Below, piece by piece: positions 1 through 64,000 of a DNA stretch of 64,000 nucleotides (position 1 is the stretch's first letter; each line of letters opens with the position of its first letter). The stretch comes from an uncultured Lachnospiraceae bacterium (GTDB taxonomy: Bacteria > Bacillota > Clostridia > Lachnospirales > Lachnospiraceae). The notes below the pieces were generated by a model. The model was not told where the DNA came from. It did no database searches and was given only the letters and a program-made list of their open reading frames with translations. Location of the stretch: assembly GCA_947629565.1 (NCBI GenBank), contig CANREG010000003.1, positions 1 through 64,000 on the forward strand, in the 5' to 3' direction. A program made the translations under genes and the position numbers.

Positions 1-86
1 TCGTCCGGATGATTTGCAAATTTTTCTTCTGCTTTTTGTAAATTTTTGATTCCTTTTTCGCTAAAATGTAGTATACTGTTTTTCAT
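1..86 (-). CDS. Unrecognised protein, N-terminal fragment (partial)
   Basis: An open frame runs off the left edge. It begins at an ATG at 84-86 (minus strand) that sits 8 nt after a clear AAGAAGG ribosome binding site. The 28 visible residues begin MKNSILHFSEKG and are rich in Lys, Glu and Asn, with no signal peptide. The function cannot be told from this fragment. The leader contains a perfect 10-bp inverted repeat whose second arm lies between the ribosome site and the start codon. Confidence 0.5.
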   Translation of the reverse strand, partial: MKNSILHFSEKGIKNLQKAEEKFANHPD

Positions 87-153
87 AGAGGATACCTTCT
101 TTCGTGTTGTATTTGTTTTTGCACTTATATTTTAACACAAGTTGGTATCCTCT
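87..153 (-). promoter_or_regulatory. 10-bp inverted repeat flanking the leader of the first gene
   Basis: AGAGGATACC at 87-96 and its exact complement GGTATCCTCT at 144-153 bracket the leader of the partial minus-strand gene. In the transcript the arm nearest the gene falls between the ribosome site and the ATG, so pairing would hide the start. It could be a leader stem or a repressor operator; the sequence does not decide which. Confidence 0.35.
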
Positions 154-321
154 TCTCTATTTTATTTTCCTACAAAAACTTTACGCTAGCTTAAATACGC
201 TGATAAACTTTACAGCCGTTTCTGATGTTAATTGTCTCAAATATTTCTGTCTTATGAGTTGATTTTGCAACGCAAATGGCATATGATATATGTGCAACCG
301 ATAAAGAAAGGGGGCAATCAT

Positions 322-531
322 ATGGCAAACACAACAAATTTCAGCGTCCGCATGGACAGCAACATTAAGAAACAATGTGCGCGCCTTTACAATGAACCGA
401 GAGAGGTGCAATTGGATCAGCCCAACAAAGAAACGATTGCCGCCATGTTAGAGGCAGAGCGAATTGGGCATAATCCCTGCGTAAAGCATTATTCTGATGT
501 GGAAGAAGCACTCCGGGAGTTGAAACGATGA
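322..531 (+). pseudogene. DinJ/RelB-type antitoxin with internal deletion
   Basis: The 69-residue product starts MANTTNFSVRMDSNIKKQC and ends with the NKETIAAMLEAERI stretch typical of the DinJ/RelB antitoxin family. These proteins form a ribbon-helix-helix DNA-binding part and a toxin-wrapping tail. In intact relatives about 30 residues (the helices around MNLTTAINIFLRQ) lie between these two parts; here the frame jumps from CARLY straight to the tail. The start at 322 is chosen because it follows an AAAGGGGG site and matches the family; the frame itself extends further upstream. The stop overlaps the start of a toxin fragment as ATGA, the usual arrangement of such pairs. It is probably a non-functional relic, since both partners are shortened. 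Confidence 0.7.
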
Positions 532-593
532 ACCGCAATATTGTCTGGACTACCAGATTCCATCTTAACCCATATGGTTATATTTTTCCTTAA
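528..593 (+). pseudogene. RelE/YafQ-like toxin stub
   Basis: The ATG overlaps the antitoxin stop codon (ATGA), exactly where a RelE/YafQ ribosome-dependent RNase toxin would begin. The frame gives only 21 residues (starting MNRNIVWTTRFH) before a stop. The opening resembles toxin N-termini of this superfamily only loosely, so the assignment rests mainly on position. It overlaps the end of the convergent gene on the minus strand. It is best read as the remains of a deleted toxin. Confidence 0.4.
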
Positions 594-1410
594 GCGGCCT
601 GTACATAAATTCTTCGTACCGCTTTAATGCAGCATGATAGATACTGCTTGGAATCGCGCCATCATTTCCGACTTCCCGGATTCTTCCTTTTACGATTTCT
701 AATTTTGTTTCATTAATGATAAATGGACGGCTTGTGTCCACTCCCAGTCTCTTCAAAAAATCCAAAATTACAGGCGTTTCTTCTTCATCTATGCTATCTG
801 TCCACCAATGCTGGTCGCCGATATGAATCAGGTCATTTACTGCTCCTACCAGAAGATTCATCCATGCATCATCTTCTTCACTTCCATTTCCATATCCTGT
901 AGAATAAATGTAGGAATCCCTTACGGCAAGTCTGTAACCTTTCCCAAGGTCATACACATTTCCGACTGCAATATTGATACTGTTATCTGCCGGATTATAA
1001 TCTTTCCTTGTTCGCGTCTTATAGGGAAGTTCAGCAGAACCAAATGTCCTTATCTCTTCCGGCGTGTAATCAAAACCTTTTTCGGAATAAAACATCTCTT
1101 TCCCGTTTATGGAATAATTTGAGTGGGCGGCATCAATAATATTTACGCCAATTTCACAAAGATCTCCATTGACAGAAGGTTCAAAAACATTAACATGCAA
1201 CTCGTTTAGGTACATATCGAACATTTCCATCAAATCCCGCTTTGTATTTTTATCAAAGCCATTAAACGTATCCGGCAATTCCTCTTCCGTTAAATCTCCG
1301 TTATACCATTTACAAAAAGCATCCTCTTCCCCTTCAACAGACGATTGCAGTCTCTTTGTATTAACATTATAATAATATGTACTGGCACTACCTATTCCCG
1401 TAACATTCAT
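565..1410 (-). CDS. Hypothetical protein, 281 aa
   Basis: I do not recognise this family. The protein is soluble, acidic and rich in Tyr, Asn and Asp. It has no signal peptide or membrane segment, begins MNVTGIGSAS, and carries a central stretch around VGNVYDLGKGYRLAVRDSY. The start is supported by a strong AAAGGAGG site 8 nt upstream, and a promoter-like TATAAT lies about 30 bp before the start. It is a single gene, divergent from the cellobiose phosphorylase and convergent with the decayed toxin-antitoxin pair. The N-terminal MxVTGIG style is seen in some proteins of flagellated Lachnospiraceae, but I cannot support a function from it. Confidence 0.6.
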   Translation of the reverse strand: MNVTGIGSASTYYYNVNTKRLQSSVEGEEDAFCKWYNGDLTEEELPDTFNGFDKNTKRDLMEMFDMYLNELHVNVFEPSVNGDLCEIGVNIIDAAHSNYSINGKEMFYSEKGFDYTPEEIRTFGSAELPYKTRTRKDYNPADNSINIAVGNVYDLGKGYRLAVRDSYIYSTGYGNGSEEDDAWMNLLVGAVNDLIHIGDQHWWTDSIDEEETPVILDFLKRLGVDTSRPFIINETKLEIVKGRIREVGNDGAIPSSIYHAALKRYEEFMYRPLKEKYNHMG

Positions 1411-1440
1411 ATCGCGTACCTCCTTTGATTTATCCTCCTC

Positions 1441-1468
1441 ATTATACTTTGTGTATCATAACACCCAA
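1441..1468 (-). promoter_or_regulatory. SigmaA-type promoter for the 565-1410 gene
   Basis: On the minus strand TTGGGT (1463-1468) and a perfect TATAAT (1441-1446) are separated by 16 bp. The -10 box lies about 30 bp from the start codon. The -35 match is weak (3 of 6). Confidence 0.4.
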
Positions 1469-1650
1469 ACTTATTCTTTGGAACCTAATGTCCCATTTTT
1501 GACAATCTTTCCCTTTATCTATACGATATTATTCTACCATAAGTATCGGCATTATCACCTTCAGATTTTATGATAATACATCGTTTAAATAAAGTAATTT
1601 AAAAAACATATTTTTATAAATAAGTTTCCAAAATCTCAAGCGGCTTTTTC

Positions 1651-1679
1651 TTGTGTTTTAAGCTCATTTATTATATAAT
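1651..1679 (+). promoter_or_regulatory. Promoter for cellobiose phosphorylase
   Basis: TTGTGT (1651-1656) and TATAAT (1674-1679) with a 17-bp spacer lie about 130 bp upstream of the coding start, giving a long leader. The 395-bp interval 1411-1805 otherwise shows only the divergent promoter at 1441-1468 and no small gene. Confidence 0.45.
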
Positions 1680-1811
1680 AAATCCATGCACTGTTTTTTG
1701 GGATATGGGGCTGGGAATACTGACATTCATGGGGAATGTCACAGGACATAAGAAAGGGGCAGCTCCACCCGGAACCAGCAAAGACTTACATGAAAGAGAG
1801 GTATTATGCGC

Positions 1812-4265
1812 ATGAAATTTGGTTACTTTGATGATGCCAACAAAGAGTACGTCATCACATCTCCTAAGACTCCATATCCATGGATTAACTACTTAGGAAC
1901 ACAGGATTTCTTTTCATTGATTTCCAACACTGCGGGAGGTTACAGCTTCTACAAAGACGCGCGTCTCAGAAGAATTACCCGTTATCGTTACAACAATGTT
2001 CCGGTTGATATGGGGGGCCGTTATTTCTATATCAACGATGGGGGAACTGTCTGGAATCCGGGCTGGTCGCCGGTAAAGACCGACCTTGACTCCTACGAGT
2101 GCCGTCATGGTATGGGTTACACACAGATTACCGGTAAGAAGAACGACTTAGAGGCAAAGGTTACCTTCTTTGTACCGCAGGATTTCAAGGGCGAGGTACA
2201 GAAGGTTACTCTGACTAATACCGGCTCCGGCAAGAAGGAATTTACATTTTTCTCCTTCTTAGAGTGGTGTCTGTGGAATGCAGAGGATGACTCCACCAAC
2301 TTCCAGAGAAATTTCAACACAGGCGAGGTTGAAGTAGAAGGCTCTACCCTGTTCCACAAGACAGAGTACAAGGAGCGCCGGGATCATTTTGCATTCTATA
2401 CGGTTAATGCAGAGATTGACGGATATGATTGTGACAGAGAATCCTTTATGGGACTTTACAACGGCTTTGGCAACCCGGACGCAGTTATGGCCGGCAAATC
2501 TAACAATTCCAAGGCGGACGGCTGGTCTCCAATTGCTTCCCACAGCATTAAGGTATCTTTAAATGCAGGCGAGAGCAAGGATTACATATTTATCTTAGGT
2601 TATGTTGAGAACGGTGAGGACAAGTGGAACGCTGACGGTTCCATGAAGAAGGACAAGGCGTATGCCATGATTGAGCAGTTTAACACTGCGGATAAGGCGG
2701 ACAAGGCTTTGGCTGACTTAAAGGCAACCTGGGAAGAGCTGCTTTCCAAGTATACCGTTAAAACTCCGAATGACAAGGTTGACCGCATGGTGAATATCTG
2801 GAACCAGTACCAGTGTATGGTTACCTTTAATATGTCCCGTTCTGCTTCTTATTTTGAGAGCGGTATCGGACGCGGCATGGGCTTTAGAGATTCCAATCAG
2901 GATTTACTTGGTTTCGTACATCAGATTCCGGACCGGGCAAGAGAAAGAATCCTAGATTTGGCTGCTACCCAGTTCGAGGACGGCGGCTGCTTCCACCAGT
3001 TCCAGCCTCTTACCAAGAAAGGCAACGACGCTGTAGGCGGCGACTTCTCCGACGATCCGTTGTGGATGATCCTCTCTACAGCAGCATATATTAAGGAAAC
3101 CGGCGATTATTCTATCTTAGACGAGAATGTGCCATATCGGAACGACGAGTCACTGGCACAGCCTATGATGCATCATTTACAGCAGTCCTTCTACCGCGTA
3201 GTGAACAACTTAGGACCTCATGGCTTACCACTTTCCATGCGCGCTGACTGGAACGACTGTCTGAACCTGTCATGTTTCTCTAATACGCCGGGCGAGAGCT
3301 TCCAGACCTATACCTCTCCAAAGTACGGTGATGACAAGTATTCAAAGGTTGCTGAATCTTTATTTGTAGCTACCCTGTTCTGCTATGCCGGACCGGAGTA
3401 TGTTGCCCTCTGTAAGAAGAAGGGCCTGAACGATAAGGCGGAGGCTGCACAGGCTGAGATTGACAAGATGAAAGCCAACATTATTGAGCATGGCTTCGAC
3501 GGCGAGTGGTTCCTTCGCGCCTATGACGACTTGGGACGCAAGGTTGGCTCCCATGAATGTGAAGAAGGCAAGATCTTCATTGAGCCACAGGGCTTTGCCG
3601 TTATGGCTGAGATTGGAAAGGATAAGGGCTACGACATCAAGACGCTTGACAGCATTGACAAGTGGCTGAACTGCGAGCATGGTTTAGTATTGAACCAGCC
3701 GGCCTTTACCAAATATTATATCGAGTACGGCGAGATTTCCACCTATCCTGCCGGATACAAGGAGAACGCCGGTATCTTCTGCCACAACAACGCATGGATT
3801 ATCTGTGCAGAGGCTTATGCCGGACGGGGAGATAAAGCATTTGAGTATTATTCAAAGATTGCTCCCGCCTTCCGTGAAGAGAAGTATTCAGACCTTCACA
3901 GAACCGAGCCTTATGTATACGCCCAGATGATTGCCGGTAAAGATGCAGGACGCTTTGGCGAGGCGAAGAACTCATGGCTGACCGGTACTGCTGCATGGAA
4001 CTTTGTGGCAATTTCACAGTATATATTGGGTATTATCCCTGACTATGACGGTCTGAAGATTGATCCTTCCATTCCGTCAGCATGGGATGGCTTCAAGGCT
4101 TCCCGTACCTTCCGGGGTGATGTATTTGATATTACCATTACCAACCCTAACCATGTATGCAAGGGCATTAAGAGCGTAACGGTAGACGGCAAAGCAATCG
4201 AAGGTAATATCCTTCCTGTATTTGGCGATGGCAAGACTCATACGGTTGAAGTTGTTATGGGTTAA
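1812..4265 (+). CDS. cbp: Cellobiose phosphorylase (GH94)
   Basis: Cytosolic inverting phosphorylase that splits cellobiose with phosphate into glucose 1-phosphate and glucose, saving ATP during cellulose use. The protein aligns by eye over its whole length (about 817 aa) with clostridial CbpA: N-terminal beta-sandwich, helical linker, alpha/alpha-six barrel, and a C-terminal cap ending in [10 protein letters not shown]. The general acid is the first Asp in the motif RADWNDCLN (codon 3246-3248; the second Asp lies in codon 3255-3257). The phosphate/substrate motifs [16 protein letters not shown] and [12 protein letters not shown] are intact. The start at 1812 matches the family (MKFGYFDD) and is 10 nt from GAGAGG; an in-frame ATG at 1806 is only 4 nt from that site. 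It is followed by a strong terminator, so it is monocistronic. No signal peptide is present, so cellobiose must be imported first. Confidence 0.95.
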
Positions 4266-4289
4266 TCGCATCTATTGTAAGTAACTGAA

Positions 4290-4318
4290 AGAACCGCCAG
4301 AATATGGCGGTTCTTTTT
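4290..4318 (+). terminator. Rho-independent terminator of cbp
   Basis: A perfect 10-bp stem (AGAACCGCCA / TGGCGGTTCT) with a 5-nt loop is followed by TTTT, 25 bp after the cellobiose phosphorylase stop. Confidence 0.85.
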
Positions 4319-4438
4319 ATAACCAAGCGCAAGCGTACCTGCGTTCGTATTGTTCTATATGCACAAACATTCCAAAAATTAAATACGTTTCGCAAACGCA
4401 AACGCCTGCTATAACATGATGAGAAAAAGGAGAATCTT

Positions 4439-5113
4439 ATGAAAAGTTTAACCAAAAGACATACCAAAAAATTATCTGTTTTGCTGCTGATAACCTTTGT
4501 GCTTTCTGCCCTCTCCACCGGCTGCAGCTTCGCCAGCTTTGACGCCAGCGGCTATGTAAAAGCCTGCTTGGACGCAAATGCGCATGGGGAGTTTGATGCC
4601 TATGCGGAAATCACCAATACTTCAGTAGAAACCGCAAAACAGCAGTTTGACCAGCGGATGGATACGGAGCTTTCCTATTTAGACGCCTATCATATTGACG
4701 AGGAACGAAAGGAAAAGTTCCGGGAATTATTTATCAATATATACGACAGCTTTCAATACGAGGTCGGTGAAGCCACTAAAAATGACGACGACTCATACAC
4801 TGTTCCGGTCACAACTCATAAGCTGATGGTATTTAAGGATGTATCGGCAGAGGGAGAAGCCTATCTGAAAGACTACGCCCAAAAGGAAATGGATGCCGGA
4901 CGCACTCCGACACAAGACGATTTGTATCTTGTGGCTTCTGATTTTATGTATGACTACATTTCCCAGAATTTAAGCACTTTAGAATACGCAGAACCCGTCA
5001 ATACAACTGTAACGGTTGCGCCAACCGCCTCTGATTCAAAAATATATTCCCTTGACCAGAATGAACTTCAGAATTTATTAGAATCCATGGTGGACATCGA
5101 AAACGCAAACTAG
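4439..5113 (+). CDS. Predicted lipoprotein of unknown function
   Basis: A 224-residue protein with a lysine-rich N-terminus, a hydrophobic core and a lipobox ending at Cys29 (LSTGC), so it should be lipid-anchored on the outside of the membrane. The mature part is acidic and mostly helical, with repeated Tyr/Asp/Glu patterns (about residues 35-190). It resembles the small secreted DUF5105-like lipoproteins common in Clostridia, but I cannot assign a family with certainty. The start is preceded by AAGGAG. It is followed 26 bp later by a small Cys-containing gene in the same orientation. No partner gene points to a role. Confidence 0.7.
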   Translation: MKSLTKRHTKKLSVLLLITFVLSALSTGCSFASFDASGYVKACLDANAHGEFDAYAEITNTSVETAKQQFDQRMDTELSYLDAYHIDEERKEKFRELFINIYDSFQYEVGEATKNDDDSYTVPVTTHKLMVFKDVSAEGEAYLKDYAQKEMDAGRTPTQDDLYLVASDFMYDYISQNLSTLEYAEPVNTTVTVAPTASDSKIYSLDQNELQNLLESMVDIENAN

Positions 5114-5139
5114 CGGTCACAAGAAGGGAAGGAATTATT

Positions 5140-5313
5140 ATGGATTTATGCGAACAGTGCGTTCATTACATATATGATGAAGAATGGGAATCCTATGAAT
5201 GTGATGTTAATTTAGACGAGGATGATATGGTGAAATTCCTTCAGGGTAGGAACACTACCTGTTCCTTCTTCCGTTTAGATGACGAATATGGGGTTGTCCG
5301 CCACCAGATGTAA
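5140..5313 (+). CDS. Small Cys-containing protein (DUF6472-like)
   Basis: A 57-residue gene, too short for a 60-aa cut-off. It has a GGAAGG site before the ATG and a terminator after the stop. The product begins MDLCEQCVHYIYDEEW and carries four cysteines (positions 4, 7, 21 and 41) with many Asp/Glu. The CxxC pair plus two later Cys suggests a metal-binding fold (inference). It matches my memory of the DUF6472 family of Clostridia (CxxCxxYxYDEE, VNLDEDD), whose function is unknown. It probably shares a transcript with the upstream lipoprotein. Confidence 0.75.
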   Translation: MDLCEQCVHYIYDEEWESYECDVNLDEDDMVKFLQGRNTTCSFFRLDDEYGVVRHQM

Positions 5314-5345
5314 GGGATATCTGTATAATGGGAACGCATAAAAAC

Positions 5346-5381
5346 AAGGAACTGTTTACCAACAACCGGAAACAGTTCCTT
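5346..5381. terminator. Bidirectional terminator between convergent genes
   Basis: A perfect 12-bp stem (AAGGAACTGTTT / AAACAGTTCCTT) with a 12-nt loop lies between the convergent small Cys protein gene and acpP. On the minus strand it is followed by TTGTTTTTATG, the better U-tract; on the plus strand by ATTTCTTAT. Confidence 0.8.
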
Positions 5382-5414
5382 ATTTCTTATCTCACCTGTC
5401 AGCCAAGGCATATC

Positions 5415-5648
5415 TTAAAGTTCAACGCCATGTGCCTTTAAGTACTCAACAATATCCTCAACCGTTGCGATCTTCTCTAAATCCTCTGTAGGGATCTCAA
5501 CATCATACTCTTCCTCAAGAGCCATAACCAATTCAAATAAGTCTAAAGAATCAGCCTCTAAATCCTCCTTAAAATTAGAAGTCAACTCAATCTCACTGGC
5601 ATCAATGCTAAGCTGCTCAGCAATTATTTCTTTCATCTTCTCTGGCAT
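5415..5648 (-). CDS. acpP: Acyl carrier protein
   Basis: A 77-residue acidic four-helix protein that carries growing acyl chains on a 4'-phosphopantetheine arm during fatty acid synthesis in the cytosol. The attachment serine is Ser34 in the motif EADSLD, and helix II reads [18 protein letters not shown] as in bona fide AcpP. The ATG at 5648 is chosen over upstream in-frame starts because it follows AAAGGAG and gives the family length. It stands alone, without fab genes, with its own promoter at 5731-5759 and the shared terminator at 5346. A stand-alone acp can serve fatty acid synthesis or a dedicated pathway; the sequence favours the former. Confidence 0.93.
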
Positions 5649-5730
5649 AATATTGTTCTCCTTTATTGAAATATTCTTGGCCAAGTTATCGTATCCTTTT
5701 GGTAAACCCCCTGACCTTACTACCAAAAAG

Positions 5731-5759
5731 ACTATACAACATGCATTATCCCATGTCAA
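5731..5759 (-). promoter_or_regulatory. SigmaA promoter of acpP
   Basis: On the minus strand a perfect TTGACA (5754-5759) is spaced 17 bp from TATAGT (5731-5736), giving a leader of about 75 nt before acpP. Confidence 0.75.
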
Positions 5760-5828
5760 GTTTTCAGAGTAAAAAAAATTCATTTTCTTGATTATACGCA
5801 ACCAATGTCCATTATATAGGCGTATCAA

Positions 5829-7889
5829 CTATCTGCTTCGTTCCTCAATCAGCAGCCGGTTAAAGTCCTCTAAGGGCATCGGCCTTGCGAAAAAGAAGCC
5901 CTGCGCCACATCACAGTGGGTTTCCTTTAAGAAATCCACATGTTCTTTGGTCTCCACTCCTTCCGCCACTACATTCAGCTGTAAATCCTTTGCCATGGCA
6001 ATGGTATGGCTGATCACAATCTTTCCCTTATCCGTAGTCAGCTTTTGATCCAAAAAGTTCTTATCTATCTTGATGGTATTCACCGGAACATTCCGAATCA
6101 TATTCAAGGAAGAATACCCTGCCCCAAAATCATCGACCTCTAAACGGAATCCCATATCCTGAAGCTGCTGTAAAACGATATATAAGTCTTCCGAATCATT
6201 AAAAAAGGTCTCGGTAATCTCCAGCGTCAAATCGGAGGTCGGTATATTATATTTGCGAATCAGATTTTTCCATACCCTCACCAGGTCGTTATTTTTGATG
6301 TGGTATCTGGAAATATTGACAGACAATGGAACTGTCTCAATCCCTGCCTCCCGCCAGTCTACCAGCGTCTTACACGCCTGCTCCCACATATATTGATCCA
6401 GCTTAAGGATAAAACCGTTGCGCTCAAACAGAGGAATAAAATCATTGGGCTGAATCAATCCCTTTACCGGATGTTTCCAGCGGGCCAGCACCTCTGCGCC
6501 GCAGATGCGCCCGGTTCCCAGATTATATTTGGGCTGCAGATACATAACAAACTGCCTGTCTGCCAACGCCTGGTTCATATCCATCTCAATCTCAGTGTTT
6601 TTGATAATCTCATCCCGGTACTGCTCGTCATAAAAGGCACAGAACTCCACTGCACTGCTCTTTACGGTTCTTGCAGCTAAAGAGGCCCTGTCGCACATCA
6701 GGTTAATGGGCACCGCCGTATCCTTCACCAGATAAATACCAAAAGAAGTATTAATATCAAAGGAATATTCATTCTTATATATCCGTTTTCTAATCCGCTC
6801 AATTAATTTAATCAGGTCTCCCCGCCGGGTATAGGGCGTACAGATAAAGAACACATCAGAGTGTACCCTGCAATAAAGGGTGCCTGCCGGAAGAATCTCC
6901 TGCAGCGACCTTGCAATATGCTTTAACACCTCATCTCCGGTATTCATGCTGAACAGGTCGTTGATTAGCTTAAACTTATCCACATCAAAGGAAATGACCG
7001 CATACTGACAGCTTAAATCCTCCCGAATCAGGCTGCTGGCATCTATGTAAAACCGGTTCACATTGGGTATTCCCGTCAGGGTGTCAAATTCAGACTGATA
7101 CTTTAATGTCTCATGAGAACGGGTAACCTCGTCCTCATTTTTCAGGGTTCCGATCGCCCGAACCGGATTTCCCTCTGCATCCCGGATAAATTGGATACAA
7201 ATACGGTACCAGACCACCTTGCCGTCTAACTCCTGCATCCGGCAGGTTACCTCACGAAAGTCATCCTCACGATTTACAAATAACATCTTATAGATATCCA
7301 TATCCTCCGGATAAATCAGCGCACTGGTTGCCGGAGCTTTAGAAAAATCCACATTTTCAATGGCGTCTAACCCGAACTTTTCCCGGAAAAGCAAGGAGGT
7401 ATACGAGGTATGCTCCCTGTAATTATACTCAAACACCATTGTCCGAAGCTGGCTGACCACCGTATCGTATAACTCGCCGGACTGTCTCAGCTTCTCCGCA
7501 TATTCTTTTCTGGCCTGCATCTCGTTTCTGTACTTTGCCTCTAACAAGATGTCAGAATCCAATATCTTAAATAAAACCGCCTCCTGTCCATTCTCCCAGA
7601 CAAGAGGGTTCGCCTTCACCTTTACCCTCCGGTCAAAGAAATCCAGATAGCGTTCCACAACCTGTTCCTTGTCCTCCTTTGACACCACGAACGGACAGTC
7701 AATACATGGGAGCTGTTTCACCGCCACATTCCCATAGCAGGTTCCCTGCTCTAAGCCGTCCCCAAAAATCTCCTTCGCTTTCGGATTTGCATACAGAATA
7801 CGGAAGTCATTTTTATCCACCACATACAATGCATGTTCTGACACATCCATAATCTGGTAAGCAAGCCCCATTTCCCCACTCATACTCAT
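5829..7889 (-). CDS. PAS-PAS-degenerate GGDEF-EAL cyclic-di-GMP phosphodiesterase
   Basis: A 686-residue cytosolic signalling protein without membrane segments. Residues about 10-115 form a PAS-like domain containing a CIDCPF motif; about 140-255 form a second PAS with a PAC tail (GTLKNEDEV). The GGDEF domain (about 265-425) has HSDVF at 343-347 in place of GGDEF, so cyclase activity is not expected. The EAL domain (about 435-680) keeps EVLARW (466-471), DDFGAGYSSL, EGVET and QGFFFARPM, so hydrolysis of c-di-GMP is likely. The degenerate GGDEF may bind GTP as a regulator, as known for related proteins. The start follows GAGGTGA. It is a single gene with its own promoter-like element at 7952-7980. 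Confidence 0.9.
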   Translation of the reverse strand: MSMSGEMGLAYQIMDVSEHALYVVDKNDFRILYANPKAKEIFGDGLEQGTCYGNVAVKQLPCIDCPFVVSKEDKEQVVERYLDFFDRRVKVKANPLVWENGQEAVLFKILDSDILLEAKYRNEMQARKEYAEKLRQSGELYDTVVSQLRTMVFEYNYREHTSYTSLLFREKFGLDAIENVDFSKAPATSALIYPEDMDIYKMLFVNREDDFREVTCRMQELDGKVVWYRICIQFIRDAEGNPVRAIGTLKNEDEVTRSHETLKYQSEFDTLTGIPNVNRFYIDASSLIREDLSCQYAVISFDVDKFKLINDLFSMNTGDEVLKHIARSLQEILPAGTLYCRVHSDVFFICTPYTRRGDLIKLIERIRKRIYKNEYSFDINTSFGIYLVKDTAVPINLMCDRASLAARTVKSSAVEFCAFYDEQYRDEIIKNTEIEMDMNQALADRQFVMYLQPKYNLGTGRICGAEVLARWKHPVKGLIQPNDFIPLFERNGFILKLDQYMWEQACKTLVDWREAGIETVPLSVNISRYHIKNNDLVRVWKNLIRKYNIPTSDLTLEITETFFNDSEDLYIVLQQLQDMGFRLEVDDFGAGYSSLNMIRNVPVNTIKIDKNFLDQKLTTDKGKIVISHTIAMAKDLQLNVVAEGVETKEHVDFLKETHCDVAQGFFFARPMPLEDFNRLLIEERSR

Positions 7890-7951
7890 ATTGATTCACC
7901 TCATTTTCACCGAAAATCTCAGCAAATTATCCTTCTTAAATTATATTCTTT

Positions 7952-7980
7952 ATTATACAACAAAATTTGCCATTATTAAA
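7952..7980 (-). promoter_or_regulatory. Candidate promoter of the EAL gene
   Basis: On the minus strand a perfect TATAAT (7952-7957) lies 17 bp from TTTAAT (7975-7980), about 65 bp before the coding start. The -35 box is weak. Confidence 0.4.
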
Positions 7981-8044
7981 GGCTGATTTCAAACTTTCTT
8001 TTGTTTTGGTGCCGGACGACAATGCATATGTTACAGTTTAATAC

Positions 8045-8533
8045 CTATTCTTCCTTTTCATCATATATTTCCCCGCCTTCATAATATACATGATCCCCTG
8101 CGAAGATTTCACTTGTTGCCTCCACTATGACAAGCTCTCCCTCCGGAAGCCCCTCAACTGCACAGTATAATTTATCCGCATCGAGCAAATCCACTGCCGC
8201 TCTCGCCGCCTTATATCCATTCCCCAATACGCCGTCATCTGCCTGTAAGGTAAGAACATAATATCCCTTGTCATCCTGTCGCAATGCTGCAATCGGTAAC
8301 AGCGTATCATATAAAATATCATCATTTTCAGGGGGAATATCTGCCTTTTTTCCAGTGATTGATGTTTCCAACCTCCCCTGTTTGGGTGATGCGACAGTAA
8401 CAACGGGCAGGCGGTAATTATATAGTGATTTTGAAAAAAATGTCAACACTGCCGTCATTCCAATAAACCATATAAACATCCTGCCAAAAATACGGTTTCC
8501 TTTTTCTTCTTTATCTTTTTCTTTCCTACTCAT
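8045..8533 (-). CDS. Short membrane-anchored adaptor-like protein (shortened HlyD/RND-type)
   Basis: A 162-residue protein with one N-terminal membrane segment (about 19-35). The segment after it (YNYRLPVVTVASPKQG) resembles the opening of large periplasmic-adaptor proteins. Then, without the usual lipoyl and coiled-coil portion, comes a C-terminal stretch (LLPIAALRQDDKGYYVLTLQ ... AVEGLPEGELVIVEA) typical of adaptor membrane-proximal domains. Full-length relatives are about 400-500 residues, so this looks like an internal deletion or a natural mini-form. It is the last gene of the sugar-transporter operon, 71 bp after the second permease, an unusual place for an efflux adaptor. The start follows AAGGGA. 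Confidence 0.6.
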   Translation of the reverse strand: MSRKEKDKEEKGNRIFGRMFIWFIGMTAVLTFFSKSLYNYRLPVVTVASPKQGRLETSITGKKADIPPENDDILYDTLLPIAALRQDDKGYYVLTLQADDGVLGNGYKAARAAVDLLDADKLYCAVEGLPEGELVIVEATSEIFAGDHVYYEGGEIYDEKEE

Positions 8534-8604
8534 TTTTTCATTCCCTTTCCCGATTTTTACTGAAGCGGCAATTACAACACGCTTAACCCGCTTTGCAACT
8601 ACCT

Positions 8605-9444
8605 TTATTTCATTCCTGTAATTGCAATTCCCTTCTTTAAAAATTCCTGTCCATAGAATAATATGAGCAATACCGGAATTGCATAAAATGTGGAACCTGC
8701 AAATGCAAGCCCCAGTTCTCCACTATTGATCTGCGCCAGAAATGTAGATAACGGCTGCTTATCTGCCTCCTGTATAAAGATAACCGCCTGATCCACAAGA
8801 TTCCAATAATCCAACAAGGTCAGCATAGCCAATGCGGCCAGACCGGGCTTTAACATAGGCAGGATAATAGACCATAAAATCCTTCCATGTCCCGCCCCAT
8901 CCACCTGCGCTGCCTCTATATAGGAAAACGGCATGCTCTTCATATACTGTCTCAGCAAAAAAACGCCAAAGGGATTGAATACCGCTGGCAAAATAATTGC
9001 CAGATAACTCTCCTTGATATTCAGCCAGTCCGCCACAATATAATTCGGCATCAGGGTAACTTGTAACGGCAGGAGCATTACGATAATATAAAGGAGGAAT
9101 ACCACCTCTTTTCCTCTGAATCTCATCACCATAAATGCATATGCCGCCAGGACAGACACAATGAGTTGCCCCAAAACAATCGGCGCTACCAGCTTTACCG
9201 AGTTCCAGAACATATTCAAGTATACCGGACTGTCTATCAGCAGTTTGGAATACTGGGATAATGTCACTTTTTCCGGTATGATATTCATATCAATATATTG
9301 TTCCGAAGCTGTACTGTAATTTTTTTCGACCTCCCGGCTGCTCATAAAAGAGTTGCTTAATGTAACGACCAACGGCGCCAGATAGACAATGGCAGCCACC
9401 CAAAATAATATATAACTTATCCTTGCCCTTTTTTCACTCATCAC
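8605..9444 (-). CDS. ABC sugar transporter permease (MalG/UgpE type)
   Basis: A 279-residue inner-membrane protein with six predicted segments. It carries the cytoplasmic EAA loop (IEAAQVDGAGHGRILWSIIL) that docks the ATPase, placing it in the carbohydrate-uptake CUT1 group together with the upstream permease and binding protein. The frame begins GTG-ATG; the AAGGAGG site overlaps the end of the previous gene (15-bp gap), showing translational coupling. The extended extracytoplasmic segment after the first helix (MSSREVEKNYSTASEQYIDM) is typical of oligosaccharide transporters. No ATPase is encoded here, so it presumably uses a shared MsmK/UgpC-like ATPase. Confidence 0.88.
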   Translation of the reverse strand: MMSEKRARISYILFWVAAIVYLAPLVVTLSNSFMSSREVEKNYSTASEQYIDMNIIPEKVTLSQYSKLLIDSPVYLNMFWNSVKLVAPIVLGQLIVSVLAAYAFMVMRFRGKEVVFLLYIIVMLLPLQVTLMPNYIVADWLNIKESYLAIILPAVFNPFGVFLLRQYMKSMPFSYIEAAQVDGAGHGRILWSIILPMLKPGLAALAMLTLLDYWNLVDQAVIFIQEADKQPLSTFLAQINSGELGLAFAGSTFYAIPVLLILFYGQEFLKKGIAITGMK

Positions 9445-9459
9445 TTTTTCCGGCCTCCT

Positions 9460-10350
9460 TTAACTGATTAGATTTTCTGATATTTTTTTCTCAGCCATAA
9501 AGATACATGCCACAAATAATACCATTACAGACGTCAGGATATACGTTGCGCTGGCAAGCTTTGGGTAATTCAGTGATAAAAACATATTATTCATATAATG
9601 CTGTAACACATACAGGCTGTCAGGCGGGTATTCGCCTGTCATGATGTAAATCTCCTTAAAAATCTTAAAGGAATTTACCACCGTCATGATAATTACAACA
9701 AATGTAGTTGGCATCAGGTAGATTAGCGTAATATTCTTAAACTTCCACCACCTTCCCGCTCCCTCTACATCCGCATACTCGTAGTACTGCTCTGGTATGT
9801 TGGAAAGCCCGCTTAAAAACAATGTCATATCGTATCCTATATTTTTCCAGATAAATATAAGTACCATGACCAGCATACTGTATTTACAGTCAAGCCAGTT
9901 CACATCAGGTACATGAAATACTGCCAGAAATTTATTCAGCGTTCCATGCAGCCCAAAAAAATTCTTCCAAAAAAAAGCAGCCGTTGCAGAAGGGATTGCC
10001 AGTGGGATTAAAAAAATCAGATTAAACATACCGGAATGTTGTTTCATCCCCCGAAGTCCCAACGCCGCACACAGAGAAAGAATGATATTGATGGGAATGC
10101 TGACTGCCATAAAGAATCCCGTATTTTTTAACCCTTTCATAAAGTAAGGATTTTGAAAGAGTTCCATATAATTTCCCATGCCGCAGTATTCTTTGGTAAT
10201 GGGATTATCCACTACCGAATAATAAAAGGATACCGCAAACGGAATGACATAGAAAGAAACAAAACCGACCAGGCTGAGACAGAGCATATACAGAGGAATC
10301 TTCTTATTCCAGTTATGTATCTTTGTTCTTTGCATTTTCTCTTTATCCAT
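9460..10350 (-). CDS. ABC sugar transporter permease (MalF/UgpA type)
   Basis: A 296-residue membrane protein with about six segments and an EAA-type loop (YYEYADVEGAGRWWKFKNI). It is the first permease of a CUT1 carbohydrate importer, pairing with the protein encoded at 8605-9444. ATG 10350 is preferred because it is 8 nt from AGGAG; an in-frame ATG at 10356 is only 2 nt from it. It lies 11 bp downstream of the binding-protein gene. The substrate is not evident from sequence. Confidence 0.88.
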   Translation of the reverse strand: MDKEKMQRTKIHNWNKKIPLYMLCLSLVGFVSFYVIPFAVSFYYSVVDNPITKEYCGMGNYMELFQNPYFMKGLKNTGFFMAVSIPINIILSLCAALGLRGMKQHSGMFNLIFLIPLAIPSATAAFFWKNFFGLHGTLNKFLAVFHVPDVNWLDCKYSMLVMVLIFIWKNIGYDMTLFLSGLSNIPEQYYEYADVEGAGRWWKFKNITLIYLMPTTFVVIIMTVVNSFKIFKEIYIMTGEYPPDSLYVLQHYMNNMFLSLNYPKLASATYILTSVMVLFVACIFMAEKKISENLIS

Positions 10351-10361
10351 CTTCATTTCTC

Positions 10362-11744
10362 CTATTCATTGAGATATTGCTCAATCTGCTTTTGCAATGT
10401 CTTCGCCGTTTCCTCTGCCGTCTGCTGTCCGTTAAAAAATTTTTCATTTTCCAATTCCAGTAAAGACTTAATCGGCCCATCCAGCATATCGCAGGTGTTT
10501 ACCTGTTCCACCCAGCCTTGCAACAGATTCCGGTAATCCTCCAGACTTCCGCTGATGTCGTGGCTGTTATACCAACGTTCCACTGATTTTTCAAATCCCC
10601 TGCGGTTTACGGAAAGACCGGACACAGAGGGCAGACTTTGCACCTCGTCTGACAGCAGATATTTTATAAATTCCCACGCCAGTTCTTTATGCTCTGATGA
10701 ACTGTTTAATGCAATACAGTTATTTGCATTGACTGCTACATTTCCCTGCTTATCCGCTAACGGCATAAAATAAGACATTTTTGACTGTGGATTCACCTGG
10801 GCCGCCGCCGCATCCATAGCAACACTTGGACTCGCAGCTATATAATATTCCGTATTGTAAAAATCAAATTCGTCCATGTTAAGCCAGCCTTCATCCACAA
10901 TGTTTTTAACGGAATTCAGCAAATCCATGTATTTTTCAGTATCAAGGTGTACCTCTTTTTTCTCCTGTTCAATAAAATCGTTGCGGGAATCATTTATCAA
11001 ATCTTGTATAATTTGAACTGTACTCCTGCTGCCAATCAAAAAGACATTCTCACCCGGATTTTTCCCCGCTACCAGCCGCTTTGCAAAATCCATTACTTCA
11101 GAAAAGCAAATATTCTCCTTTCCCCGCAGGGCATTTTCTATATCTTCATGCTCCTTTAACAGCTCTGTTGAAAAGCCAAAAGTCTCGATAAATGCCTGAT
11201 AAGGAATTATGTATATTTTTCCATCTTTGTTTTGAGCAGCTTTTAATACATTCATATAATAATTCTCATCATTCATTTCCGGCGTCTGACTAATATATGT
11301 GCTGAGATCTTCGAATGCTCCCATCTCGCCATATGTTGTAACAGGAAGAAAACTGTTGAAAACGATATCTGCTCCATCCCCGCTCATCAATCCTGTGTTA
11401 AACGATGTCTGATACTCATCCTCTCTTGGCGTATTGGACTGTTCCATGTAACCATTTATGACTATTTTTACATCCGGATATTGCTCCATAAATTGTTTTG
11501 CTGCAGGTTCTAAAAATTCTGGCTCTATAAAACAGGAAATTCTAAGCTCACCCTTCATTTCCGGTTTTGTATATTCCGGTGTGTCCCCATCCTGTCCCTC
11601 ATTTTGCATTTCCTTGTCTTGGGAAACATCCTCCGCACCGGAATCCGACTTTGCCTTTTTGCCTGAATGATCTGCACAGCCACAAATAACAAAGGCCAAG
11701 ACAGACAAAAATATCAACAAACTCATTTTTTTCTTTTTCATCAT
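10362..11744 (-). CDS. ABC transporter extracellular solute-binding lipoprotein (sugar family 1)
   Basis: A 460-residue protein with a signal peptide and lipobox (VICGC, Cys23), an acidic linker of about 35 residues, then the two-lobed binding fold (from about residue 60, MKGELRISCFIEPEFLEPAA). It would capture an oligosaccharide outside the cell and pass it to the two permeases that follow. The start is ATG-ATG. Its AAGGGAGG ribosome site is the 3' arm of a hairpin (11754-11792), and the spacer is eight U residues, so the site doubles as a terminator-like element. Direct repeats at 11795-11836 suggest control by the two-component system encoded just upstream. Confidence 0.9.
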   Translation of the reverse strand: MMKKKKMSLLIFLSVLAFVICGCADHSGKKAKSDSGAEDVSQDKEMQNEGQDGDTPEYTKPEMKGELRISCFIEPEFLEPAAKQFMEQYPDVKIVINGYMEQSNTPREDEYQTSFNTGLMSGDGADIVFNSFLPVTTYGEMGAFEDLSTYISQTPEMNDENYYMNVLKAAQNKDGKIYIIPYQAFIETFGFSTELLKEHEDIENALRGKENICFSEVMDFAKRLVAGKNPGENVFLIGSRSTVQIIQDLINDSRNDFIEQEKKEVHLDTEKYMDLLNSVKNIVDEGWLNMDEFDFYNTEYYIAASPSVAMDAAAAQVNPQSKMSYFMPLADKQGNVAVNANNCIALNSSSEHKELAWEFIKYLLSDEVQSLPSVSGLSVNRRGFEKSVERWYNSHDISGSLEDYRNLLQGWVEQVNTCDMLDGPIKSLLELENEKFFNGQQTAEETAKTLQKQIEQYLNE

Positions 11745-11792
11745 AAAAAAAACCTCCCTTGATAGATAATATAAGATTATCCTATCAGGGAG
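11745..11792 (-). promoter_or_regulatory. Hairpin overlapping the ribosome site of the binding-protein gene
   Basis: On the minus strand CTCCCTGATAG pairs with CTATCAAGGGAG (one bulged base) and is followed by eight Ts and then ATG. The hairpin would end transcripts coming from the upstream signalling operon 47 bp after its last stop, and would hide the AAGGGAGG ribosome site in any read-through RNA. The loop contains GATAAT and TATATT, possible -10 boxes. A transcript started there would lack the 5' arm and escape both effects. Confidence 0.55.
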
Positions 11793-11794
11793 AT

Positions 11795-11836
11795 GTCAAA
11801 TAGTTTCGTCAAAGGTGTCAAATAGATTCATCAAAA
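11795..11836 (-). promoter_or_regulatory. 22-bp-spaced direct repeats, likely response-regulator operator
   Basis: Two 20-bp copies, GTCAAATAGTTTCGTCAAAG (11795-11814) and GTCAAATAGATTCATCAAAA (11817-11836), differ at three positions and lie exactly 22 bp apart, two helical turns. Each holds two TTTGA(C/T) half-sites on the minus strand, and the inner one supplies a TTGACA. Side-by-side direct repeats just upstream of a -10 region are the usual target of OmpR-family regulators, and one is encoded in the adjoining operon. Confidence 0.55.
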
Positions 11837-11838
11837 TA

Positions 11839-12636
11839 TCAATTTTTATTTTTTACCTTTGTTTCGAGCCAGAGACAGAACCCAAAATGCGGATTGTCCC
11901 TGACTTCACCATACCTTTGTAACATAATATACACACTTCCATTTTTCCCTATCTCATAATAAATACCATTTTCAAGATGTGCGGACATACCGCTGTCTCT
12001 CCAAGAAAAAGAAGGAAATGCCATACCTAACAATCTTTCGTCCATACATTCTTCATATTCTACAGATTCCTTATCCATAGTTATATCTGCCATCCAGATT
12101 TCCCCACTCCATGCATGAATCCTCATGTATATCTTTACATCATTTTTTGTATATGTAATTTCCCACATACTAAGCATCTGCATTTCTATATCTGTGTCAT
12201 TTTCCAGGGTAAACAGTTTCGCAGTTATGTTATCAAAGGGAGTTGTGCGCATTTCATCCGGCAGTATCTTCGCTTCTGCCAAGTTAGCAATCCACTGGCA
12301 TCCTTTATCTATAGCCTGTTTCATACTCATCTGCCCCGCGAACGGCTCATGCGGTATTTGTCTCCCGCCTTCCTCCCAGACAGACAGCACTTCGGCAATT
12401 TCTTCTTCTGATAATACCTTTCCCGTAAAATCATTCTGATCATTTTCCGATACCATAATGTCTGCACTTCCATTTTTGTCATCATTTATAACAGATGGTA
12501 TAGCAACCTGTCCTTTTTGGCTTAATATCTGATTCTGCTTTGCACTTAACAGCTTGTCCATAAGAAACCAGCCGCCAAAAACAACAAGAAACAAAAGGGC
12601 CGCCATAATCAGTGTATATCTGTTTCCTTTTTTCAT
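11839..12636 (-). CDS. Membrane-anchored accessory protein of the two-component operon
   Basis: A 265-residue protein with a short cytoplasmic start, one membrane segment (about 8-26) and an extracytoplasmic domain of about 230 residues. I do not recognise the domain; it has conserved-looking Trp-rich beta segments (WEITYTKNDVKIYMRIHAWSG). Its ATG overlaps the kinase stop codon (ATGA), so the two are translationally coupled. This suggests it acts with the kinase as a co-sensor or modulator, or reports on the transporter (inference). It ends 92 bp before the binding-protein start. Confidence 0.7.
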   Translation of the reverse strand: MKKGNRYTLIMAALLFLVVFGGWFLMDKLLSAKQNQILSQKGQVAIPSVINDDKNGSADIMVSENDQNDFTGKVLSEEEIAEVLSVWEEGGRQIPHEPFAGQMSMKQAIDKGCQWIANLAEAKILPDEMRTTPFDNITAKLFTLENDTDIEMQMLSMWEITYTKNDVKIYMRIHAWSGEIWMADITMDKESVEYEECMDERLLGMAFPSFSWRDSGMSAHLENGIYYEIGKNGSVYIMLQRYGEVRDNPHFGFCLWLETKVKNKN

Positions 12637-14039
12637 CCATTCCCTCCATCACAACAGTTTAACCGGATGCGGACGCTTGTCCCCGATATGCCGTCACTGT
12701 CAAATTCCAATGTGCCTCCATGAATCTCCGCAATCCGCTGTGACAATGCCAGTCCAATACCGGCGCCATGCAATTTTCTGGAACGCGATTTATCCACCAT
12801 ATAAAAGGCCTCTGTTATCCGCTTAATCTCATCTGCCGGAATCCCCGTCCCATCATCTGCAATCTCAAAAACATAGAGTCCTGACTCCAATCTGCCAATC
12901 ACTGCAATATGCCCGGCATTTGCCTTGATCGCATTATCAACCAGATTCAAAAACAATGTCTTAAATAAATCATACTCTACTCTTACATATGCTTGTTCCG
13001 CATAACCGTCAATTGCGACGCCTTTTTCCTCTGTAAAATATTTTACATCATCTATCAGTTCTTCCAACAACTGCCCTGTTTCCATTTCCTCCAAAAGAAA
13101 TTCCTGATGATTTAATAAGGTCAAATCCATTAGTTTATGCGATAAAGATTCCAGGCGCATTCCTTCATTCCAGATATACCATGCCGCCTGTTTCTGCTCT
13201 GCTCTCGGTAAATCCTTCTGATACATTCGATCTGCATATCCGATAATAGAGGTTAACGGCGTCTTAAGCTCATGTGCAAAATTTGCCACAAAATCTTCCT
13301 TTCTTCTGGCACTTTCAGAAAGCTCCACCACCTTTTCCTCAACAGCAGCCGACATCCTGTTGAAATCTGCGGCAAGCTGACCAATTTCATCCTGGCTGGA
13401 AACCGGAATCCGTTCCCTATAATTTCCGTCCGCTATCCGCTTTGCCGCCCTTGTCAACGCATTAACCGGTCTGGTAAAAAAGACGGACAAGCCCAGGCTT
13501 AAGCACAGCCCAATCACAACAGCTGCCACATATACCCATAGAAATTTATGCTGAATCTGTTTCTGTTGTTCCAACACATTTTCCACATCAATCCCTGTAA
13601 TCAGATACCACTTTGTGTCATCATACCTGATAACTCCCGTTACCATGATATAGGTTCTGTTTTCTATTTTATCAAACTGGTAGTTGCTTTGATCCGGTAG
13701 TGTCTTGGAAAGCAATGGTTCTAATGCTGTATCCTTGTCAAATTCATTATAAATTTCCTTATCGTCTCCCGAAAAAACTGCAATAACACCATTCATTTCT
13801 TCTTTTATTGCACTGATATTATAGAATCCCTTGGTAACACCGGTATCCCAATATTCCCCTTTTGTAATCAGTTCCGATTGAAGCACGAATTTATTATACT
13901 GATACTGTTCTAATGCTGCCTGAACCTCCCTTTCCATTGCATTTTCCAAAAAAAAGGAAAGCAGAATATATCCGCCTGCCAGAAAAATCACACTAAATGA
14001 CAACATAATACTGCAAAAAAATTTTATCCCAAGTTTCAT
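12633..14039 (-). CDS. Sensor histidine kinase
   Basis: A 468-residue membrane kinase: first membrane segment about 8-30, extracytoplasmic sensor about 31-165, second segment about 167-187, HAMP about 188-240. The HisKA domain has phospho-accepting His256 (NFAHELKTPLTS), and the ATPase domain shows N (LVDNAIKA), G1 (DDGTGIP) and G2 (GAGIGLAL) boxes. It is expected to phosphorylate the response regulator whose gene ends 1 bp upstream. It overlaps the accessory gene by 4 bp. The start follows GGAGGG at 5 nt. The neighbouring sugar transporter suggests sensing of sugar availability outside the cell, but the ligand is unknown. Confidence 0.93.
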   Translation of the reverse strand: MKLGIKFFCSIMLSFSVIFLAGGYILLSFFLENAMEREVQAALEQYQYNKFVLQSELITKGEYWDTGVTKGFYNISAIKEEMNGVIAVFSGDDKEIYNEFDKDTALEPLLSKTLPDQSNYQFDKIENRTYIMVTGVIRYDDTKWYLITGIDVENVLEQQKQIQHKFLWVYVAAVVIGLCLSLGLSVFFTRPVNALTRAAKRIADGNYRERIPVSSQDEIGQLAADFNRMSAAVEEKVVELSESARRKEDFVANFAHELKTPLTSIIGYADRMYQKDLPRAEQKQAAWYIWNEGMRLESLSHKLMDLTLLNHQEFLLEEMETGQLLEELIDDVKYFTEEKGVAIDGYAEQAYVRVEYDLFKTLFLNLVDNAIKANAGHIAVIGRLESGLYVFEIADDGTGIPADEIKRITEAFYMVDKSRSRKLHGAGIGLALSQRIAEIHGGTLEFDSDGISGTSVRIRLNCCDGGNG

Positions 14040-14040
14040 C

Positions 14041-14697
14041 CTATCCCTCCAAACGGTACCCTATACGGAATACCGTTTTGATATACTTCTCCCATCCTAA
14101 CTTTTTCCTTAATCTTTGTATATGGGTATCCAGTGTTCTGGTATCCCCCATAAACGGTTGTTTCCAGACCTTTTCATATAATTTATCACGTTGCTGTACT
14201 ATGTTTCTGTTTTGTATCAAATCCACCAGCAAATCAAATTCTTTCATGGTAAGTTCAATCTCCACACCATTTTGTAAAACCTTTCTGGATTCCAAATCTA
14301 CTATGACATCTGAAAAGGTAATCTGATTGATGCTTTTCCCACATCTGCGAAGCACTGCCGCCATTCTTGCAATCACCTCTCCGGTCTGAAACGGCTTTAC
14401 AATGTAGTCATCCGCTCCCAGGTTAAGCCCCTGTATGCGTTCTTTTAACGCTCCTTTTGCTGTTAAAAATATAACGGGAATTTCCATTGGTTTGATGTAT
14501 TCCAGCAATTCATAACCGTCTATTTCCGGCAGCATAATATCGAGCAGTACCAAATCAAAATCCATTTTTTCTTCCAGTATGTCCGCTGCACACTTTCCGT
14601 CATATGCACATGTGCAATCATATCCGGCATCCTTTAATTCTACATATAGCAAATTGGCGATTGCTTCATCATCCTCTACAATCAAAATGTTATACAT
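14041..14697 (-). CDS. OmpR/PhoB-family response regulator
   Basis: A 218-residue regulator: receiver domain about 1-115 with acidic pocket (EDD, residues 8-10), phospho-acceptor Asp53 (LLDIMLPE) and Lys in FLTAKG; then a winged-helix DNA-binding domain about 125-216 (TMKEFDLL ... DTHIQRLRKKLG). It is the first gene of the regulator-kinase-accessory operon. The 22-bp direct repeats before the binding-protein gene are its most likely target. The region 14698-14856 upstream is A+T-rich; I see no convincing promoter match there. Confidence 0.94.
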   Translation of the reverse strand: MYNILIVEDDEAIANLLYVELKDAGYDCTCAYDGKCAADILEEKMDFDLVLLDIMLPEIDGYELLEYIKPMEIPVIFLTAKGALKERIQGLNLGADDYIVKPFQTGEVIARMAAVLRRCGKSINQITFSDVIVDLESRKVLQNGVEIELTMKEFDLLVDLIQNRNIVQQRDKLYEKVWKQPFMGDTRTLDTHIQRLRKKLGWEKYIKTVFRIGYRLEG

Positions 14698-14856
14698 TCT
14701 TCTTACTCTCTTTCATTTATTTTTACATGATTAAAACATTTATGTGCCACAAAATTCTATAATGCGCCTGTAACTTATATATACCACCCACTTGTGTCAT
14801 AGTTGTATCATAAGACTTTCTTCCGCCTCGTCCCGTATTTTTATAATCTGCAAACG

Positions 14857-14888
14857 AAAAAGGCTCCCAACCTTATAGGTTGGGAACC
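14857..14888 (-). terminator. Terminator of the SpoIIQ-like gene
   Basis: On the minus strand an 11-bp stem (GGTTCCCAACC / GGTTGGGAGCC, one G-U pair) with a 5-nt loop is followed by TTTTTCG, 19 bp after the stop codon. Confidence 0.85.
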
Positions 14889-14907
14889 CAACATTAAAAA
14901 TCTGTTT

Positions 14908-15720
14908 CTACTCAATAAAAAGTAATGGATCGATTGCCTCTTCACCCTGTAACATCTGGAAGAACAGGTGGCTGCCTTCCTCGGCAAAACTGTCTGTAGG
15001 ATTGCCAATGGTTCCGATGGATTCACCGGCCCTGACAAAATCCCCCTCCTTGACATAGATTGTATCAAGCTGTCCATAGACAATGCTGTAATCGTTGCCA
15101 ATATAGAGTGTCACCATATTGCCGTACATATTATCGCTGGTTACCTTTGTGACTTTTCCAAGAAATGCATTCTTTACCGTAGTGCCATTGCCCGCCGCAA
15201 TCAGCATACCCGGATTGCACTGATACTGATTGAGCGTCTTAAAATACACCGTTGTTTCCATGCTGTAGGGTAAGATGACTTCCCCGTTTACCGGCCAACT
15301 TATGGTCTTTTCACTGGTAAAATTCAGTTCGCCGGCGTCTGCAGTAACCGGAATCTGCTGCTGTTCTTCTGTAACTGCCTCTGTCGTTGCCTGCTCCTCC
15401 GTATCCGCTTCTGTCGTTTTTTCTTCTGTCTTTTCCTCTGTCGTTATCTTTTCCGTAGTCGTTACTGTGGTTCTCTTTTCTGTTCCTGTCTGGTTCGCGG
15501 TTCTTCCGTTGGTTTCCTCTACCCTTTGCTCTTCTGTGGTAATTGCAGAATAATCGGAAGCCCTGTTCAAATCCACATCATTGCTGGCAAGCTGGTCCCC
15601 GTCCCGCCGGGCCGTATATACCCCGACTACAGCCAGCACTGCTAAAAGTCCTACGCCCAATGCCACATAAAATGCATTGTCCTTAATCTTTTGTAACAAA
15701 TTATTATCACGACTATTCAT
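14908..15720 (-). CDS. spoIIQ: SpoIIQ-like protein with degenerate LytM (M23) domain
   Basis: A 270-residue protein with one membrane segment (about 17-33), a Thr/Glu-rich linker (about 60-120) and a C-terminal M23 fold (about 135-270). In active M23 enzymes zinc is held by HxxxD and HxH. Here the first motif reads NPGML and the last is SHLFFQ, so only one ligand remains and peptidase activity is not expected. SpoIIQ of Bacillus is a similarly degenerate LytM protein that binds SpoIIIAH across the engulfing septum. The neighbourhood (SpoIID-like gene two genes upstream) and a sigmaF-like promoter support that role. The start follows AGAGGTGA. Confidence 0.75.
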   Translation of the reverse strand: MNSRDNNLLQKIKDNAFYVALGVGLLAVLAVVGVYTARRDGDQLASNDVDLNRASDYSAITTEEQRVEETNGRTANQTGTEKRTTVTTTEKITTEEKTEEKTTEADTEEQATTEAVTEEQQQIPVTADAGELNFTSEKTISWPVNGEVILPYSMETTVYFKTLNQYQCNPGMLIAAGNGTTVKNAFLGKVTKVTSDNMYGNMVTLYIGNDYSIVYGQLDTIYVKEGDFVRAGESIGTIGNPTDSFAEEGSHLFFQMLQGEEAIDPLLFIE

Positions 15721-15740
15721 TATTCATCACCTCTACAGTT

Positions 15741-15769
15741 AGGTTTGCCACAGAGGAAATGAATTATTC
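15741..15769 (-). promoter_or_regulatory. SigmaF/G-like promoter before the SpoIIQ-like gene
   Basis: On the minus strand GAATA (15765-15769) and GGCAAACCT (15741-15749) are separated by exactly 15 bp. This is near the forespore pattern GYATA-15-GGNNANAHT with one mismatch in each element. The box lies about 20 bp before the start codon. Confidence 0.35.
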
Positions 15770-15799
15770 AAAATCAATTCAATTTTTTCATTCTCATTT

Positions 15800-17266
15800 T
15801 TAATTTTTTAGCTGATAGGTAACGCTTAACGTGGTTACATTGCCAAATTCATCAGCAGCGCAGTATATTACAATATACGGTTGTCCTTCTGTATAAGTTA
15901 ATGGGCGGCTTACGGTAACGTCAACCTTCCCGCTGTTATCCGTCGCCTCCACCAGACTTAAAAGATATTCATCGCTTAACATTTTTGATACATGAACAGG
16001 TCCCTGCTGCTTATTTTTGAGTTCCAGTACAGGCGGTTCCATATCCACATCCACTGACAATACCACCACCTCAGATGCATTGCCCTCCGAATCCTTAGCG
16101 CAATATTTGACATGGCATTTCCCATACCCTTTTTCCAATATCTCAGAATAATCTACGGTAATCGCATCACTCTCCAATTCCATAGTGCCGTCAAACGCCA
16201 ATACATTTTCAAGCAGCAATTCATGGAGTTCCTCAGCAGTAGAAGCCTCATATGCGCCTATTCTGGTAATCTTCTGATCCACATACAACACCGGTGGCTG
16301 CTCATCCTTTACTATGATATTCGCTGTGGCAGTTCCGGTAATGTTTGTCTCATCTGTTACCGAATAGGTAACTTTATAGGTCCCACAGGTATTTACATCC
16401 ACTTCCCCATCTACATTCATGTAATTCGTTACATCCTTACCGGTAGAATCTAAAGCCGTGATCCCCGCCGTTTCGTCAAAATCAGAATACCTTTCTATCT
16501 CCCTGTCATAAGCGCCTAAAATTACAGGAATATTTCCCATATATGGGTTGTCCCGGTCCGGATCGGTTGGGTCCCAGTTGCCCTCCTGGCCGCCGCTGCT
16601 TATAACTGCCGCTACCGGCTTTCCCATAGGCCCTTCATATTCGCTTTCAAAAATCTCCACATAAGTGTCCTGGCTGCAATTATCGTAAATCCACTTCGCA
16701 TCAATGACCGAAAGGCGAACGCAGCCTGCCGACACGCTCTGCCCTAATTTATTATATTCTTCTATCTCCAGATCGCCTTTATTTTCCGTAAAATAAGGAA
16801 CGGAATGGAACAGAATACTCCCCTCGATTACCGTCGCATACTGCCCAAATACTCCATCCTCCAAGGCAAGCCATTCCTCTCTGTCACCCAGATTAAAAAT
16901 GCCGTCAGGCGTGTTATTTCCCTCGCCTACAGAACAAATCATGGCTTTCACCGGCTCACTGTAATAACCATCGGCCCCCACTGCATAAACTGTCACCACA
17001 TTGCAGGTCTTATTGACCTTAATGCAGTAAGGCAGGCCGTTATCTTTTAAATTGGTTCCATTATAAAATACCGTCTCCGGCAGCACTTCATTACCGCTTG
17101 TCCCGCCATCCCGGATAACAGAACCCGTATACTCGCCCAAATCCCTGGCGCCCTTCTGGTATCCTGTCATGACTACCCTGCCGTCCAACTGTCCGGCCGC
17201 CACAATCAGAACGATACTGACCACAGCCATAAACAGGATATCTGACAGAAATGATGTATGTTTCAT
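15800..17266 (-). CDS. L,D-transpeptidase (YkuD) with Ig-like repeats
   Basis: A 488-residue envelope protein. A membrane segment or uncleaved signal (about 5-25) is followed by a YkuD catalytic domain (about 65-205) with His154 (FHSVPYF) and nucleophile Cys182 in SAGCVRLS. Two or three DUF5011-type Ig-like domains (about 250-485) follow. Such enzymes form 3-3 peptidoglycan cross-links or attach proteins to the wall. The frame opens at 17290, but ATG 17266 is preferred since it is 8 nt from AGAAGGG. It lies between two sporulation-type genes, so a role in spore cortex or engulfment is possible, though such enzymes are also vegetative. Confidence 0.88.
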   Translation of the reverse strand: MKHTSFLSDILFMAVVSIVLIVAAGQLDGRVVMTGYQKGARDLGEYTGSVIRDGGTSGNEVLPETVFYNGTNLKDNGLPYCIKVNKTCNVVTVYAVGADGYYSEPVKAMICSVGEGNNTPDGIFNLGDREEWLALEDGVFGQYATVIEGSILFHSVPYFTENKGDLEIEEYNKLGQSVSAGCVRLSVIDAKWIYDNCSQDTYVEIFESEYEGPMGKPVAAVISSGGQEGNWDPTDPDRDNPYMGNIPVILGAYDREIERYSDFDETAGITALDSTGKDVTNYMNVDGEVDVNTCGTYKVTYSVTDETNITGTATANIIVKDEQPPVLYVDQKITRIGAYEASTAEELHELLLENVLAFDGTMELESDAITVDYSEILEKGYGKCHVKYCAKDSEGNASEVVVLSVDVDMEPPVLELKNKQQGPVHVSKMLSDEYLLSLVEATDNSGKVDVTVSRPLTYTEGQPYIVIYCAADEFGNVTTLSVTYQLKN

Positions 17267-17389
17267 ATTGCACACCCTTCTATTATACAATGAATGATTA
17301 TGTCAACTATACGGATAACATAACAATTATTCCATAAAATTATCTAACTGTCAACAACTGCAATAACCGGAAACCGGCTGCTGCCACAG

Positions 17390-18451
17390 TCAGGAGCTAA
17401 AGTCAACGACACTTACCCCCTGATAATAATATTTTATGATTTCCTCCGCTTTTTTCCCGTCTAAAGCCATGCGGTTAGCCCCATACTGGGAAAGCCCCAG
17501 ACAATTTCCTTTTCCGAGACAGACAAAGCGGATTCCTCCCTCGACCTCCTCCACATAGAAATTCATGGATGCCAACGAAAACAGTTCCATAGCTTCTTCC
17601 CCGGTATAACCGGTTCCGTTGACGGAAACCTTCTTTACAAAACCGTTTTCTGTACTCTCCTCTACCGTGATCGGGATTTTTTGCCCGTCGCTTTCCTGCG
17701 CGGGGTTCGGCACTGCTCCTCCCGCCTGTTCCTGCGCGGGATCCGGCGCTACTTCTCCCGTCTGTTCCTGCGCTGTCTGTCCTTCCGTTGTCTGCCCCTC
17801 TGCTGCTGTATTTTCCTGTGTGGCTTTATTAAGCATCTGTCCTAATTCCTTCCATGTATACACCACCAGATTCATATAATTCTTTGCTTCCACATCCAGG
17901 CTGCTGTCCACCGATTGCAGATAGGAAACCTCCTCGCCGAGAATCTCCTTGGCGCTGGCCGTCTTTCCAATACTGACCTCATGGTAAAGCGCCATAATCA
18001 GGGAATCCTCCTGCTTAATTACCTTACCTGCCGTATCTACTACCGCCCGCTCAAAATAATCCTCATATTTTTCGTAATTCTGCTCTCCCCAGAGGACAAT
18101 CCGCTCTTCCATGGTCAGATAATGGTAGGAAAGGTCAGCCGCATCCGTCGTGTTTTTCTCCTGCATTTCCTTCAGCACATTGGTGCGGACTAAAATTGCC
18201 TGCACCTTTAACGCCTCTATATCATAGTCGGCAGAAATGGTCCCTGCCAGCACACCTAATACATACTCCTCCACATCTATGCTTTTATATAGTCCCTCTG
18301 TTTCAATCTGTATCTCTTTTCCCAACAGGCGGCTTTCCAGAGTATACCCGCCCCGTCCAAGTCCGGCCCTGTCACTGAAAAGCCCTGTTATTGTTATCAA
18401 CGACAGGGGAACCATTATCATAATCAATAAAAAAACAATTATTTTTTTCAT
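17390..18451 (-). CDS. spoIID: SpoIID-like protein lacking the catalytic Glu
   Basis: A 353-residue protein with an N-terminal membrane segment (about 4-23) and the SpoIID fold (about 45-350), interrupted by a Gln/Glu/Pro-rich insert (about 215-258). SpoIID/LytB proteins cut glycan strands during engulfment, using a Glu in the GEMP-type motif. Here the aligned motif reads LAGTISADYDIEALKVQA, with Thr71 where Glu is expected. The later GHG-type motif is GKGNCLGLSQYGAN. Either it is a non-catalytic paralogue or it uses other residues. The ATG directly follows a U-tract and hairpin that also ends the glgP transcript; the ribosome site is the hairpin's 3' arm. Confidence 0.75.
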   Translation of the reverse strand: MKKIIVFLLIMIMVPLSLITITGLFSDRAGLGRGGYTLESRLLGKEIQIETEGLYKSIDVEEYVLGVLAGTISADYDIEALKVQAILVRTNVLKEMQEKNTTDAADLSYHYLTMEERIVLWGEQNYEKYEDYFERAVVDTAGKVIKQEDSLIMALYHEVSIGKTASAKEILGEEVSYLQSVDSSLDVEAKNYMNLVVYTWKELGQMLNKATQENTAAEGQTTEGQTAQEQTGEVAPDPAQEQAGGAVPNPAQESDGQKIPITVEESTENGFVKKVSVNGTGYTGEEAMELFSLASMNFYVEEVEGGIRFVCLGKGNCLGLSQYGANRMALDGKKAEEIIKYYYQGVSVVDFSS

Positions 18452-18487
18452 AAAAAAACCTCTCCCACTATTCTATGTGGGAGAGGT
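18452..18487 (-). terminator. glgP terminator merged with the spoIID ribosome site
   Basis: On the minus strand a perfect 11-bp stem (ACCTCTCCCAC / GTGGGAGAGGT) with an 8-nt loop is followed by seven Ts that run straight into the spoIID ATG. It begins 37 bp after the glgP stop. GGGAGAGG in the 3' arm is the only ribosome site for spoIID. The loop plus one stem base reads CATAGAAT, close to the sigmaE -10 CATACAAT, so spoIID RNA could start inside the hairpin and avoid it. Confidence 0.75.
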
Positions 18488-18523
18488 CTGAAATAGTCCT
18501 TATATTTCGTTGTAAAACCGCTG

Positions 18524-20989
18524 TTACTTGCCGGATTTCTTAGTTGTCTTAGGCATAGTCACCTCAACCTTTTCCAGATGCCAGATCTCCTGTGCATACT
18601 GTTCAATGGTTCTGTCTGAGGAGAACTTACCGGCGCAGGCCGTATTCAGCATAGCCATCTTCGCCCAGCCCTTCTCATCACGGTACGCCTCATCTACTTT
18701 CTTATGTGCCTCGCAATAAGAATCAAAATCCTTCAAGGTAAAGTATACATCTTCCTTAATCAGAGAATCATAGATATCTCTGAATATCTCGGTATCATCA
18801 TTAAAGGTTCCATTGATTAACTGTGTCAGCACCTTGCGGACATTGGCATTGCTGTTAAAGATATCCTCCGGATGGTAATTCTTATCCCGCTCATAGGCCA
18901 TAACCTCGTCTGCGGATAAACCAAAGATGAAGGCGTTCTCCTCGCCAACTTCCTCTACAATCTCCACGTTAGCTCCGTCCATGGTTCCTAACGTCGGTGC
19001 GCCATTTAACATAAACTTCATGTTACCGGTACCGGAAGCCTCTCTGGAAGCAGTGGAAATCTGCTCGGAAACATCTGCCGCAGCAAAAATCAGCTCCGCA
19101 TTGGATACCCGGTAATTCTCGATAAATACCACCTTAATCTTGCCCTTAATTGACTCGTCATTGTTAATCACATCTGCAACGGAGTTAATCAGCTTAATTG
19201 TCAGCTTCGCCCGCTTATAACCTGCTGCCGCTTTAGCGCCAAAGATAAAGGTTCTCGGCACGATATCCATCTCCGGATGCTCCTTAATCTCATTGTACAG
19301 ATACATAACATGAAGAATATTCAAAAGCTGTCTCTTGTACTCGTGAAGACGCTTAACCTGTACATCAAAAATAGAACGGGGATCTACCTCAACGCCGTTA
19401 TGCTGCTTGATATAGGCTGCCAGACGAACCTTATTCTGGTATTTGATATTCATAAACTCCTGCTGGCATTTTTCATCATCCACATAGACTTTCAGTTTGG
19501 CCAGATGCGGAAGGTCTGTAATCCACTCGTCGCCAATCTTGGAAGTAATCCAGTCTGCCAGCAGCGGATTTCCATGTAACAGGAACCGTCTCTGGGTAAT
19601 ACCATTGGTCTTGTTATTGAACTGCTCCGGTCTCATCTCGTAGAAATCCTTAAGCTCGCGTTTCTTCAAAATCTCAGTGTGAAGCTGCGCTACACCGTTG
19701 ACAGAGAAGGAACCGGCAATGGCAAGATGCGCCATCTTAACCTGGCCGTCATAAAGAATCGCCATGCTCTTAACCTTTTCCGGATTATTCGGATATTTCT
19801 CACGGATTTCATTGACATATCTTCTGTCAATCTCCTCGATAATCTGATATACACGGGGAAGAAGTCTTGAGAACAGCTCAATCGGCCATTTCTCCAAAGC
19901 CTCCGCCATAATTGTATGGTTGGTGTAAGCACAGGTATGGCAGGTAATATCCCACGCTTCATCCCACTCTAAGCCTTCCTCATCCACCAACAGACGCATC
20001 AACTCTGCAACGGTTACTGTCGGGTGGGTATCATTTAACTGGAAGGTTACCTTCTTCGGCAGGTCGTGTAAATCCTTGTTATTCTCTTTAAATTTATTCA
20101 ATGCAGTCTGAATGGAAGCGGAAATAAAGAAATACTGCTGCTTTAATCTTAATTCCTTACCTGCATAATGGTTATCATTCGGATAAAGGACCTCAACAAT
20201 GGTTCTTGCCAAATTCTGCTGCTCCACCGCCTTCTGGTATTCTCCTTTATCAAAGGAATCCAGATTAAAGTCCTGAATTGCCTCTGCATCCCAGATTCTC
20301 AATGTATTTACCACATGATTGCCATATCCGATAATCGGAAGGTCATACGGTACTGCGCGGATAGATGAATATCCTTCCTGTATAAACTGGTTCTTGCCAT
20401 CCTTATATTCTACCTTGACATGACCGCCAAATTTAACCTCACAGGCGTACTCTGAACGGCGAACCTCAAAAGGATTGCCATCCTTCAACCAGTCATCCGG
20501 CTTTTCAATCTGATAACCGTCTTCAATCTTCTGCTTAAACATACCGTAACGGTAGCGGATACCACAACCGTATGCCGGGTAGCCCAAGGTAGCCAGAGAA
20601 TCTAAGAAACAGGCTGCCAGTCTTCCCAGACCGCCGTTACCGAGAGCGGCATCCGGCTCCTGGTCCTCGATTACGTTCAGGTCAAAGCCCAATTCATCCA
20701 ACGCCTCTTTTACTTCGCTATAGCAGGTCAGATTAATCAGGTTGTTGCCTAACGCCCTTCCCATCAAAAATTCCATGGACAGATAATATACTGTCTTGGC
20801 ATTCCTTTTCTCATATTCCTTATGGGTTGCAATCCACTGGTCAATAATCGTATCCTTGATTGCATATGAAACAGCCTGAAATACCTGCTGCTGCGTTGCA
20901 TCATCAATGGTCTTGCGATAAAGAGTCTTTACATTATTAATGACTTCCTTCTTAAAGGCTTCTTTATCAAAGTCTAATTTCCTAGCCAT
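18524..20989 (-). CDS. glgP: Glycogen/alpha-glucan phosphorylase (GT35)
   Basis: An 821-residue cytosolic enzyme that releases glucose 1-phosphate from glycogen or maltodextrin with phosphate. Family landmarks are complete: GNGGLGRLAACFLDSLATL and YGIRY-type motifs near the N-terminus, NDTHPTVTVAELMR, and the pyridoxal-phosphate lysine in GTGNMKFMLNGA. The start follows AAAGGAGG. A promoter lies at 21023-21051 and a terminator at 18452-18487, so it is monocistronic. Residues of the mammalian N-terminal phosphorylation site and AMP site are not apparent, as usual in bacteria. Confidence 0.96.
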   Translation of the reverse strand: MARKLDFDKEAFKKEVINNVKTLYRKTIDDATQQQVFQAVSYAIKDTIIDQWIATHKEYEKRNAKTVYYLSMEFLMGRALGNNLINLTCYSEVKEALDELGFDLNVIEDQEPDAALGNGGLGRLAACFLDSLATLGYPAYGCGIRYRYGMFKQKIEDGYQIEKPDDWLKDGNPFEVRRSEYACEVKFGGHVKVEYKDGKNQFIQEGYSSIRAVPYDLPIIGYGNHVVNTLRIWDAEAIQDFNLDSFDKGEYQKAVEQQNLARTIVEVLYPNDNHYAGKELRLKQQYFFISASIQTALNKFKENNKDLHDLPKKVTFQLNDTHPTVTVAELMRLLVDEEGLEWDEAWDITCHTCAYTNHTIMAEALEKWPIELFSRLLPRVYQIIEEIDRRYVNEIREKYPNNPEKVKSMAILYDGQVKMAHLAIAGSFSVNGVAQLHTEILKKRELKDFYEMRPEQFNNKTNGITQRRFLLHGNPLLADWITSKIGDEWITDLPHLAKLKVYVDDEKCQQEFMNIKYQNKVRLAAYIKQHNGVEVDPRSIFDVQVKRLHEYKRQLLNILHVMYLYNEIKEHPEMDIVPRTFIFGAKAAAGYKRAKLTIKLINSVADVINNDESIKGKIKVVFIENYRVSNAELIFAAADVSEQISTASREASGTGNMKFMLNGAPTLGTMDGANVEIVEEVGEENAFIFGLSADEVMAYERDKNYHPEDIFNSNANVRKVLTQLINGTFNDDTEIFRDIYDSLIKEDVYFTLKDFDSYCEAHKKVDEAYRDEKGWAKMAMLNTACAGKFSSDRTIEQYAQEIWHLEKVEVTMPKTTKKSGK

Positions 20990-21022
20990 GCTTTGTCTCC
21001 TCCTTTTGTCAATTCGGTAATT

Positions 21023-21051
21023 ATTCTACCAAAAATAAACAATTTTAACAA
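21023..21051 (-). promoter_or_regulatory. SigmaA promoter of glgP
   Basis: On the minus strand TTGTTA (21046-21051) and TAGAAT (21023-21028) have a 17-bp spacer and lie about 35 bp before the start codon. Confidence 0.6.
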
Positions 21052-21076
21052 GACCTAAGTCTATGATTTCTTATGA

Positions 21077-22900
21077 CTATCGTTTTTTTGTGCGAATCCC
21101 TTTTGAATTCACATAATATTTGCCAATCCACTTATTTTTCTTCATTTTTCCGCTGGTCTTGTCAAAATAATAATAATTTTTGTTAATCTTCTTCCAGCCC
21201 TTAACCATGGCTCCGTTCTTCGGGTTAAAATAGTATTTGCTGCCCTTATATTTCACAAATCCGGTCTTTCGCGCGCCGTTAGAGGCAAAATAATACTGCT
21301 TTTTACCTATGGTTACAATCTTATTTCTTGCCATGACGCCGGTTTCTGGATCAAGGTAATAATATTTTCCCTTGTACTTCCGGGAGCCGTACAGCATACG
21401 CGCGCTCTCCGGATCAAACAGATAATATTTGCCATTGACCTTCTGCGCTCCGGTAACAAGATAATTCTTCTTACCCACATAATAATTGGCCCCGTCTAAC
21501 GTATACAGTCCCTTTTTCGCCTGCTGTCCGGACTGCTGGAATAAATACAAATGAATGCCGTCCCCATAAATTTCATTCTTTGCCAGCGTTCCATTTCCTT
21601 TAGCCAGATAAGAATCTTTTCCGACCTGAAAAGCGCCGGTTATCAGCTTACCGGTAGTTGGATGCAGATAAAATGTATCTTCTCCCTGCATCAGAAATCC
21701 GGTTACCATATTTCCCTGCGTATCAAAATAATACCAATTGCCCTCGTATTTTACCCAGCCAATAACCTTTCTTCCATCCTCCGCAATATAGCAGGTAGAA
21801 CCATTTTGTTTGTTTAATGTTCCCTTTATAACCGGTTGTGACAAATTATAATAGGAGATAATCGCATTTGCATCTGCCTGTCCCACTTTCTTCCTTTTGG
21901 CAGCCGTGTTAAAAAATTTGCTGCAGTCAGAAGCGCTGGTTACATAGCCATGCTCAATAATCACACTAGGGATATTCTGCACCACGCCGTTGCGCACAAT
22001 AGAGTAATAATCTGCCAGTTTTCCATTCGCATAACGGTTGCCCGTACCGGATTTGCGCAGCAAAAATCCTCTGTTGGCAATACCCAGCTTACTTAACTCT
22101 TTTAATGCAACCCTGCCAAACGCCTGGGTTTCCTGCCGTATCCTGTCATGATAACCGGATTTATATGCCACCAGCAGATTAGCCCCTGTAGATCTCCCCG
22201 CATTGATATGCATGCTCACCAGAAAATCTGCATTTAACATTTTGGCATAATTATTGCGGGCAATCAGACATTCTCCAAGGCCTAACTCTGCGCAGCAGCT
22301 ATCTGCATCACGCGTTATATACACGGTCACATCCCCATATTGGTTCAGCTTGTCCTGACATGCCGCAGCAATATCATAAACCACTCTTTCCTCCCGCAGT
22401 CCATTCGCGCTTGCGCCCGGATGCCGTTTGCAGTGGCCGGGATCGAGAACAATCACTCTTGCGGTGGCCGGAGATAATTGTGATTGCATATACTGGGTTT
22501 CATCAATCTGCGCTGTCTGCTGTTCCGTTGTTGCCTCCTGCTCGCTGGATTGCTGCTCCGTCGTTGTCTGTTGCTCGGTGGTTGCCTGTTGTTCAGTCGT
22601 TGCTTGTTGCTCTGCCGTTGTTGGCTGCTCTGCCGTTGTTGGCTGCTCTGCCGTTGTTTCTTGCTCTGTCGTTGTTGGCTGCTCTGTCGTTGTTGGCTGT
22701 TCTGCCGTTGTTTCCTGCTCAGTGGACTGTCCTTCAGTCGTTGTTCCCGGTTCGCCGGACTGCTGCTCAGACGTTGCCTGCTGCCCGGTTCCAACCCTTT
22801 GTAATGTATCCGCCACTCCTATTGCCTGTACAGGATAACCAGAACCCACCAGCATGACAGCTACCAATATACCTGAAATTACTCTCTTTATCCTTCTCAA
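21077..22900 (-). CDS. N-acetylmuramoyl-L-alanine amidase with cell-wall-binding repeats
   Basis: A 607-residue secreted protein: signal peptide (about 1-26), Thr/Glu/Gln-rich linker with tandem TTEQ/TAEQ units (about 40-140), Amidase_3 domain (about 147-345), then about ten aromatic-Gly repeats of the choline/wall-binding type (YYFDTQGNMVTGF-like). The zinc and catalytic residues are visible: His in LDPGH, Glu in LREERV, His in SMHINAG and Glu in IIEHGYV. It would cleave the bond between muramic acid and the stem peptide. The start codon is TTG (22898-22900), supported by AGGAG 7 nt upstream and the basic start RRIKR. The gene is divergent from the PH-domain gene. Confidence 0.92.
   Translation of the reverse strand: MRRIKRVISGILVAVMLVGSGYPVQAIGVADTLQRVGTGQQATSEQQSGEPGTTTEGQSTEQETTAEQPTTTEQPTTTEQETTAEQPTTAEQPTTAEQQATTEQQATTEQQTTTEQQSSEQEATTEQQTAQIDETQYMQSQLSPATARVIVLDPGHCKRHPGASANGLREERVVYDIAAACQDKLNQYGDVTVYITRDADSCCAELGLGECLIARNNYAKMLNADFLVSMHINAGRSTGANLLVAYKSGYHDRIRQETQAFGRVALKELSKLGIANRGFLLRKSGTGNRYANGKLADYYSIVRNGVVQNIPSVIIEHGYVTSASDCSKFFNTAAKRKKVGQADANAIISYYNLSQPVIKGTLNKQNGSTCYIAEDGRKVIGWVKYEGNWYYFDTQGNMVTGFLMQGEDTFYLHPTTGKLITGAFQVGKDSYLAKGNGTLAKNEIYGDGIHLYLFQQSGQQAKKGLYTLDGANYYVGKKNYLVTGAQKVNGKYYLFDPESARMLYGSRKYKGKYYYLDPETGVMARNKIVTIGKKQYYFASNGARKTGFVKYKGSKYYFNPKNGAMVKGWKKINKNYYYFDKTSGKMKKNKWIGKYYVNSKGIRTKKR
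22516..22733. repeat. Low-complexity tandem repeat coding for the TTEQ linker
   Basis: Imperfect 15-18-bp units (GCTGTTGCTCGGTCGTTGT-like on the plus strand) code for the TTEQQ/TAEQP linker of the amidase. The purity of several neighbouring units (GGCTGCTCTGCCGTTGTT repeated) points to slipped-strand expansion, so linker length may vary between strains. Long open frames on the opposite strand here are by-products of the repeat. Confidence 0.7.
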
Positions 22901-23099
22901 ATTCCCAACTCCTGTTCTTCATTTGCTTATTACGTATAGAATATTTATTCATTATAACCTTATTTTTAAAGCGGCGCAACCTTTCACGCCAAAAAATGGT
23001 ACTATACAAATCAGAAATTTTTGTTAAAATAGGTAATATATTACTAATAGTAAAAGGCTTCCCGATATTGGGAGCCGCAGATAACAGGAGGATATGAAC

Positions 23100-23480
23100 A
23101 TGGAATATGTATGGAATGACCGAAAGAGAACTCTGTTTGGACTGCCGTTATCCTTTACCAAGTATATGCTTTCAGAAGACCGGCTTTTTATCGAGCAGGG
23201 ATTTCTGAATAAGCGGGAGGACGAGGTGCGGCTTTACCGCATTATGGACGTGTCCCTAAGCAGGAGCATATGGCAGCGGATTTTTGGCGTAGGAACCATT
23301 CACTGCTGCTCCGCCGACAAGACTATGAAGGACTTTGATATTGTCAGCGTGAAAAATTCAAAGGAAGTCAAAGAACAGTTGTCCCAGTTAGTAGAGGCCC
23401 AGCGCGACGCCAAACGGGTTACCAACCGGGAATATATGGACGACGACCACGACGATGCGGATTTCGATTCCATAGATTAA
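23100..23480 (+). CDS. PH-domain (bPH2/YdbT-like) protein
   Basis: A 126-residue cytosolic protein with a bacterial PH-like domain (about 15-95; FTKYMLSEDRLFIEQGFL ... EVRLYRIMDVSLSRS ... GTIHC) and an acidic tail ending DDHDDADFDSID. YdbS/YdbT-type domains normally sit in membrane proteins; this one has no membrane segment. ATG 23100 is chosen because it is 8 nt from AGGAGG; the earlier ATG at 23094 is only 2 nt away. It is a single gene followed by a hairpin at 23551-23594. The role is unknown. Confidence 0.75.
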   Translation: MEYVWNDRKRTLFGLPLSFTKYMLSEDRLFIEQGFLNKREDEVRLYRIMDVSLSRSIWQRIFGVGTIHCCSADKTMKDFDIVSVKNSKEVKEQLSQLVEAQRDAKRVTNREYMDDDHDDADFDSID

Positions 23481-23550
23481 TCCGTATCCTTTTTCAGAGA
23501 ATATGCATATTATAGTCATAATGAATATTACATAAGGGCATCATTATGAC

Positions 23551-23594
23551 AAGAGCCGACGGTCTATGAAGTTCTCATAAAGTCGTCGGCTCTT
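23551..23594. terminator. Hairpin between convergent genes
   Basis: A 10-bp stem (AAGAGCCGAC / GTCGGCTCTT) with a structured 24-nt loop (TATGA / TCATA) lies between the PH-domain gene and the CPBP gene. Neither side has a strong U-tract. It probably acts as a two-way terminator. Confidence 0.5.
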
Positions 23595-23614
23595 ATTATA
23601 TCATTTATCCCAGC

Positions 23615-24295
23615 TTAAAAGAACGCAAACACAGCGACAAGGGATATTACGTTTCCAAGAATGTGTGAAAGGGTGCTGATAACGCAATTACCCGATTTAT
23701 GATAAATCACCGAGAAAATCAAACTGTCGATGAATACACCGGCAACATCATAAAGCACAACTCCTATGTTGCCTGCGGCAATATGCCCCGCTGCAAAAAC
23801 AGCCGATGAAACAACCGCGCAGAGCCAAATCGGAAATATTTTTGAGGTTTTCCCAAAGAAAAAGCCTCTATACGCAATCTCCTCGCCAAATGCCGCAATG
23901 ATAACCTGACCTGTCAGCAGCGCAATTTTATCAAAAGACAGTCCCACAGAACTTGTCCTTTCCATTAGATGGGAAACATTCTCTCCGCCGAAAATCAGAT
24001 TTCCAACAACAAGCGATACAATACCACTCACACTTGGCAGCAGCGCCCAGACAATCACACCCGGCTTTTTAAAATCCTCCACAATAGTATGAAAACGCAA
24101 ACCCGATTCGGAATCCTCTGCTTTACTGACAGCTTCCGTAATAAAGAAAAATGCAATCCCCACAAATACGGAATACCCTGCTATTTTCGAGGATGGCACA
24201 ACTTTTGTTGCCGTCAATAATATCATTATTGCCACACCGATAATCGTTAGGACAACACTCTTTTTGTTCTTCTCAATAACTTTCTGGTTTTTCAT
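23615..24295 (-). CDS. CPBP-family intramembrane protease
   Basis: A 226-residue membrane protein with about six segments and the CPBP (Abi/CAAX-like) motifs: EEIAYRGFFFG (Glu-Glu-x3-Arg), FAAGH and SHILGNVIS. Such proteins are glutamate-type intramembrane peptidases, often tied to bacteriocin immunity. The ATG overlaps the stop of the TetR gene (ATGA), so repressor and protease are co-transcribed and translationally coupled. No bacteriocin gene is visible nearby, so the substrate is unknown. Confidence 0.85.
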   Translation of the reverse strand: MKNQKVIEKNKKSVVLTIIGVAIMILLTATKVVPSSKIAGYSVFVGIAFFFITEAVSKAEDSESGLRFHTIVEDFKKPGVIVWALLPSVSGIVSLVVGNLIFGGENVSHLMERTSSVGLSFDKIALLTGQVIIAAFGEEIAYRGFFFGKTSKIFPIWLCAVVSSAVFAAGHIAAGNIGVVLYDVAGVFIDSLIFSVIYHKSGNCVISTLSHILGNVISLVAVFAFF

Positions 24296-24861
24296 TCCAT
24301 TTCCTCCTGTACTGCCAATGCGCCCCTATATGCCCGCTCCAAATGGGATTTGATAAGCTCCTCGTCGTATTTCAATGAGTTGTTAGCGATGATACTCGCA
24401 TATCCATGAGCAAATAAAAAAACTGTGATAAAGATTTCTTTTACCTGCTCTATACTTCCTCCAACTGCTCCCTGCATTGCTAAAAGAACAGGGGCAAGCT
24501 CTTCGGCATCTATCATTTCAAGCAAAGTCGTTCCGGTAAAGAAGTTTGATTGAAAAAGGAAACGGAACAAATGCGGTTCCTCAATGGCGAAGCGGATATA
24601 ATTCAACCCGATTCCGAGCATAACGCCTTCCTGCGGGCTTTCAATATTCATCAGGTATTCGGAATGATAACCGTCTGCTTTTGCATAAGCAGCTTTTTTC
24701 AACTCCTCAATCGTTGCAAAGTGATACATAATCGGCTGCGTAGAACATTTCAACTTTTTTGCGACTGTTCTTGCGTTAATATTTTCCGCGCCTGTTTCAC
24801 GAGCAACCTCAAAGGCAGCGTCAATGACCATATCTTTTGTGATTTTAGGTTTTGGCGGCAT
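24292..24861 (-). CDS. TetR-family transcriptional repressor
   Basis: A 189-residue regulator: helix-turn-helix about 8-54 (TKDMVIDAAFEVARETGAEN ... QPIMYHFATIEELKKAAY) and a helical ligand domain about 60-189 of the TetR_C type. A 14-bp palindrome at 24886-24899 between its promoter and start codon is a likely self-operator. It heads a two-gene unit with the CPBP protease, whose expression it probably controls. The ribosome site AAGGGAAA is moderate. Confidence 0.9.
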   Translation of the reverse strand: MPPKPKITKDMVIDAAFEVARETGAENINARTVAKKLKCSTQPIMYHFATIEELKKAAYAKADGYHSEYLMNIESPQEGVMLGIGLNYIRFAIEEPHLFRFLFQSNFFTGTTLLEMIDAEELAPVLLAMQGAVGGSIEQVKEIFITVFLFAHGYASIIANNSLKYDEELIKSHLERAYRGALAVQEEME

Positions 24862-24885
24862 AGTTTTCCCTTCTTTTTATAATTC

Positions 24886-24899
24886 TTGTTATATAACAA
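24886..24899. promoter_or_regulatory. TetR operator palindrome
   Basis: TTGTTATATAACAA is a perfect 14-bp palindrome, with imperfect symmetry continuing outward. It lies just downstream of the promoter of the TetR/CPBP unit, so binding would block transcription start. Confidence 0.6.
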
Positions 24900-24906
24900 T
24901 AATTAT

Positions 24907-24934
24907 ATTATAACAGGTTTATCAGGAAAGTAAA
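24907..24934 (-). promoter_or_regulatory. Promoter of the TetR/CPBP unit
   Basis: On the minus strand TTTACT (24929-24934) and a perfect TATAAT (24907-24912) are separated by 16 bp. The presumed operator starts 7 bp downstream of the -10 box. Confidence 0.6.
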
Positions 24935-24949
24935 GAAATAAGTGATAAC

Positions 24950-25441
24950 TCAATCAATAGAAACGGTAAAGGTAAGCGTGTCAGTGTAATCTCCCGCATA
25001 CAGAATATGATCCTTTTGCAGATCGGTGGCAAATTTGAGAATTGCCCAGCCCGTACTTTCTCCGGCTGGAACAGTCAATATTATATGGTTATTTCCCTCA
25101 GGAACATCATTATAGTTAATCATCAGCCGGTATGCAATATACCCGTCGCCGTTCATCATCTTAAAATCATTGCGGCTTGCCAGGTTCACATTCAGGGCAG
25201 TGCCCTCATCGAGTACCACATCGCTTACCTGAAGTGACCGCTCCACCTGTTTTTCCGCATCTGAAAAGGTTACGCTGGCAGGAATGGTTACGGTATAGGT
25301 CACTCCCGCATTATAGTCTACCGTAATATTTCCGCTGTTTTCTTTGGAATCCTGCGTTATCGTTTCCCCTGACGCCAGCGAAACCGTTAAGCTGCTAAGC
25401 GTGAGGAATACAATCAAAATAACAAATACCCATTTTTTCAC
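24950..25441 (-). CDS. Secreted beta-sandwich surface protein
   Basis: A 163-residue exported protein: signal peptide (about 1-24, KKWVFVILIVFLTLSSLTVSL), then an all-beta domain with YTVTIPASVTF, LNVNLASRNDF, TGWAILKFA and ending TLTFTVSID. This pattern is common in small Firmicute surface proteins related to the WxL/pilin-like group, but I see no WxL motif or sortase signal. The start is GTG at 25439-25441, with AGAGGGG upstream. It lies 43 bp after a membrane-anchored gene, with which it probably forms an operon and perhaps a surface complex. Confidence 0.7.
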   Translation of the reverse strand: MKKWVFVILIVFLTLSSLTVSLASGETITQDSKENSGNITVDYNAGVTYTVTIPASVTFSDAEKQVERSLQVSDVVLDEGTALNVNLASRNDFKMMNGDGYIAYRLMINYNDVPEGNNHIILTVPAGESTGWAILKFATDLQKDHILYAGDYTDTLTFTVSID

Positions 25442-25484
25442 TTCTATCCCCTCTTAAACAAACTCCATTCATATCCTGTTTCAT

Positions 25485-26051
25485 TTAATCGACCAGCAGC
25501 CTGATTCTCATATCCGCATTATTGGTAAATGTCTTTTCCTCATTCATGCGATAAGGCTGCACATGAATCACTGCGTCATACTCCCCTTTGTCAAGCTGGC
25601 GGGAAAGGGTAATGCGGTTAATGCTTTTCCCCGGTTCAACAAGGCCCGATGTGTACAAAACCTCGTAATCCTGCCCCTTGCTATCGTACAGCCTGAGTTC
25701 AAAAGTCAGATAATACATCTGCGCGTTTTCTTCCGGATTCACAAAACTAACCTCTTGCTCCTTTGTGTTTGCAGAAAAAATCATAGAGTCCCGGCCGGCA
25801 ATTACCACGCCCTGTTCCAAATCCTGCTCCGTTCCGGACGGCAGGCCGTTATTCTCATTCGGATCAATTACCAGTTCTACGCCCCCTGCCTTTTCAGATG
25901 AAGCAGGATTTTCCCCGTATCCGTCCTTGTTCCGTTTTTCCGTCAGTCTGCTGCACGTCACAATGCCAAGCAGTAAGAAAATCAGCAAAATCAAAAAAGC
26001 AAGCCGTTTTACACCGCTGCTTTTTTCCTGCTTTTTGCCTTTCACATTCAT
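25485..26051 (-). CDS. Membrane-anchored extracytoplasmic protein of unknown function
   Basis: A 188-residue protein: basic N-terminus, one membrane segment (about 16-35), a short linker and a beta-rich extracytoplasmic domain (GVVIAGRDSMIFSANTKEQ ... MYYLTFELRLYDSKGQDYEVLYTSGLVEPGKSI ... MRIRLLVD). The layout suggests an Ig-like fold holding a surface partner. The start is placed at the ATG 7 nt after GGGAG, not at the frame's first ATG (26078). It probably works with the secreted beta protein encoded next. Confidence 0.65.
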   Translation of the reverse strand: MNVKGKKQEKSSGVKRLAFLILLIFLLLGIVTCSRLTEKRNKDGYGENPASSEKAGGVELVIDPNENNGLPSGTEQDLEQGVVIAGRDSMIFSANTKEQEVSFVNPEENAQMYYLTFELRLYDSKGQDYEVLYTSGLVEPGKSINRITLSRQLDKGEYDAVIHVQPYRMNEEKTFTNNADMRIRLLVD

Positions 26052-26328
26052 TCCCTCTCTCCCACAGCATGATAGCAATGTCTACCTTCATTATTTATCA
26101 TGGCCGGAAAATTATCTTATTGCTATAAGCTATGACGATATTTGACATTTTGTTACTTAAAACTACCAATTCTTACGAGGAAAACCTATCATACACTTAG
26201 CTTATTTAAATAATTTATGGAATAACACATTTGTATTCCAAATTAAGAAAACTATAATGTATTTTCAGCATACAATTTACAATCTTCGTGTTCAAGTAAG
26301 AAGTATGGAGCACAACTGTTGTATGGAT

Positions 26329-26958
26329 TCAATCTCCATTTTGCTCCCCTATAACATAATCTGCTGACTTATTAGGCTGATACTCACTAAAATACTTGTG
26401 TTCGGCAGGAAAGTATCTATTTTGGTACTTATCAACTATTTGCTGTTCGTTACCTATATATGTATCACGTTTTAATACTCTTTCTAATCTGACGGTTTCA
26501 GGAATATCAATATAAACCATAAAATCAAATATTCCCTTCAATTCCTTTCTTTGCAAAAATATCCCTTCAACAATGACTACTGTGTGCTCTGTTACATCAT
26601 AAGATTTCTTATAGTAATTATCATTATCTTTATCATATAATTCTATTTCAAGCTGATTTTTTGTAGTGCCATTTTTGATTTTATTGATAGTCTCAACAAA
26701 GTATTTATATCTCCATTGCAAATCATAATAACATTGCCACTCGGGATATGATGTATTATATCTAACCTCTCGCATGGTAATAAAATCATCAATATGCAGT
26801 AAAATAATATTGAATTTATAACTCTCAAGTTTTTTGCAGATTTTTTCAGAAATTGTGCTTTTGCCAGCGCCTCCCAATCCATCTATGCCCACAACAGTTA
26901 CTTTATGATTATCTGCAATTCTTATAATTGAGCGGCATACCAAATTTTCATAAGACAT
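26329..26958 (-). CDS. Uridine-kinase-like P-loop NTPase
   Basis: A 209-residue cytosolic protein with a Walker A motif GLGGAGKST (about 26-34) and the layout of the uridine kinase/phosphoribulokinase family (HIDDFI after strand 2, IVEGIFLQR, YIDIPETVRLERVLKRD, and a lid rich in Arg). It would phosphorylate a nucleoside or another small hydroxyl substrate; the substrate is not identifiable. It is preceded by GGAGG. The 250 bp downstream (26079-26328) contain no recognisable gene. Confidence 0.8.
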   Translation of the reverse strand: MSYENLVCRSIIRIADNHKVTVVGIDGLGGAGKSTISEKICKKLESYKFNIILLHIDDFITMREVRYNTSYPEWQCYYDLQWRYKYFVETINKIKNGTTKNQLEIELYDKDNDNYYKKSYDVTEHTVVIVEGIFLQRKELKGIFDFMVYIDIPETVRLERVLKRDTYIGNEQQIVDKYQNRYFPAEHKYFSEYQPNKSADYVIGEQNGD

Positions 26959-27064
26959 GTTATCATACCTCCAAGTATTTTTTATAATATATCACAATGC
27001 TTTATGTAATTCAGCTTGCGACGATGCCGTTCAAGCCAAACAATTTCCTGACAATGGGAATTAT

Positions 27065-27448
27065 TCATACTGTTATCTCAATTTGGTTCCCTTCTATCGC
27101 AACTATACAGCTCTCGTAATATCCATCCCCCGTTGTTCTAGGACCGCTTATAACTGAAAAACCATCTGCTCTCAACCTGTTCGTCAATTCATCAACACGC
27201 TTTTTGTTACCGACAGAAAAAGCAACATGTGCATAACCGGTACGATTCAATGTTTTCCCAGCATCTACCATTTCTGGCTTTGTCATTATTTCCAGTCTTG
27301 CTCCATCATCGAAGCTGATGAAAAAAGACCGGAAGTCTGTAGATGTGTTGTGATAGCCATCATTGGAATGACCTCCAAGGTAAGTGACAAAGAAATCTCT
27401 GGCAGCTTCCAAATCTTTCACATATAGCGCAATATGTTCTATTCTCAT
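27065..27448 (-). CDS. VOC-family (glyoxalase-like) protein
   Basis: A 127-residue single-domain protein of the vicinal-oxygen-chelate fold: MRIEHIALYVKDLEAARDFF at the start, GARLEIM in the middle and IEGNQIEITV at the end. Metal ligands fit His5, Glu in LEIM and Glu in IEITV. Family members include glyoxalase I and resistance lyases; no specific reaction can be named. ATG 27448 is used because it follows GGAGG at 5 nt; the frame extends 6 codons upstream. It is separated by 37 bp from the MATE exporter gene that precedes it in transcription. Confidence 0.85.
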   Translation of the reverse strand: MRIEHIALYVKDLEAARDFFVTYLGGHSNDGYHNTSTDFRSFFISFDDGARLEIMTKPEMVDAGKTLNRTGYAHVAFSVGNKKRVDELTNRLRADGFSVISGPRTTGDGYYESCIVAIEGNQIEITV

Positions 27449-27485
27449 ATTTTCCTCCATAAACACCTATTTGCCTAAATAAATT

Positions 27486-28853
27486 CTAATTTTCGTCCCT
27501 TCTGCTCACTCGCTTTAAAAAACTCCGACTCAGAAACAGGGAAATAAAGAAGGTAATCACAAAGGCTAACGGCTGGGCCTCCTGAATCCCCGCCATTCCC
27601 CTGAGATTTGCCAATAGGAGAAGTACAGGGATAAAGACTACGCCGCTTCTCATGGAGGAAGCCGCAATGGCCATTACCCGCTGTCCTGTACTCTGGAAGC
27701 CCATTTCCGTAACCATGGTAAGGGGGACAGCAGTTAATGTGATTAACTGAAGCCTTAACGCCCGCAGGGCAAGGCCTACCACCTCCCCATCGTCCCGAAA
27801 CAGACGGACCACAGGCTCCGCATAGATATAGACCGGTATTACAGTAACGATTAAGAGTACTTCGGAAAGCGCAAAGGTAAACCAAAATGCTTTTTTCACG
27901 CGTTCATATTTTCCTGCGCCATAATTAAAACTGCTGACCGGCTGGAAGCCCTGACCGATTCCAATAGCAAGGGCCATCATAAAGAAACTGATCCGGGACA
28001 CAATGCTCATGGCAGCCACAGCCGCATCTCCGTATACAGCCGCATGGGAATTTAACATAATCGTCGCCACACTATTAAGCGCCTGGCGCAGTAGGCTGGG
28101 AAATCCGGTAGCCGTCACATTGCCCAGGGTTCTAAGCTGCCAGTCCACACAGGAAATTCTGATTTTCGTCTGGGTTCTGCCGGACAAAAACATATATAAC
28201 AGAATCAAAAAACTGATAAACTGGGAAACCGCAGTGGATATCCCCGCGCCCTCCACGCCTAAATGCAGTCCGAAGATTAAGAGAGCGTCCCCCGCAATAT
28301 TCAGCACGCCGCCTGTCATCAGCCCTAACATACCGAGCTTTGCCCGCCCCTCGTACCGCAGCAGGTTATTCATCGTCAGGCTGGCGGACATAAAAGGCGC
28401 TGCCAATATAATCCAGAAAATATAGGTTTTCGCATAGGGCGCAATCGTCTCCGTACTGCCTAACGCATACACCAGCGGATTCAGAAAAATCAAGCTGAAT
28501 ACGCCAATCAGCGCCCCCAAAATCAGCGACATAAAAAATCCGGTGGACGTATACCGGGTAGCTCTTTTCTCATCCTTATGCCCCAGACTGCGGGACATCA
28601 CGCTGCCCGCTCCCTGTCCGCACATAAAAGCCACCGCCTGCAAAATGGACATAAAGCCAAAGACCACGCCTACCGCGCCGCTGGCGCTGTTGCCGAGCGT
28701 TCCCACAAAAGCCGTATCCACCAGATTATATATGTTGGTAATCAGCATACTGAGCACCGTAGGTACTGCCAGCGTTGCCACTAACTTCTCTACCGGCGTT
28801 TCCGTCATTTTAATATACTGTCTGTTCTGAATCTCAATTTCTGTCTCCGTCAT
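27486..28853 (-). CDS. MATE-family multidrug/metabolite exporter
   Basis: A 455-residue inner-membrane protein with twelve predicted segments in two halves, each opening with the MATE signature (PTVLSMLITNIYNLVDTAFVG in the first, PSLLRQALNSVATIMLNSHA in the second). It exports cationic compounds using a sodium or proton gradient. ATG 28853 is chosen: GGGAG lies 7 nt upstream and the protein then begins MTETEIEI; the frame continues to 28907 without a ribosome site. Its G+C content is clearly higher than that of the island that begins just beyond its 5' end. Confidence 0.92.
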   Translation of the reverse strand: MTETEIEIQNRQYIKMTETPVEKLVATLAVPTVLSMLITNIYNLVDTAFVGTLGNSASGAVGVVFGFMSILQAVAFMCGQGAGSVMSRSLGHKDEKRATRYTSTGFFMSLILGALIGVFSLIFLNPLVYALGSTETIAPYAKTYIFWIILAAPFMSASLTMNNLLRYEGRAKLGMLGLMTGGVLNIAGDALLIFGLHLGVEGAGISTAVSQFISFLILLYMFLSGRTQTKIRISCVDWQLRTLGNVTATGFPSLLRQALNSVATIMLNSHAAVYGDAAVAAMSIVSRISFFMMALAIGIGQGFQPVSSFNYGAGKYERVKKAFWFTFALSEVLLIVTVIPVYIYAEPVVRLFRDDGEVVGLALRALRLQLITLTAVPLTMVTEMGFQSTGQRVMAIAASSMRSGVVFIPVLLLLANLRGMAGIQEAQPLAFVITFFISLFLSRSFLKRVSRRDEN

Positions 28854-28938
28854 ACTCTCACTCCCATAACGCTTGTTACGCACCTGCCATAATAATGTAT
28901 TTTCCATATAGAAAAATGTGCAAACCAGTCAGAACTAC

Positions 28939-29049
28939 CTATTCGTCATGGCTTAGTATTTCGTTTATGGCTTTTTTAAGCATAATATAATGGTAATCTT
29001 TAAGGGGAATGGTGTCAAGATTTTTTGCAAGTCGGGCTACTACTTCCAT
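28939..29049 (-). CDS. Small ORF at the island edge (possible remnant)
   Basis: A 36-codon frame, MEVVARLAKNLDTIPLKDYH and onward to ILSHDE. The composition looks like real protein (amphipathic helices) but it has no ribosome site, and a stop lies two codons upstream of the ATG. It may be the C-terminal remnant of a lost gene at the boundary between the MATE gene and the A+T-rich island. I do not recognise a family. Confidence 0.3.
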   Translation of the reverse strand: MEVVARLAKNLDTIPLKDYHYIMLKKAINEILSHDE

Positions 29050-29188
29050 TGATTATTTTTCTGACTATTATCAATAATTTTTCACTTCTAGACTTTCGAC
29101 ACCGCTTTACACTTTTTTATTGTTTCAAAATTTCAAAAAGGGCTTCCCGATTTCTCGAAAATCCCCATAAAATCTAGCTTTTTATTGC

Positions 29189-29299
29189 TTATTCAATGAT
29201 ATGAGCAAGCCTACCAGAGCCAATCGTTCTCCCACCCTCATGTTGCTACGATGGAATATGATACATCGCAAACCCTAATAAAATGGGAACTGTTTTTAC
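29189..29299 (-). pseudogene. Decayed 3' end of an EF-Tu-like gene
   Basis: Reading the minus strand, the last codons give HEGGRTIGSGRLAHIIE and a stop. This closely matches the C-terminus of EF-Tu ([17 protein letters not shown] in the intact gene at 42327-43514). Two codons further upstream is a TAG, and beyond it the same frame gives VPILLGFAMY, a weak echo of the preceding EF-Tu strand. DNA identity to the intact tuf end is only moderate, so this is an old, diverged copy. It lies at the left border of the accessory island whose right border is the true tuf gene. Confidence 0.7.
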
Positions 29300-29369
29300 T
29301 TATATAAGCCACAATATCCGTGTATTTTTGTGGTTTTTAAAAATTTTAGAATCATGAGCTTGAGTAAAT

Positions 29370-29421
29370 CTTGGATAACCTCGAATAAACCTTGAATAAA
29401 CCTTGAATAAATTTATCCAAG
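29370..29421. repeat. 11-bp tandem repeats within an inverted repeat
   Basis: Three tandem units, CTCGAATAAAC, CTTGAATAAAC and CTTGAATAAAT (29380-29412), are framed by CTTGGATAA (29370-29378) and TTATCCAAG (29413-29421). The block lies 13 bp beyond the stop of the AlbA_2 gene on its 3' side and could act as its terminator. A U-tract is lacking. Confidence 0.5.
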
Positions 29422-29434
29422 GTTATTCAAGATA

Positions 29435-31153
29435 TTATTTCAATACCCAATACGAGCGTTGTTGATTTGATGAATCCGTGTTAATAATACTGGCTTTCTT
29501 TAACGCCGCTAATAAATTACTTACTTTATGCTCTTTTTGAGCATCTGACAACGCATCCGGCAGCTTATCCCAAAGCAATTCCCGAATATCTTTCTTTTTG
29601 GCCTTTCCATACTGTTTCAAATACTCAACAATCAAATCTTTATAATACTTATCATCAAACCCTTTGTTTTTGATATAAGCAGCACTTTCATCAATGCTTT
29701 GCGCCGCTGATGCCGACAAATACAGACTCGACAGCCTCCCCTCTACAAGTTTCTGACTACGCAGTTTGTCAACATCTTCCCTTTCAATAGGTAAACCTTT
29801 CTGTATTCGATCAAGCAAAAACACCGTCTGTATATCTAAATTCGGATGATCATACAATATATGCATATAGCTATCATTCAAAGTCTTCCCATATATCGTA
29901 ACTTCAACATGTGTCCCAGAAGTAACATCATAATCTGGCATGGGAAAATATTTTGCTTTCTGAATGTTGTATGCTCGACGGATACCAAACGACGCAGTTT
30001 CTATCATATGAAATGACATCATTGTATCTGCTAAAAGTTTATTCCTATAAAATGGCGGTTGGTAACTTACTTCTAAAACATTTTCAATTTTCTGCGGAAT
30101 AAAATCACCCGGATTACTAAATTTAAGCTTATCCTCAAATTCATCAACATAGATTCTGCCACCGAGTTGATAATTAGTATGCGCAATACAATTATTCAGC
30201 AACTCTCGCATCAGCCAACTATCATATTGCTCCGTTTCCATTGGAAACAATGTCATCTGATTCGGCATATATCTGTAAGTCAGATTCCTTACCTTCTCAA
30301 ACACCTTGTCTACCACATTGATAAATGGAATTTTGAAAATCGCATAATCCCTATCCATATTGTCAGCACCGTATAATCTCCACATAATACTCGGCGCAGA
30401 CTGAAATATATAATCATAATCTGAATTGCCTAATAAAAGCATTCCTGCGTGCGTGATTTTTCCATTTATCATGAGTTTCAACTTTGTTAAAAACTGCTCA
30501 TCACTCATGGTATCCACTTCCTCAGAAATGTGCTCTTGATCCATTTTTTCCTTGTACTTCTCTCTTGCTAAAGCAATCGCACCCTTATCTAAGTGCTCTA
30601 TTCCTGCCTGTTCCAAAACTTGCTTTGACCAGTCTCTGCGTTCCTGTGAACGTATCGCATCTATTTTATATTGCTTTAACGGCACAAGGCTCTCTCCTGC
30701 ACGTTCATAATAATTTGTCTTCCAGTCAGTCGGTATGCCCGTTGCTGCTGCCGGAATTTTGAACATAAGCACTCTATACTCTTTGCCATTCACAACAGGA
30801 AATATCTCAATAATATCGTAGAATGTCATTCCGTTAGTTGTATCTCTGGATATTTCATATTTGAAACGCTCTAACAGACTATTATCACCTTGCTTATATG
30901 CTGTTCCTACAATCTTTTTCGTCTTAGTCCCCTGCTCCTCACCGACACCAAAAACAAGCCAGCCATATTGCTGTTGATGCAAATTTGCTTCGTTACTGAT
31001 TGCAGAAAAATATCTACCTATTTTGTCTGTGTCATAGCTGCTTTTTGCTTCCTTAAACTCTACAATTTCATATTCCCAACGGTCTATGAGATTTTCAAGT
31101 ATTTCGTAATATTCAACATCTTTTACAGTTTGGTTATATTCAAAATATGGCAT
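29435..31153 (-). CDS. AlbA_2/Schlafen-like ATP-binding protein
   Basis: A 572-residue protein: N-terminal AlbA_2 (Schlafen AlbA-like) domain about 25-150 (EYEIVEFKEAKSS ... YGWLVFGVGEE), a central GHKL-type ATPase-like domain about 300-420 (MRELLNNCIAHTNYQ, DKLKFSNPGDF) and a C-terminal winged-helix region about 500-572. Such proteins are annotated as DNA-binding or ATP-dependent regulators, are common in defence islands, and often stand beside restriction-modification genes. The start follows AAGGTGG. It is last in the island's minus-strand series, separated by 288 bp from the Rad50-like gene. Role inferred: regulator or effector of the island. Confidence 0.85.
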   Translation of the reverse strand: MPYFEYNQTVKDVEYYEILENLIDRWEYEIVEFKEAKSSYDTDKIGRYFSAISNEANLHQQQYGWLVFGVGEEQGTKTKKIVGTAYKQGDNSLLERFKYEISRDTTNGMTFYDIIEIFPVVNGKEYRVLMFKIPAAATGIPTDWKTNYYERAGESLVPLKQYKIDAIRSQERRDWSKQVLEQAGIEHLDKGAIALAREKYKEKMDQEHISEEVDTMSDEQFLTKLKLMINGKITHAGMLLLGNSDYDYIFQSAPSIMWRLYGADNMDRDYAIFKIPFINVVDKVFEKVRNLTYRYMPNQMTLFPMETEQYDSWLMRELLNNCIAHTNYQLGGRIYVDEFEDKLKFSNPGDFIPQKIENVLEVSYQPPFYRNKLLADTMMSFHMIETASFGIRRAYNIQKAKYFPMPDYDVTSGTHVEVTIYGKTLNDSYMHILYDHPNLDIQTVFLLDRIQKGLPIEREDVDKLRSQKLVEGRLSSLYLSASAAQSIDESAAYIKNKGFDDKYYKDLIVEYLKQYGKAKKKDIRELLWDKLPDALSDAQKEHKVSNLLAALKKASIINTDSSNQQRSYWVLK

Positions 31154-31265
31154 ACCGCACCACCTTATACAAAAATTTTACTATTACCACAAAATCTTTC
31201 AAATACTTTCATTTTTTGATTAGACTAAGAAGTTTTACAATATTATTTTTAATAATCCCTATGTC

Positions 31266-31319
31266 CTAATCTATGTTTTCAACATACATTTCAATCCATT
31301 GCTTATATGCCAACACCAT
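31266..31319 (-). CDS. 17-codon ORF with strong ribosome site (leader or relic)
   Basis: ATG at 31317-31319 (minus strand) follows AAGGAG at 7 nt, and a TATAAT lies about 60 nt upstream. The product is MVLAYKQWIEMYVENID, then a stop. It sits in the 288-bp gap before the AlbA_2 gene. It could be a leader peptide or the first codons of a lost gene. Confidence 0.3.
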   Translation of the reverse strand: MVLAYKQWIEMYVENID

Positions 31320-31441
31320 GATTCAACTCCTTATACACATATCTTCAAATTGCGTATATGCGTGCTTAAAACATAGTATTATACACATTTCCCATCATCA
31401 CAATGTGAGCCTTTATTTGATAATTACCTATTTCTTGAATT

Positions 31442-34063
31442 TTATTTTATCTCGGCAACATTTGCAATTTTTATATTTCTAATTAAATTATCTAACTTAA
31501 ACAAATGATCATAAACACACTTTACATCAGCACGTTCAAATTCCTTTTGTTCATCTTCAACATGCGTCCCTTTATTCAGAATACGCCAATTTTCAGGTTT
31601 TTTAAGACTTTTTAATTCTATGCTAATATCTTCCATACCTTTTATCTTAGCAGTTTTCTTAATCAGCGCATCAACTATAGAGCTTAAATCCGGTAAACTT
31701 TTAGGACTTCTCATTCCTACAGATATCATCGCATTTGAAGATTTGGCGATTAAATTCCACAGATTATACGCAATGCTTTCCATTGCCTGGCGACATTTTG
31801 AAGCGGCATCTTTTGTTTCATTTTTATTGTACTTATCTTCCGCTGCCATCAATGGCATTTTTGAATCAGAATATTCCACTATCACCCCTCGTTCTTCTAA
31901 TGAATCTGTCGGCATAAATTTATACACTATTGCACTATCCTTTACTCTCTGTAAACCCAACTTATCTTGCAATTTAAAAATGAATTGTTCCCCATGTGTA
32001 GACAATATAATCTGTGTATTTGCAAAGTCGGCATTATTCATCAATAAATCTGCCACACCATTTCTATGATCGTCATCAATGGCATTTACAATATCGTCAA
32101 ATATAATAAAATTCAGATTGTCATGCACTGCTTTAGCCAAAAGAATTGACAATCCTAAAATTTTAATATGCCCTTCGCTCAAAACTTGTAACGCCTCCGA
32201 TTTACTACCATCAGCAAAAGTGATATACATTTTGTCAGAAACTGCACTTGGCAAAATCAATTCTTGTATTTTTTCAAACTCTGCATCATCCTGATTAATC
32301 ATATTATAATAATCAACAATTTTTCGTTCCAAATCTTGTGCTATCTGTCTCGGCAACTCATTATTATAATCAACTAAACTACCAATTATCTTATTATAAG
32401 CCTCTATAATTTTTGCATTAAATTCACAGATTCTTTTTTCTTCCTGAATTTTCTTTATTATTTCTCCGCTTTTTTCATCAAATTCTTTAATTTCGTTTTG
32501 ACAATTTTTTATTATCTGTTTCTTTTCAATCATCTGTGTTTTTAATGTAGCCAGTGAATTTCTTATAACCTTAAGTTCAGCAACTTGTTGATCATATTCA
32601 GAATTTGATTTGCTCGCCAAATTATTGTATTCTTCTATTTTATTTTGAGCAACTTCCTTATCAAATTCCTTGAATTCTTCGCAAATTTCAAACCACTTAC
32701 GCACAGGTCCTGCAAACATTCGAATATCTTCCAATTCTACAGATACGAATTTGTCTGTTTCAATTTGTAATAGATTAAAAAATTTTTGATTTTTCGAAGT
32801 GAACTCTATTATCTCTCGAATATTTTGTCTAGCGTTTTTAGCAGCATCATTAATATTTTTTTGTATTCGTTCAATTTTAGAAAATGTTTTCAACTGCGCC
32901 TTAGCATATTTAAATGGATTCCTTTCGGCATTCGTCAAATCCGTTCCGCAAGCAGGGCAACTTGTCGTTTCATCCAAATTAGATATAATCTCATACAAAT
33001 TCCTATAATTTACTTGCAACGCCATATCAGATAATTGAGTTCTATTTTCATTAACAGTTTTAAGATTTTTCTGCAATTCAATAATATGGTTTAAAAAGTT
33101 TTCAACATACTCTATCGGTATTGCCGCAACATATCGTTTATCTCGCTCTGCAATTTTTACCGTCAAAATCCCCGTAATAGGATTATCAAGATAATCTAAG
33201 ACAAGATCAACTTCAGTTATTTCTTGCACCTTAAGTTTTGTAATTTCTTTTTTAATCAGATCATTAATTTTATCTAATTCCTTTTTGTTTTCTATAAGTT
33301 GTTTTTCCTTAATATCTCTTGATAGTTTTTTTTCTTCAAACAATTTCTCCGTAGCAGAGTTTGTTGTTAAATATTTCTCATCAAAATTTACCGTGAATCC
33401 CTGTACAAACTCATTAAATGTTGACAAACCAAACAAAGCAGCTATTCTTTCACTCTGATTTCTAGAATTCAGTACGCTAATATGAGAAAAATCCGCAATT
33501 CTATTTTTTTCTACAAATGCAAACCTATATGCATCATAATCAATTATGGCTTCATCTTTTGAGCCATCCTCATATGTGCAAATAATCGTCGGCTTTTTCC
33601 CTTTTTTAGTAACAGTATTTTTTATATAAGTAGATAATTTAATTTTATTTGCATCAGCATCTTCAATAATACCAAGCAAACTATATTCTAATGCTTCACT
33701 AAAACTAGATTTTCCAGAACCGTTAGGTCCATAAAGGAATACATATTGTTTATCAAGATTAAATATTCGACTCGTTGAAAAACCTCTAAATGAATCTACT
33801 TCTAGAGTATTTAATTTCTTTATCTTCTTTGTATTTATTTTCGGTTCAACTAATAAATTTTCAAAAGTTTTATCACATACGCCGTTTTTCTCATTGATAT
33901 ACTCTGCAAATTTATTAGCCCTTTTTCCACCAGCAGTTCCGCCAGCTTCTATAAGCTCATTATAATGTTTCAGCAAAATATTGACCAATGTAATATCATA
34001 TTTATTCAGTCCTTCTAATGTTTCCGCCCAATGTTTTACTTCTCTACCTACAATTTCGTTCAT
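31442..34063 (-). CDS. Rad50/SMC-like ATPase with CxxC hook, island-associated
   Basis: A 873-residue protein. A leading region of about 85 residues precedes the ATPase head: Walker A GPNGSGKS (about 112-119), two coiled-coil arms (about 235-285 and 465-555) around a zinc-hook-like CPACG (Cys369, Cys372), ABC signature VLSEGH (about 627-632, normally LSGGE-like), Walker B NFIIFDD (about 651-657) and H-loop LSTHGEQF. After the head comes an extra C-terminal domain of about 130 residues (KCRQAMESIAYNLW ... LNKGTHVEDEQKEFER) that I cannot name; by analogy with RloC- and Septu-type proteins it may be the effector (inference). ATG 34063 follows GGAGAGG; the frame itself opens with TTG at 34078. 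Very A+T-rich. Confidence 0.8.
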   Translation of the reverse strand: MNEIVGREVKHWAETLEGLNKYDITLVNILLKHYNELIEAGGTAGGKRANKFAEYINEKNGVCDKTFENLLVEPKINTKKIKKLNTLEVDSFRGFSTSRIFNLDKQYVFLYGPNGSGKSSFSEALEYSLLGIIEDADANKIKLSTYIKNTVTKKGKKPTIICTYEDGSKDEAIIDYDAYRFAFVEKNRIADFSHISVLNSRNQSERIAALFGLSTFNEFVQGFTVNFDEKYLTTNSATEKLFEEKKLSRDIKEKQLIENKKELDKINDLIKKEITKLKVQEITEVDLVLDYLDNPITGILTVKIAERDKRYVAAIPIEYVENFLNHIIELQKNLKTVNENRTQLSDMALQVNYRNLYEIISNLDETTSCPACGTDLTNAERNPFKYAKAQLKTFSKIERIQKNINDAAKNARQNIREIIEFTSKNQKFFNLLQIETDKFVSVELEDIRMFAGPVRKWFEICEEFKEFDKEVAQNKIEEYNNLASKSNSEYDQQVAELKVIRNSLATLKTQMIEKKQIIKNCQNEIKEFDEKSGEIIKKIQEEKRICEFNAKIIEAYNKIIGSLVDYNNELPRQIAQDLERKIVDYYNMINQDDAEFEKIQELILPSAVSDKMYITFADGSKSEALQVLSEGHIKILGLSILLAKAVHDNLNFIIFDDIVNAIDDDHRNGVADLLMNNADFANTQIILSTHGEQFIFKLQDKLGLQRVKDSAIVYKFMPTDSLEERGVIVEYSDSKMPLMAAEDKYNKNETKDAASKCRQAMESIAYNLWNLIAKSSNAMISVGMRSPKSLPDLSSIVDALIKKTAKIKGMEDISIELKSLKKPENWRILNKGTHVEDEQKEFERADVKCVYDHLFKLDNLIRNIKIANVAEIK

Positions 34064-34136
34064 TTGCATCCTCTCCAATATCTTAAATTAATTCAAATTA
34101 GTTTTTTATACATCTTATTCTCCATACTACCTGTAC

Positions 34137-34358
34137 TCAATCAATGTCCTCCGCAATCAGCAATATTATATTATTGGTCATAATCTGTGATATACGATAT
34201 TTTGAATTATTAGTGCTTCACCCAGCCACGACACATTCCGTATCTACAAGCATTTTAAGATATCTTCGCACTATTGCAACCGATTTCTTTGTAATATTTT
34301 CAGCTTCTTTAGGATTAATTTCCCCATTTTTATCAATAAAGCCAATAATTCCCATCAT
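34137..34358 (-). pseudogene. Interrupted winged-helix gene remnant
   Basis: The frame starts ATG-ATG only 3 bp after the previous gene and gives 46 residues (GIIGFIDKNGEINPKEAENI ... RRYLKMLVDTECVVAG). Then comes a TGA, after which the same frame continues STNNSKYRI and ends 26 codons later. Joined, the two parts read as a complete winged helix, recognition helix then wing (CVVAG-STNNSKYRI). Either one base changed Trp or Gly to stop, or the short product is functional. Similar wHTH units end AlbA_2-type proteins, so it may descend from one. Confidence 0.5.
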
Positions 34359-34361
34359 TTT

Positions 34362-35156
34362 TTATGATTCTTTTATTAATTGAAGGTATTCTCGCCCTAA
34401 TGTTGTAATTCTATATGTATCTACAGAAGATATCTTTTTCAATTTCGGCAGCTTTATATCTCTCGGTCTACTCCTTTTCCTCTCTCTTTCAATATCTTGC
34501 AAATATTTTACTATTTGCTCTAAATTATTATCACTAATTTCCTCATTTTTACTTTGCAGTAAGCCAAACCTCTCAAGTTTTTCTTTAATATATTTTAACC
34601 GTTCATAGCTTATTTCCAATTCTGATACAGTATCATGAGCCGTTTCCTCTGTAGTAAGCGAATATAATCTAAGCACTCGCAAATCTAAATCATTTAACTG
34701 TGATAAAGTCTTAAAAAACATCAATGCCATGTCTTCATTTGCATTTGTTTTAATCAAATTAATATAGCCATTTACATTATAATCCACCTTCTGCTCTTGA
34801 ATTTCATCCACTATCTGATCCAAAAGCATCTCTGAAAGTGTAGCTAAATATTGTTTTGTTTTTTCATTACTTTCTAACTTTAATAATCGTTCTTCTAATT
34901 CTTCTTGTCTCGTACTGAAATGATAAAGTGCCCTATTTATATTTCGCTCCAAACGATTTTGTTTATATCCAAGACGAATATTATTAATTCTAGGGCATAT
35001 TGCTCCCACAATTTCTCCTGCCAATGTTGCCATGCCTTCCCCTACAATACACTCACCATATTCTTGAACCACTGTTGGCAAAACCTCACTTAAAACTACA
35101 CTGCCTGCTTCTTCATTAGAAGCATGAAACAAATCCAACATCTTATACTTGTTCAT
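34362..35156 (-). CDS. Unrecognised island protein with C-terminal winged-helix-like region
   Basis: A 264-residue protein. The N-terminal part contains a weakly hydrophobic helix pair (about 15-55, VVLSEVLPTVVQEYGECIVG ... EIVGAICPRI), then a basic helical stretch (NNIRLGYKQNRLERNINRA). A long helical region (about 80-190) and a C-terminal segment resembling a winged helix (YERLKYIKEKLERFGLL ... ITTLGREYLQLI) follow. The layout recalls DUF4393/Abi-alpha-like phage-exclusion proteins, but I cannot confirm this. The start follows GGAG at 5 nt. It lies in series with the KAP NTPase and the 95-residue protein, with gaps under 100 bp. Confidence 0.6.
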   Translation of the reverse strand: MNKYKMLDLFHASNEEAGSVVLSEVLPTVVQEYGECIVGEGMATLAGEIVGAICPRINNIRLGYKQNRLERNINRALYHFSTRQEELEERLLKLESNEKTKQYLATLSEMLLDQIVDEIQEQKVDYNVNGYINLIKTNANEDMALMFFKTLSQLNDLDLRVLRLYSLTTEETAHDTVSELEISYERLKYIKEKLERFGLLQSKNEEISDNNLEQIVKYLQDIERERKRSRPRDIKLPKLKKISSVDTYRITTLGREYLQLIKES

Positions 35157-35208
35157 AATATCTCCGCCATTTCCTACACTTTTATAAAAAATCTATAACA
35201 TATATATT

Positions 35209-35496
35209 TTATCTATAAGAATCCTTTGACTTACTAGCGGCATCAAGCGTTTTTTCTTCAAGTAATGATTCCAAAAATTTTATACAGTTTTGTGCATTCT
35301 CCGGAATGCTCTGCGGCATAATCGGGTTAGAACAATTATAAATAAAAGTTTCAGCTCCATATTTTATATTGAGCTTTTTAAGATATATATCAAGCTGATT
35401 CCATTTTGAACTATTCATTAACTGTTGTATTCTTTTTTTCTCAAAAATAATATCCTCAATTTCCTTTCCACTCTTGACTTCTTCTATTTCATCCAT
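35209..35496 (-). CDS. Small unrecognised island protein, 95 aa
   Basis: A 95-residue, charged, helical protein (MDEIEEVKSGKEIEDIIFEK at the start, then LKKLNIKYGAETFIYNCSNP and an acidic tail). No signal, membrane segment or known motif is visible. Its ribosome site (GGAAGG) is far from the ATG (about 13 nt), so expression may depend on coupling. It is placed between the KAP NTPase and the 264-residue protein, which suggests an accessory or adaptor subunit (inference). Confidence 0.5.
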   Translation of the reverse strand: MDEIEEVKSGKEIEDIIFEKKRIQQLMNSSKWNQLDIYLKKLNIKYGAETFIYNCSNPIMPQSIPENAQNCIKFLESLLEEKTLDAASKSKDSYR

Positions 35497-35590
35497 ATCA
35501 TTTACAGTCCTTCCTACAAATTTTATTATCTATTAAACTCACAAAATTTCCTCTACCGTGTAAATTTATGCAGATATAATTTTTGTCCTA

Positions 35591-37231
35591 TCATTGTCCA
35601 TTTTCCTCAAGTCCCTTTAATATAACATTAATTCTATGATTTGCCATATTATCGCACTTATTTTTAAGTTCGCTACAATATGCCAAAAGCCTATTTTTGT
35701 CTTCAAAATATAGTACATACATAATATTTTGAGATATTCTATACTTTTCTTCCGTCACACCACAAATCGGAAATAGCTTCTCATTATATAATGCATCTAC
35801 AGCCCCACGGATAGAATCTTTTAAATAGTTGTTACTTGCAAACTCTCTCAAGAAATAAGAATACTGATAAGCTTTTTCACCTTCTGCATTTTTTGAAAGA
35901 TATTCAACATAAGCTTTTACAGCCTCCTTCTTAATGTCCTCATTTAATTCTTTCACTATTTTTTTATTTATCGGCGACTGTATATAAAATGATTCAATTC
36001 CATATGTTAAATACTCTATTTTTCCTTTCATTACTTCTGCATAAATTATATCGTGCAATCTTTCTTTATACTCATTTAACATTTCTTTTATATCGATTTG
36101 CAAATGCCCACCCCAAATAATGTATTCATCAGCATATCGCATTAATTTCGCAATATTTGTCTCATGTTTAATACTTTCAGCCAAATATGGCAAAACCAGT
36201 TCTAATTCTTTATCAGATTTATAAAAATTTGCTTTTTCACCTGCATGAATAAAAATCTGGTACTCTACTTCAATCTCGTCTTCCAGTAAATCAATTTCAT
36301 TTTCATAATATTTTTTCAGCAGTTCAACCATGTTCCTACTAATTCGTGTTCCTTGAAGATAATTTCTATTGACTCTGTATTCAAGCAGGTTACTAATATT
36401 TTGCACTATATGCATTTCTAAATCACTCTGATTTTTTTCAGGTTCTTTATAATACAAATTATCAATCGACTCTACAACTATTCCAAAACATGCTAATCGT
36501 ATTTCATCGCAAAATTCATCCTTATAACCATCTTTCAATTTCAATTTTACATCATCATAAAAATTTTGTGCCTTTTGAAGAGTTCGCAAATTCTTTACAG
36601 CATGTTTACGCAAAAACTGGTTTATGAATCCATAATGAATATTTAATTTTTTCCAATCAACATTCTCAGAAGGTTCATTAATATAATATACTCTGTCAAT
36701 AACCTTTTCACTGTATTTATCAAATATTTCTCTTTGAGATAATTCCAAGATATTTGCCACTAAAATTATTTTAACATTGCTACATTTTTTTAATTCTTCT
36801 ATAATACCAAATACTTCTTCTAAATTAATGCTGTCACTCATTCTTTCCAAATCATCTATGACTATGAGATGAAGATCATTAAACTTTTCCGATGAACTCA
36901 AAAAAATCTCTTTTTCTTTTATCAGCAAAGTAAATACTTTTTTTACAACATCCATTTCTTGGGATATATCAGCCGCGATATCTATTATCCTTGATGTCAT
37001 TTCACTAATTTTTTTCTTACCGTTCAACGCTAGCTGAAAGAAAGCCTCATGATAAATTTCTTGAGCATCTTTAATTCCAAACATTGAAATATTACAAACA
37101 TTTTTGCTATCAGTTAGTGTTTGGCTAATAGCATACGATTTACCAACTCCCCAAGGTCCATCAAATAAAATACATTTATACGGTAAATCTCCATATTTAT
37201 CTATAATTTCTTTAATATAATCTGCTCTCAT
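35591..37231 (-). CDS. KAP-type P-loop NTPase
   Basis: A 546-residue protein with Walker A GPWGVGKS (25-32), Walker B LIVIDDLERM (122-131) and a following VANILEL sensor strand, then about 350 residues of helical repeats. This is the layout of KAP/YobI-like NTPases of the STAND-related group, many of which act in phage exclusion as sensors coupled to an effector. No membrane insertions, typical of classical KAP proteins, are visible. Start after GAGGAGAG. It lies 46 bp downstream of the type III restriction gene and heads the unrecognised 95-aa and 264-aa genes. Very A+T-rich. Confidence 0.75.
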   Translation of the reverse strand: MRADYIKEIIDKYGDLPYKCILFDGPWGVGKSYAISQTLTDSKNVCNISMFGIKDAQEIYHEAFFQLALNGKKKISEMTSRIIDIAADISQEMDVVKKVFTLLIKEKEIFLSSSEKFNDLHLIVIDDLERMSDSINLEEVFGIIEELKKCSNVKIILVANILELSQREIFDKYSEKVIDRVYYINEPSENVDWKKLNIHYGFINQFLRKHAVKNLRTLQKAQNFYDDVKLKLKDGYKDEFCDEIRLACFGIVVESIDNLYYKEPEKNQSDLEMHIVQNISNLLEYRVNRNYLQGTRISRNMVELLKKYYENEIDLLEDEIEVEYQIFIHAGEKANFYKSDKELELVLPYLAESIKHETNIAKLMRYADEYIIWGGHLQIDIKEMLNEYKERLHDIIYAEVMKGKIEYLTYGIESFYIQSPINKKIVKELNEDIKKEAVKAYVEYLSKNAEGEKAYQYSYFLREFASNNYLKDSIRGAVDALYNEKLFPICGVTEEKYRISQNIMYVLYFEDKNRLLAYCSELKNKCDNMANHRINVILKGLEENGQ

Positions 37232-37277
37232 GAACTCTCCTCAAAAATATTTTTTGTGCTGCTTTCACTTTTTACAT

Positions 37278-39947
37278 TTATAACCCCTTCACAATCTCCA
37301 TAAACCGATCATGTGAATACGCACCCTCATATCCCGGTTCTTTTCTTTGAAACACCATATAATACTTATACAATCTCCCTAACATAGAAGCTTTCGCCGC
37401 CCACTTTGAGCCGTTCTCCGCCTTCACCCTAGATTCAGAATTTTCCAGCTGGTCGCCTTTGGTTTCAATCAGTAGAATTTTTCCGCTTTCCGTCATTACA
37501 ATCAGATCAGGATATGCCGTAACTGCTCCATTGATTGCAAATCCTTTTCTGGAACTGTTTCTGTGCCACCACTTGACATTGGATAAAGCAGACAACTCCC
37601 ATACTACCTTTTTTTCATAATCATTATCAAATTGCTCTTCTTCCTCATAAAGAGACTTGGGTATAGTTGCTATCGTCTTAGCTGGAGCAATTACTTTTGA
37701 AAAATAGTATGTTGGTGCACACTGAATACGTTCCTGCTCTAGCCATAGGGCAAACTGTTCCGCCGCATATTCTTGTAATAATTGTTTTACTTTCTTCTCT
37801 ACAGCAACAATGTACGGATATGGTGATTGCTCTAAATCAGTCAATTGATCCTCTGTCATATTAGCCATAATTCGACTAACATATTCTTCCAATTCTCTGT
37901 CATTGACAGCATTTATTTTAGATATTTTTTTACATATCATACCTTTGCACAGTCTTCTTTTTTTGTCTGATGGTTGTGTATCAAACCATTCTTTCAAATA
38001 TTTTCGATCAAATCCCGACAACTGCCATGCCTTGGGCATTCCATCAACAGAATCTTCCACATCAACCTTGGCAATTTCTACAGAAACAGAATTGAAATCA
38101 ATTTCCGTATCTTTGCTTTTCAGGGAAAAGCCTTTATATAAATCCTCTTTTTCCAATAGAGCTGTTTCGCAATCTGAAAACAAACTTGGCCCTGTTTCAA
38201 TCACAAATTGTGGAATTTTTATATTTTTAATTTCATCTCTGAATTCTGGTTTAACTTCATATGTTTTCATTTTAACTTTTTCTTCTTCCGGAATACCTTG
38301 TAATATATCTTCATCATCATTATTCATTTCTTCCCAATAAACATTATTTTGGGCTTCTGCGTGGCTTAACATTGCTGTTATATCTTCCTCCACTTTAGAC
38401 ACTGTACCTAACATTTCCCCTTCATGTATAGCAGATGCGTCCTTCAGGATATCAGGAAACACACCTGTTAGCATATCGGTATTAATATCAGGCATGCCTT
38501 TTTCCACCATAACATCCGGCTGAGTAATGTTCTCCAATGATAATTGAACCCCTATTGGAGATTCCGTCACACATGCTTCTTCATCTCTTTCCAGAACTCG
38601 ATAATCTTTTTTACTAAATCCTGCTGCATTCAGACCTTTTACAACCTGTTCACAGCTTGCAAGAAAATCTGCGGATGAAGTGATAACATAAGAAAGATTT
38701 AATACATCCCGCTTACTAGCCTTTGTATAGGGCATTCTCAATACTCGCCCTAATATCTGCTCTACATCTACAACAGAACTTCTATTTGCCACCGTTGCTA
38801 AAATATAAGCAAACGGACAGTCCCATCCTTCCTTTAGCGCATTAATAGTTATGATATACCTGATTTCACAATTTCTTGACAACAAATCCTGCTTCTTAAT
38901 ATCGTCCCTATCGGCTGTTTTTATCGCAATCTGTTCCTCAGGTATTCCAATATCCAAAAGTATCTTTTTTATTTTTTCATAAGTGGTACTGTCATCCTTG
39001 TTTTTCGGTTCCGCCTGAAATAATACAATAGGGCGGATATATTTCCCGTCCTCCATCTGAGCAGCTTCATTTTCAAGTTTCTGTCTTAATCCAATTGCAC
39101 TAAGGAACACATCTTCCTGTGTCTTCCTATTATAAACAATAACCGGGAGCTTGATCATCTCTTCCTTTTTCAACTGCTTGGCATCAACAAATGAAATGAT
39201 ATTGCTCCTTTCTTTTGGCGTAGCTGTTAATTCCAGCACAAAGGAAGGGTTAAAATTTTGCAGCATCTCAACACTTAAATCGGAAGTGGCATGATGGCTC
39301 TCATCTACAATAACCACCGGATTTAATTTGCGTATGACCTGTATCAGCGCTGTTTCGTCAGTATTTTCAAGTAATGTTCCCTTGTCTGCTTTGAATCCGG
39401 CAAACTCAGCCAAATATCCATTTTCCTGATACGCTTTCCTGCCTTCTTTTTTGCTTGTCCGAAATGAATCGTAGCTCAATACAAATATGGATAAATGTTC
39501 CCCAACGCTCATCGGATTAAAATTCTGTCCAGTTAACAGTTGTTCCTTGGTATATACCTCGATACTACCGCCAAAATCTGCATTTATTTTCATCCGATAT
39601 GGGTGTCCGCTATCCTGTAGGGCGTTAATCGTCTGCTGCAAAATAGCATCTGACGGGACAAGCCATACAACTGCCATGGGATGAATATGCGGCATAGAAT
39701 CAAAAATTATTTTTATAGAACTTGCCGCTATAAATGTTTTGCCTCCTCCAGTGGGGACTTTCATACATACATGTGGAACACCCGATAAAACGGTATGATA
39801 AGGCGGCATCCCCTCTATTCCTACCGAAATCCCCTTTTCTTCCCATAATGTATTGTATGCCTGCTTAATGTTTTGCTTTTCGATCAGCAAATCTAAAAAA
39901 TGTTTCAGATCACCTAATACATTTTTCTGATATCCTTTTAATTCCAT
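37278..39947 (-). CDS. Type III restriction enzyme-like helicase-nuclease (Res)
   Basis: A 889-residue protein: superfamily 2 helicase core with Walker A TGGGKT (66-71), DESH (215-218), TATP (241-244) and a C-terminal helicase lobe with VEQILGRVLRMP. The C-terminal PD-(D/E)xK nuclease is visible as YPDLIV (Asp814) and LIETKGD (Glu828, Lys830). Type III enzymes cut DNA after translocation between two unmethylated head-to-head sites and need the Mod subunit for recognition. The Mod gene ends 11 bp upstream. The start follows AGGAG, which overlaps the Mod stop region, so the pair is coupled. All key residues are intact. Confidence 0.9.
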   Translation of the reverse strand: MELKGYQKNVLGDLKHFLDLLIEKQNIKQAYNTLWEEKGISVGIEGMPPYHTVLSGVPHVCMKVPTGGGKTFIAASSIKIIFDSMPHIHPMAVVWLVPSDAILQQTINALQDSGHPYRMKINADFGGSIEVYTKEQLLTGQNFNPMSVGEHLSIFVLSYDSFRTSKKEGRKAYQENGYLAEFAGFKADKGTLLENTDETALIQVIRKLNPVVIVDESHHATSDLSVEMLQNFNPSFVLELTATPKERSNIISFVDAKQLKKEEMIKLPVIVYNRKTQEDVFLSAIGLRQKLENEAAQMEDGKYIRPIVLFQAEPKNKDDSTTYEKIKKILLDIGIPEEQIAIKTADRDDIKKQDLLSRNCEIRYIITINALKEGWDCPFAYILATVANRSSVVDVEQILGRVLRMPYTKASKRDVLNLSYVITSSADFLASCEQVVKGLNAAGFSKKDYRVLERDEEACVTESPIGVQLSLENITQPDVMVEKGMPDINTDMLTGVFPDILKDASAIHEGEMLGTVSKVEEDITAMLSHAEAQNNVYWEEMNNDDEDILQGIPEEEKVKMKTYEVKPEFRDEIKNIKIPQFVIETGPSLFSDCETALLEKEDLYKGFSLKSKDTEIDFNSVSVEIAKVDVEDSVDGMPKAWQLSGFDRKYLKEWFDTQPSDKKRRLCKGMICKKISKINAVNDRELEEYVSRIMANMTEDQLTDLEQSPYPYIVAVEKKVKQLLQEYAAEQFALWLEQERIQCAPTYYFSKVIAPAKTIATIPKSLYEEEEQFDNDYEKKVVWELSALSNVKWWHRNSSRKGFAINGAVTAYPDLIVMTESGKILLIETKGDQLENSESRVKAENGSKWAAKASMLGRLYKYYMVFQRKEPGYEGAYSHDRFMEIVKGL

Positions 39948-39958
39948 CTATTTGTCTC

Positions 39959-41716
39959 CTACAATTTAGCTATGTCTCTGGGTATTTTCTTAAAAGTAAT
40001 ATTGTATTTCCTTAACAATTCATCGGACAGTGTACACATATCCGCATAAATCACATATCCATCAGCTTTTGTTTTAACTGTTGTCAAAAAATCTCTATCC
40101 AATATAGTTACTATTTCTTTTTCATAATAAAAATAGTAAGCAACATCATTATATGTAGATAAATAATAGACATTATCCTCCAAAGCACTATTCGCATATC
40201 CGGTTTTCGTCTCCATATACCAGATATAGTCACGAATTTTCTCCACATCTGCATTGGGATTCAGATCGCCGTATTCAAGAAGAAGTCTCTCTCCTAATTC
40301 ATAAAAACTGAAGTCTCCCCCTGTGCCTTCTACTTTTTTACTTTCTTCACCATATCCGTCAATAACCCTACGAACACGTTCTGCCGTAATGCTTTCCGCA
40401 TAATCCATCATTTCAATCAAGATAAATTTGCGGTTACCGCCATCCGCTTTGTTCATGTTGAGGACGGCATGGGCAGTAGTTCCTGAGCCGGCAAAAGAGT
40501 CTAAAATAATAGAATCTTGATTAGTCACACATTTTAGTACAAATTCAATTAATCTGCTTGGCTTAGGTGTATCAAACGTCGTTTTACCGGCAAAAATAGA
40601 TATCATTTCTTTCTTAGCCTCATCCGTATGTCCGGTCTCCTCATAGGACCAAAAATTAGTCACAGTCCTTCCTCCAACCTGATTCAAGTATGTTTTCTTT
40701 GCAATTCCTCCCATTCCGCCCTTAGTAAAGTAATACTTAGGCCACTTTCCTCTTTCATATACTGCTTGAGCTTTGGTTCTAGAATTTTCAAGTGTATCAA
40801 CAAGAACAATTCCTTTTACATCTTTCCTAATATCTTTTACTGAAATTCCACAAACTTCTGCTCTTTTCGCTTCATCATGTAAATCCGCCAATTTATACCT
40901 ACACCAGCCATTCATTATTTCTAAAGCTTGCTCCTGCCCAAATGTCCAACATCTTGCATTTCCCGGATAAATAAGTTCTCCTGTAAATGGATGTTGAATT
41001 GCGTAAACCATTCCCTGATGTGTTATTGCTCCCGGTGCAAATGCATTGTCAGTTCTCCAATCAGATACATCATTATCTGGATTAGCATATTTTGCATTCA
41101 TTTCTTTTGTTCTTGGCAATCTGTTTGGATTCCAATTAGGACATTTGCTATAAACCAGTATATGTTCCACCGCATTACTAATTCCCTTAGAATCATTTCT
41201 AGCTGCATATGTTCTTTGCCATGAAACATTAGATACAAAACAGTTTAAGCCAAACACTTCATCGCATATTAATTTTAAATTATAGATTTCATTATCATCA
41301 ATGCTAATAAAAATAGCACCGTCATCTGAAAGCAACTTTTGTAACAGTCTAAGTCTGGGATACATCATGCAAAGCCATTTATCATGTCTGGATAAATCTT
41401 CGCCTTCCTTTCCCACTACTTCTCCAAGCCACTTTTTAATCTTAGGATCATTCACATTATCATTATACACCCACCCTTCATTACCTGTATTATAAGGCGG
41501 ATCTATATAAATACACTTAATTTTTCCTTCATACTTTGGCAGCAAAGCCTTCAACGCTTCAAGATTATCCCCATGAATAATCATATTCTGGCTGCCATTA
41601 TCCTCTCTTGTCATCTTGCCATTTCCATAACTATATTTTCGTTCCAACATGCGATATGGAACTTCATTATGATGATTGATTACTTTATCTTTTCCAATCC
41701 AATTTAATGTAGGCAT
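39959..41716 (-). CDS. Type III DNA methyltransferase (Mod), beta class
   Basis: A 585-residue protein with DPPY (72-75, IYIDPPYNTGNEGW) before the AdoMet motif FAGSG (408-412, ILDSFAGSGTTAH), the order of beta-class N6-adenine or N4-cytosine methyltransferases. The central region (about 160-380) should hold the target recognition domain. It is the first gene of the minus-strand island series and directly precedes the Res gene, so it both modifies and gives specificity. The start follows GGAGGG at 4 nt. No simple-repeat tract, as in phase-variable mod genes, is visible. The 291 bp upstream of it (41717-42007) hold no gene I recognise. Confidence 0.92.
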   Translation of the reverse strand: MPTLNWIGKDKVINHHNEVPYRMLERKYSYGNGKMTREDNGSQNMIIHGDNLEALKALLPKYEGKIKCIYIDPPYNTGNEGWVYNDNVNDPKIKKWLGEVVGKEGEDLSRHDKWLCMMYPRLRLLQKLLSDDGAIFISIDDNEIYNLKLICDEVFGLNCFVSNVSWQRTYAARNDSKGISNAVEHILVYSKCPNWNPNRLPRTKEMNAKYANPDNDVSDWRTDNAFAPGAITHQGMVYAIQHPFTGELIYPGNARCWTFGQEQALEIMNGWCRYKLADLHDEAKRAEVCGISVKDIRKDVKGIVLVDTLENSRTKAQAVYERGKWPKYYFTKGGMGGIAKKTYLNQVGGRTVTNFWSYEETGHTDEAKKEMISIFAGKTTFDTPKPSRLIEFVLKCVTNQDSIILDSFAGSGTTAHAVLNMNKADGGNRKFILIEMMDYAESITAERVRRVIDGYGEESKKVEGTGGDFSFYELGERLLLEYGDLNPNADVEKIRDYIWYMETKTGYANSALEDNVYYLSTYNDVAYYFYYEKEIVTILDRDFLTTVKTKADGYVIYADMCTLSDELLRKYNITFKKIPRDIAKL

Positions 41717-42007
41717 ACTACCCTCCGTATTTACTGATTTTCTGTATTACACTTTCTAGGATTATGCGGTTTCTCTACATCTTTGGAAATAAGTCAAACA
41801 TTACCTTTCAATATTGCCCCGCTAATACGCCCCTCTTTGGAACACATCTAAATCCTGTGTGGTGCTATATTCCATATTCTTTCTGATTCTTTGGCTACTA
41901 AGTATTCCCTTACACATTTTCCGCAAAACATCAAATCATTTAACTATATTATATTTGTTATGGGAAAGACTTTCAACTATATTTTAAAATCAAATTATAC
42001 AAATATT

Positions 42008-42235
42008 TCATGCCACAAGCAACCTCTCTTTCATAATCGTATTATAAAATTCACTGTCCGGGTTAATTTCATGAATTTCAAACACATCAACTTTCTTATT
42101 TAGCACCTCCCGTAATTCCTCTGCAAGTGCAAAAACCTCAGTGAGCCTAAAGTTTTCTCCTCCATAAACCAAAAAATCTATATCACTATCTATCCTTGTT
42201 TCTCCCCTTGCATATGAACCAAACAAATAAATCTG
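42008..42235 (-). pseudogene. N-terminally truncated MNT-type nucleotidyltransferase
   Basis: The frame encodes the catalytic core GSYARGETRIDSDIDFLV (GSxARG...DxD) of minimal nucleotidyltransferases, followed by a normal C-terminus (about 75 residues in all). The usual 20-30 residues before LFGSYARG are missing: an in-frame TAG lies three codons upstream of the visible homology, and there is no ATG or ribosome site. Intact MntA-type proteins pair with HEPN toxins; no HEPN gene follows. It is a relic at the right edge of the island, 69 bp downstream of the tuf terminator. Confidence 0.7.
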
Positions 42236-42271
42236 CTACACCTGATATTTTACCAAAACTTCCAACCACGC

Positions 42272-42304
42272 AAAAAGGGATTCGGAGCCAACTCCGAATC
42301 CCTT
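42272..42304 (-). terminator. Terminator of the str operon (after tuf)
   Basis: On the minus strand a perfect 13-bp stem (AAGGGATTCGGAG / CTCCGAATCCCTT) with a 4-nt loop is followed by TTTTTG, 22 bp after the tuf stop. Confidence 0.9.
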
Positions 42305-42326
42305 AATTTTACTATGATTTTATCAA

Positions 42327-43514
42327 TTACTCAACAATCGTAGCCACACGACCAGAACCAACTGTTCTACCACCCTCGCGGATAGCGAATGTAAGACCCT
42401 GCTCCATAGCTACCGGATGAATCAACTCGATTGTCATCTCTACATTATCGCCAGGCATACACATCTCTGTACCGGAAGGTAACTCGCAAACGCCGGTTAC
42501 GTCTGTTGTTCTGAAGTAGAACTGTGGACGATAGTTATTGAAGAATGGTGTATGACGACCACCCTCGTCCTTGGTCAGAACGTAAACCTGAGCAGTAAAC
42601 TTCTTATGGCAGGTAACAGTACCTGGCTTAGCTACAACCTGTCCACGAACAATATCTGTTCTCTGGATACCACGAAGTAATGCGCCGATGTTATCACCAG
42701 CCTGAGCCTCGTCTAACAGCTTACGGAACATCTCGATACCGGTTACAACTGTCTTCTGTGTCTCTTCCTTAACACCGATGATCTCAACTTCATCATTTAA
42801 GTGAAGCACACCACGCTCTACTCTACCGGTTGCAACAGTACCACGACCGGTAATTGTAAATACGTCCTCTACAGGCATCAGGAATGGCTGATCTGTAGCA
42901 CGCTGTGGATCAGGAATATACTCATCAACAGTGTTCATTAACTCTAAGATCTTGTCGCCCCACTCGCCTGAAGGATCCTCTAATGCCTTAAGAGCGGAAC
43001 CCTTAACGATAGGACAATCCTTGAAACCATACTCCTCTAACTGCTCGGTAACTTCCATCTCAACTAACTCGATTAACTCGTCGTCATCTACCATATCGCA
43101 CTTATTTAAGAATACTACGATATAAGGAACGCCAACCTGACGAGACAATAAGATGTGCTCCTTTGTCTGAGCCATAACACCGTCAGTAGCAGCTACAACA
43201 AGGATAGCGCCGTCCATCTGAGCAGCACCGGTAATCATGTTCTTAACATAGTCGGCATGACCCGGGCAGTCAACGTGAGCATAATGTCTCTTCTCTGTCT
43301 CATACTCAACGTGAGCGGTAGAAATTGTGATACCTCTTTCTCTCTCTTCCGGAGCCTTATCGATATTCTCGAATGCAACAGCCTCACCAGTACCTAATCT
43401 CTCATGAAGAGTCTTTGTGATTGCTGCTGTTAAAGTAGTTTTACCATGATCTACGTGTCCGATTGTACCAATGTTACAATGTGGTTTCGTTCTTTCAAAC
43501 TTTGCTTTTGACAT
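42327..43514 (-). CDS. tuf: Translation elongation factor Tu
   Basis: A 395-residue GTPase that brings aminoacyl-tRNA to the ribosome. G1 [10 protein letters not shown]2 with RGITI, G3 DCPGHADY and G4 NKCDMVDD are intact, and domains II and III end [20 protein letters not shown] 43514 ([10 protein letters not shown]) is chosen over the longer frame to 43550: it has AAGGAGG 9 nt upstream and is the universal start. It is the last gene of the str operon, with a second promoter of its own (43570-43598) and a strong terminator. Confidence 0.98.
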
Positions 43515-43569
43515 TTTATAATTCCTCCTTAAATTCGCCTCTTTGGGCATTTTTAATCAGCTAATACTG

Positions 43570-43598
43570 ATTATATTAGATACATCCAATATTTTCAA
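43570..43598 (-). promoter_or_regulatory. Internal promoter for tuf
   Basis: On the minus strand TTGAAA (43593-43598) and a perfect TATAAT (43570-43575) with a 17-bp spacer lie between fusA and tuf. This would allow extra EF-Tu synthesis. Confidence 0.75.
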
Positions 43599-43619
43599 GT
43601 ATTTTCTTTGTTATTTTAC

Positions 43620-45740
43620 CTAGTTACCCTTCTTTGCTGCCACAACTTTCTCCTGAATATTCTTAGGCGCCGGTTCATACTTCTCAAAGAACATAGAGTA
43701 ATTACCACGGCCCTGTGTAGAAGAACGGAGCTCTGTAGAGTAACCAAACATCTCTGCAAGGGGAACCAAAGCCCTTACAATCTTACCGCCGCCAAGGTCA
43801 TCCATACTCTGAATCTGGCCGCGCTTAGCATTCAGGCTTCCGATTACATCACCCATATACTCCTCAGGCATAGTAACTTCAACCTTCATAATCGGCTCTA
43901 ACAGAACCGGTGACGCCTTTGTCATTGCATCCTTAAATGCCATGGAACCGGCAATGTGGAATGCCATTTCGTTGGAATCGACTTCATGATAAGAACCGTC
44001 GTATACGGTAGCATGGATACCTACAACCGGGAATCCTGCAAGGATACCGGCCTTTGTAGCCTCCTCGATACCTTCTCCGACTGCCGGAATGTATTCCTTC
44101 GGAATCGCACCGCCGACAACCTCAGAATCAAACTTGAACAGCTCCTCGCCGTTGGCGTCCATAGGCTCGAACCGAACCTTACAGTGTCCGTACTGTCCAC
44201 GACCACCGGACTGCTTAGCATATTTGCTGTCTACATCTACCGCCTTGGTAATGGTCTCCTTATAAGCAACCTGAGGCGCACCAACATTAGCCTCTACCTT
44301 GAACTCACGAAGCAGACGGTCAACGATAATCTCTAAGTGAAGCTCACCCATACCGGCAATAATCGTCTGTCCGGTCTCCTGATTGGTGTGGGCTCTAAAT
44401 GTAGGATCTTCTTCCGCCAGCTTAGCCAGCGCCTCTCCTAACTTACCCTGTCCGGCTTTCGTCTTCGGCTCGATTGCAAGCTCGATAACCGGCTCCGGGA
44501 ATTCCATAGACTCAAGGATAACCGGGTGCTGCTCATCACAGATTGTATCACCGGTTGTCGTAAACTTAAATCCGACAGCAGCGGCGATATCACCGGAATA
44601 TACCTTGTCTAACTCTTCTCTCTTATTTGCATGCATCTGCAAGATACGGCCAACACGCTCTTTCTTGCCCTTTGTTGCATTTAACACATAGGAACCGGAA
44701 TTCATGGTACCGGAATATACCCGGAAGAACGCCAGCTTTCCTACGAACGGGTCTGCCATAATCTTAAATGCCAAGGCAGAGAACGGCTCCTCGTCAGATG
44801 AATGTCTTACGACCTCATTGCCATCCTCGTCAACGCCCTTAATATCCGGAATATCCGTCGGCGCAGGCATGAACTCCAAAATTGCATCTAACAGCTTCTG
44901 GACGCCCTTATTCTTGTAAGCAGAACCACAGCATACCGGAACTGCCTCACAGGTACAGGTACCCTTTCTCAAAGCCTTCTTTAAACTGTCAATAGACGGC
45001 TCCTCGCCCTCTAAATACTCCATCATCAAATCATCATCTAACTCGCAGATTTTCTCAACAAGCTCTGTATGATAATTCTCGGCATCATCCTTCATGTCGT
45101 CAGGGATATCGACAATAGAAATATCGTCTCCCTTCTCGTCATTATAAATGTATGCCTTCATCTCAAATAAATCAATGATTCCCTTAAAATCATCTTCCTT
45201 GCCGATTGGCAACTGGGTAATAATCGCATTCTTGCCAAGCCGCTCGCGAATCTGATCCACTGCGCCATAGAAGTTTGCGCCTAAAATGTCCATCTTATTG
45301 ATAAATGCCATTCTCGGTACATTATAGGTATCTGCCTGACGCCATACATTTTCTGACTGAGGCTCAACACCGCCCTTAGCACAGAATACGCCAACCGCAC
45401 CGTCAAGTACACGAAGGGAACGCTCTACTTCTACGGTAAAGTCCACATGGCCCGGAGTATCAATGATATTGATACGATGCTCCAAAGCGCCCGGCTTTGC
45501 CTTGCAGTTCTCCTGCTCTGTCCAGTGGCAGGTCGTAGCTGCGGAAGTAATTGTAATACCTCTTTCCTGCTCCTGCTCCATCCAGTCCATGGTAGCAGTA
45601 CCCTCGTGAGTATCACCAATCTTATAATTAACACCGGTATAATATAAGATACGCTCTGTAAGCGTGGTCTTACCAGCATCAATATGCGCCATAATACCGA
45701 TATTTCTGGTTCTCTCTAATGGATATTCTCTTCCAGCCAA
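43620..45740 (-). CDS. fusA: Translation elongation factor G
   Basis: A 706-residue ribosomal translocase GTPase. G1 [10 protein letters not shown]2 [12 protein letters not shown]3 DTPGHVDF and G4 NKMDILGAN are intact, and the domain IV loop motif GGRGQYGH is present. The start codon is TTG (45738-45740) with AAGGAGG 8 nt upstream; no ATG fits the family N-terminus [15 protein letters not shown]. Second half of the str operon, 38 bp after rpsG. Confidence 0.98.
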
Positions 45741-45778
45741 GATTTTTTCCTCCTTGTTTTAATACTATCAAGATACGA

Positions 45779-46249
45779 CTAGAATCTGTAATGTGCAAAT
45801 GCCTTGTTTGCCTCTGCCATCTTGTGCATATCTTCTTTCTTCTTTACTGCTGCACCCGTATTGTTGGCTGCATCCATTAATTCTTTGGCAAGTCTCTCCT
45901 CCATTGTCTTCTCACTTCTGCTGCGTGAGTAAGTAGTCAGCCAGCGAAGAGCCAATGCCTGTCTCCTGTCAGGTCTTACATCAATAGGCACCTGATAGGT
46001 AGCGCCGCCGATTCGTCTTGCCTTTACTTCCAATACCGGCATAATGTTGTTAAGCGCCTCTTCAAATACTTCCAAAGCAGGCTTGCCGGTCTCATTGGCA
46101 ACACGCTCAAATGCGCCATATACAATCTTCTGGGCCACACCCTTCTTACCATCAAGCATAATGTTGTTGATAAGCTTGGTAACCACTTTGCTATTATAAA
46201 TCGGATCCGCTAAAACGTCTCTCTTTTGAATATGTCCTTTACGTGGCAC
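45779..46249 (-). CDS. rpsG: 30S ribosomal protein S7
   Basis: A 156-residue primary 16S rRNA-binding protein of the small-subunit head; full family length ([16 protein letters not shown] to AHYRF). It starts with GTG (46247-46249) and has GGAGGGA upstream. A hairpin lies in the 193-bp interval after rpsL, where S7 represses the operon in Escherichia coli. Confidence 0.98.
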
Positions 46250-46277
46250 GTTACTTCCCTCCTGTTATATTTTTCGC

Positions 46278-46300
46278 TAAACCGATATCCAATCGGTTTA
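46278..46300 (-). promoter_or_regulatory. Hairpin in the rpsL-rpsG interval
   Basis: A perfect 9-bp stem (TAAACCGAT / ATCGGTTTA) with a 5-nt loop lies about 15 nt before the rpsG ribosome site. It could be the operon's S7-binding control element (by analogy with the E. coli str operon) or a processing site. It has no U-tract. Confidence 0.45.
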
Positions 46301-46442
46301 AAGGTACTCATGTTCCGCTTGGTAACCGCTGAGGGTTCGCTTGGGGAACCTGTTCGTGCGGGCGTTGCATAGCTTTCTATCGTAACTACAATGAAAAACA
46401 TAGCCATTACCAGCACTATTAATCTGTTTGACTTACTGTTAC

Positions 46443-46862
46443 CTATTTCGCATCCTTCGGTCTCTTGGCACCGTACTTAGAACGCGCCTGCCGTCTCTTG
46501 GCAACGCCTGCCGTATCCAAAGTACCACGAATGATATGATATCTGGTACCAGGTAAGTCCTTTACTCTGCCGCCGCGGATCAAAACCACGCTATGCTCCT
46601 GAAGGTTGTGTCCCTCACCGGGAATGTAGCTGGTAACCTCGATACCGTTAGACAAACGAACTCTGGCAATCTTTCTAAGCGCTGAATTAGGCTTTTTAGG
46701 CGTAGCAGTCTTAACTGCGGTGCAGACGCCACGCTTCTGCGGTGCGGCAACATCAGTCGCTCTCTTCTGTAAAGAGTTGTAACCCTTCTGGAGAGCCGGT
46801 GCAGTAGACTTTTTCTCTACAGTCTGTCTTCCTTTTCTAACTAACTGGTTAAATGTTGGCAT
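46443..46862 (-). CDS. rpsL: 30S ribosomal protein S12
   Basis: A 139-residue decoding-centre protein. The streptomycin-related loops are wild type in form ([11 protein letters not shown] with the equivalent of Lys42, and [12 protein letters not shown] with the equivalent of Lys87/Pro90), so no classic resistance change is seen. ATG 46862 ([12 protein letters not shown]) follows GGAGGTG; the frame extends three codons further. First gene of the str operon. rpoC, its usual upstream neighbour in many Firmicutes, is absent. Confidence 0.98.
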
Positions 46863-46929
46863 GTTTTTCACCTCCGTTCATTCTGAATTTTGGGCGCAGG
46901 AATCCCTATGGATTCACGCACACTTTGAC

Positions 46930-46958
46930 ATTATAGCCATATCATAATCCAGTGTCAA
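46930..46958 (-). promoter_or_regulatory. Near-consensus promoter of the str operon
   Basis: On the minus strand a perfect TTGACA (46953-46958), a 17-bp spacer and a perfect TATAAT (46930-46935) lie about 70 bp before rpsL. It is the strongest promoter match in the window, fitting a ribosomal operon that has its own start. Confidence 0.92.
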
Positions 46959-47105
46959 GGGATTTTGTGAAATTTTCGGGCTCTTTAAAAAAATATTCTT
47001 CCGGACACTGGTTACAAATTTGATGCATTCTGTTTTCAAATTATATGCATTTCCCTGATATCTTAAATGCAGACAACGAAACGTCGGAGAAAACAGGAGG
47101 TTTTT

Positions 47106-48203
47106 ATGCCTGCACTTTTTATAGACCAGAATATTTTGAAAAATAACATTGAAATCACAAAAGAACTTGCAAAAGATTCCCAGATTATCGGAGTGGTAAA
47201 GGAAAACGGTTACGGATTAGGGCTTTGCGAATATGCCCGTCTGTTAGTGGAAAACGGAATTAATATTCTGGCAGTCACCGATATAGACGAAGCCGTCGCC
47301 TTACGAAAAAGCGGTATCCACTGCGATATCCTGATGCTCACTCCGCTTTACCAGCGGGCCGAGCTTGAATGTGCTTTAGCCAACTACATCATATTATGCA
47401 TTGCCTCCTGTGAAGGCGGGGAGCTGGCGGAAAGCATTGCCAGAGAGCTTAACACCTACGCCCGGGCGCATATCTGCATTGATACGGGCTTTGGCCGGTA
47501 CGGGTTCCCCGACAACCGCCTTCAGGACATTATATATACCATTCACCATATGCAGCATATCTGTGTCACCGGCATTTACTCTCATTTCTATGCGTCTGCA
47601 TGCCGGAAATCCCAGTATACCCTGGAACAGTTTAACCGTTTTACCAATCTGTGCGATAAGCTGGAGGAGGCGTCTATATTTACAGGGTTCCGGCATATCG
47701 CCGCCACCTGTGCGCTGCTTAAATATCCGGAAACCCGGTTAGACGCTGTCCGCATTGGCTCCGCCTTTCTCGGCAGGCTTCCCTTTCCCGACCAATGGGG
47801 CTACAAACCGGCGGGAATGTTAGAGGCCGCCATTTCAGATATTCATACACTGCCTGCCGGACATAACATCGGCTATGGCCACACCTACATTACCAGAAAA
47901 AAGACCACCGTTGCCATTGTTCCGGCAGGCTACTCCCATGGACTTGATGTGCGGCGCGCCAATCCCTGTCCGGGAATTGCGCATCTGCCCCGCCATATCC
48001 TGCATCTATTAAAAAACGCCCTGTTCCCTGAGAAACTATATGGGTTCCATAACCGGCAGGCTTTTCCGGTTCTGGGCCGGGTGGGTATGAATTCTGTAGC
48101 CGTTGATATTACGGGCGCTAACCTGTCTGTGGGAGATGTCATCCGCTTTCCGGTCAATCCCATTTTTGTAGACAGCAACATTCCCCGCAGATATAAGCTT
48201 TGA
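47106..48203 (+). CDS. Alanine racemase family protein
   Basis: A 365-residue fold-type III pyridoxal-phosphate enzyme. Lys32 in VVKENGYG should hold the cofactor, ARAHICIDTGFGRYGF and GIYSHF line the barrel, and VPAGYSHGLD, with GRVGMNSVAVDIT near the end, forms the second domain. Canonical Alr has GRVCMDQ at the last motif, so this is a divergent member: alanine or another amino-acid racemase. ATG 47106 follows AGGAGG at 5 nt; the frame opens earlier at 47067. Divergent from the str operon and convergent with the MacB-type permease gene (23-bp gap). Confidence 0.85.
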   Translation: MPALFIDQNILKNNIEITKELAKDSQIIGVVKENGYGLGLCEYARLLVENGINILAVTDIDEAVALRKSGIHCDILMLTPLYQRAELECALANYIILCIASCEGGELAESIARELNTYARAHICIDTGFGRYGFPDNRLQDIIYTIHHMQHICVTGIYSHFYASACRKSQYTLEQFNRFTNLCDKLEEASIFTGFRHIAATCALLKYPETRLDAVRIGSAFLGRLPFPDQWGYKPAGMLEAAISDIHTLPAGHNIGYGHTYITRKKTTVAIVPAGYSHGLDVRRANPCPGIAHLPRHILHLLKNALFPEKLYGFHNRQAFPVLGRVGMNSVAVDITGANLSVGDVIRFPVNPIFVDSNIPRRYKL

Positions 48204-48226
48204 TCAGCGCGATTTTCCACCCATGT

Positions 48227-49462
48227 TCAATTGCGACGCAATGCCTCCATGGGACTTAATTTGGCAGCCTTTCTGGCAGGGTAGATGCCAAAAAAGATAC
48301 CCACGCAGGAGGAAAATGCAGAAGCCAGTAGTATGGTGCCAAATTTTAATACCGGTACGAAACGCATATTCGGCACTAAAAGTCCGATAATCCCGGCGAT
48401 TCCCCATGCTCCGATAATACCTGCCATAATCCCGATTATGCCGCCAATCAATGTAATAAAAGCAGATTCCGCTAAGAACTGAATCGTGATAGAACCCGTC
48501 TTTGCCCCTAACGCTTTCCGGATACCAATCTCTCTGGTTCGCTCCATCACTGATACCAGCATAATATTCATAACGCCGATTCCACCCACCAAAAGGGATA
48601 CAGAGGCCACAAAAGCCACAAATACCGTAATCAGTCTGATTACCGAATTAACGGATTTCATAATATCATCAAAGCTCTCATACATATACTCTTCTTCCCC
48701 CTTGCAGTGGTGGGCAGTTTCCAGATAATCAATGATATCCCTGCAGAGCTTTTCTGAATCCACATCATCTTCCTTTAAAATATAGAAGTCCGTTATATCA
48801 TTTTTTATGTCTAATCCCGTAACTCTTGTAATCGTTTCCGGGGGAATTACCACCTGAATATAAGGATCAGAATAAAGGGCCTCAACTGTATTATTCTCTT
48901 TTGATTCTGTAATCCCCATAATGGTCACCGGTATATCCAATGAATCATACAACCGGATAGTCAAATCCATACCCACCACATTGGTGGAGCCGAACAGTTT
49001 CATGGCGTCCGCCTCCGAAATCACACATACCGGCCTGCCGTCCTCCGCCTCTTTTTCCGTAAAGGCATTCCCCCTTACAAATTCCCAATCCATAATAGCA
49101 AAACCGTCCGGGTTAATGCACACGATATCCGCCTTAAAATCATCCTTTTTGGTGCTGGTGGTTCCTTCAAAAAAGGTCTCGGTAGCCGCCGCCTTCACAC
49201 CCTCCATCTGGCGGATATGTTCCAACTCTTCAGCCGTAATATAATACTTATCCTGATAGTCCATAAGATAAAAAAAGACCTGCCCTTTACCCAGATTCCC
49301 AAGCTCTTTGGAAATCAACTCCGTTGCGCCGTTTCCCACAGCCATAATCAGGATTACCGAAGAAATTCCAATGATGATACCAAGCATAGTAAGAAATGTT
49401 CTGACTTTATTGGCCCAGATATTTTTCAGCGCCATTTTGATATATTCACCAAGCTGTATCAT
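48227..49462 (-). CDS. MacB-type ABC transporter permease
   Basis: A 411-residue inner-membrane protein: first membrane segment (about 19-42, RTFLTMLGIIIGISSVILIM), a large extracytoplasmic MacB_PCD domain (about 45-275), and three C-terminal segments of the FtsX domain (about 285-400) with the TREIGIRKALGA motif. It forms a tripartite efflux or export unit with the adaptor and ATPase genes that precede it in transcription (gaps 9 bp and overlap). The substrate is unknown; in Gram-positives these often export peptides or antimicrobials. Confidence 0.9.
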   Translation of the reverse strand: MIQLGEYIKMALKNIWANKVRTFLTMLGIIIGISSVILIMAVGNGATELISKELGNLGKGQVFFYLMDYQDKYYITAEELEHIRQMEGVKAAATETFFEGTTSTKKDDFKADIVCINPDGFAIMDWEFVRGNAFTEKEAEDGRPVCVISEADAMKLFGSTNVVGMDLTIRLYDSLDIPVTIMGITESKENNTVEALYSDPYIQVVIPPETITRVTGLDIKNDITDFYILKEDDVDSEKLCRDIIDYLETAHHCKGEEEYMYESFDDIMKSVNSVIRLITVFVAFVASVSLLVGGIGVMNIMLVSVMERTREIGIRKALGAKTGSITIQFLAESAFITLIGGIIGIMAGIIGAWGIAGIIGLLVPNMRFVPVLKFGTILLASAFSSCVGIFFGIYPARKAAKLSPMEALRRN

Positions 49463-49471
49463 ATGCTCCTC

Positions 49472-50944
49472 CTATTCCGCCGACATATCAACCGCTCCGC
49501 TTCCCTGATACAGTTCTCCGGGCTTCATATCCGCAGTTACCTTGGTAATTACCTTATCCCCCTCTTTCAGACCTTCCGTAACCTCATAATAAGAATCGGA
49601 ATAAAGGCCTAACTTAACATCCCGCCGGACAATCCGGTTATCCTCATCTAACGCCAGCACAAAGTCCCCGTCAACATCTGTATTTAATGCCTCATAGGGA
49701 ACCGCCAGCGTTTCTTTAGACTCTCCTACAAATATATATACCTTTGCAGGCACACCGACAAAAATTCCATCATCCGGGTTAGCAATCCGTATCCTTCCCT
49801 TAATGACAGCGGCTGTTGAATTCTGCACCATGACGGCGTCACTCACTGCAACCCGGCTGATATAATCTACAGCGCCGTCATACTCATTGCTGCCTACCAC
49901 AACCCGGGCCTTCTGCTCAGGCGATATATAGCCTAAATCATCCTTAGCTACAGAAAACTCTACCCCTATAGAATCCGAATGGATAATCGTCATTACTGTC
50001 TGCGTCTCATTGGCATATGCTCCCTCGATTACCTCCACAGACTCCACAATACCGTCCGTTAATGCCACAATCCCTGCCTCTGCCTCTTCGTAGGATTCCT
50101 TTGCCTCGTCTACACTCATATCGGAAAGCTGCTTTGCCGCATCCATCTGAGCCTTTGTGCTTTCAGATACTTTTACATCCTTATTGGCAGACACAATTCC
50201 CTCCTGCTCCGCCAAATCGGCCTGCTTGTCGGCCAGCTTCTCCTGTTTTTTAGCCAAATCCTTATTCAGACTTCGGATTTTCTGGACAATGGGCTTTGTA
50301 TCGGTAAGTTTAGGCGCTCTTGTGGTTCCCTCCTCTGTAGGCGTTGCTGCAGCCGCCTCTTCCTTTGCATTATCCTTCTCTGCTTCTGACAGCTTGTCCT
50401 CCTGTTCCACAATCTGGTCATTCAAACTTTCCACTTCTTCTTTCAGCTTTTTAATGTCCTTTTCCAGTTCCTTAATTTTTTTCTTCGCTCCGCTGACTTT
50501 GCCCGCTGCCTCGTCAGCCATCTCATAGCTCTCATTTCCCGCTGCCTGCTCAGACTTTGCCTGAAGCCGCACCTTTTCCAGATTATCCCCCAGTTCTGCC
50601 GCATCATAGGTCAATAGTACATCTCCCTTTTTCACCGTCTGCCCCGGCTCCACGCAGATATTCTGAATCCTGGCTGTCACCGGCGAGGTATAGGCATCTT
50701 TTTCTATGCCTATGGTAGTGCCGGAGGTCGTAATCTCCTGCCGTACATCCTGTTTTTTCACCTCATAAATAGCTTCGTCTTGTACCGCCATCTGCTCCAT
50801 GGCTTCCTGCATACCCCTTGAAAGGCTCTTTAGTCCCGCCACTGCAACGCCAGCCAGCAAAACAACTGCCACCACCACAATTATAACGACTGTCTTCTTT
50901 TTCTCCCCTGATTTTTTCTTATTCTTTGGTTCCTTATTATTCAT
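49472..50944 (-). CDS. HlyD/MacA-type membrane fusion protein
   Basis: A 490-residue protein with one membrane segment (about 18-38), a split biotinyl-lipoyl domain (VTARIQNICVEPGQTVKKGDV ... GIVESVEVIEGAYANETQ), a long coiled-coil hairpin between its halves (about 115-285, with an Ala/Thr-rich tip), and beta-barrel and membrane-proximal domains. ATG 50944 overlaps the end of the ATPase gene by 8 bp; the frame extends five codons upstream. It links the MacB-type permease to the envelope. Confidence 0.9.
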   Translation of the reverse strand: MNNKEPKNKKKSGEKKKTVVIIVVVAVVLLAGVAVAGLKSLSRGMQEAMEQMAVQDEAIYEVKKQDVRQEITTSGTTIGIEKDAYTSPVTARIQNICVEPGQTVKKGDVLLTYDAAELGDNLEKVRLQAKSEQAAGNESYEMADEAAGKVSGAKKKIKELEKDIKKLKEEVESLNDQIVEQEDKLSEAEKDNAKEEAAAATPTEEGTTRAPKLTDTKPIVQKIRSLNKDLAKKQEKLADKQADLAEQEGIVSANKDVKVSESTKAQMDAAKQLSDMSVDEAKESYEEAEAGIVALTDGIVESVEVIEGAYANETQTVMTIIHSDSIGVEFSVAKDDLGYISPEQKARVVVGSNEYDGAVDYISRVAVSDAVMVQNSTAAVIKGRIRIANPDDGIFVGVPAKVYIFVGESKETLAVPYEALNTDVDGDFVLALDEDNRIVRRDVKLGLYSDSYYEVTEGLKEGDKVITKVTADMKPGELYQGSGAVDMSAE

Positions 50945-51644
50945 CGTCTTTCCCCTCATCTTCCCTCGTAATATCAGATTCTATCTTCCCATCCATAATC
51001 CGAACCACCCGTTTGGCATTGGCGGCAATCCCTTCGTCATGGGTAATCAGCACAATCGTATTGCCCTGCTCATTCAGCCCATTTAAAATGCGCATAATAT
51101 CCTGAGAAGACTTCGAGTCCAGATTTCCCGTAGGCTCATCTGCCAAAATCAGCGGCGGAGATGCTGCGACAGCCCTGGCAATGGCAACCCGCTGCTGTTG
51201 TCCGCCGGACATCTCGGAGGGCTTATGCTTCATCCTGTCCCCTAAGCCAACCTTCCTAAGAGACTCCTCTGCCAGCTTACGCCGTTTCCCCTTGTCCACC
51301 TTGCGGTAGATTAACGGCAGTTCCACATTTTCCAATGCAGTTAAATTCTGTATTAGGTTAAAGCCCTGAAAAATAAAGCCGATATAGCTGTTCCGCACCT
51401 CTGAAAGCTCGTTATCCGTAAGGTTTAATACATCCTGCCCGTTCAGTATGTACTCCCCCTCCGTAGGCACATCCAGACAGCCCAACATATTCATCAGGGT
51501 GGATTTGCCCGAACCGGAATGTCCCACAACGGCTACAAATTCCCCTTCCCTGACCTCTAAGTCTATGCCGTCTAAAGCCCGGACTTCATTTTCTCCGGGA
51601 TTGTATATCTTATACATATTTTTAACTTTAATTAAGGCGTCCAT
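50937..51644 (-). CDS. MacB/LolD-type ABC transporter ATPase
   Basis: A 235-residue cytosolic ATPase: Walker [10 protein letters not shown] (about 38-46), Q-loop FQGFNLI, signature [14 protein letters not shown], Walker [13 protein letters not shown] and H-loop ITHD. It is the first gene of the ATPase-adaptor-permease operon, with a promoter at 51724-51752. The C-terminal tail ([12 protein letters not shown]) is acidic and overlaps the adaptor start. Confidence 0.94.
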
Positions 51645-51723
51645 TTTCTCTTTTTTACTCTCCTGTTCCTTTCCGGGAAATTATCACCCTGCCGGCAACG
51701 GGGTTATCCCGTATATATTTCAC

Positions 51724-51752
51724 ATATTAACATAAGCCTGTTTTTTACTCAA
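51724..51752 (-). promoter_or_regulatory. Promoter of the MacB-type operon
   Basis: On the minus strand TTGAGT (51747-51752) and TAATAT (51724-51729) are spaced by 17 bp in the 111-bp gap after nfo. Each box matches 4 or 5 of 6 positions. Confidence 0.5.
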
Positions 51753-51755
51753 CTC

Positions 51756-52661
51756 TCATTCTTTTCCCGCAATAATCCTTTCCTTAATATCCGGCAGGAA
51801 TACGCCGGAGCGAATCATGGCAATCTCCTGTTTATAGGGCGCATAGGATTTCTTCGGGTTTTCCGGATCCTTCACATAAGGGGACTCCAAAATCTTAGGC
51901 ACCTCGCAAAAATCCTTCTGGTTCATAATGTACATTAAGGCGTCAAAGCCAATATGCCCGCAGCCGAAATTCTCGTGGCGGTCCTTTCCGGCTCCCGGCT
52001 CATTTTTGCTGTCGTTCATATGGAATACGGCAATCTGCTCCTTTCCAATCAGCCGGTCAAACCGCTCCATTACCCCGTCAAAATCATGGATAATATCATA
52101 GCCCGCATCGCTGGTGTGGCAGGTGTCAAAGCACACCCGCAGCTTGTCGCTATAGACAACTTTGTCATATATCATCGCAAGTTCCTCAAAGCGCCTTCCG
52201 ATTTCACTTCCCTTTCCCGCCATAGTCTCCAAAGCCACCTGTACCTTCGTATCCTTTGTAAGAACGGAATTTAGGCCAAGGGCAATCTGGTCTATTCCCT
52301 TTTCCACGCCCTCCCCTACATGGGAACCGGGGTGAAGCACCAGAACGGAGGAACCCATAGCCGCCGTCCTTTCTATTTCCAGCCCCAGAAACTCCACAGC
52401 AATCTCAAAGGTTTCCGGTTTCACCGAGTTGGCCAGATTAATAATATAAGGAGCATGCACCACAAACTCCCTGATACCATGCTCCTTCATCAACGCCTGC
52501 GCCTCCCCGATGCGGAGGGCAGACAGCTCTTTCCGTTTTGTATTCTGGGGCGCCCCCGTATATAGCATAAAAGTATTCGCGCCGTAACCTGCCGCCTCCT
52601 TTACGGAGCCAAGCATCATTTCCTTTCCGCTCATGCCTACATGACAGCCCAATTTTAACAT
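51756..52661 (-). CDS. nfo: Endonuclease IV (AP endonuclease)
   Basis: A 301-residue TIM-barrel enzyme that nicks DNA 5' of abasic sites in base-excision repair. Trinuclear-zinc ligands fit the AP2 signatures: [69 protein letters not shown] and ILESPY. Slightly longer than typical because of a basic tail. It lies 74 bp after xth, so two repair nucleases are adjacent. Confidence 0.95.
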
Positions 52662-52735
52662 TCCGTTTTCTTCCTCTCTATTATCTTTTATCTGCGAAAC
52701 GATCTTATTCCCAGGCCAGGTTTCCCGCCTCTAAT

Positions 52736-53491
52736 CTAAAGCGCTATCGTAAGCTCCACAGGACAGTGGTCCGAGCCCATGACCTCCGTTAAAATTCCGG
52801 CCCCCTGCAGCTTGTCCCGAAGACATTCCGACACAAGGAAATAGTCAATCCGCCATCCCGCATTTTTCTCTCTGGCTTTAAAGCGGTAGGACCACCAGGA
52901 ATAGACTCCCTCCTGATCCGGATAGAAATAGCGGTAGGTATCAATAAATCCGTTATCCAAAAGCGTAGTAAATTTCTCTCGTTCCTCGTCGGTAAACCCC
53001 GCATTTTTCCGGTTGGTCTTTGGATTTTTTAAATCAATCTCCTTATGCGCCACATTCATATCCCCGCAGACCACCACAGGCTTTTTCTTCTCTAAGCCCT
53101 TTAAATACGCAAGAAAAGCATCTTCCCAATCCATGCGGTAGGAAAGCCTTGCCAGCTCGTTCTGGGAATTAGGCGTATACACCGTAACCATATAAAAGTC
53201 ATCAAACTCCAAAGTAATTACCCGGCCTTCCTTATCATGCTCCTCCACGCCTATGCCCAAGGCGGCGGAATGAGGCTTTTTCTTCGTAAAGATTGCCGTT
53301 CCGGAATATCCTTTTTTCTCCGCATAATTCCAGTACTGGTAATAACCGGGAAGGTCCAGCGTAAGCTGGCCCTCCTGCATTTTTGATTCCTGGATGCAAA
53401 AAATATCCGCATCCGCCTCCTTGAAAAAGTCCATAAAGCCCTTGCCTGCACAGGCTCTTATTCCATTTACATTCCATGATATCAGTTTCAT
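52736..53491 (-). CDS. xth: Exodeoxyribonuclease III
   Basis: A 251-residue AP endonuclease/3'-5' exonuclease of the exonuclease-endonuclease-phosphatase fold. Motifs: [15 protein letters not shown] (metal-binding Glu), [40 protein letters not shown] and GSDHCPV (catalytic Asp-His). ATG 53491 (MKLISWN) follows GGAGG at 5 nt; the frame extends four codons further. Its leader contains a duplicated 19-bp segment. Co-directional with nfo. Confidence 0.95.
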
Positions 53492-53516
53492 GCCATCCTC
53501 CATTACTGCCTGTCAA

Positions 53517-53581
53517 TTCATCTGCCTATCATCACATCTGTTTACCATTGCGGCTGTCTACTTTCATCTGCCTATCATCAC
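53517..53581. repeat. 19-bp direct repeat between GH9 and xth
   Basis: TTCATCTGCCTATCATCAC occurs at 53517-53535 and 53563-53581, 46 bp apart. The second copy covers the GH9 stop codon. It probably reflects a small local duplication of a gene end. Confidence 0.75.
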
Positions 53582-55884
53582 TGCATATCTAACAACTGCG
53601 GTTCCGCATATTCCTGCGCCATCAGATAAATCAATGGAGAATTCCAGTAAATGGTAACCTCATTGCAGGAATAGCTCTGGGTGTTATCCACATAGCATTT
53701 TGCCGCCGGAGTGTCCTTAAGGACAACCTTGGCGTAAGGATCCTCTAATGCGCTGTCCGGTCCGCCTGCCAACATTCCCGGCATCGGCTTACCCAAAGCC
53801 TCGGAAGGTCTGTGGTGCGGATGAACCGGGCTTAAGGTTCCCTCGCCGGTCACAAAGCAGTAGCCTGTGGCATTTACCCCTAACAGGTAGTTAAGCTGCG
53901 CCTTGGCTGCGGCCACATACTCCTCGTTCGGTTTAATCTCATTTGCCAGATAAAGCAGCATACCGCTGTTGGCAACTCCCATGTTAGAACCCCATTCGTA
54001 GCTGTCTTCCCGGTTTACCTTATATGCATTTCCCTTGCTTGTGGCAACCACACTGTCAGCTGCCTCAAAAAATGCCTTGTCGATATCCCGTAACAGGTTA
54101 GTGCTGTCCGCCGCAAGCTCCGGCGTTGTCAACGCGGCATAGGCTCCATAGGCTCCCACATCTGCCCAGCCTAAACTGCCCAGATTTGTCACCTCCGGCA
54201 GGACCTCTGCCATAGCTGTTTTATACTTTTCATCCTGCGTGGTCTTGTAAAGCTCTGCCGCCGCCCAGAAATATTCGTCCTTGCTGTTGCCGTCGGGATA
54301 CTCGCCGGTTGCGACATCCGTTGGGTTCTGGAACCCTCTCTCATCTTTATGGGCTTCATAGTAGGCAAAGGCTTTCTCAGCCGCCGTCAGGCAGGCTGCA
54401 GAAAAGTCCGCATACGCACTTTTTTTGCTGTCGCCATAGATTCTTGCCGCCATAGCCATAACTGCCGCAAAATCCGCGGAGGCCGTCTTAGACAAAGGAC
54501 ATACGACCAGTTCGGCAGTCTCCTCCTGCGGCATCACCATTTCCGGAAATTCCTTGCATGTCACCTTATGATATACGCCGCCGGTCTCCCCGTCCTGCAT
54601 TTTTAACATCCAGTCTAATTCGTATTTTGCCTCCTGCAATGCATCATTGATCCCGTCGCCGCTTTCCGGTATTCCGCATTCGTCTCCGAAAGCCTGCGGC
54701 GTTTTCTCATAGGCCAGCAGCAAATCCGCCGCTGCCTTCGCCCCCGGCACCACATACCTTCCGTAATCTCCGGCGTCGTGCCAGCCGCCGCTCACATCAA
54801 TCTGCTTGTCGGTTCCGTATATCACAGCCTTCTCGGCGTGGCACTGCGGGTGGGCAAAATCACCGGCCAATTCCTCGGTAAGTTCCATGCCGCAGCGCTG
54901 TAGATACAGCATTTTCACCACATTTTTAAAGGTGCTGTCATACACATCAGCGCCAATGACAAAGGACGGGGATTCCTCTCCCTTTCCGGTCACAATCTTA
55001 TAGGTTCCCTCCTTCGTCACCTCCGAAAAATCACCTGTGCAGTTGGTTTCTCCCGCATACGGGTTATCCTCCGGCTCTGACAGGCTGCCCTCAAATACAG
55101 ACTCTCCCGTACTCTCCTCCACCACCTGAAATGTGGTGTCATCCTCTTCCAAATCCGCAAATACCGCAATCTTTTCAGCGTCCGGCTTATAGCCTATCTG
55201 GTTCACTTTGACCTTGGGCAGCTCCACCTCCTCTGCCTCCACCGCACCGGAGGCGTCCACCACGGTCAGGGAAAGATTATCTAACATAATCGAATGGGTC
55301 CCGATAGACGCCGCGTCTAAACCTGCCTCGGCCATGGAATTGACATAGCCCATATTAAAGCAAAGCCTCGGCGCCGGGTCCGTCGCCTCTTCCATGGTAA
55401 ACTGAGAGGAGATATGCTGCACCTCCTCCGTCACAGAAACGGTCTCTGCATGGTACGCATGATAATCGCCACCGTTTAACTGTATCCGCCAGTCAAAATC
55501 GCGCTCCATGCTTCCATGGACATCAAATTCAAACTGATAAACCGTCCCCTCTGTCATCTCGAACCCGTCATAATACACCTGTACCCCATGCTCTACGGTT
55601 CCGGTTGAGGTGATATCCACCTGTAACTCACCGGCGCTGTTATCCGTAAGGGAGGCATTTCCTCCATTGGTATACATTTCAAAATGATTGGTGCCGTCTG
55701 AAAAATCTCCATTGGTAATCAAATTACCCTGTGGGGCCTCCGTCGTTGCTTCCTCTGACACTGCCTCTGTGGCTGCCTGCGTAGTTCCTTCTGTTGCAGC
55801 CGTCTGCTCTTTCCCGCAGCCCGCCAGTCCAAAGACCAGAGCCGCCGTTAAAATGATTCCTGTAACCCTCTTTAATCTGTGCAT
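53578..55884 (-). CDS. GH9 endoglucanase/cellobiosidase lipoprotein with CBM4/9-like domain
   Basis: A 768-residue surface enzyme for beta-1,4-glucan. Lipobox at Cys23 (GLAGC), Thr/Glu-rich linker (about 27-52), carbohydrate-binding module of the CBM4/9 type (about 53-212, NLITNGDFSDG ... LSLTVV), Ig-like CelD_N domain (about 223-312, VKVNQIGY) and GH9 catalytic domain (about 318-765). The catalytic Asp pair is in GGWHDAGDYG (Asp370, Asp373), with HHRP and the general acid Glu742 in NEVTIYWNSP. Lipid anchoring keeps products near the cell for uptake, fitting the cellobiose phosphorylase and sugar transporter in this window. The start follows AAGGAGAGG. Confidence 0.93.
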   Translation of the reverse strand: MHRLKRVTGIILTAALVFGLAGCGKEQTAATEGTTQAATEAVSEEATTEAPQGNLITNGDFSDGTNHFEMYTNGGNASLTDNSAGELQVDITSTGTVEHGVQVYYDGFEMTEGTVYQFEFDVHGSMERDFDWRIQLNGGDYHAYHAETVSVTEEVQHISSQFTMEEATDPAPRLCFNMGYVNSMAEAGLDAASIGTHSIMLDNLSLTVVDASGAVEAEEVELPKVKVNQIGYKPDAEKIAVFADLEEDDTTFQVVEESTGESVFEGSLSEPEDNPYAGETNCTGDFSEVTKEGTYKIVTGKGEESPSFVIGADVYDSTFKNVVKMLYLQRCGMELTEELAGDFAHPQCHAEKAVIYGTDKQIDVSGGWHDAGDYGRYVVPGAKAAADLLLAYEKTPQAFGDECGIPESGDGINDALQEAKYELDWMLKMQDGETGGVYHKVTCKEFPEMVMPQEETAELVVCPLSKTASADFAAVMAMAARIYGDSKKSAYADFSAACLTAAEKAFAYYEAHKDERGFQNPTDVATGEYPDGNSKDEYFWAAAELYKTTQDEKYKTAMAEVLPEVTNLGSLGWADVGAYGAYAALTTPELAADSTNLLRDIDKAFFEAADSVVATSKGNAYKVNREDSYEWGSNMGVANSGMLLYLANEIKPNEEYVAAAKAQLNYLLGVNATGYCFVTGEGTLSPVHPHHRPSEALGKPMPGMLAGGPDSALEDPYAKVVLKDTPAAKCYVDNTQSYSCNEVTIYWNSPLIYLMAQEYAEPQLLDMQ

Positions 55885-55942
55885 ATTTCCTCTCCTTATT
55901 CCTTTTTCTATCTGTCAGTCCCTTGCAAAATACATTTTACAA

Positions 55943-56647
55943 TCACTGTTCCTCTAAAATGCGCACCGTTGCGGAGGTGCCTAACCGGTCTGCGCCCGCC
56001 TCAAGCATCGCCTTTGCCGTCTTTAAATCCCGGATGCCGCCGGACGCCTTTACCCGCACCCGCTTATGCGTCCTGCCGGTTTCTTTTTCTAACGCCATGG
56101 TTTTGGCGTCCACGGTCTTTCGCATCAGGGCCACATCCTCTACGGTTGCGCCCCCCGTGCTAAAGCCTGTCGAGGTTTTGACAAAATCCGCCCCTGCCTC
56201 TACGGCAGTCTCGCAGGACAACACTTTTTCTTCCTCCGTCAGCAGGCAGGTCTCAATGATTACCTTCAGCGTCACATCCCTTCCCATGGTGTTGTTGGCG
56301 CACACCTCTTTGACTTCCGCAATATCCTTTTTCACAAACTCCCAGTCACCGTCCTTAACAGCGCCCACATTGATTACCATATCAATCTCTGTGGCGCCGT
56401 CCTCAATGGCGGTCAAGGTCTCCAGCTTCTTGGCCATGGTGCTCATGGCCCCTAACGGAAATCCCACTACCGTACACACCCCTATGTCCGTATCCAACAG
56501 CAGGCTTGACACCTGTTTTGTTCTTGCGCTGTTGACACAGACCGAAGCAAAATGATACTGTATTGCCTCCCGGCAGATTGCGTTGACCTCCGCCTCAGTA
56601 GCGTCCGCTTTTAAAATCGTATGGTCAAAATATCTGCTGAATTCCAT
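55943..56647 (-). CDS. deoC: Deoxyribose-phosphate aldolase
   Basis: A 234-residue TIM-barrel class I aldolase that splits 2-deoxyribose 5-phosphate into glyceraldehyde 3-phosphate and acetaldehyde in deoxynucleoside breakdown. The Schiff-base lysine is Lys157 (FVKTSTGFS). The second lysine is in VKASGGIRD and the acidic residue in EIDMVINVG. No other deo genes adjoin. It lies 58 bp upstream of the GH9 gene and 23 bp downstream of the ToxN-like gene. Confidence 0.96.
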   Translation of the reverse strand: MEFSRYFDHTILKADATEAEVNAICREAIQYHFASVCVNSARTKQVSSLLLDTDIGVCTVVGFPLGAMSTMAKKLETLTAIEDGATEIDMVINVGAVKDGDWEFVKKDIAEVKEVCANNTMGRDVTLKVIIETCLLTEEEKVLSCETAVEAGADFVKTSTGFSTGGATVEDVALMRKTVDAKTMALEKETGRTHKRVRVKASGGIRDLKTAKAMLEAGADRLGTSATVRILEEQ

Positions 56648-56670
56648 ATATCTATCCTCCCTATCATTTA

Positions 56671-57189
56671 TTAACAGTTATATTTTTCACATTCCAACTC
56701 CATTCGCTTAAAATCCAGGCACTGTTTTCTGGCGGCAAAATTCTCTCCAGTAATATACTTTTGATAAAGAACATTTGCCGTATTAGTCAAATCACTTATA
56801 TGTTCGTTACACCATTCTAATTCTTTAATAAGCAGTTCTTTTTTTCTTCTCGTGTCCATATTATCATGTTTGCGGATTTTTGTATCAATTCGTTGTAGTT
56901 GTGCATTTTCAACAGGTATCATAAGATTAAAATTTAAAACGCCTATCAAAGAGCCATTATATATAATTTTCTTAAAATCTATCTTATCACGCATTTTTTC
57001 ATGCTTTTTCTTAGGTTTTGACATCGGGACACAATACTTGTGTTCATTACATATAATGATTATGCCAAGAAAAGGGCGTTCATCTTTCCCTATCTGTGGC
57101 GATACGGAAAAGATTCTATCATCAATATTATGCAGATTTCGGATGTATTTCATGTCTATCCGATAAACTTCTAATGGTAACTGAGTCAT
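56671..57189 (-). CDS. ToxN/AbiQ-family endoribonuclease toxin (type III toxin-antitoxin)
   Basis: A 172-residue protein with the ToxN/AbiQ layout: an N-terminal strand (LEVYRIDMKYIRNLHNIDDR), RPFLGIII (38-45), the active-site region KYCVPMSKPKKKHEKM (about 51-66) and LIGVLNFNLMIPV (81-93), then a helical C-terminus. In this family the toxin cleaves RNA and is held inactive by a small pseudoknotted RNA encoded just upstream, giving phage abortive infection. Upstream are a consensus promoter, a roughly 60-nt RNA region and a hairpin terminator, precisely the type III arrangement. The ATG follows AGGAG at 6 nt. The CptN subgroup, known from Lachnospiraceae relatives, is the likeliest branch. 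Confidence 0.85.
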   Translation of the reverse strand: MTQLPLEVYRIDMKYIRNLHNIDDRIFSVSPQIGKDERPFLGIIIICNEHKYCVPMSKPKKKHEKMRDKIDFKKIIYNGSLIGVLNFNLMIPVENAQLQRIDTKIRKHDNMDTRRKKELLIKELEWCNEHISDLTNTANVLYQKYITGENFAARKQCLDFKRMELECEKYNC

Positions 57190-57208
57190 AAATTTCTCCT
57201 GTAAAATA

Positions 57209-57303
57209 TTTCAAGGACTATGTTGCCATAGTCCTTGAATGTAGTGTCACCGCAGCGACGCTAACGCTTTTTGAACGTCCACTTGTTGGCAGGACTCTCC
57301 TTT
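57209..57303 (-). ncRNA. Predicted type III antitoxin RNA (ToxI/CptI-like)
   Basis: Between the promoter (57310-57337) and the toxin gene a transcript of about 95 nt would be made, ending at the hairpin 57210-57239. It contains GTCC and GGAC that can pair around an 11-nt loop, and AGCG / CGCT that can pair further on, allowing a pseudoknot. Known antitoxin RNAs have two or more 34-45-nt tandem repeats. Here I see about one unit: a 36-nt stretch starting TTCAAAAAGCG, followed by a second TTCAAGG that is already the terminator arm. The boundaries are inferred. Confidence 0.6.
57210..57239 (-). terminator. Attenuating terminator before the toxN-like gene
   Basis: A perfect 13-bp stem (TTCAAGGACTATG / CATAGTCCTTGAA) with a 4-nt loop is followed on the minus strand by ATATTTTAC, a weak U-tract. 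It would let only part of the transcripts read into the toxin gene, keeping antitoxin RNA in excess. Confidence 0.8.
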
Positions 57304-57309
57304 AATAGT

Positions 57310-57337
57310 ATTCTATCAAATAAAATTATTTTGTCAA
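57310..57337 (-). promoter_or_regulatory. Promoter of the type III toxin-antitoxin locus
   Basis: On the minus strand a perfect TTGACA (57332-57337) lies 16 bp from TAGAAT (57310-57315). Transcription would start near 57303, at the head of the antitoxin RNA. Confidence 0.8.
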
Positions 57338-57361
57338 CGATTTTTCCAAATTTCCGGATTA

Positions 57362-58015
57362 TTATGACAGACCTAAAGCCCCCTTAGCCAGCCGGTCCGC
57401 CATCTCATTATATGTCACGCCGGTATGGGCAGCCACCTTTTGAAAAGAAATGCTGATTTCTTTCCGTTTCTCAGCGATAAACTCTTTATAGCGTATGGTC
57501 CCTGCTTTATTGGCTTTCCAAACATCATTGGCCCATTTTTCAATCCCCTCATAATCATAGTAAATGACAACCTCCCGATATCCATGCTCTATAGCCCACA
57601 GCACGGCTCGTTCGCTGCCGAGTATCTCTCCTGCCACATTCCGCATTTCCACATAATCCGAATCTTCGCCGCTGCCATTTAATGTAACGACCTCTTCCGG
57701 AAGGACCAGTGCGCACCCATAGGCATACTTCTTCTGATCGGGGTCATAGCTGCCGTCCACATAGGCAATTAAGCGGGTACCTGTGCTGACAGGATTGGTT
57801 TCCACCGTATTTTCCCCTATGGGCGCTTCCTCCGCTTCTTCTATCGAATAAGAGGATATACCGGCCTCTTCCATAAACACCTTTGCATCTTCCAACGCTG
57901 AAAAGCTTTTATACTTTGCGCCGGAAACCTGATCTACCTGTTGCTTACATGCCTCCCATGAAAGATAAATTCCGGGAGTTTTTCCCTCTGCTACTGCATA
58001 ATATTTTTTACTCAT
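57362..58015 (-). CDS. rnhA: Ribonuclease H with N-terminal viroplasmin-type hybrid-binding domain
   Basis: A 217-residue enzyme that cuts the RNA strand of RNA-DNA hybrids. The N-terminal hybrid-binding (caulimovirus VI/RNase H1) domain is about 3-48 (KYYAVAEGKTPGIYLSWEACKQ cut short, ending DAKVF). The RNase H domain is about 78-215, with catalytic Asp (AYVDGSYD), Glu (NVAGEILGSERAVL), Asp (YYDYEGIEKW) and Asp (NEMADRLAKG). ATG 58015 follows GGAG at 8 nt; the frame opens earlier at 58042. Its stop is 24 bp upstream of the type III antitoxin promoter. Confidence 0.93.
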   Translation of the reverse strand: MSKKYYAVAEGKTPGIYLSWEACKQQVDQVSGAKYKSFSALEDAKVFMEEAGISSYSIEEAEEAPIGENTVETNPVSTGTRLIAYVDGSYDPDQKKYAYGCALVLPEEVVTLNGSGEDSDYVEMRNVAGEILGSERAVLWAIEHGYREVVIYYDYEGIEKWANDVWKANKAGTIRYKEFIAEKRKEISISFQKVAAHTGVTYNEMADRLAKGALGLS

Positions 58016-58079
58016 TTTTATTTCTCCATTTCTTTTCCTCACATATATTTATGCCGGGGTTTCTTACGCCCGCAAGCTG

Positions 58080-59648
58080 TCACCCTCTCCGAAAAGGCTC
58101 CAGTGGCAGGCTTGCTCCATTATAGACGTTCACCACTCCGAAATCCGTCCAGCCATACCGCACGGCAACCGGTTTGCGGACTCCCTCCGCATGCAGCTTC
58201 AGTTTAAGGCCCACCGTTGCCACTTGCGCCGGATAGAAATTCACCCCGTCCTCGCTTAGCTCAAAGCCCCAGATCATATGAGGCGGAAGAATCTTTGCCG
58301 GCACCTCGTTATCCTCATACAAGGCGGTAAGCGTAGACGAATCCGTCACTCTCGCCCGGATTTCCCCGTAGGTATTGCGGAAGGTAACTATGGCTGTATC
58401 ATCAATAAAGGTAACCTGGTCAACACGGAGATTGTCAAAACGCTCCACCTTGCCATAGATTCTCCCAAGCGCCTGCAGCGCCAGCCGCTCGCCCGGCGTC
58501 TTCTTATCGGTGGGATGCACGTTGTCCCGCTCTCCGCAGTCAATAAGCACAGCCATACCCATATTTTCATTGTTGGCAAACACGCGGCTCTGCTGTTCCC
58601 GGATTTGCGCAAACACCCGGTTGTCCTCCTCCCCTTCGGCAATATACATCGGAAGCTGCGTCAGCAAAAACGGAATGTTTTCCTTCTCTCCAAGGGAAAA
58701 ATCTTCTCTCCATTTTTCTATCACGCAGGTATTTAATTTCTCATAGCACTCTGCCCGGCAGCTATCCTCCTCTCCCTGATAATACAGGAAGCCTCTGATT
58801 CCATAGGGCGCCACCCGCTTTACCATGCTCTCATAAAGACCAAAGGGACGGAAAGGTGCACTGCCCCCCATAGGCGGCGGCCAGGGACACGGGCCGGCAA
58901 TCTGGTTAATCTCCGGCCATTCCATATCCGGCTTCTCCCTCTTTAGCACATCCACCTTGTTATTCCAGCTGTCAAATTTCTCATTAAATTCCTGAAGCTC
59001 CGCCTGATACTGCTCCTCCGATTTGCCTGCAATCAGATCGTCCCACTCTTTGATGTAGTCCTGTACCTCCGGCACAGCCGCAAAGCTTTCCCTCGGCGCC
59101 CAGCAGGTGGCGGAGGTGCCGCCACAGTAACAGTCAATAATCCCCACAGGAACCTGCAATATATCATATAATTTTTTTGCAAAATAAAACGCTACTGCGG
59201 ACACATCCAGACACTCATTGCCTCTGGCATATTTCCACCGAGTCATCGCCTCTAAATGTTCTAATTCCCCGTCCACCTTAGGATGCTTTGGCACATTGTA
59301 AAAACGAATCCAGCCGTAATCCGCCTGAGCTGCAACCTGAATCCCGTTATCGCTGTTTTGAAGCTCCACCTCCATATTGGACTGTCCGCCGGCAAACCAC
59401 ACCTCGCCCACAAGGATATCCCGAATGACAACTCGCTCCTCGCCGGATATTACGGTCATTTCATAAGCCCCGCCCACCTTGGCAGGAGCCAGATCGATAT
59501 ACCATTTCCCTTTCTGCGCTCTGGTCTCATAGGTTTGGCCGAGAAATTCAATTTTTATGGTCTCCCCTTCATCGGCTAAGCCCCATATCCGGTTAATCTG
59601 GTTTCTCTGCAGTACCATGCCATCCTTAAAAATTGCCGCTAATTTCAT
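58080..59648 (-). CDS. Sialate O-acetylesterase-like SGNH hydrolase
   Basis: A 522-residue protein with a SASA/SGNH hydrolase core: GGQSNMEVEL (nucleophile Ser), GGTSATCWAPRE, YQGEED and DNVHPTDK (catalytic His), plus an N-terminal beta domain (about 1-85) and a C-terminal Ig-like part. Members remove acetyl groups from sialic acids or from xylan and other glycans. No signal peptide is present, so it acts inside the cell on imported sugars. ATG 59648 is 8 nt from GTGGGG; an in-frame ATG at 59654 is closer. It follows the sugar-sensing GGDEF gene by 34 bp, suggesting shared regulation. Confidence 0.88.
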   Translation of the reverse strand: MKLAAIFKDGMVLQRNQINRIWGLADEGETIKIEFLGQTYETRAQKGKWYIDLAPAKVGGAYEMTVISGEERVVIRDILVGEVWFAGGQSNMEVELQNSDNGIQVAAQADYGWIRFYNVPKHPKVDGELEHLEAMTRWKYARGNECLDVSAVAFYFAKKLYDILQVPVGIIDCYCGGTSATCWAPRESFAAVPEVQDYIKEWDDLIAGKSEEQYQAELQEFNEKFDSWNNKVDVLKREKPDMEWPEINQIAGPCPWPPPMGGSAPFRPFGLYESMVKRVAPYGIRGFLYYQGEEDSCRAECYEKLNTCVIEKWREDFSLGEKENIPFLLTQLPMYIAEGEEDNRVFAQIREQQSRVFANNENMGMAVLIDCGERDNVHPTDKKTPGERLALQALGRIYGKVERFDNLRVDQVTFIDDTAIVTFRNTYGEIRARVTDSSTLTALYEDNEVPAKILPPHMIWGFELSEDGVNFYPAQVATVGLKLKLHAEGVRKPVAVRYGWTDFGVVNVYNGASLPLEPFRRG

Positions 59649-59682
59649 ATGCATTACCCCACTTCCATTTATGTAATAAATA

Positions 59683-61977
59683 TTATCCGTTCTTTGCTAC
59701 CGTTCTGTCCTTATTCTGCTTTGCAACATAAAGCTTCTCATCCGCATAGGATAAAGCGTCTTCTAACTCAATGTTCTCATCTACCGAAAGCTGATAAAGC
59801 CCCACGGAAACGGTAACATTATAAGGTTTGTCGCTATCCCGGTTATGGGCGGCAAACAGGGCGTGAATCCGCCGTTCCACAGATTCACTGTCCATGCCCT
59901 CCGTCGTAGTCAGGGCAAAGGAATATTCATCTCCGCCAATCCGGCCCACAACACCGTCATTGCCTACAATATCCGTAAGCTTCTGACTGATTAAGCACAG
60001 GGAATAATCCCCCTCCTCATGACCGTACCGGTCGTTGATAATCTTTAAATTATTCATGTCCACATAGGCAACCAGCGTATCCCTGCCCCATTTCTTGTTG
60101 TCCTCAATCAGCTGCTTAGCCTTTTCCATATATCCCCGCCGGTTATTAATGCCGGTTAAGGAATCCTGCTTGGATAGATAATCAAGGGCAATATTATTCT
60201 CCCGCAAAAAGCTGATTGTCTCCTCTAACTGCTGCTGAATCTGCTCATTTTCCTTCAGCAGTTCAATCATATGTACTGCCGCTCCGGCCTGGTTCGTAAG
60301 GAACTCCCCATTGGAATAAATCTTTTCGGTCAGGTCGCAGAGCAAAAGTCCATACTGCATTTCATTATAGAATACGGGCAGCAGCACGAAATCATACCTT
60401 TTATCTTCGACATATTCATTATTGAAAATATCCTGTACCGGTATCTTCTGCCTGTTAAGCGGCACGGTATTTAACTGGCCTTTTTTGAGATATGCCTTTA
60501 ACAGCACATGGTCCGGTTTTACAAATTTCTCCTGATATAAATGTGTAATCGGTTCCTCAAAGACATAGAGATATGCGTTATATATCTGCAGCCAGTCCAT
60601 AAAGCCGAACAGGGCGGTATAGGCGGTATCATTTCCCTTCCGAAACTGTAAGCTGTCCCGGACAAAAATCTTCATGGAATACACATCCTCATACCGTTCC
60701 CGGTTGACCCGGCTCGCCCGGAAATCCATGTTATGAATGATTCGCCGGTATATCGCGTCAAAGAGGTTGCGGACTTCATATTTGTAGTCTATCGTACTGT
60801 GAACGCCGCAAATTTTCTGAAAAATATATTCCAGCCGCAGTAAAAGATCGTCCATATCCGCATATTCCAGCGCATTGTACTCCAAAAAGCTGTCCATCTT
60901 CTTCATCAATCCGGGGGTAACCTCTTTAAGCTCTCCGGGGTTATCTGCAATATACAAAAGCTGCTCTAATATGCTTTTAAACATCAGCCTTAATCGGCCG
61001 CCGTCTTCGCTTTCAATGTTCTGATAGCGCTGAAAAATGGAGTCAAAATAATCGTCAGCCTCCTCTGACAGCCGCAGCCGGTCTTCCTCCTCCTCGGCAT
61101 AGGTGGAGCCAAAGGAATTTCTCAACACAAATCTGGCCGGCAGCACAACCGGTTCCACCTCCTGCCCGTCTAACATGCGGCACAGAACCGCCACGGCTTC
61201 CTCGCCTAACCGGATTGCATCGGAGCCCACAGAAGACAAGGAGGGCTGGGCCTTAGCCCCCGCAGGCGTATTGTCATAGCCGAGAATCTTAATATCTTTT
61301 CCGGGAACGATACCCCGTTTGCGCATAACCTCGTATAACCCCAGAGCCGAGTCGTCATTGACGCAGAAAATGGCCTCCACATCCGGATTGTTGTCCAACA
61401 ACTGGTTACACTCCTCCGGGTTATCCCGGTTATAGCTTGCATAGACAATCTGCTCTTTTGTCAACGGAAGGTTATTCTCCTGCAAAATTCGGATAAACGC
61501 CTCCTTCCGTTCTCTTGCGTCCGTACTGTCGTCCGGTCCCGCCAGCATCGCAAAATTCCTGCAGTGCAGATTGTTAATCAGATACTCCATTCCCTCCCGG
61601 ACGCCGCTTTCGTTATCATAGTTCACGCTGATATAGCCGTCCCATTTCGAGGCAGTCAGAACGCAGGGAATGTTGCCATACCCCTCTAACATTTCCTGCA
61701 CCCGCTCTTCCCCGGAAAAGCAGCCGATATTGCCCGCCGACACAATCAATCCCTCTAACTCATTCGGCGCCACATAGTCAAAAATCGTATTAAACTGGTA
61801 CTCATACATAATCTCCGGCTGTCCGGAAAGATCCCTGTCTAAATATTTTCCCGGAAAGGCAACCACTTTAACTCCCTGCTTCCTGCACTCCTTAATCACC
61901 CCCCGGCATAAGGATTCTGTAAAAGGATCCATGATTCCGCTGACTAACAGCCCGATTGTCCGACATTTTTTCCCCAT
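59683..61977 (-). CDS. Cytosolic sugar-binding (LacI-type) domain fused to GGDEF diguanylate cyclase
   Basis: A 764-residue protein without a helix-turn-helix or membrane segment. Residues about 5-285 form a LacI/GalR-type periplasmic-binding-protein fold (RTIGLLVSGIMDPF ... AIFCVNDDSALGLYEVMR ... DIKILGYDNTPAG). Residues about 300-600 are a helical and GAF-like middle region, and about 605-764 a GGDEF domain with intact GGDEY (681-685), YVDMNNLK and SVGLYQ. No RxxD inhibitory site is seen. It should make c-di-GMP in response to a cytosolic sugar or phosphorylated ligand. ATG 61977 follows GGGGTG at 9 nt; a GTG at 61989 is the other choice. Confidence 0.88.
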   Translation of the reverse strand: MGKKCRTIGLLVSGIMDPFTESLCRGVIKECRKQGVKVVAFPGKYLDRDLSGQPEIMYEYQFNTIFDYVAPNELEGLIVSAGNIGCFSGEERVQEMLEGYGNIPCVLTASKWDGYISVNYDNESGVREGMEYLINNLHCRNFAMLAGPDDSTDARERKEAFIRILQENNLPLTKEQIVYASYNRDNPEECNQLLDNNPDVEAIFCVNDDSALGLYEVMRKRGIVPGKDIKILGYDNTPAGAKAQPSLSSVGSDAIRLGEEAVAVLCRMLDGQEVEPVVLPARFVLRNSFGSTYAEEEEDRLRLSEEADDYFDSIFQRYQNIESEDGGRLRLMFKSILEQLLYIADNPGELKEVTPGLMKKMDSFLEYNALEYADMDDLLLRLEYIFQKICGVHSTIDYKYEVRNLFDAIYRRIIHNMDFRASRVNRERYEDVYSMKIFVRDSLQFRKGNDTAYTALFGFMDWLQIYNAYLYVFEEPITHLYQEKFVKPDHVLLKAYLKKGQLNTVPLNRQKIPVQDIFNNEYVEDKRYDFVLLPVFYNEMQYGLLLCDLTEKIYSNGEFLTNQAGAAVHMIELLKENEQIQQQLEETISFLRENNIALDYLSKQDSLTGINNRRGYMEKAKQLIEDNKKWGRDTLVAYVDMNNLKIINDRYGHEEGDYSLCLISQKLTDIVGNDGVVGRIGGDEYSFALTTTEGMDSESVERRIHALFAAHNRDSDKPYNVTVSVGLYQLSVDENIELEDALSYADEKLYVAKQNKDRTVAKNG

Positions 61978-62009
61978 AAAGCTTTTCACCCCATTTCATT
62001 TTAAATGTT

Positions 62010-62354
62010 TTATCTATGTTTGGCCCGTACCTTTTCCCAATCCTCATACCGGGCGGCATACTGTGCATTTAACCATTCCACAAGCTGCTTTTTTCCCGCC
62101 TCGTCAAAGGGAAAGGTCTCTACAGTCTTTTGCTCCTCAGGCGTTGCGTCAAAGCTATAAGGCTCCGGCCAGATTATCACCTGAAACAGCGCCTCCCCCT
62201 TTTTATCCGGCGGCTTTAATGCCACATCCTCCATAGGATCTCTTGCAATGCGAAAACGCATTCCCCTGTGGCTTCCATAGTACGGTATTCCATGTTCATA
62301 CCACGAAATGCCATAAGAGGCCTTATTTTCGATGGGAATTATCTTCTCCTCCAT
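62010..62354 (-). CDS. Hypothetical protein, 114 aa
   Basis: A 114-residue soluble protein rich in aromatic residues and Pro (SYGISWYEHGIPYYG, FQVIIWPEPYSFDATPEEQ, LVEWLNAQYAARYEDWEKV). No motif is recognised. ATG 62354 follows AGGAGG at 6 nt and lies 10 bp after the stop of the coiled-coil membrane protein gene; the GGDEF fusion gene follows after 32 bp. Operon position suggests a link to that group, but no role can be named. Confidence 0.7.
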   Translation of the reverse strand: MEEKIIPIENKASYGISWYEHGIPYYGSHRGMRFRIARDPMEDVALKPPDKKGEALFQVIIWPEPYSFDATPEEQKTVETFPFDEAGKKQLVEWLNAQYAARYEDWEKVRAKHR

Positions 62355-62364
62355 ATGTGTCCTC

Positions 62365-63540
62365 CTAGTGTACATTAATATGATAAAGCTCCAGCGTTTT
62401 CCTCACCTGGCTTCGCAGCTCCGGATTAGTCTTTAGCAGCTCCTTAATCTCCTTTAATCCATTTAACCGCATTTTATCATTATAGGCAATCTGCTCCCTT
62501 AGCTTCTGCCTGCGCACATTCAGGGAATGTTTGACCTCCACCATCTCCCGGCTGTCAATCAGGGCTAGGGACTGCTTAGCCCAGATATCCGGATCCTTCA
62601 CCCCGTTGGAAAACAGCAGCTTGGAAAGGGCGTCTGAAAACTCCCGCAAATCCCCGGAGGTCTTCTGGAATTTTCTCACCTCGTCTACCATAATCAAATA
62701 CTGGTCGTAGAGATATTCCAACTCCCGCAGGCTTTTCACATGATATTTATCGTACAGATAATCCAGCATGGCGGTATTGTTAATATATTTAATCTTTACC
62801 TTATTCATCAGGTTAATGGCCCGGTTTTCCTTCTTCTCCGACATCTTGAATTCATAGGAAAGATTCTTAAAGGTCACGACGCACAAAGCCGCCATCAGCG
62901 CCACCACCAGAAGAATCATTAAAACCGGAATTACCATTGCCGTCTTCGTCAGCATCCCGACGACAACCAAAGTAACCACCAAAAGCAGCGCTATTGTTCC
63001 AAAGCCAATCGTGAACATCCGAAGTCTGGCCTGTCGCTCTTCAATGGATTCCTGAAGATATTCCTGGGCATTTTTCTCTCCCTCTAAATGCTTCATATCC
63101 CGCTTAATCTTCATATCCATATCCTCTAAATCCTTAAGTTGCCCGAAAATCTTTGTCAAATCCTTCTCAATCCCCTGTATCATGCGGAAATTTTCATCAC
63201 TGATCCGGTCGTCGGAATGTAGGAAGGCAGATGTCTCATTTTCCAGAAAAGCAATTTTTTTGGCAATGTCCGCAATCTCCTTTCGCACATTGTCCGGCAG
63301 GGCTTCAATGGTCTGGATATCCTTGAAATAAGAAGTCACCAGTTCATATTCCACCCGCAGATCCTCCATCAGATAGGTAGTCTCCACAATCTGGTCGCAC
63401 TTAAAGGCAATATCCTCCTCCGGCCCCTTGGCCTTTGCCGCCTGTCTGGACAAAAAGGTATCAATGCTCTCATATTCAAAGGTTTCCTCCGTAACCTCTT
63501 CCTTTGTAAACAAATCTTTTACTGAACTCAGTAATCCCAT
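62365..63540 (-). CDS. Coiled-coil protein with two membrane segments, unknown function
   Basis: A 391-residue protein: acidic/basic N-terminal coiled coil (about 30-170), two adjacent hydrophobic segments (about 173-195 and 198-220) forming a hairpin in the membrane, then another helical cytoplasmic region (about 225-390). Both ends therefore face the same side, presumably the cytosol. No enzyme motif is visible. It may be a membrane scaffold. It stands between a TPR-protein gene and the 114-residue protein gene, all co-directional with short gaps (48 and 10 bp). Confidence 0.75.
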   Translation of the reverse strand: MGLLSSVKDLFTKEEVTEETFEYESIDTFLSRQAAKAKGPEEDIAFKCDQIVETTYLMEDLRVEYELVTSYFKDIQTIEALPDNVRKEIADIAKKIAFLENETSAFLHSDDRISDENFRMIQGIEKDLTKIFGQLKDLEDMDMKIKRDMKHLEGEKNAQEYLQESIEERQARLRMFTIGFGTIALLLVVTLVVVGMLTKTAMVIPVLMILLVVALMAALCVVTFKNLSYEFKMSEKKENRAINLMNKVKIKYINNTAMLDYLYDKYHVKSLRELEYLYDQYLIMVDEVRKFQKTSGDLREFSDALSKLLFSNGVKDPDIWAKQSLALIDSREMVEVKHSLNVRRQKLREQIAYNDKMRLNGLKEIKELLKTNPELRSQVRKTLELYHINVH

Positions 63541-63588
63541 TTATACCGCTCCCTGTTATATCCGTAATTATAAAGCATCGGCGCCAAA

Positions 63589-64000
63589 TCACACAGACTG
63601 CTCGCGAAATTCCGTCTTTAAATATTCAATCACCGTATCCATACGCTTGCTGAAATCTGTCAGATTATTTTTCTCATAGTGGAATATGGCCTTCTCCATT
63701 CTGTGATAGATTGGTGCGCCCACCACATCCTCCTCGGTATCCTGCAGGGCGTCATAGATAGAATCTATCATCTCCTCCGCCCCGTAAAGTCTAGCCGTCT
63801 CTTCCACCTCCCGCCGCTCCTTCATCGTCGCCATCAACAGCAGATATTCATAAATGGAGCGGGTATTCCTCGCCAGCTCAAAGGCTTTCAGATAAGAGGC
63901 CATGGCCTCCTCTAACTCAAAGTTATGGGCTAACGCCACCGCTCTGTTATGATAAATTGCTCCTTTTTGCTGCGGATTATTTATGTCCGAATACTGCTCT
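63589..64000 (-). CDS. TPR-like protein, C-terminal part (partial)
   Basis: The frame runs off the right edge without a start: reading into the window it gives PQQKGAIYHNRAVALAHNFE and LEEAMASYLKAFELA, the paired-helix pattern of tetratricopeptide repeats (Ala at helix packing positions). A helical C-terminus ending EFREQSV follows. A GTG at 63939 is a possible internal start but lies within a repeat, so the gene continues to the left of the transcript, beyond 64000. Probably a protein-protein interaction subunit for the membrane coiled-coil protein encoded next. Confidence 0.65.
   Translation of the reverse strand, partial: EQYSDINNPQQKGAIYHNRAVALAHNFELEEAMASYLKAFELARNTRSIYEYLLLMATMKERREVEETARLYGAEEMIDSIYDALQDTEEDVVGAPIYHRMEKAIFHYEKNNLTDFSKRMDTVIEYLKTEFREQSV

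Follow-up and report, generated by a model that had tools for sequence, protein, structure and literature searches.

A modular, putative defence island at the tuf 3' end of a Lachnospiraceae genome with a variant of restriction-linked ABC-HEPN protein

Seven genes of low G+C content lie between tuf and a MATE gene in the genome of an uncultured Lachnospiraceae bacterium; do they act as one defence system or as several, and how did they come to lie there? In the window (the whole stretch of 64,000 nucleotides that was analysed), all seven main genes are open and are located on the minus strand. They encode a Mod methyltransferase, a Res subunit, a KAP-type NTPase, two small proteins (p95 and p264), a Rad50-like ATPase, and an AlbA_2 protein. 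The same genes and families had been named in a sequence-only reading, and the families are upheld by Pfam and PADLOC; neither p95 nor p264 has an accepted Pfam match. The G+C content of the island genes (0.289-0.382) is lower than that of MATE (0.501; 27486-28907, the outer neighbour on the distal side), tuf (0.453), and fusA (0.476), as that reading had also claimed, and its description of the region as a defence-like island is supported. Two G+C bands exist inside the island, one of Mod, Res, and AlbA_2 (36-38%) and one of KAP, p95, p264, and the ATPase (29-32%). The intergenic gaps are 11 bp between Mod and Res, 46 bp between Res and KAP, 94 bp between KAP and p95, and 52 bp between p95 and p264, and the ATPase gene is preceded by a gap of 283 bp and followed by one of 288 bp. 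The winged-helix remnant that had been proposed was not confirmed; the remnant near tuf is a truncated MntA-type nucleotidyltransferase (42008-42226, minus strand; Pfam Polbeta 8.6e-14), whose match to NCBIfam MntA_antitoxin (1e-12, 47.9 bits) falls under the cut-off of 60. No HEPN partner gene was seen adjoining this remnant. With a probability of roughly 60%, we favour a defence island that was inserted at the tuf 3' end, probably by tyrosine-recombinase site-specific recombination, and that was built from independent modules, namely type III restriction, the KAP NTPase, the two small proteins, the Rad50-like ATPase-HEPN protein, and a Schlafen-HATPase protein.

The boundaries of the island are marked by two copies of the tuf 3' end. 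The intact copy of this att-like repeat (42318-42377, minus strand) forms the proximal boundary, and the tuf stop at 42327 is the start of the island. The displaced, degenerate copy at the distal boundary (29180-29239, minus strand) is 72% identical over 60 bp, with a local score of 26, whereas 976 random segments of the window reached at most 17. In addition, the segment 29094-29240 corresponds, at 82%, to the tuf 3' end and the directly downstream sequence of genome G209. Because of this displaced copy and the G209 match, the inserted segment can be placed at about 29240-42326; the island itself stands as the sequence-only reading had it, and the limits given there (28908-42304) are corrected. 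The distal island end (29248-29453) is common to locus L062, of which positions 2794-3008 match window positions 29453-29248 at 82% in blastn.

Tuf ends were compared among 20 fetched relative loci and the window. In this set, 16 matches continue into the gene (to query position 116-117) and seven stop at query position 74-87, six of them at 74-78; the seven truncated copies are spread over five genomes, with intervening cargo. Two of the 20 loci (L049 and L051) have no tuf-end match, and the tuf repeat was not among the 20 of 30 families listed by the first repeat search. The displaced tuf end of genome G199, used as query, is matched in 17 of 26 genus genomes, a count that includes intact tuf ends. 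Other cargo is found at the same place: (i) genome G220 has kept MATE (97%) and tuf (99%), with different genes between them, including another SLFN_AlbA_2-HATPase protein; (ii) in G205 (L044, contig C5), CBASS-like genes (SMODS and SLATT_4) and a HEPN gene lie beside two displaced tuf-end copies, with an AAA_15 ATPase gene between these copies; and (iii) an Abi_2 gene adjoins tuf in G215. The tuf 3' end in this genus thus looks like a recurrent insertion site, of which no prior description turned up in a limited literature search. Such a hotspot would be a place to seek more defence genes in these gut Clostridia. Two pieces between MATE and tuf of G220 (contig C10, 24702-24797 and 22320-22356) match island pieces 41865-41961 and 42247-42283, which suggests an earlier related island at the same place.

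The tuf-proximal part of the island is a type III restriction-modification operon, in which a Mod methylase (585 aa; 39959-41716, minus strand; N6_N4_Mtase 4.3e-38, PADLOC MTase_III 3.4e-196) is separated by the 11-bp gap from a Res helicase-nuclease (889 aa; 37278-39947, minus strand; ResIII 2.5e-18, PADLOC REase_III 3.9e-74), whose nuclease site was judged by eye. Relatives of Mod (52%) and Res (47%) sit together in genome G217 without the other island genes. The KAP-type NTPase (546 aa; 35591-37231, minus strand) has a P-loop domain that matches KAP_NTPase (PF07693) at 5.7e-5 with 23 bits, over the cut-off of 20, and it also matches phrog_4740 (9.7e-29). It resembles the KAP protein of the PADLOC candidate system PDC-S49 (E 1.3e-19 over residues 6-230), but the predicted window protein covers just part of the 624-position profile. 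KAP matches occur in 4 of 291 class genomes (counting its own), as well as in 75 plasmid and seven phage records, where it is mostly the N-terminal part that is matched. In G215, a 53% relative has no partner genes within 12 kb, and partners are likewise absent beside the relative in an SPbeta-like phage.

The two small proteins are rarer. No relative was detected for p95 (35209-35496, minus strand), for which the best result across four libraries was a sub-threshold Pfam HTH_8 match (E 0.16) and for which no plasmid match was found at E 0.1. The protein p264 (34362-35156, minus strand; phrog_11520, 3.5e-34) belongs to a rare family that is present in 6 of 391 class genomes (own included), 1 of 26 genus genomes, five plasmid records, and one phage record; viral scans with the p264 alignment and with the KAP alignment found no relatives. 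The other six island proteins were unmatched at E 1e-3 in nine loci with p264, which span 3.2 to 17 kb and include two from one genome. Since p95 is without a detectable relative, a private link between KAP and p95, or between p95 and p264, may exist. As to the neighbours of p264 relatives, one was seen by sight near an AAA_21 ATPase gene (L155) and another near genes for an AAA ATPase, a helicase, and a Shedu-domain protein (L011). In three further loci that are prophages or phage (L151, L153, and L154), p264 relatives were seen by sight to directly precede terminase-like genes. The position before terminase genes is a usual site for accessory genes.

The Rad50/SMC-like ABC ATPase (878 aa; 31442-34078, minus strand) contains a zinc hook and a C-terminal HEPN-type domain. 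The zinc-hook motif CPAC (residues 374-377; 32948-32959, minus strand) is surrounded by long helices in the predicted model, and its cysteines C374 and C377 are conserved in 75 of 75 sequences. When the complete ATPase model was run through VIA, the part tested was residues 86-739. The HEPN-type domain (residues 731-878; 31445-31888, minus strand) includes the residues R763, E767, W774, W831, N835, G837, and H839, which are invariant in 51 rows. The R-x3-E...H triad is present in 73 of 75 sequences, the other two being gapped there; the E-to-H distance is 71-83 residues in all 73 sequences that have the three triad residues, and a Thr precedes the triad His in 65 of 75. The prediction for the C-terminal domain is an RNase of the HEPN kind that carries this triad. 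Rx6H was dropped as the HEPN motif, R832 being conserved in just 25 of 75 sequences.

According to its definition in PMC2610378, RloC has an R-X3-E-X36-52-H motif, a zinc hook, and a length of 658-897 aa, and 8 of 73 RloC proteins are linked there to type I or III restriction. The window protein resembles RloC in an ABC ATPase interrupted by a coiled coil that bears a CxxC zinc hook, in its C-terminal domain of predicted HEPN fold with R-x3-E...H, in its size of 878 aa, and in that its relatives sometimes adjoin restriction genes. By contrast, its E-H spacing (71-83 versus 36-52) lies outside the RloC motif, and the residue before the His is mostly Thr here and often Ser in RloC. The Pfam model PF13166 (AAA_13), which we take to cover RloC and PrrC, does not match the window protein at E 1 or anything in its genome at 0.001; it matches 42 of 54 family members at 0.001. 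An hhalign comparison of the family with three AAA_13 proteins aligned 143 columns, all in the ATPase part (probability 85, E 6.3e-6), and left the HEPN domain unaligned. Because of the E-H spacing and the missing PF13166 match, the protein was not filed as RloC, and membership is not claimed. PrrC with its type Ic restriction system serves as a model of a restriction-linked ATPase-RNase that acts as a second line; here, however, the restriction is of type III and the protein is a Rad50-size zinc-hook protein. A study from 2013 (PMC3710099) had described restriction-linked ABC-HEPN fusions, so by that account the kind of protein is already known.

The spread and the neighbours of the ATPase-HEPN relatives were surveyed in 82 loci, comprising the best 80 of 114 relatives from a genome scan and two from a viral scan. 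At least 5 kb is available on both sides in 51 loci; the other 31 have less than 5 kb on a side and are therefore weaker tests. Genes of type I restriction or BREX are present in the stretch in at least 12 of the 82 loci, and in at least 8 they directly adjoin the ATPase gene in the same orientation; both counts are lower bounds that cover these two kinds of genes, with neighbour labels taken from Pfam on one member per homology cluster. The abutting genes are HsdS or HsdR in five loci and BrxL in three. Two of the former (L069 and L070) are 99.9% identical over 13 kb, so seven of the eight abutting loci are independent. In L064, the ATPase gene has a PglX-like methylase gene on one side and PglZ on the other. 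The eight abutting cases make a functional link between the ATPase and restriction plausible. An Enterobacter relative is matched by 20 of 5426 E. coli genomes, and relatives occur in 25 plasmid records, of which 19 are typed as conjugative; no phage relatives were found at 1e-20. The public name is mostly "AAA family ATPase" (10 of 10 E. coli rows among the matches listed, and most plasmid rows). In a Liquorilactobacillus plasmid (L174), a relative has genes for an MvaI/BcnI-family restriction enzyme and a methyltransferase in its vicinity.

The last island gene encodes a putative Schlafen-type RNase (572 aa; 29435-31153, minus strand), in which SLFN_AlbA_2 (6.5e-11) and HATPase_c_4 (7e-15) are both over the Pfam cut-off. 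The same architecture is described in PMC12839542 for the Schlafen-histidine-kinase-wHTH proteins, backup RNase effectors of BREX. The window protein differs from these in that it lies beside type III restriction, not BREX, and in that no wHTH model of Pfam matched it. The BREX operon of L064 encodes, behind the ATPase gene, a protein that combines both domains. In L062, an ATPase gene 88% identical to that of the window is directly followed by the sequence matching window positions 29453-29248, that is to say, L062 lacks AlbA_2 at this end of the island.

The sequence-only reading had allowed for one or two separate systems, or a composite one, downstream of Res, and had named co-conservation of the five non-restriction genes as a check. 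In a fuller rival account, everything downstream of Res would be a single composite system, or else KAP, p95, and p264 would be one system and the ATPase with AlbA_2 another, of recent origin and controlled jointly with Mod and Res. The common strand, the short gaps of 11, 46, 94, and 52 bp from Mod to p264, the low G+C content common to the block from KAP to the ATPase, and the Schlafen-HATPase protein behind the ATPase gene of L064 speak for it; the gaps of 283 and 288 bp that flank the ATPase gene and the missing AlbA_2 in L062 speak against it. The distribution of the genes weighs further on the same side. When the other six island proteins were compared with the 82 ATPase loci (best 80 of 114 plus two viral) by tblastn at E 1e-4, KAP, p95, p264, AlbA_2, and Res were unmatched, and the only exceptions were distant Mod matches in two loci, one of which (L128) has an adjoining Res-like gene. 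None of the six was matched in five further ATPase loci in named records and L009 either. The ATPase (82 loci), p264 (nine loci), KAP (as in G215), and Mod/Res thus all occur elsewhere without their partners, in unrelated positions, which is the outcome that the sequence-only reading itself had named as refuting. A single composite five-gene system was rejected for this lack of co-occurrence, and the composite account as a whole appears improbable; several independent modules gathered at an insertion hotspot fit better.

How the modules reached tuf, and what the ATPase is, can likewise be read otherwise. The tuf remnant might be the leftover of an old duplicate tuf, and the island might have arisen by gradual homologous exchange, without site-specific insertion. 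The remnant is indeed tuf-derived, and by sight no recombinase is among the island ORFs. For a tyrosine recombinase of G199 (Phage_integrase 2.6e-21), 16 matches are spread over 10 of 26 genus genomes, and 12 of these matches do not share a contig with a tuf end. This recombinase has no match in the window's own genome at E 1e-20, so the island is not autonomous now. The other four matches, however, lie about 65 bp (G208), about 1.2 kb (G199 and G213), and 2.3 kb (G215, a fragment) from a tuf end, and six of the seven truncated copies, with their cargo, end at nearly the same tuf position. We consider gradual exchange unlikely and infer site-specific insertion at the tuf 3' end. The Rad50-like protein, for its part, might be a Lamassu-type LmuB or a DNA-repair SMC, with a C-terminal helical domain that is structural or partner-binding rather than an RNase. 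Its heads match Rad50/SMC, its SMC-like head resembles that of LmuB, and LmuB models match 54 of 54 relatives, ranking first; but a HEPN-like domain of its own, in which a charged triad is invariant, forms its C-terminal part, and neither LmuA nor LmuC is among the PADLOC matches listed for eight window proteins (for Mod, 25 of 43). Lamassu was rejected because these partners are missing, and we regard the wider account without RNase as doubtful.

As far as can be judged from sequence, the island is an ordinary kind of modular defence island that contains a distinct variant of restriction-linked ABC-HEPN protein. In such an island, restriction would be the first line, and the ATPase-HEPN protein would most likely act like PrrC/RloC, as a second-line suicidal RNase; by analogy, it probably works like RloC. 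The Rad50-type head with its zinc hook would keep the C-terminal HEPN ribonuclease inactive until damaged DNA or a failure of restriction is detected; once released, the RNase would cut host RNA, probably tRNA, and translation would stop. The Schlafen protein would probably be a second suicidal RNase. More tentatively, and as something possible rather than probable, the ATPase-HEPN proteins may constitute an ABC-HEPN RNase clade apart from RloC/PrrC (R-x3-E-x71-83-H, with W-x3-N-x-G-x-H at the His), a portable guard in type I, type III, and BREX systems that fires on their failure, and the tuf 3' end may be a genus-wide defence-island hotspot, with every insertion replacing the final codons of EF-Tu. 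If the clade is such a restriction guard, it would add a distinct, widely spread second-line RNase.

A conserved small protein of about 110-116 aa is encoded 3' of the ATPase gene in L063 (after position 7182) and L065 (11642-11992), of which the L065 copy has no Pfam match. A further protein (L164, 1417-4197) has the classic RloC spacing (R-x3-E-x44-SH), together with a CPYC hook and an extra C-terminal stretch.
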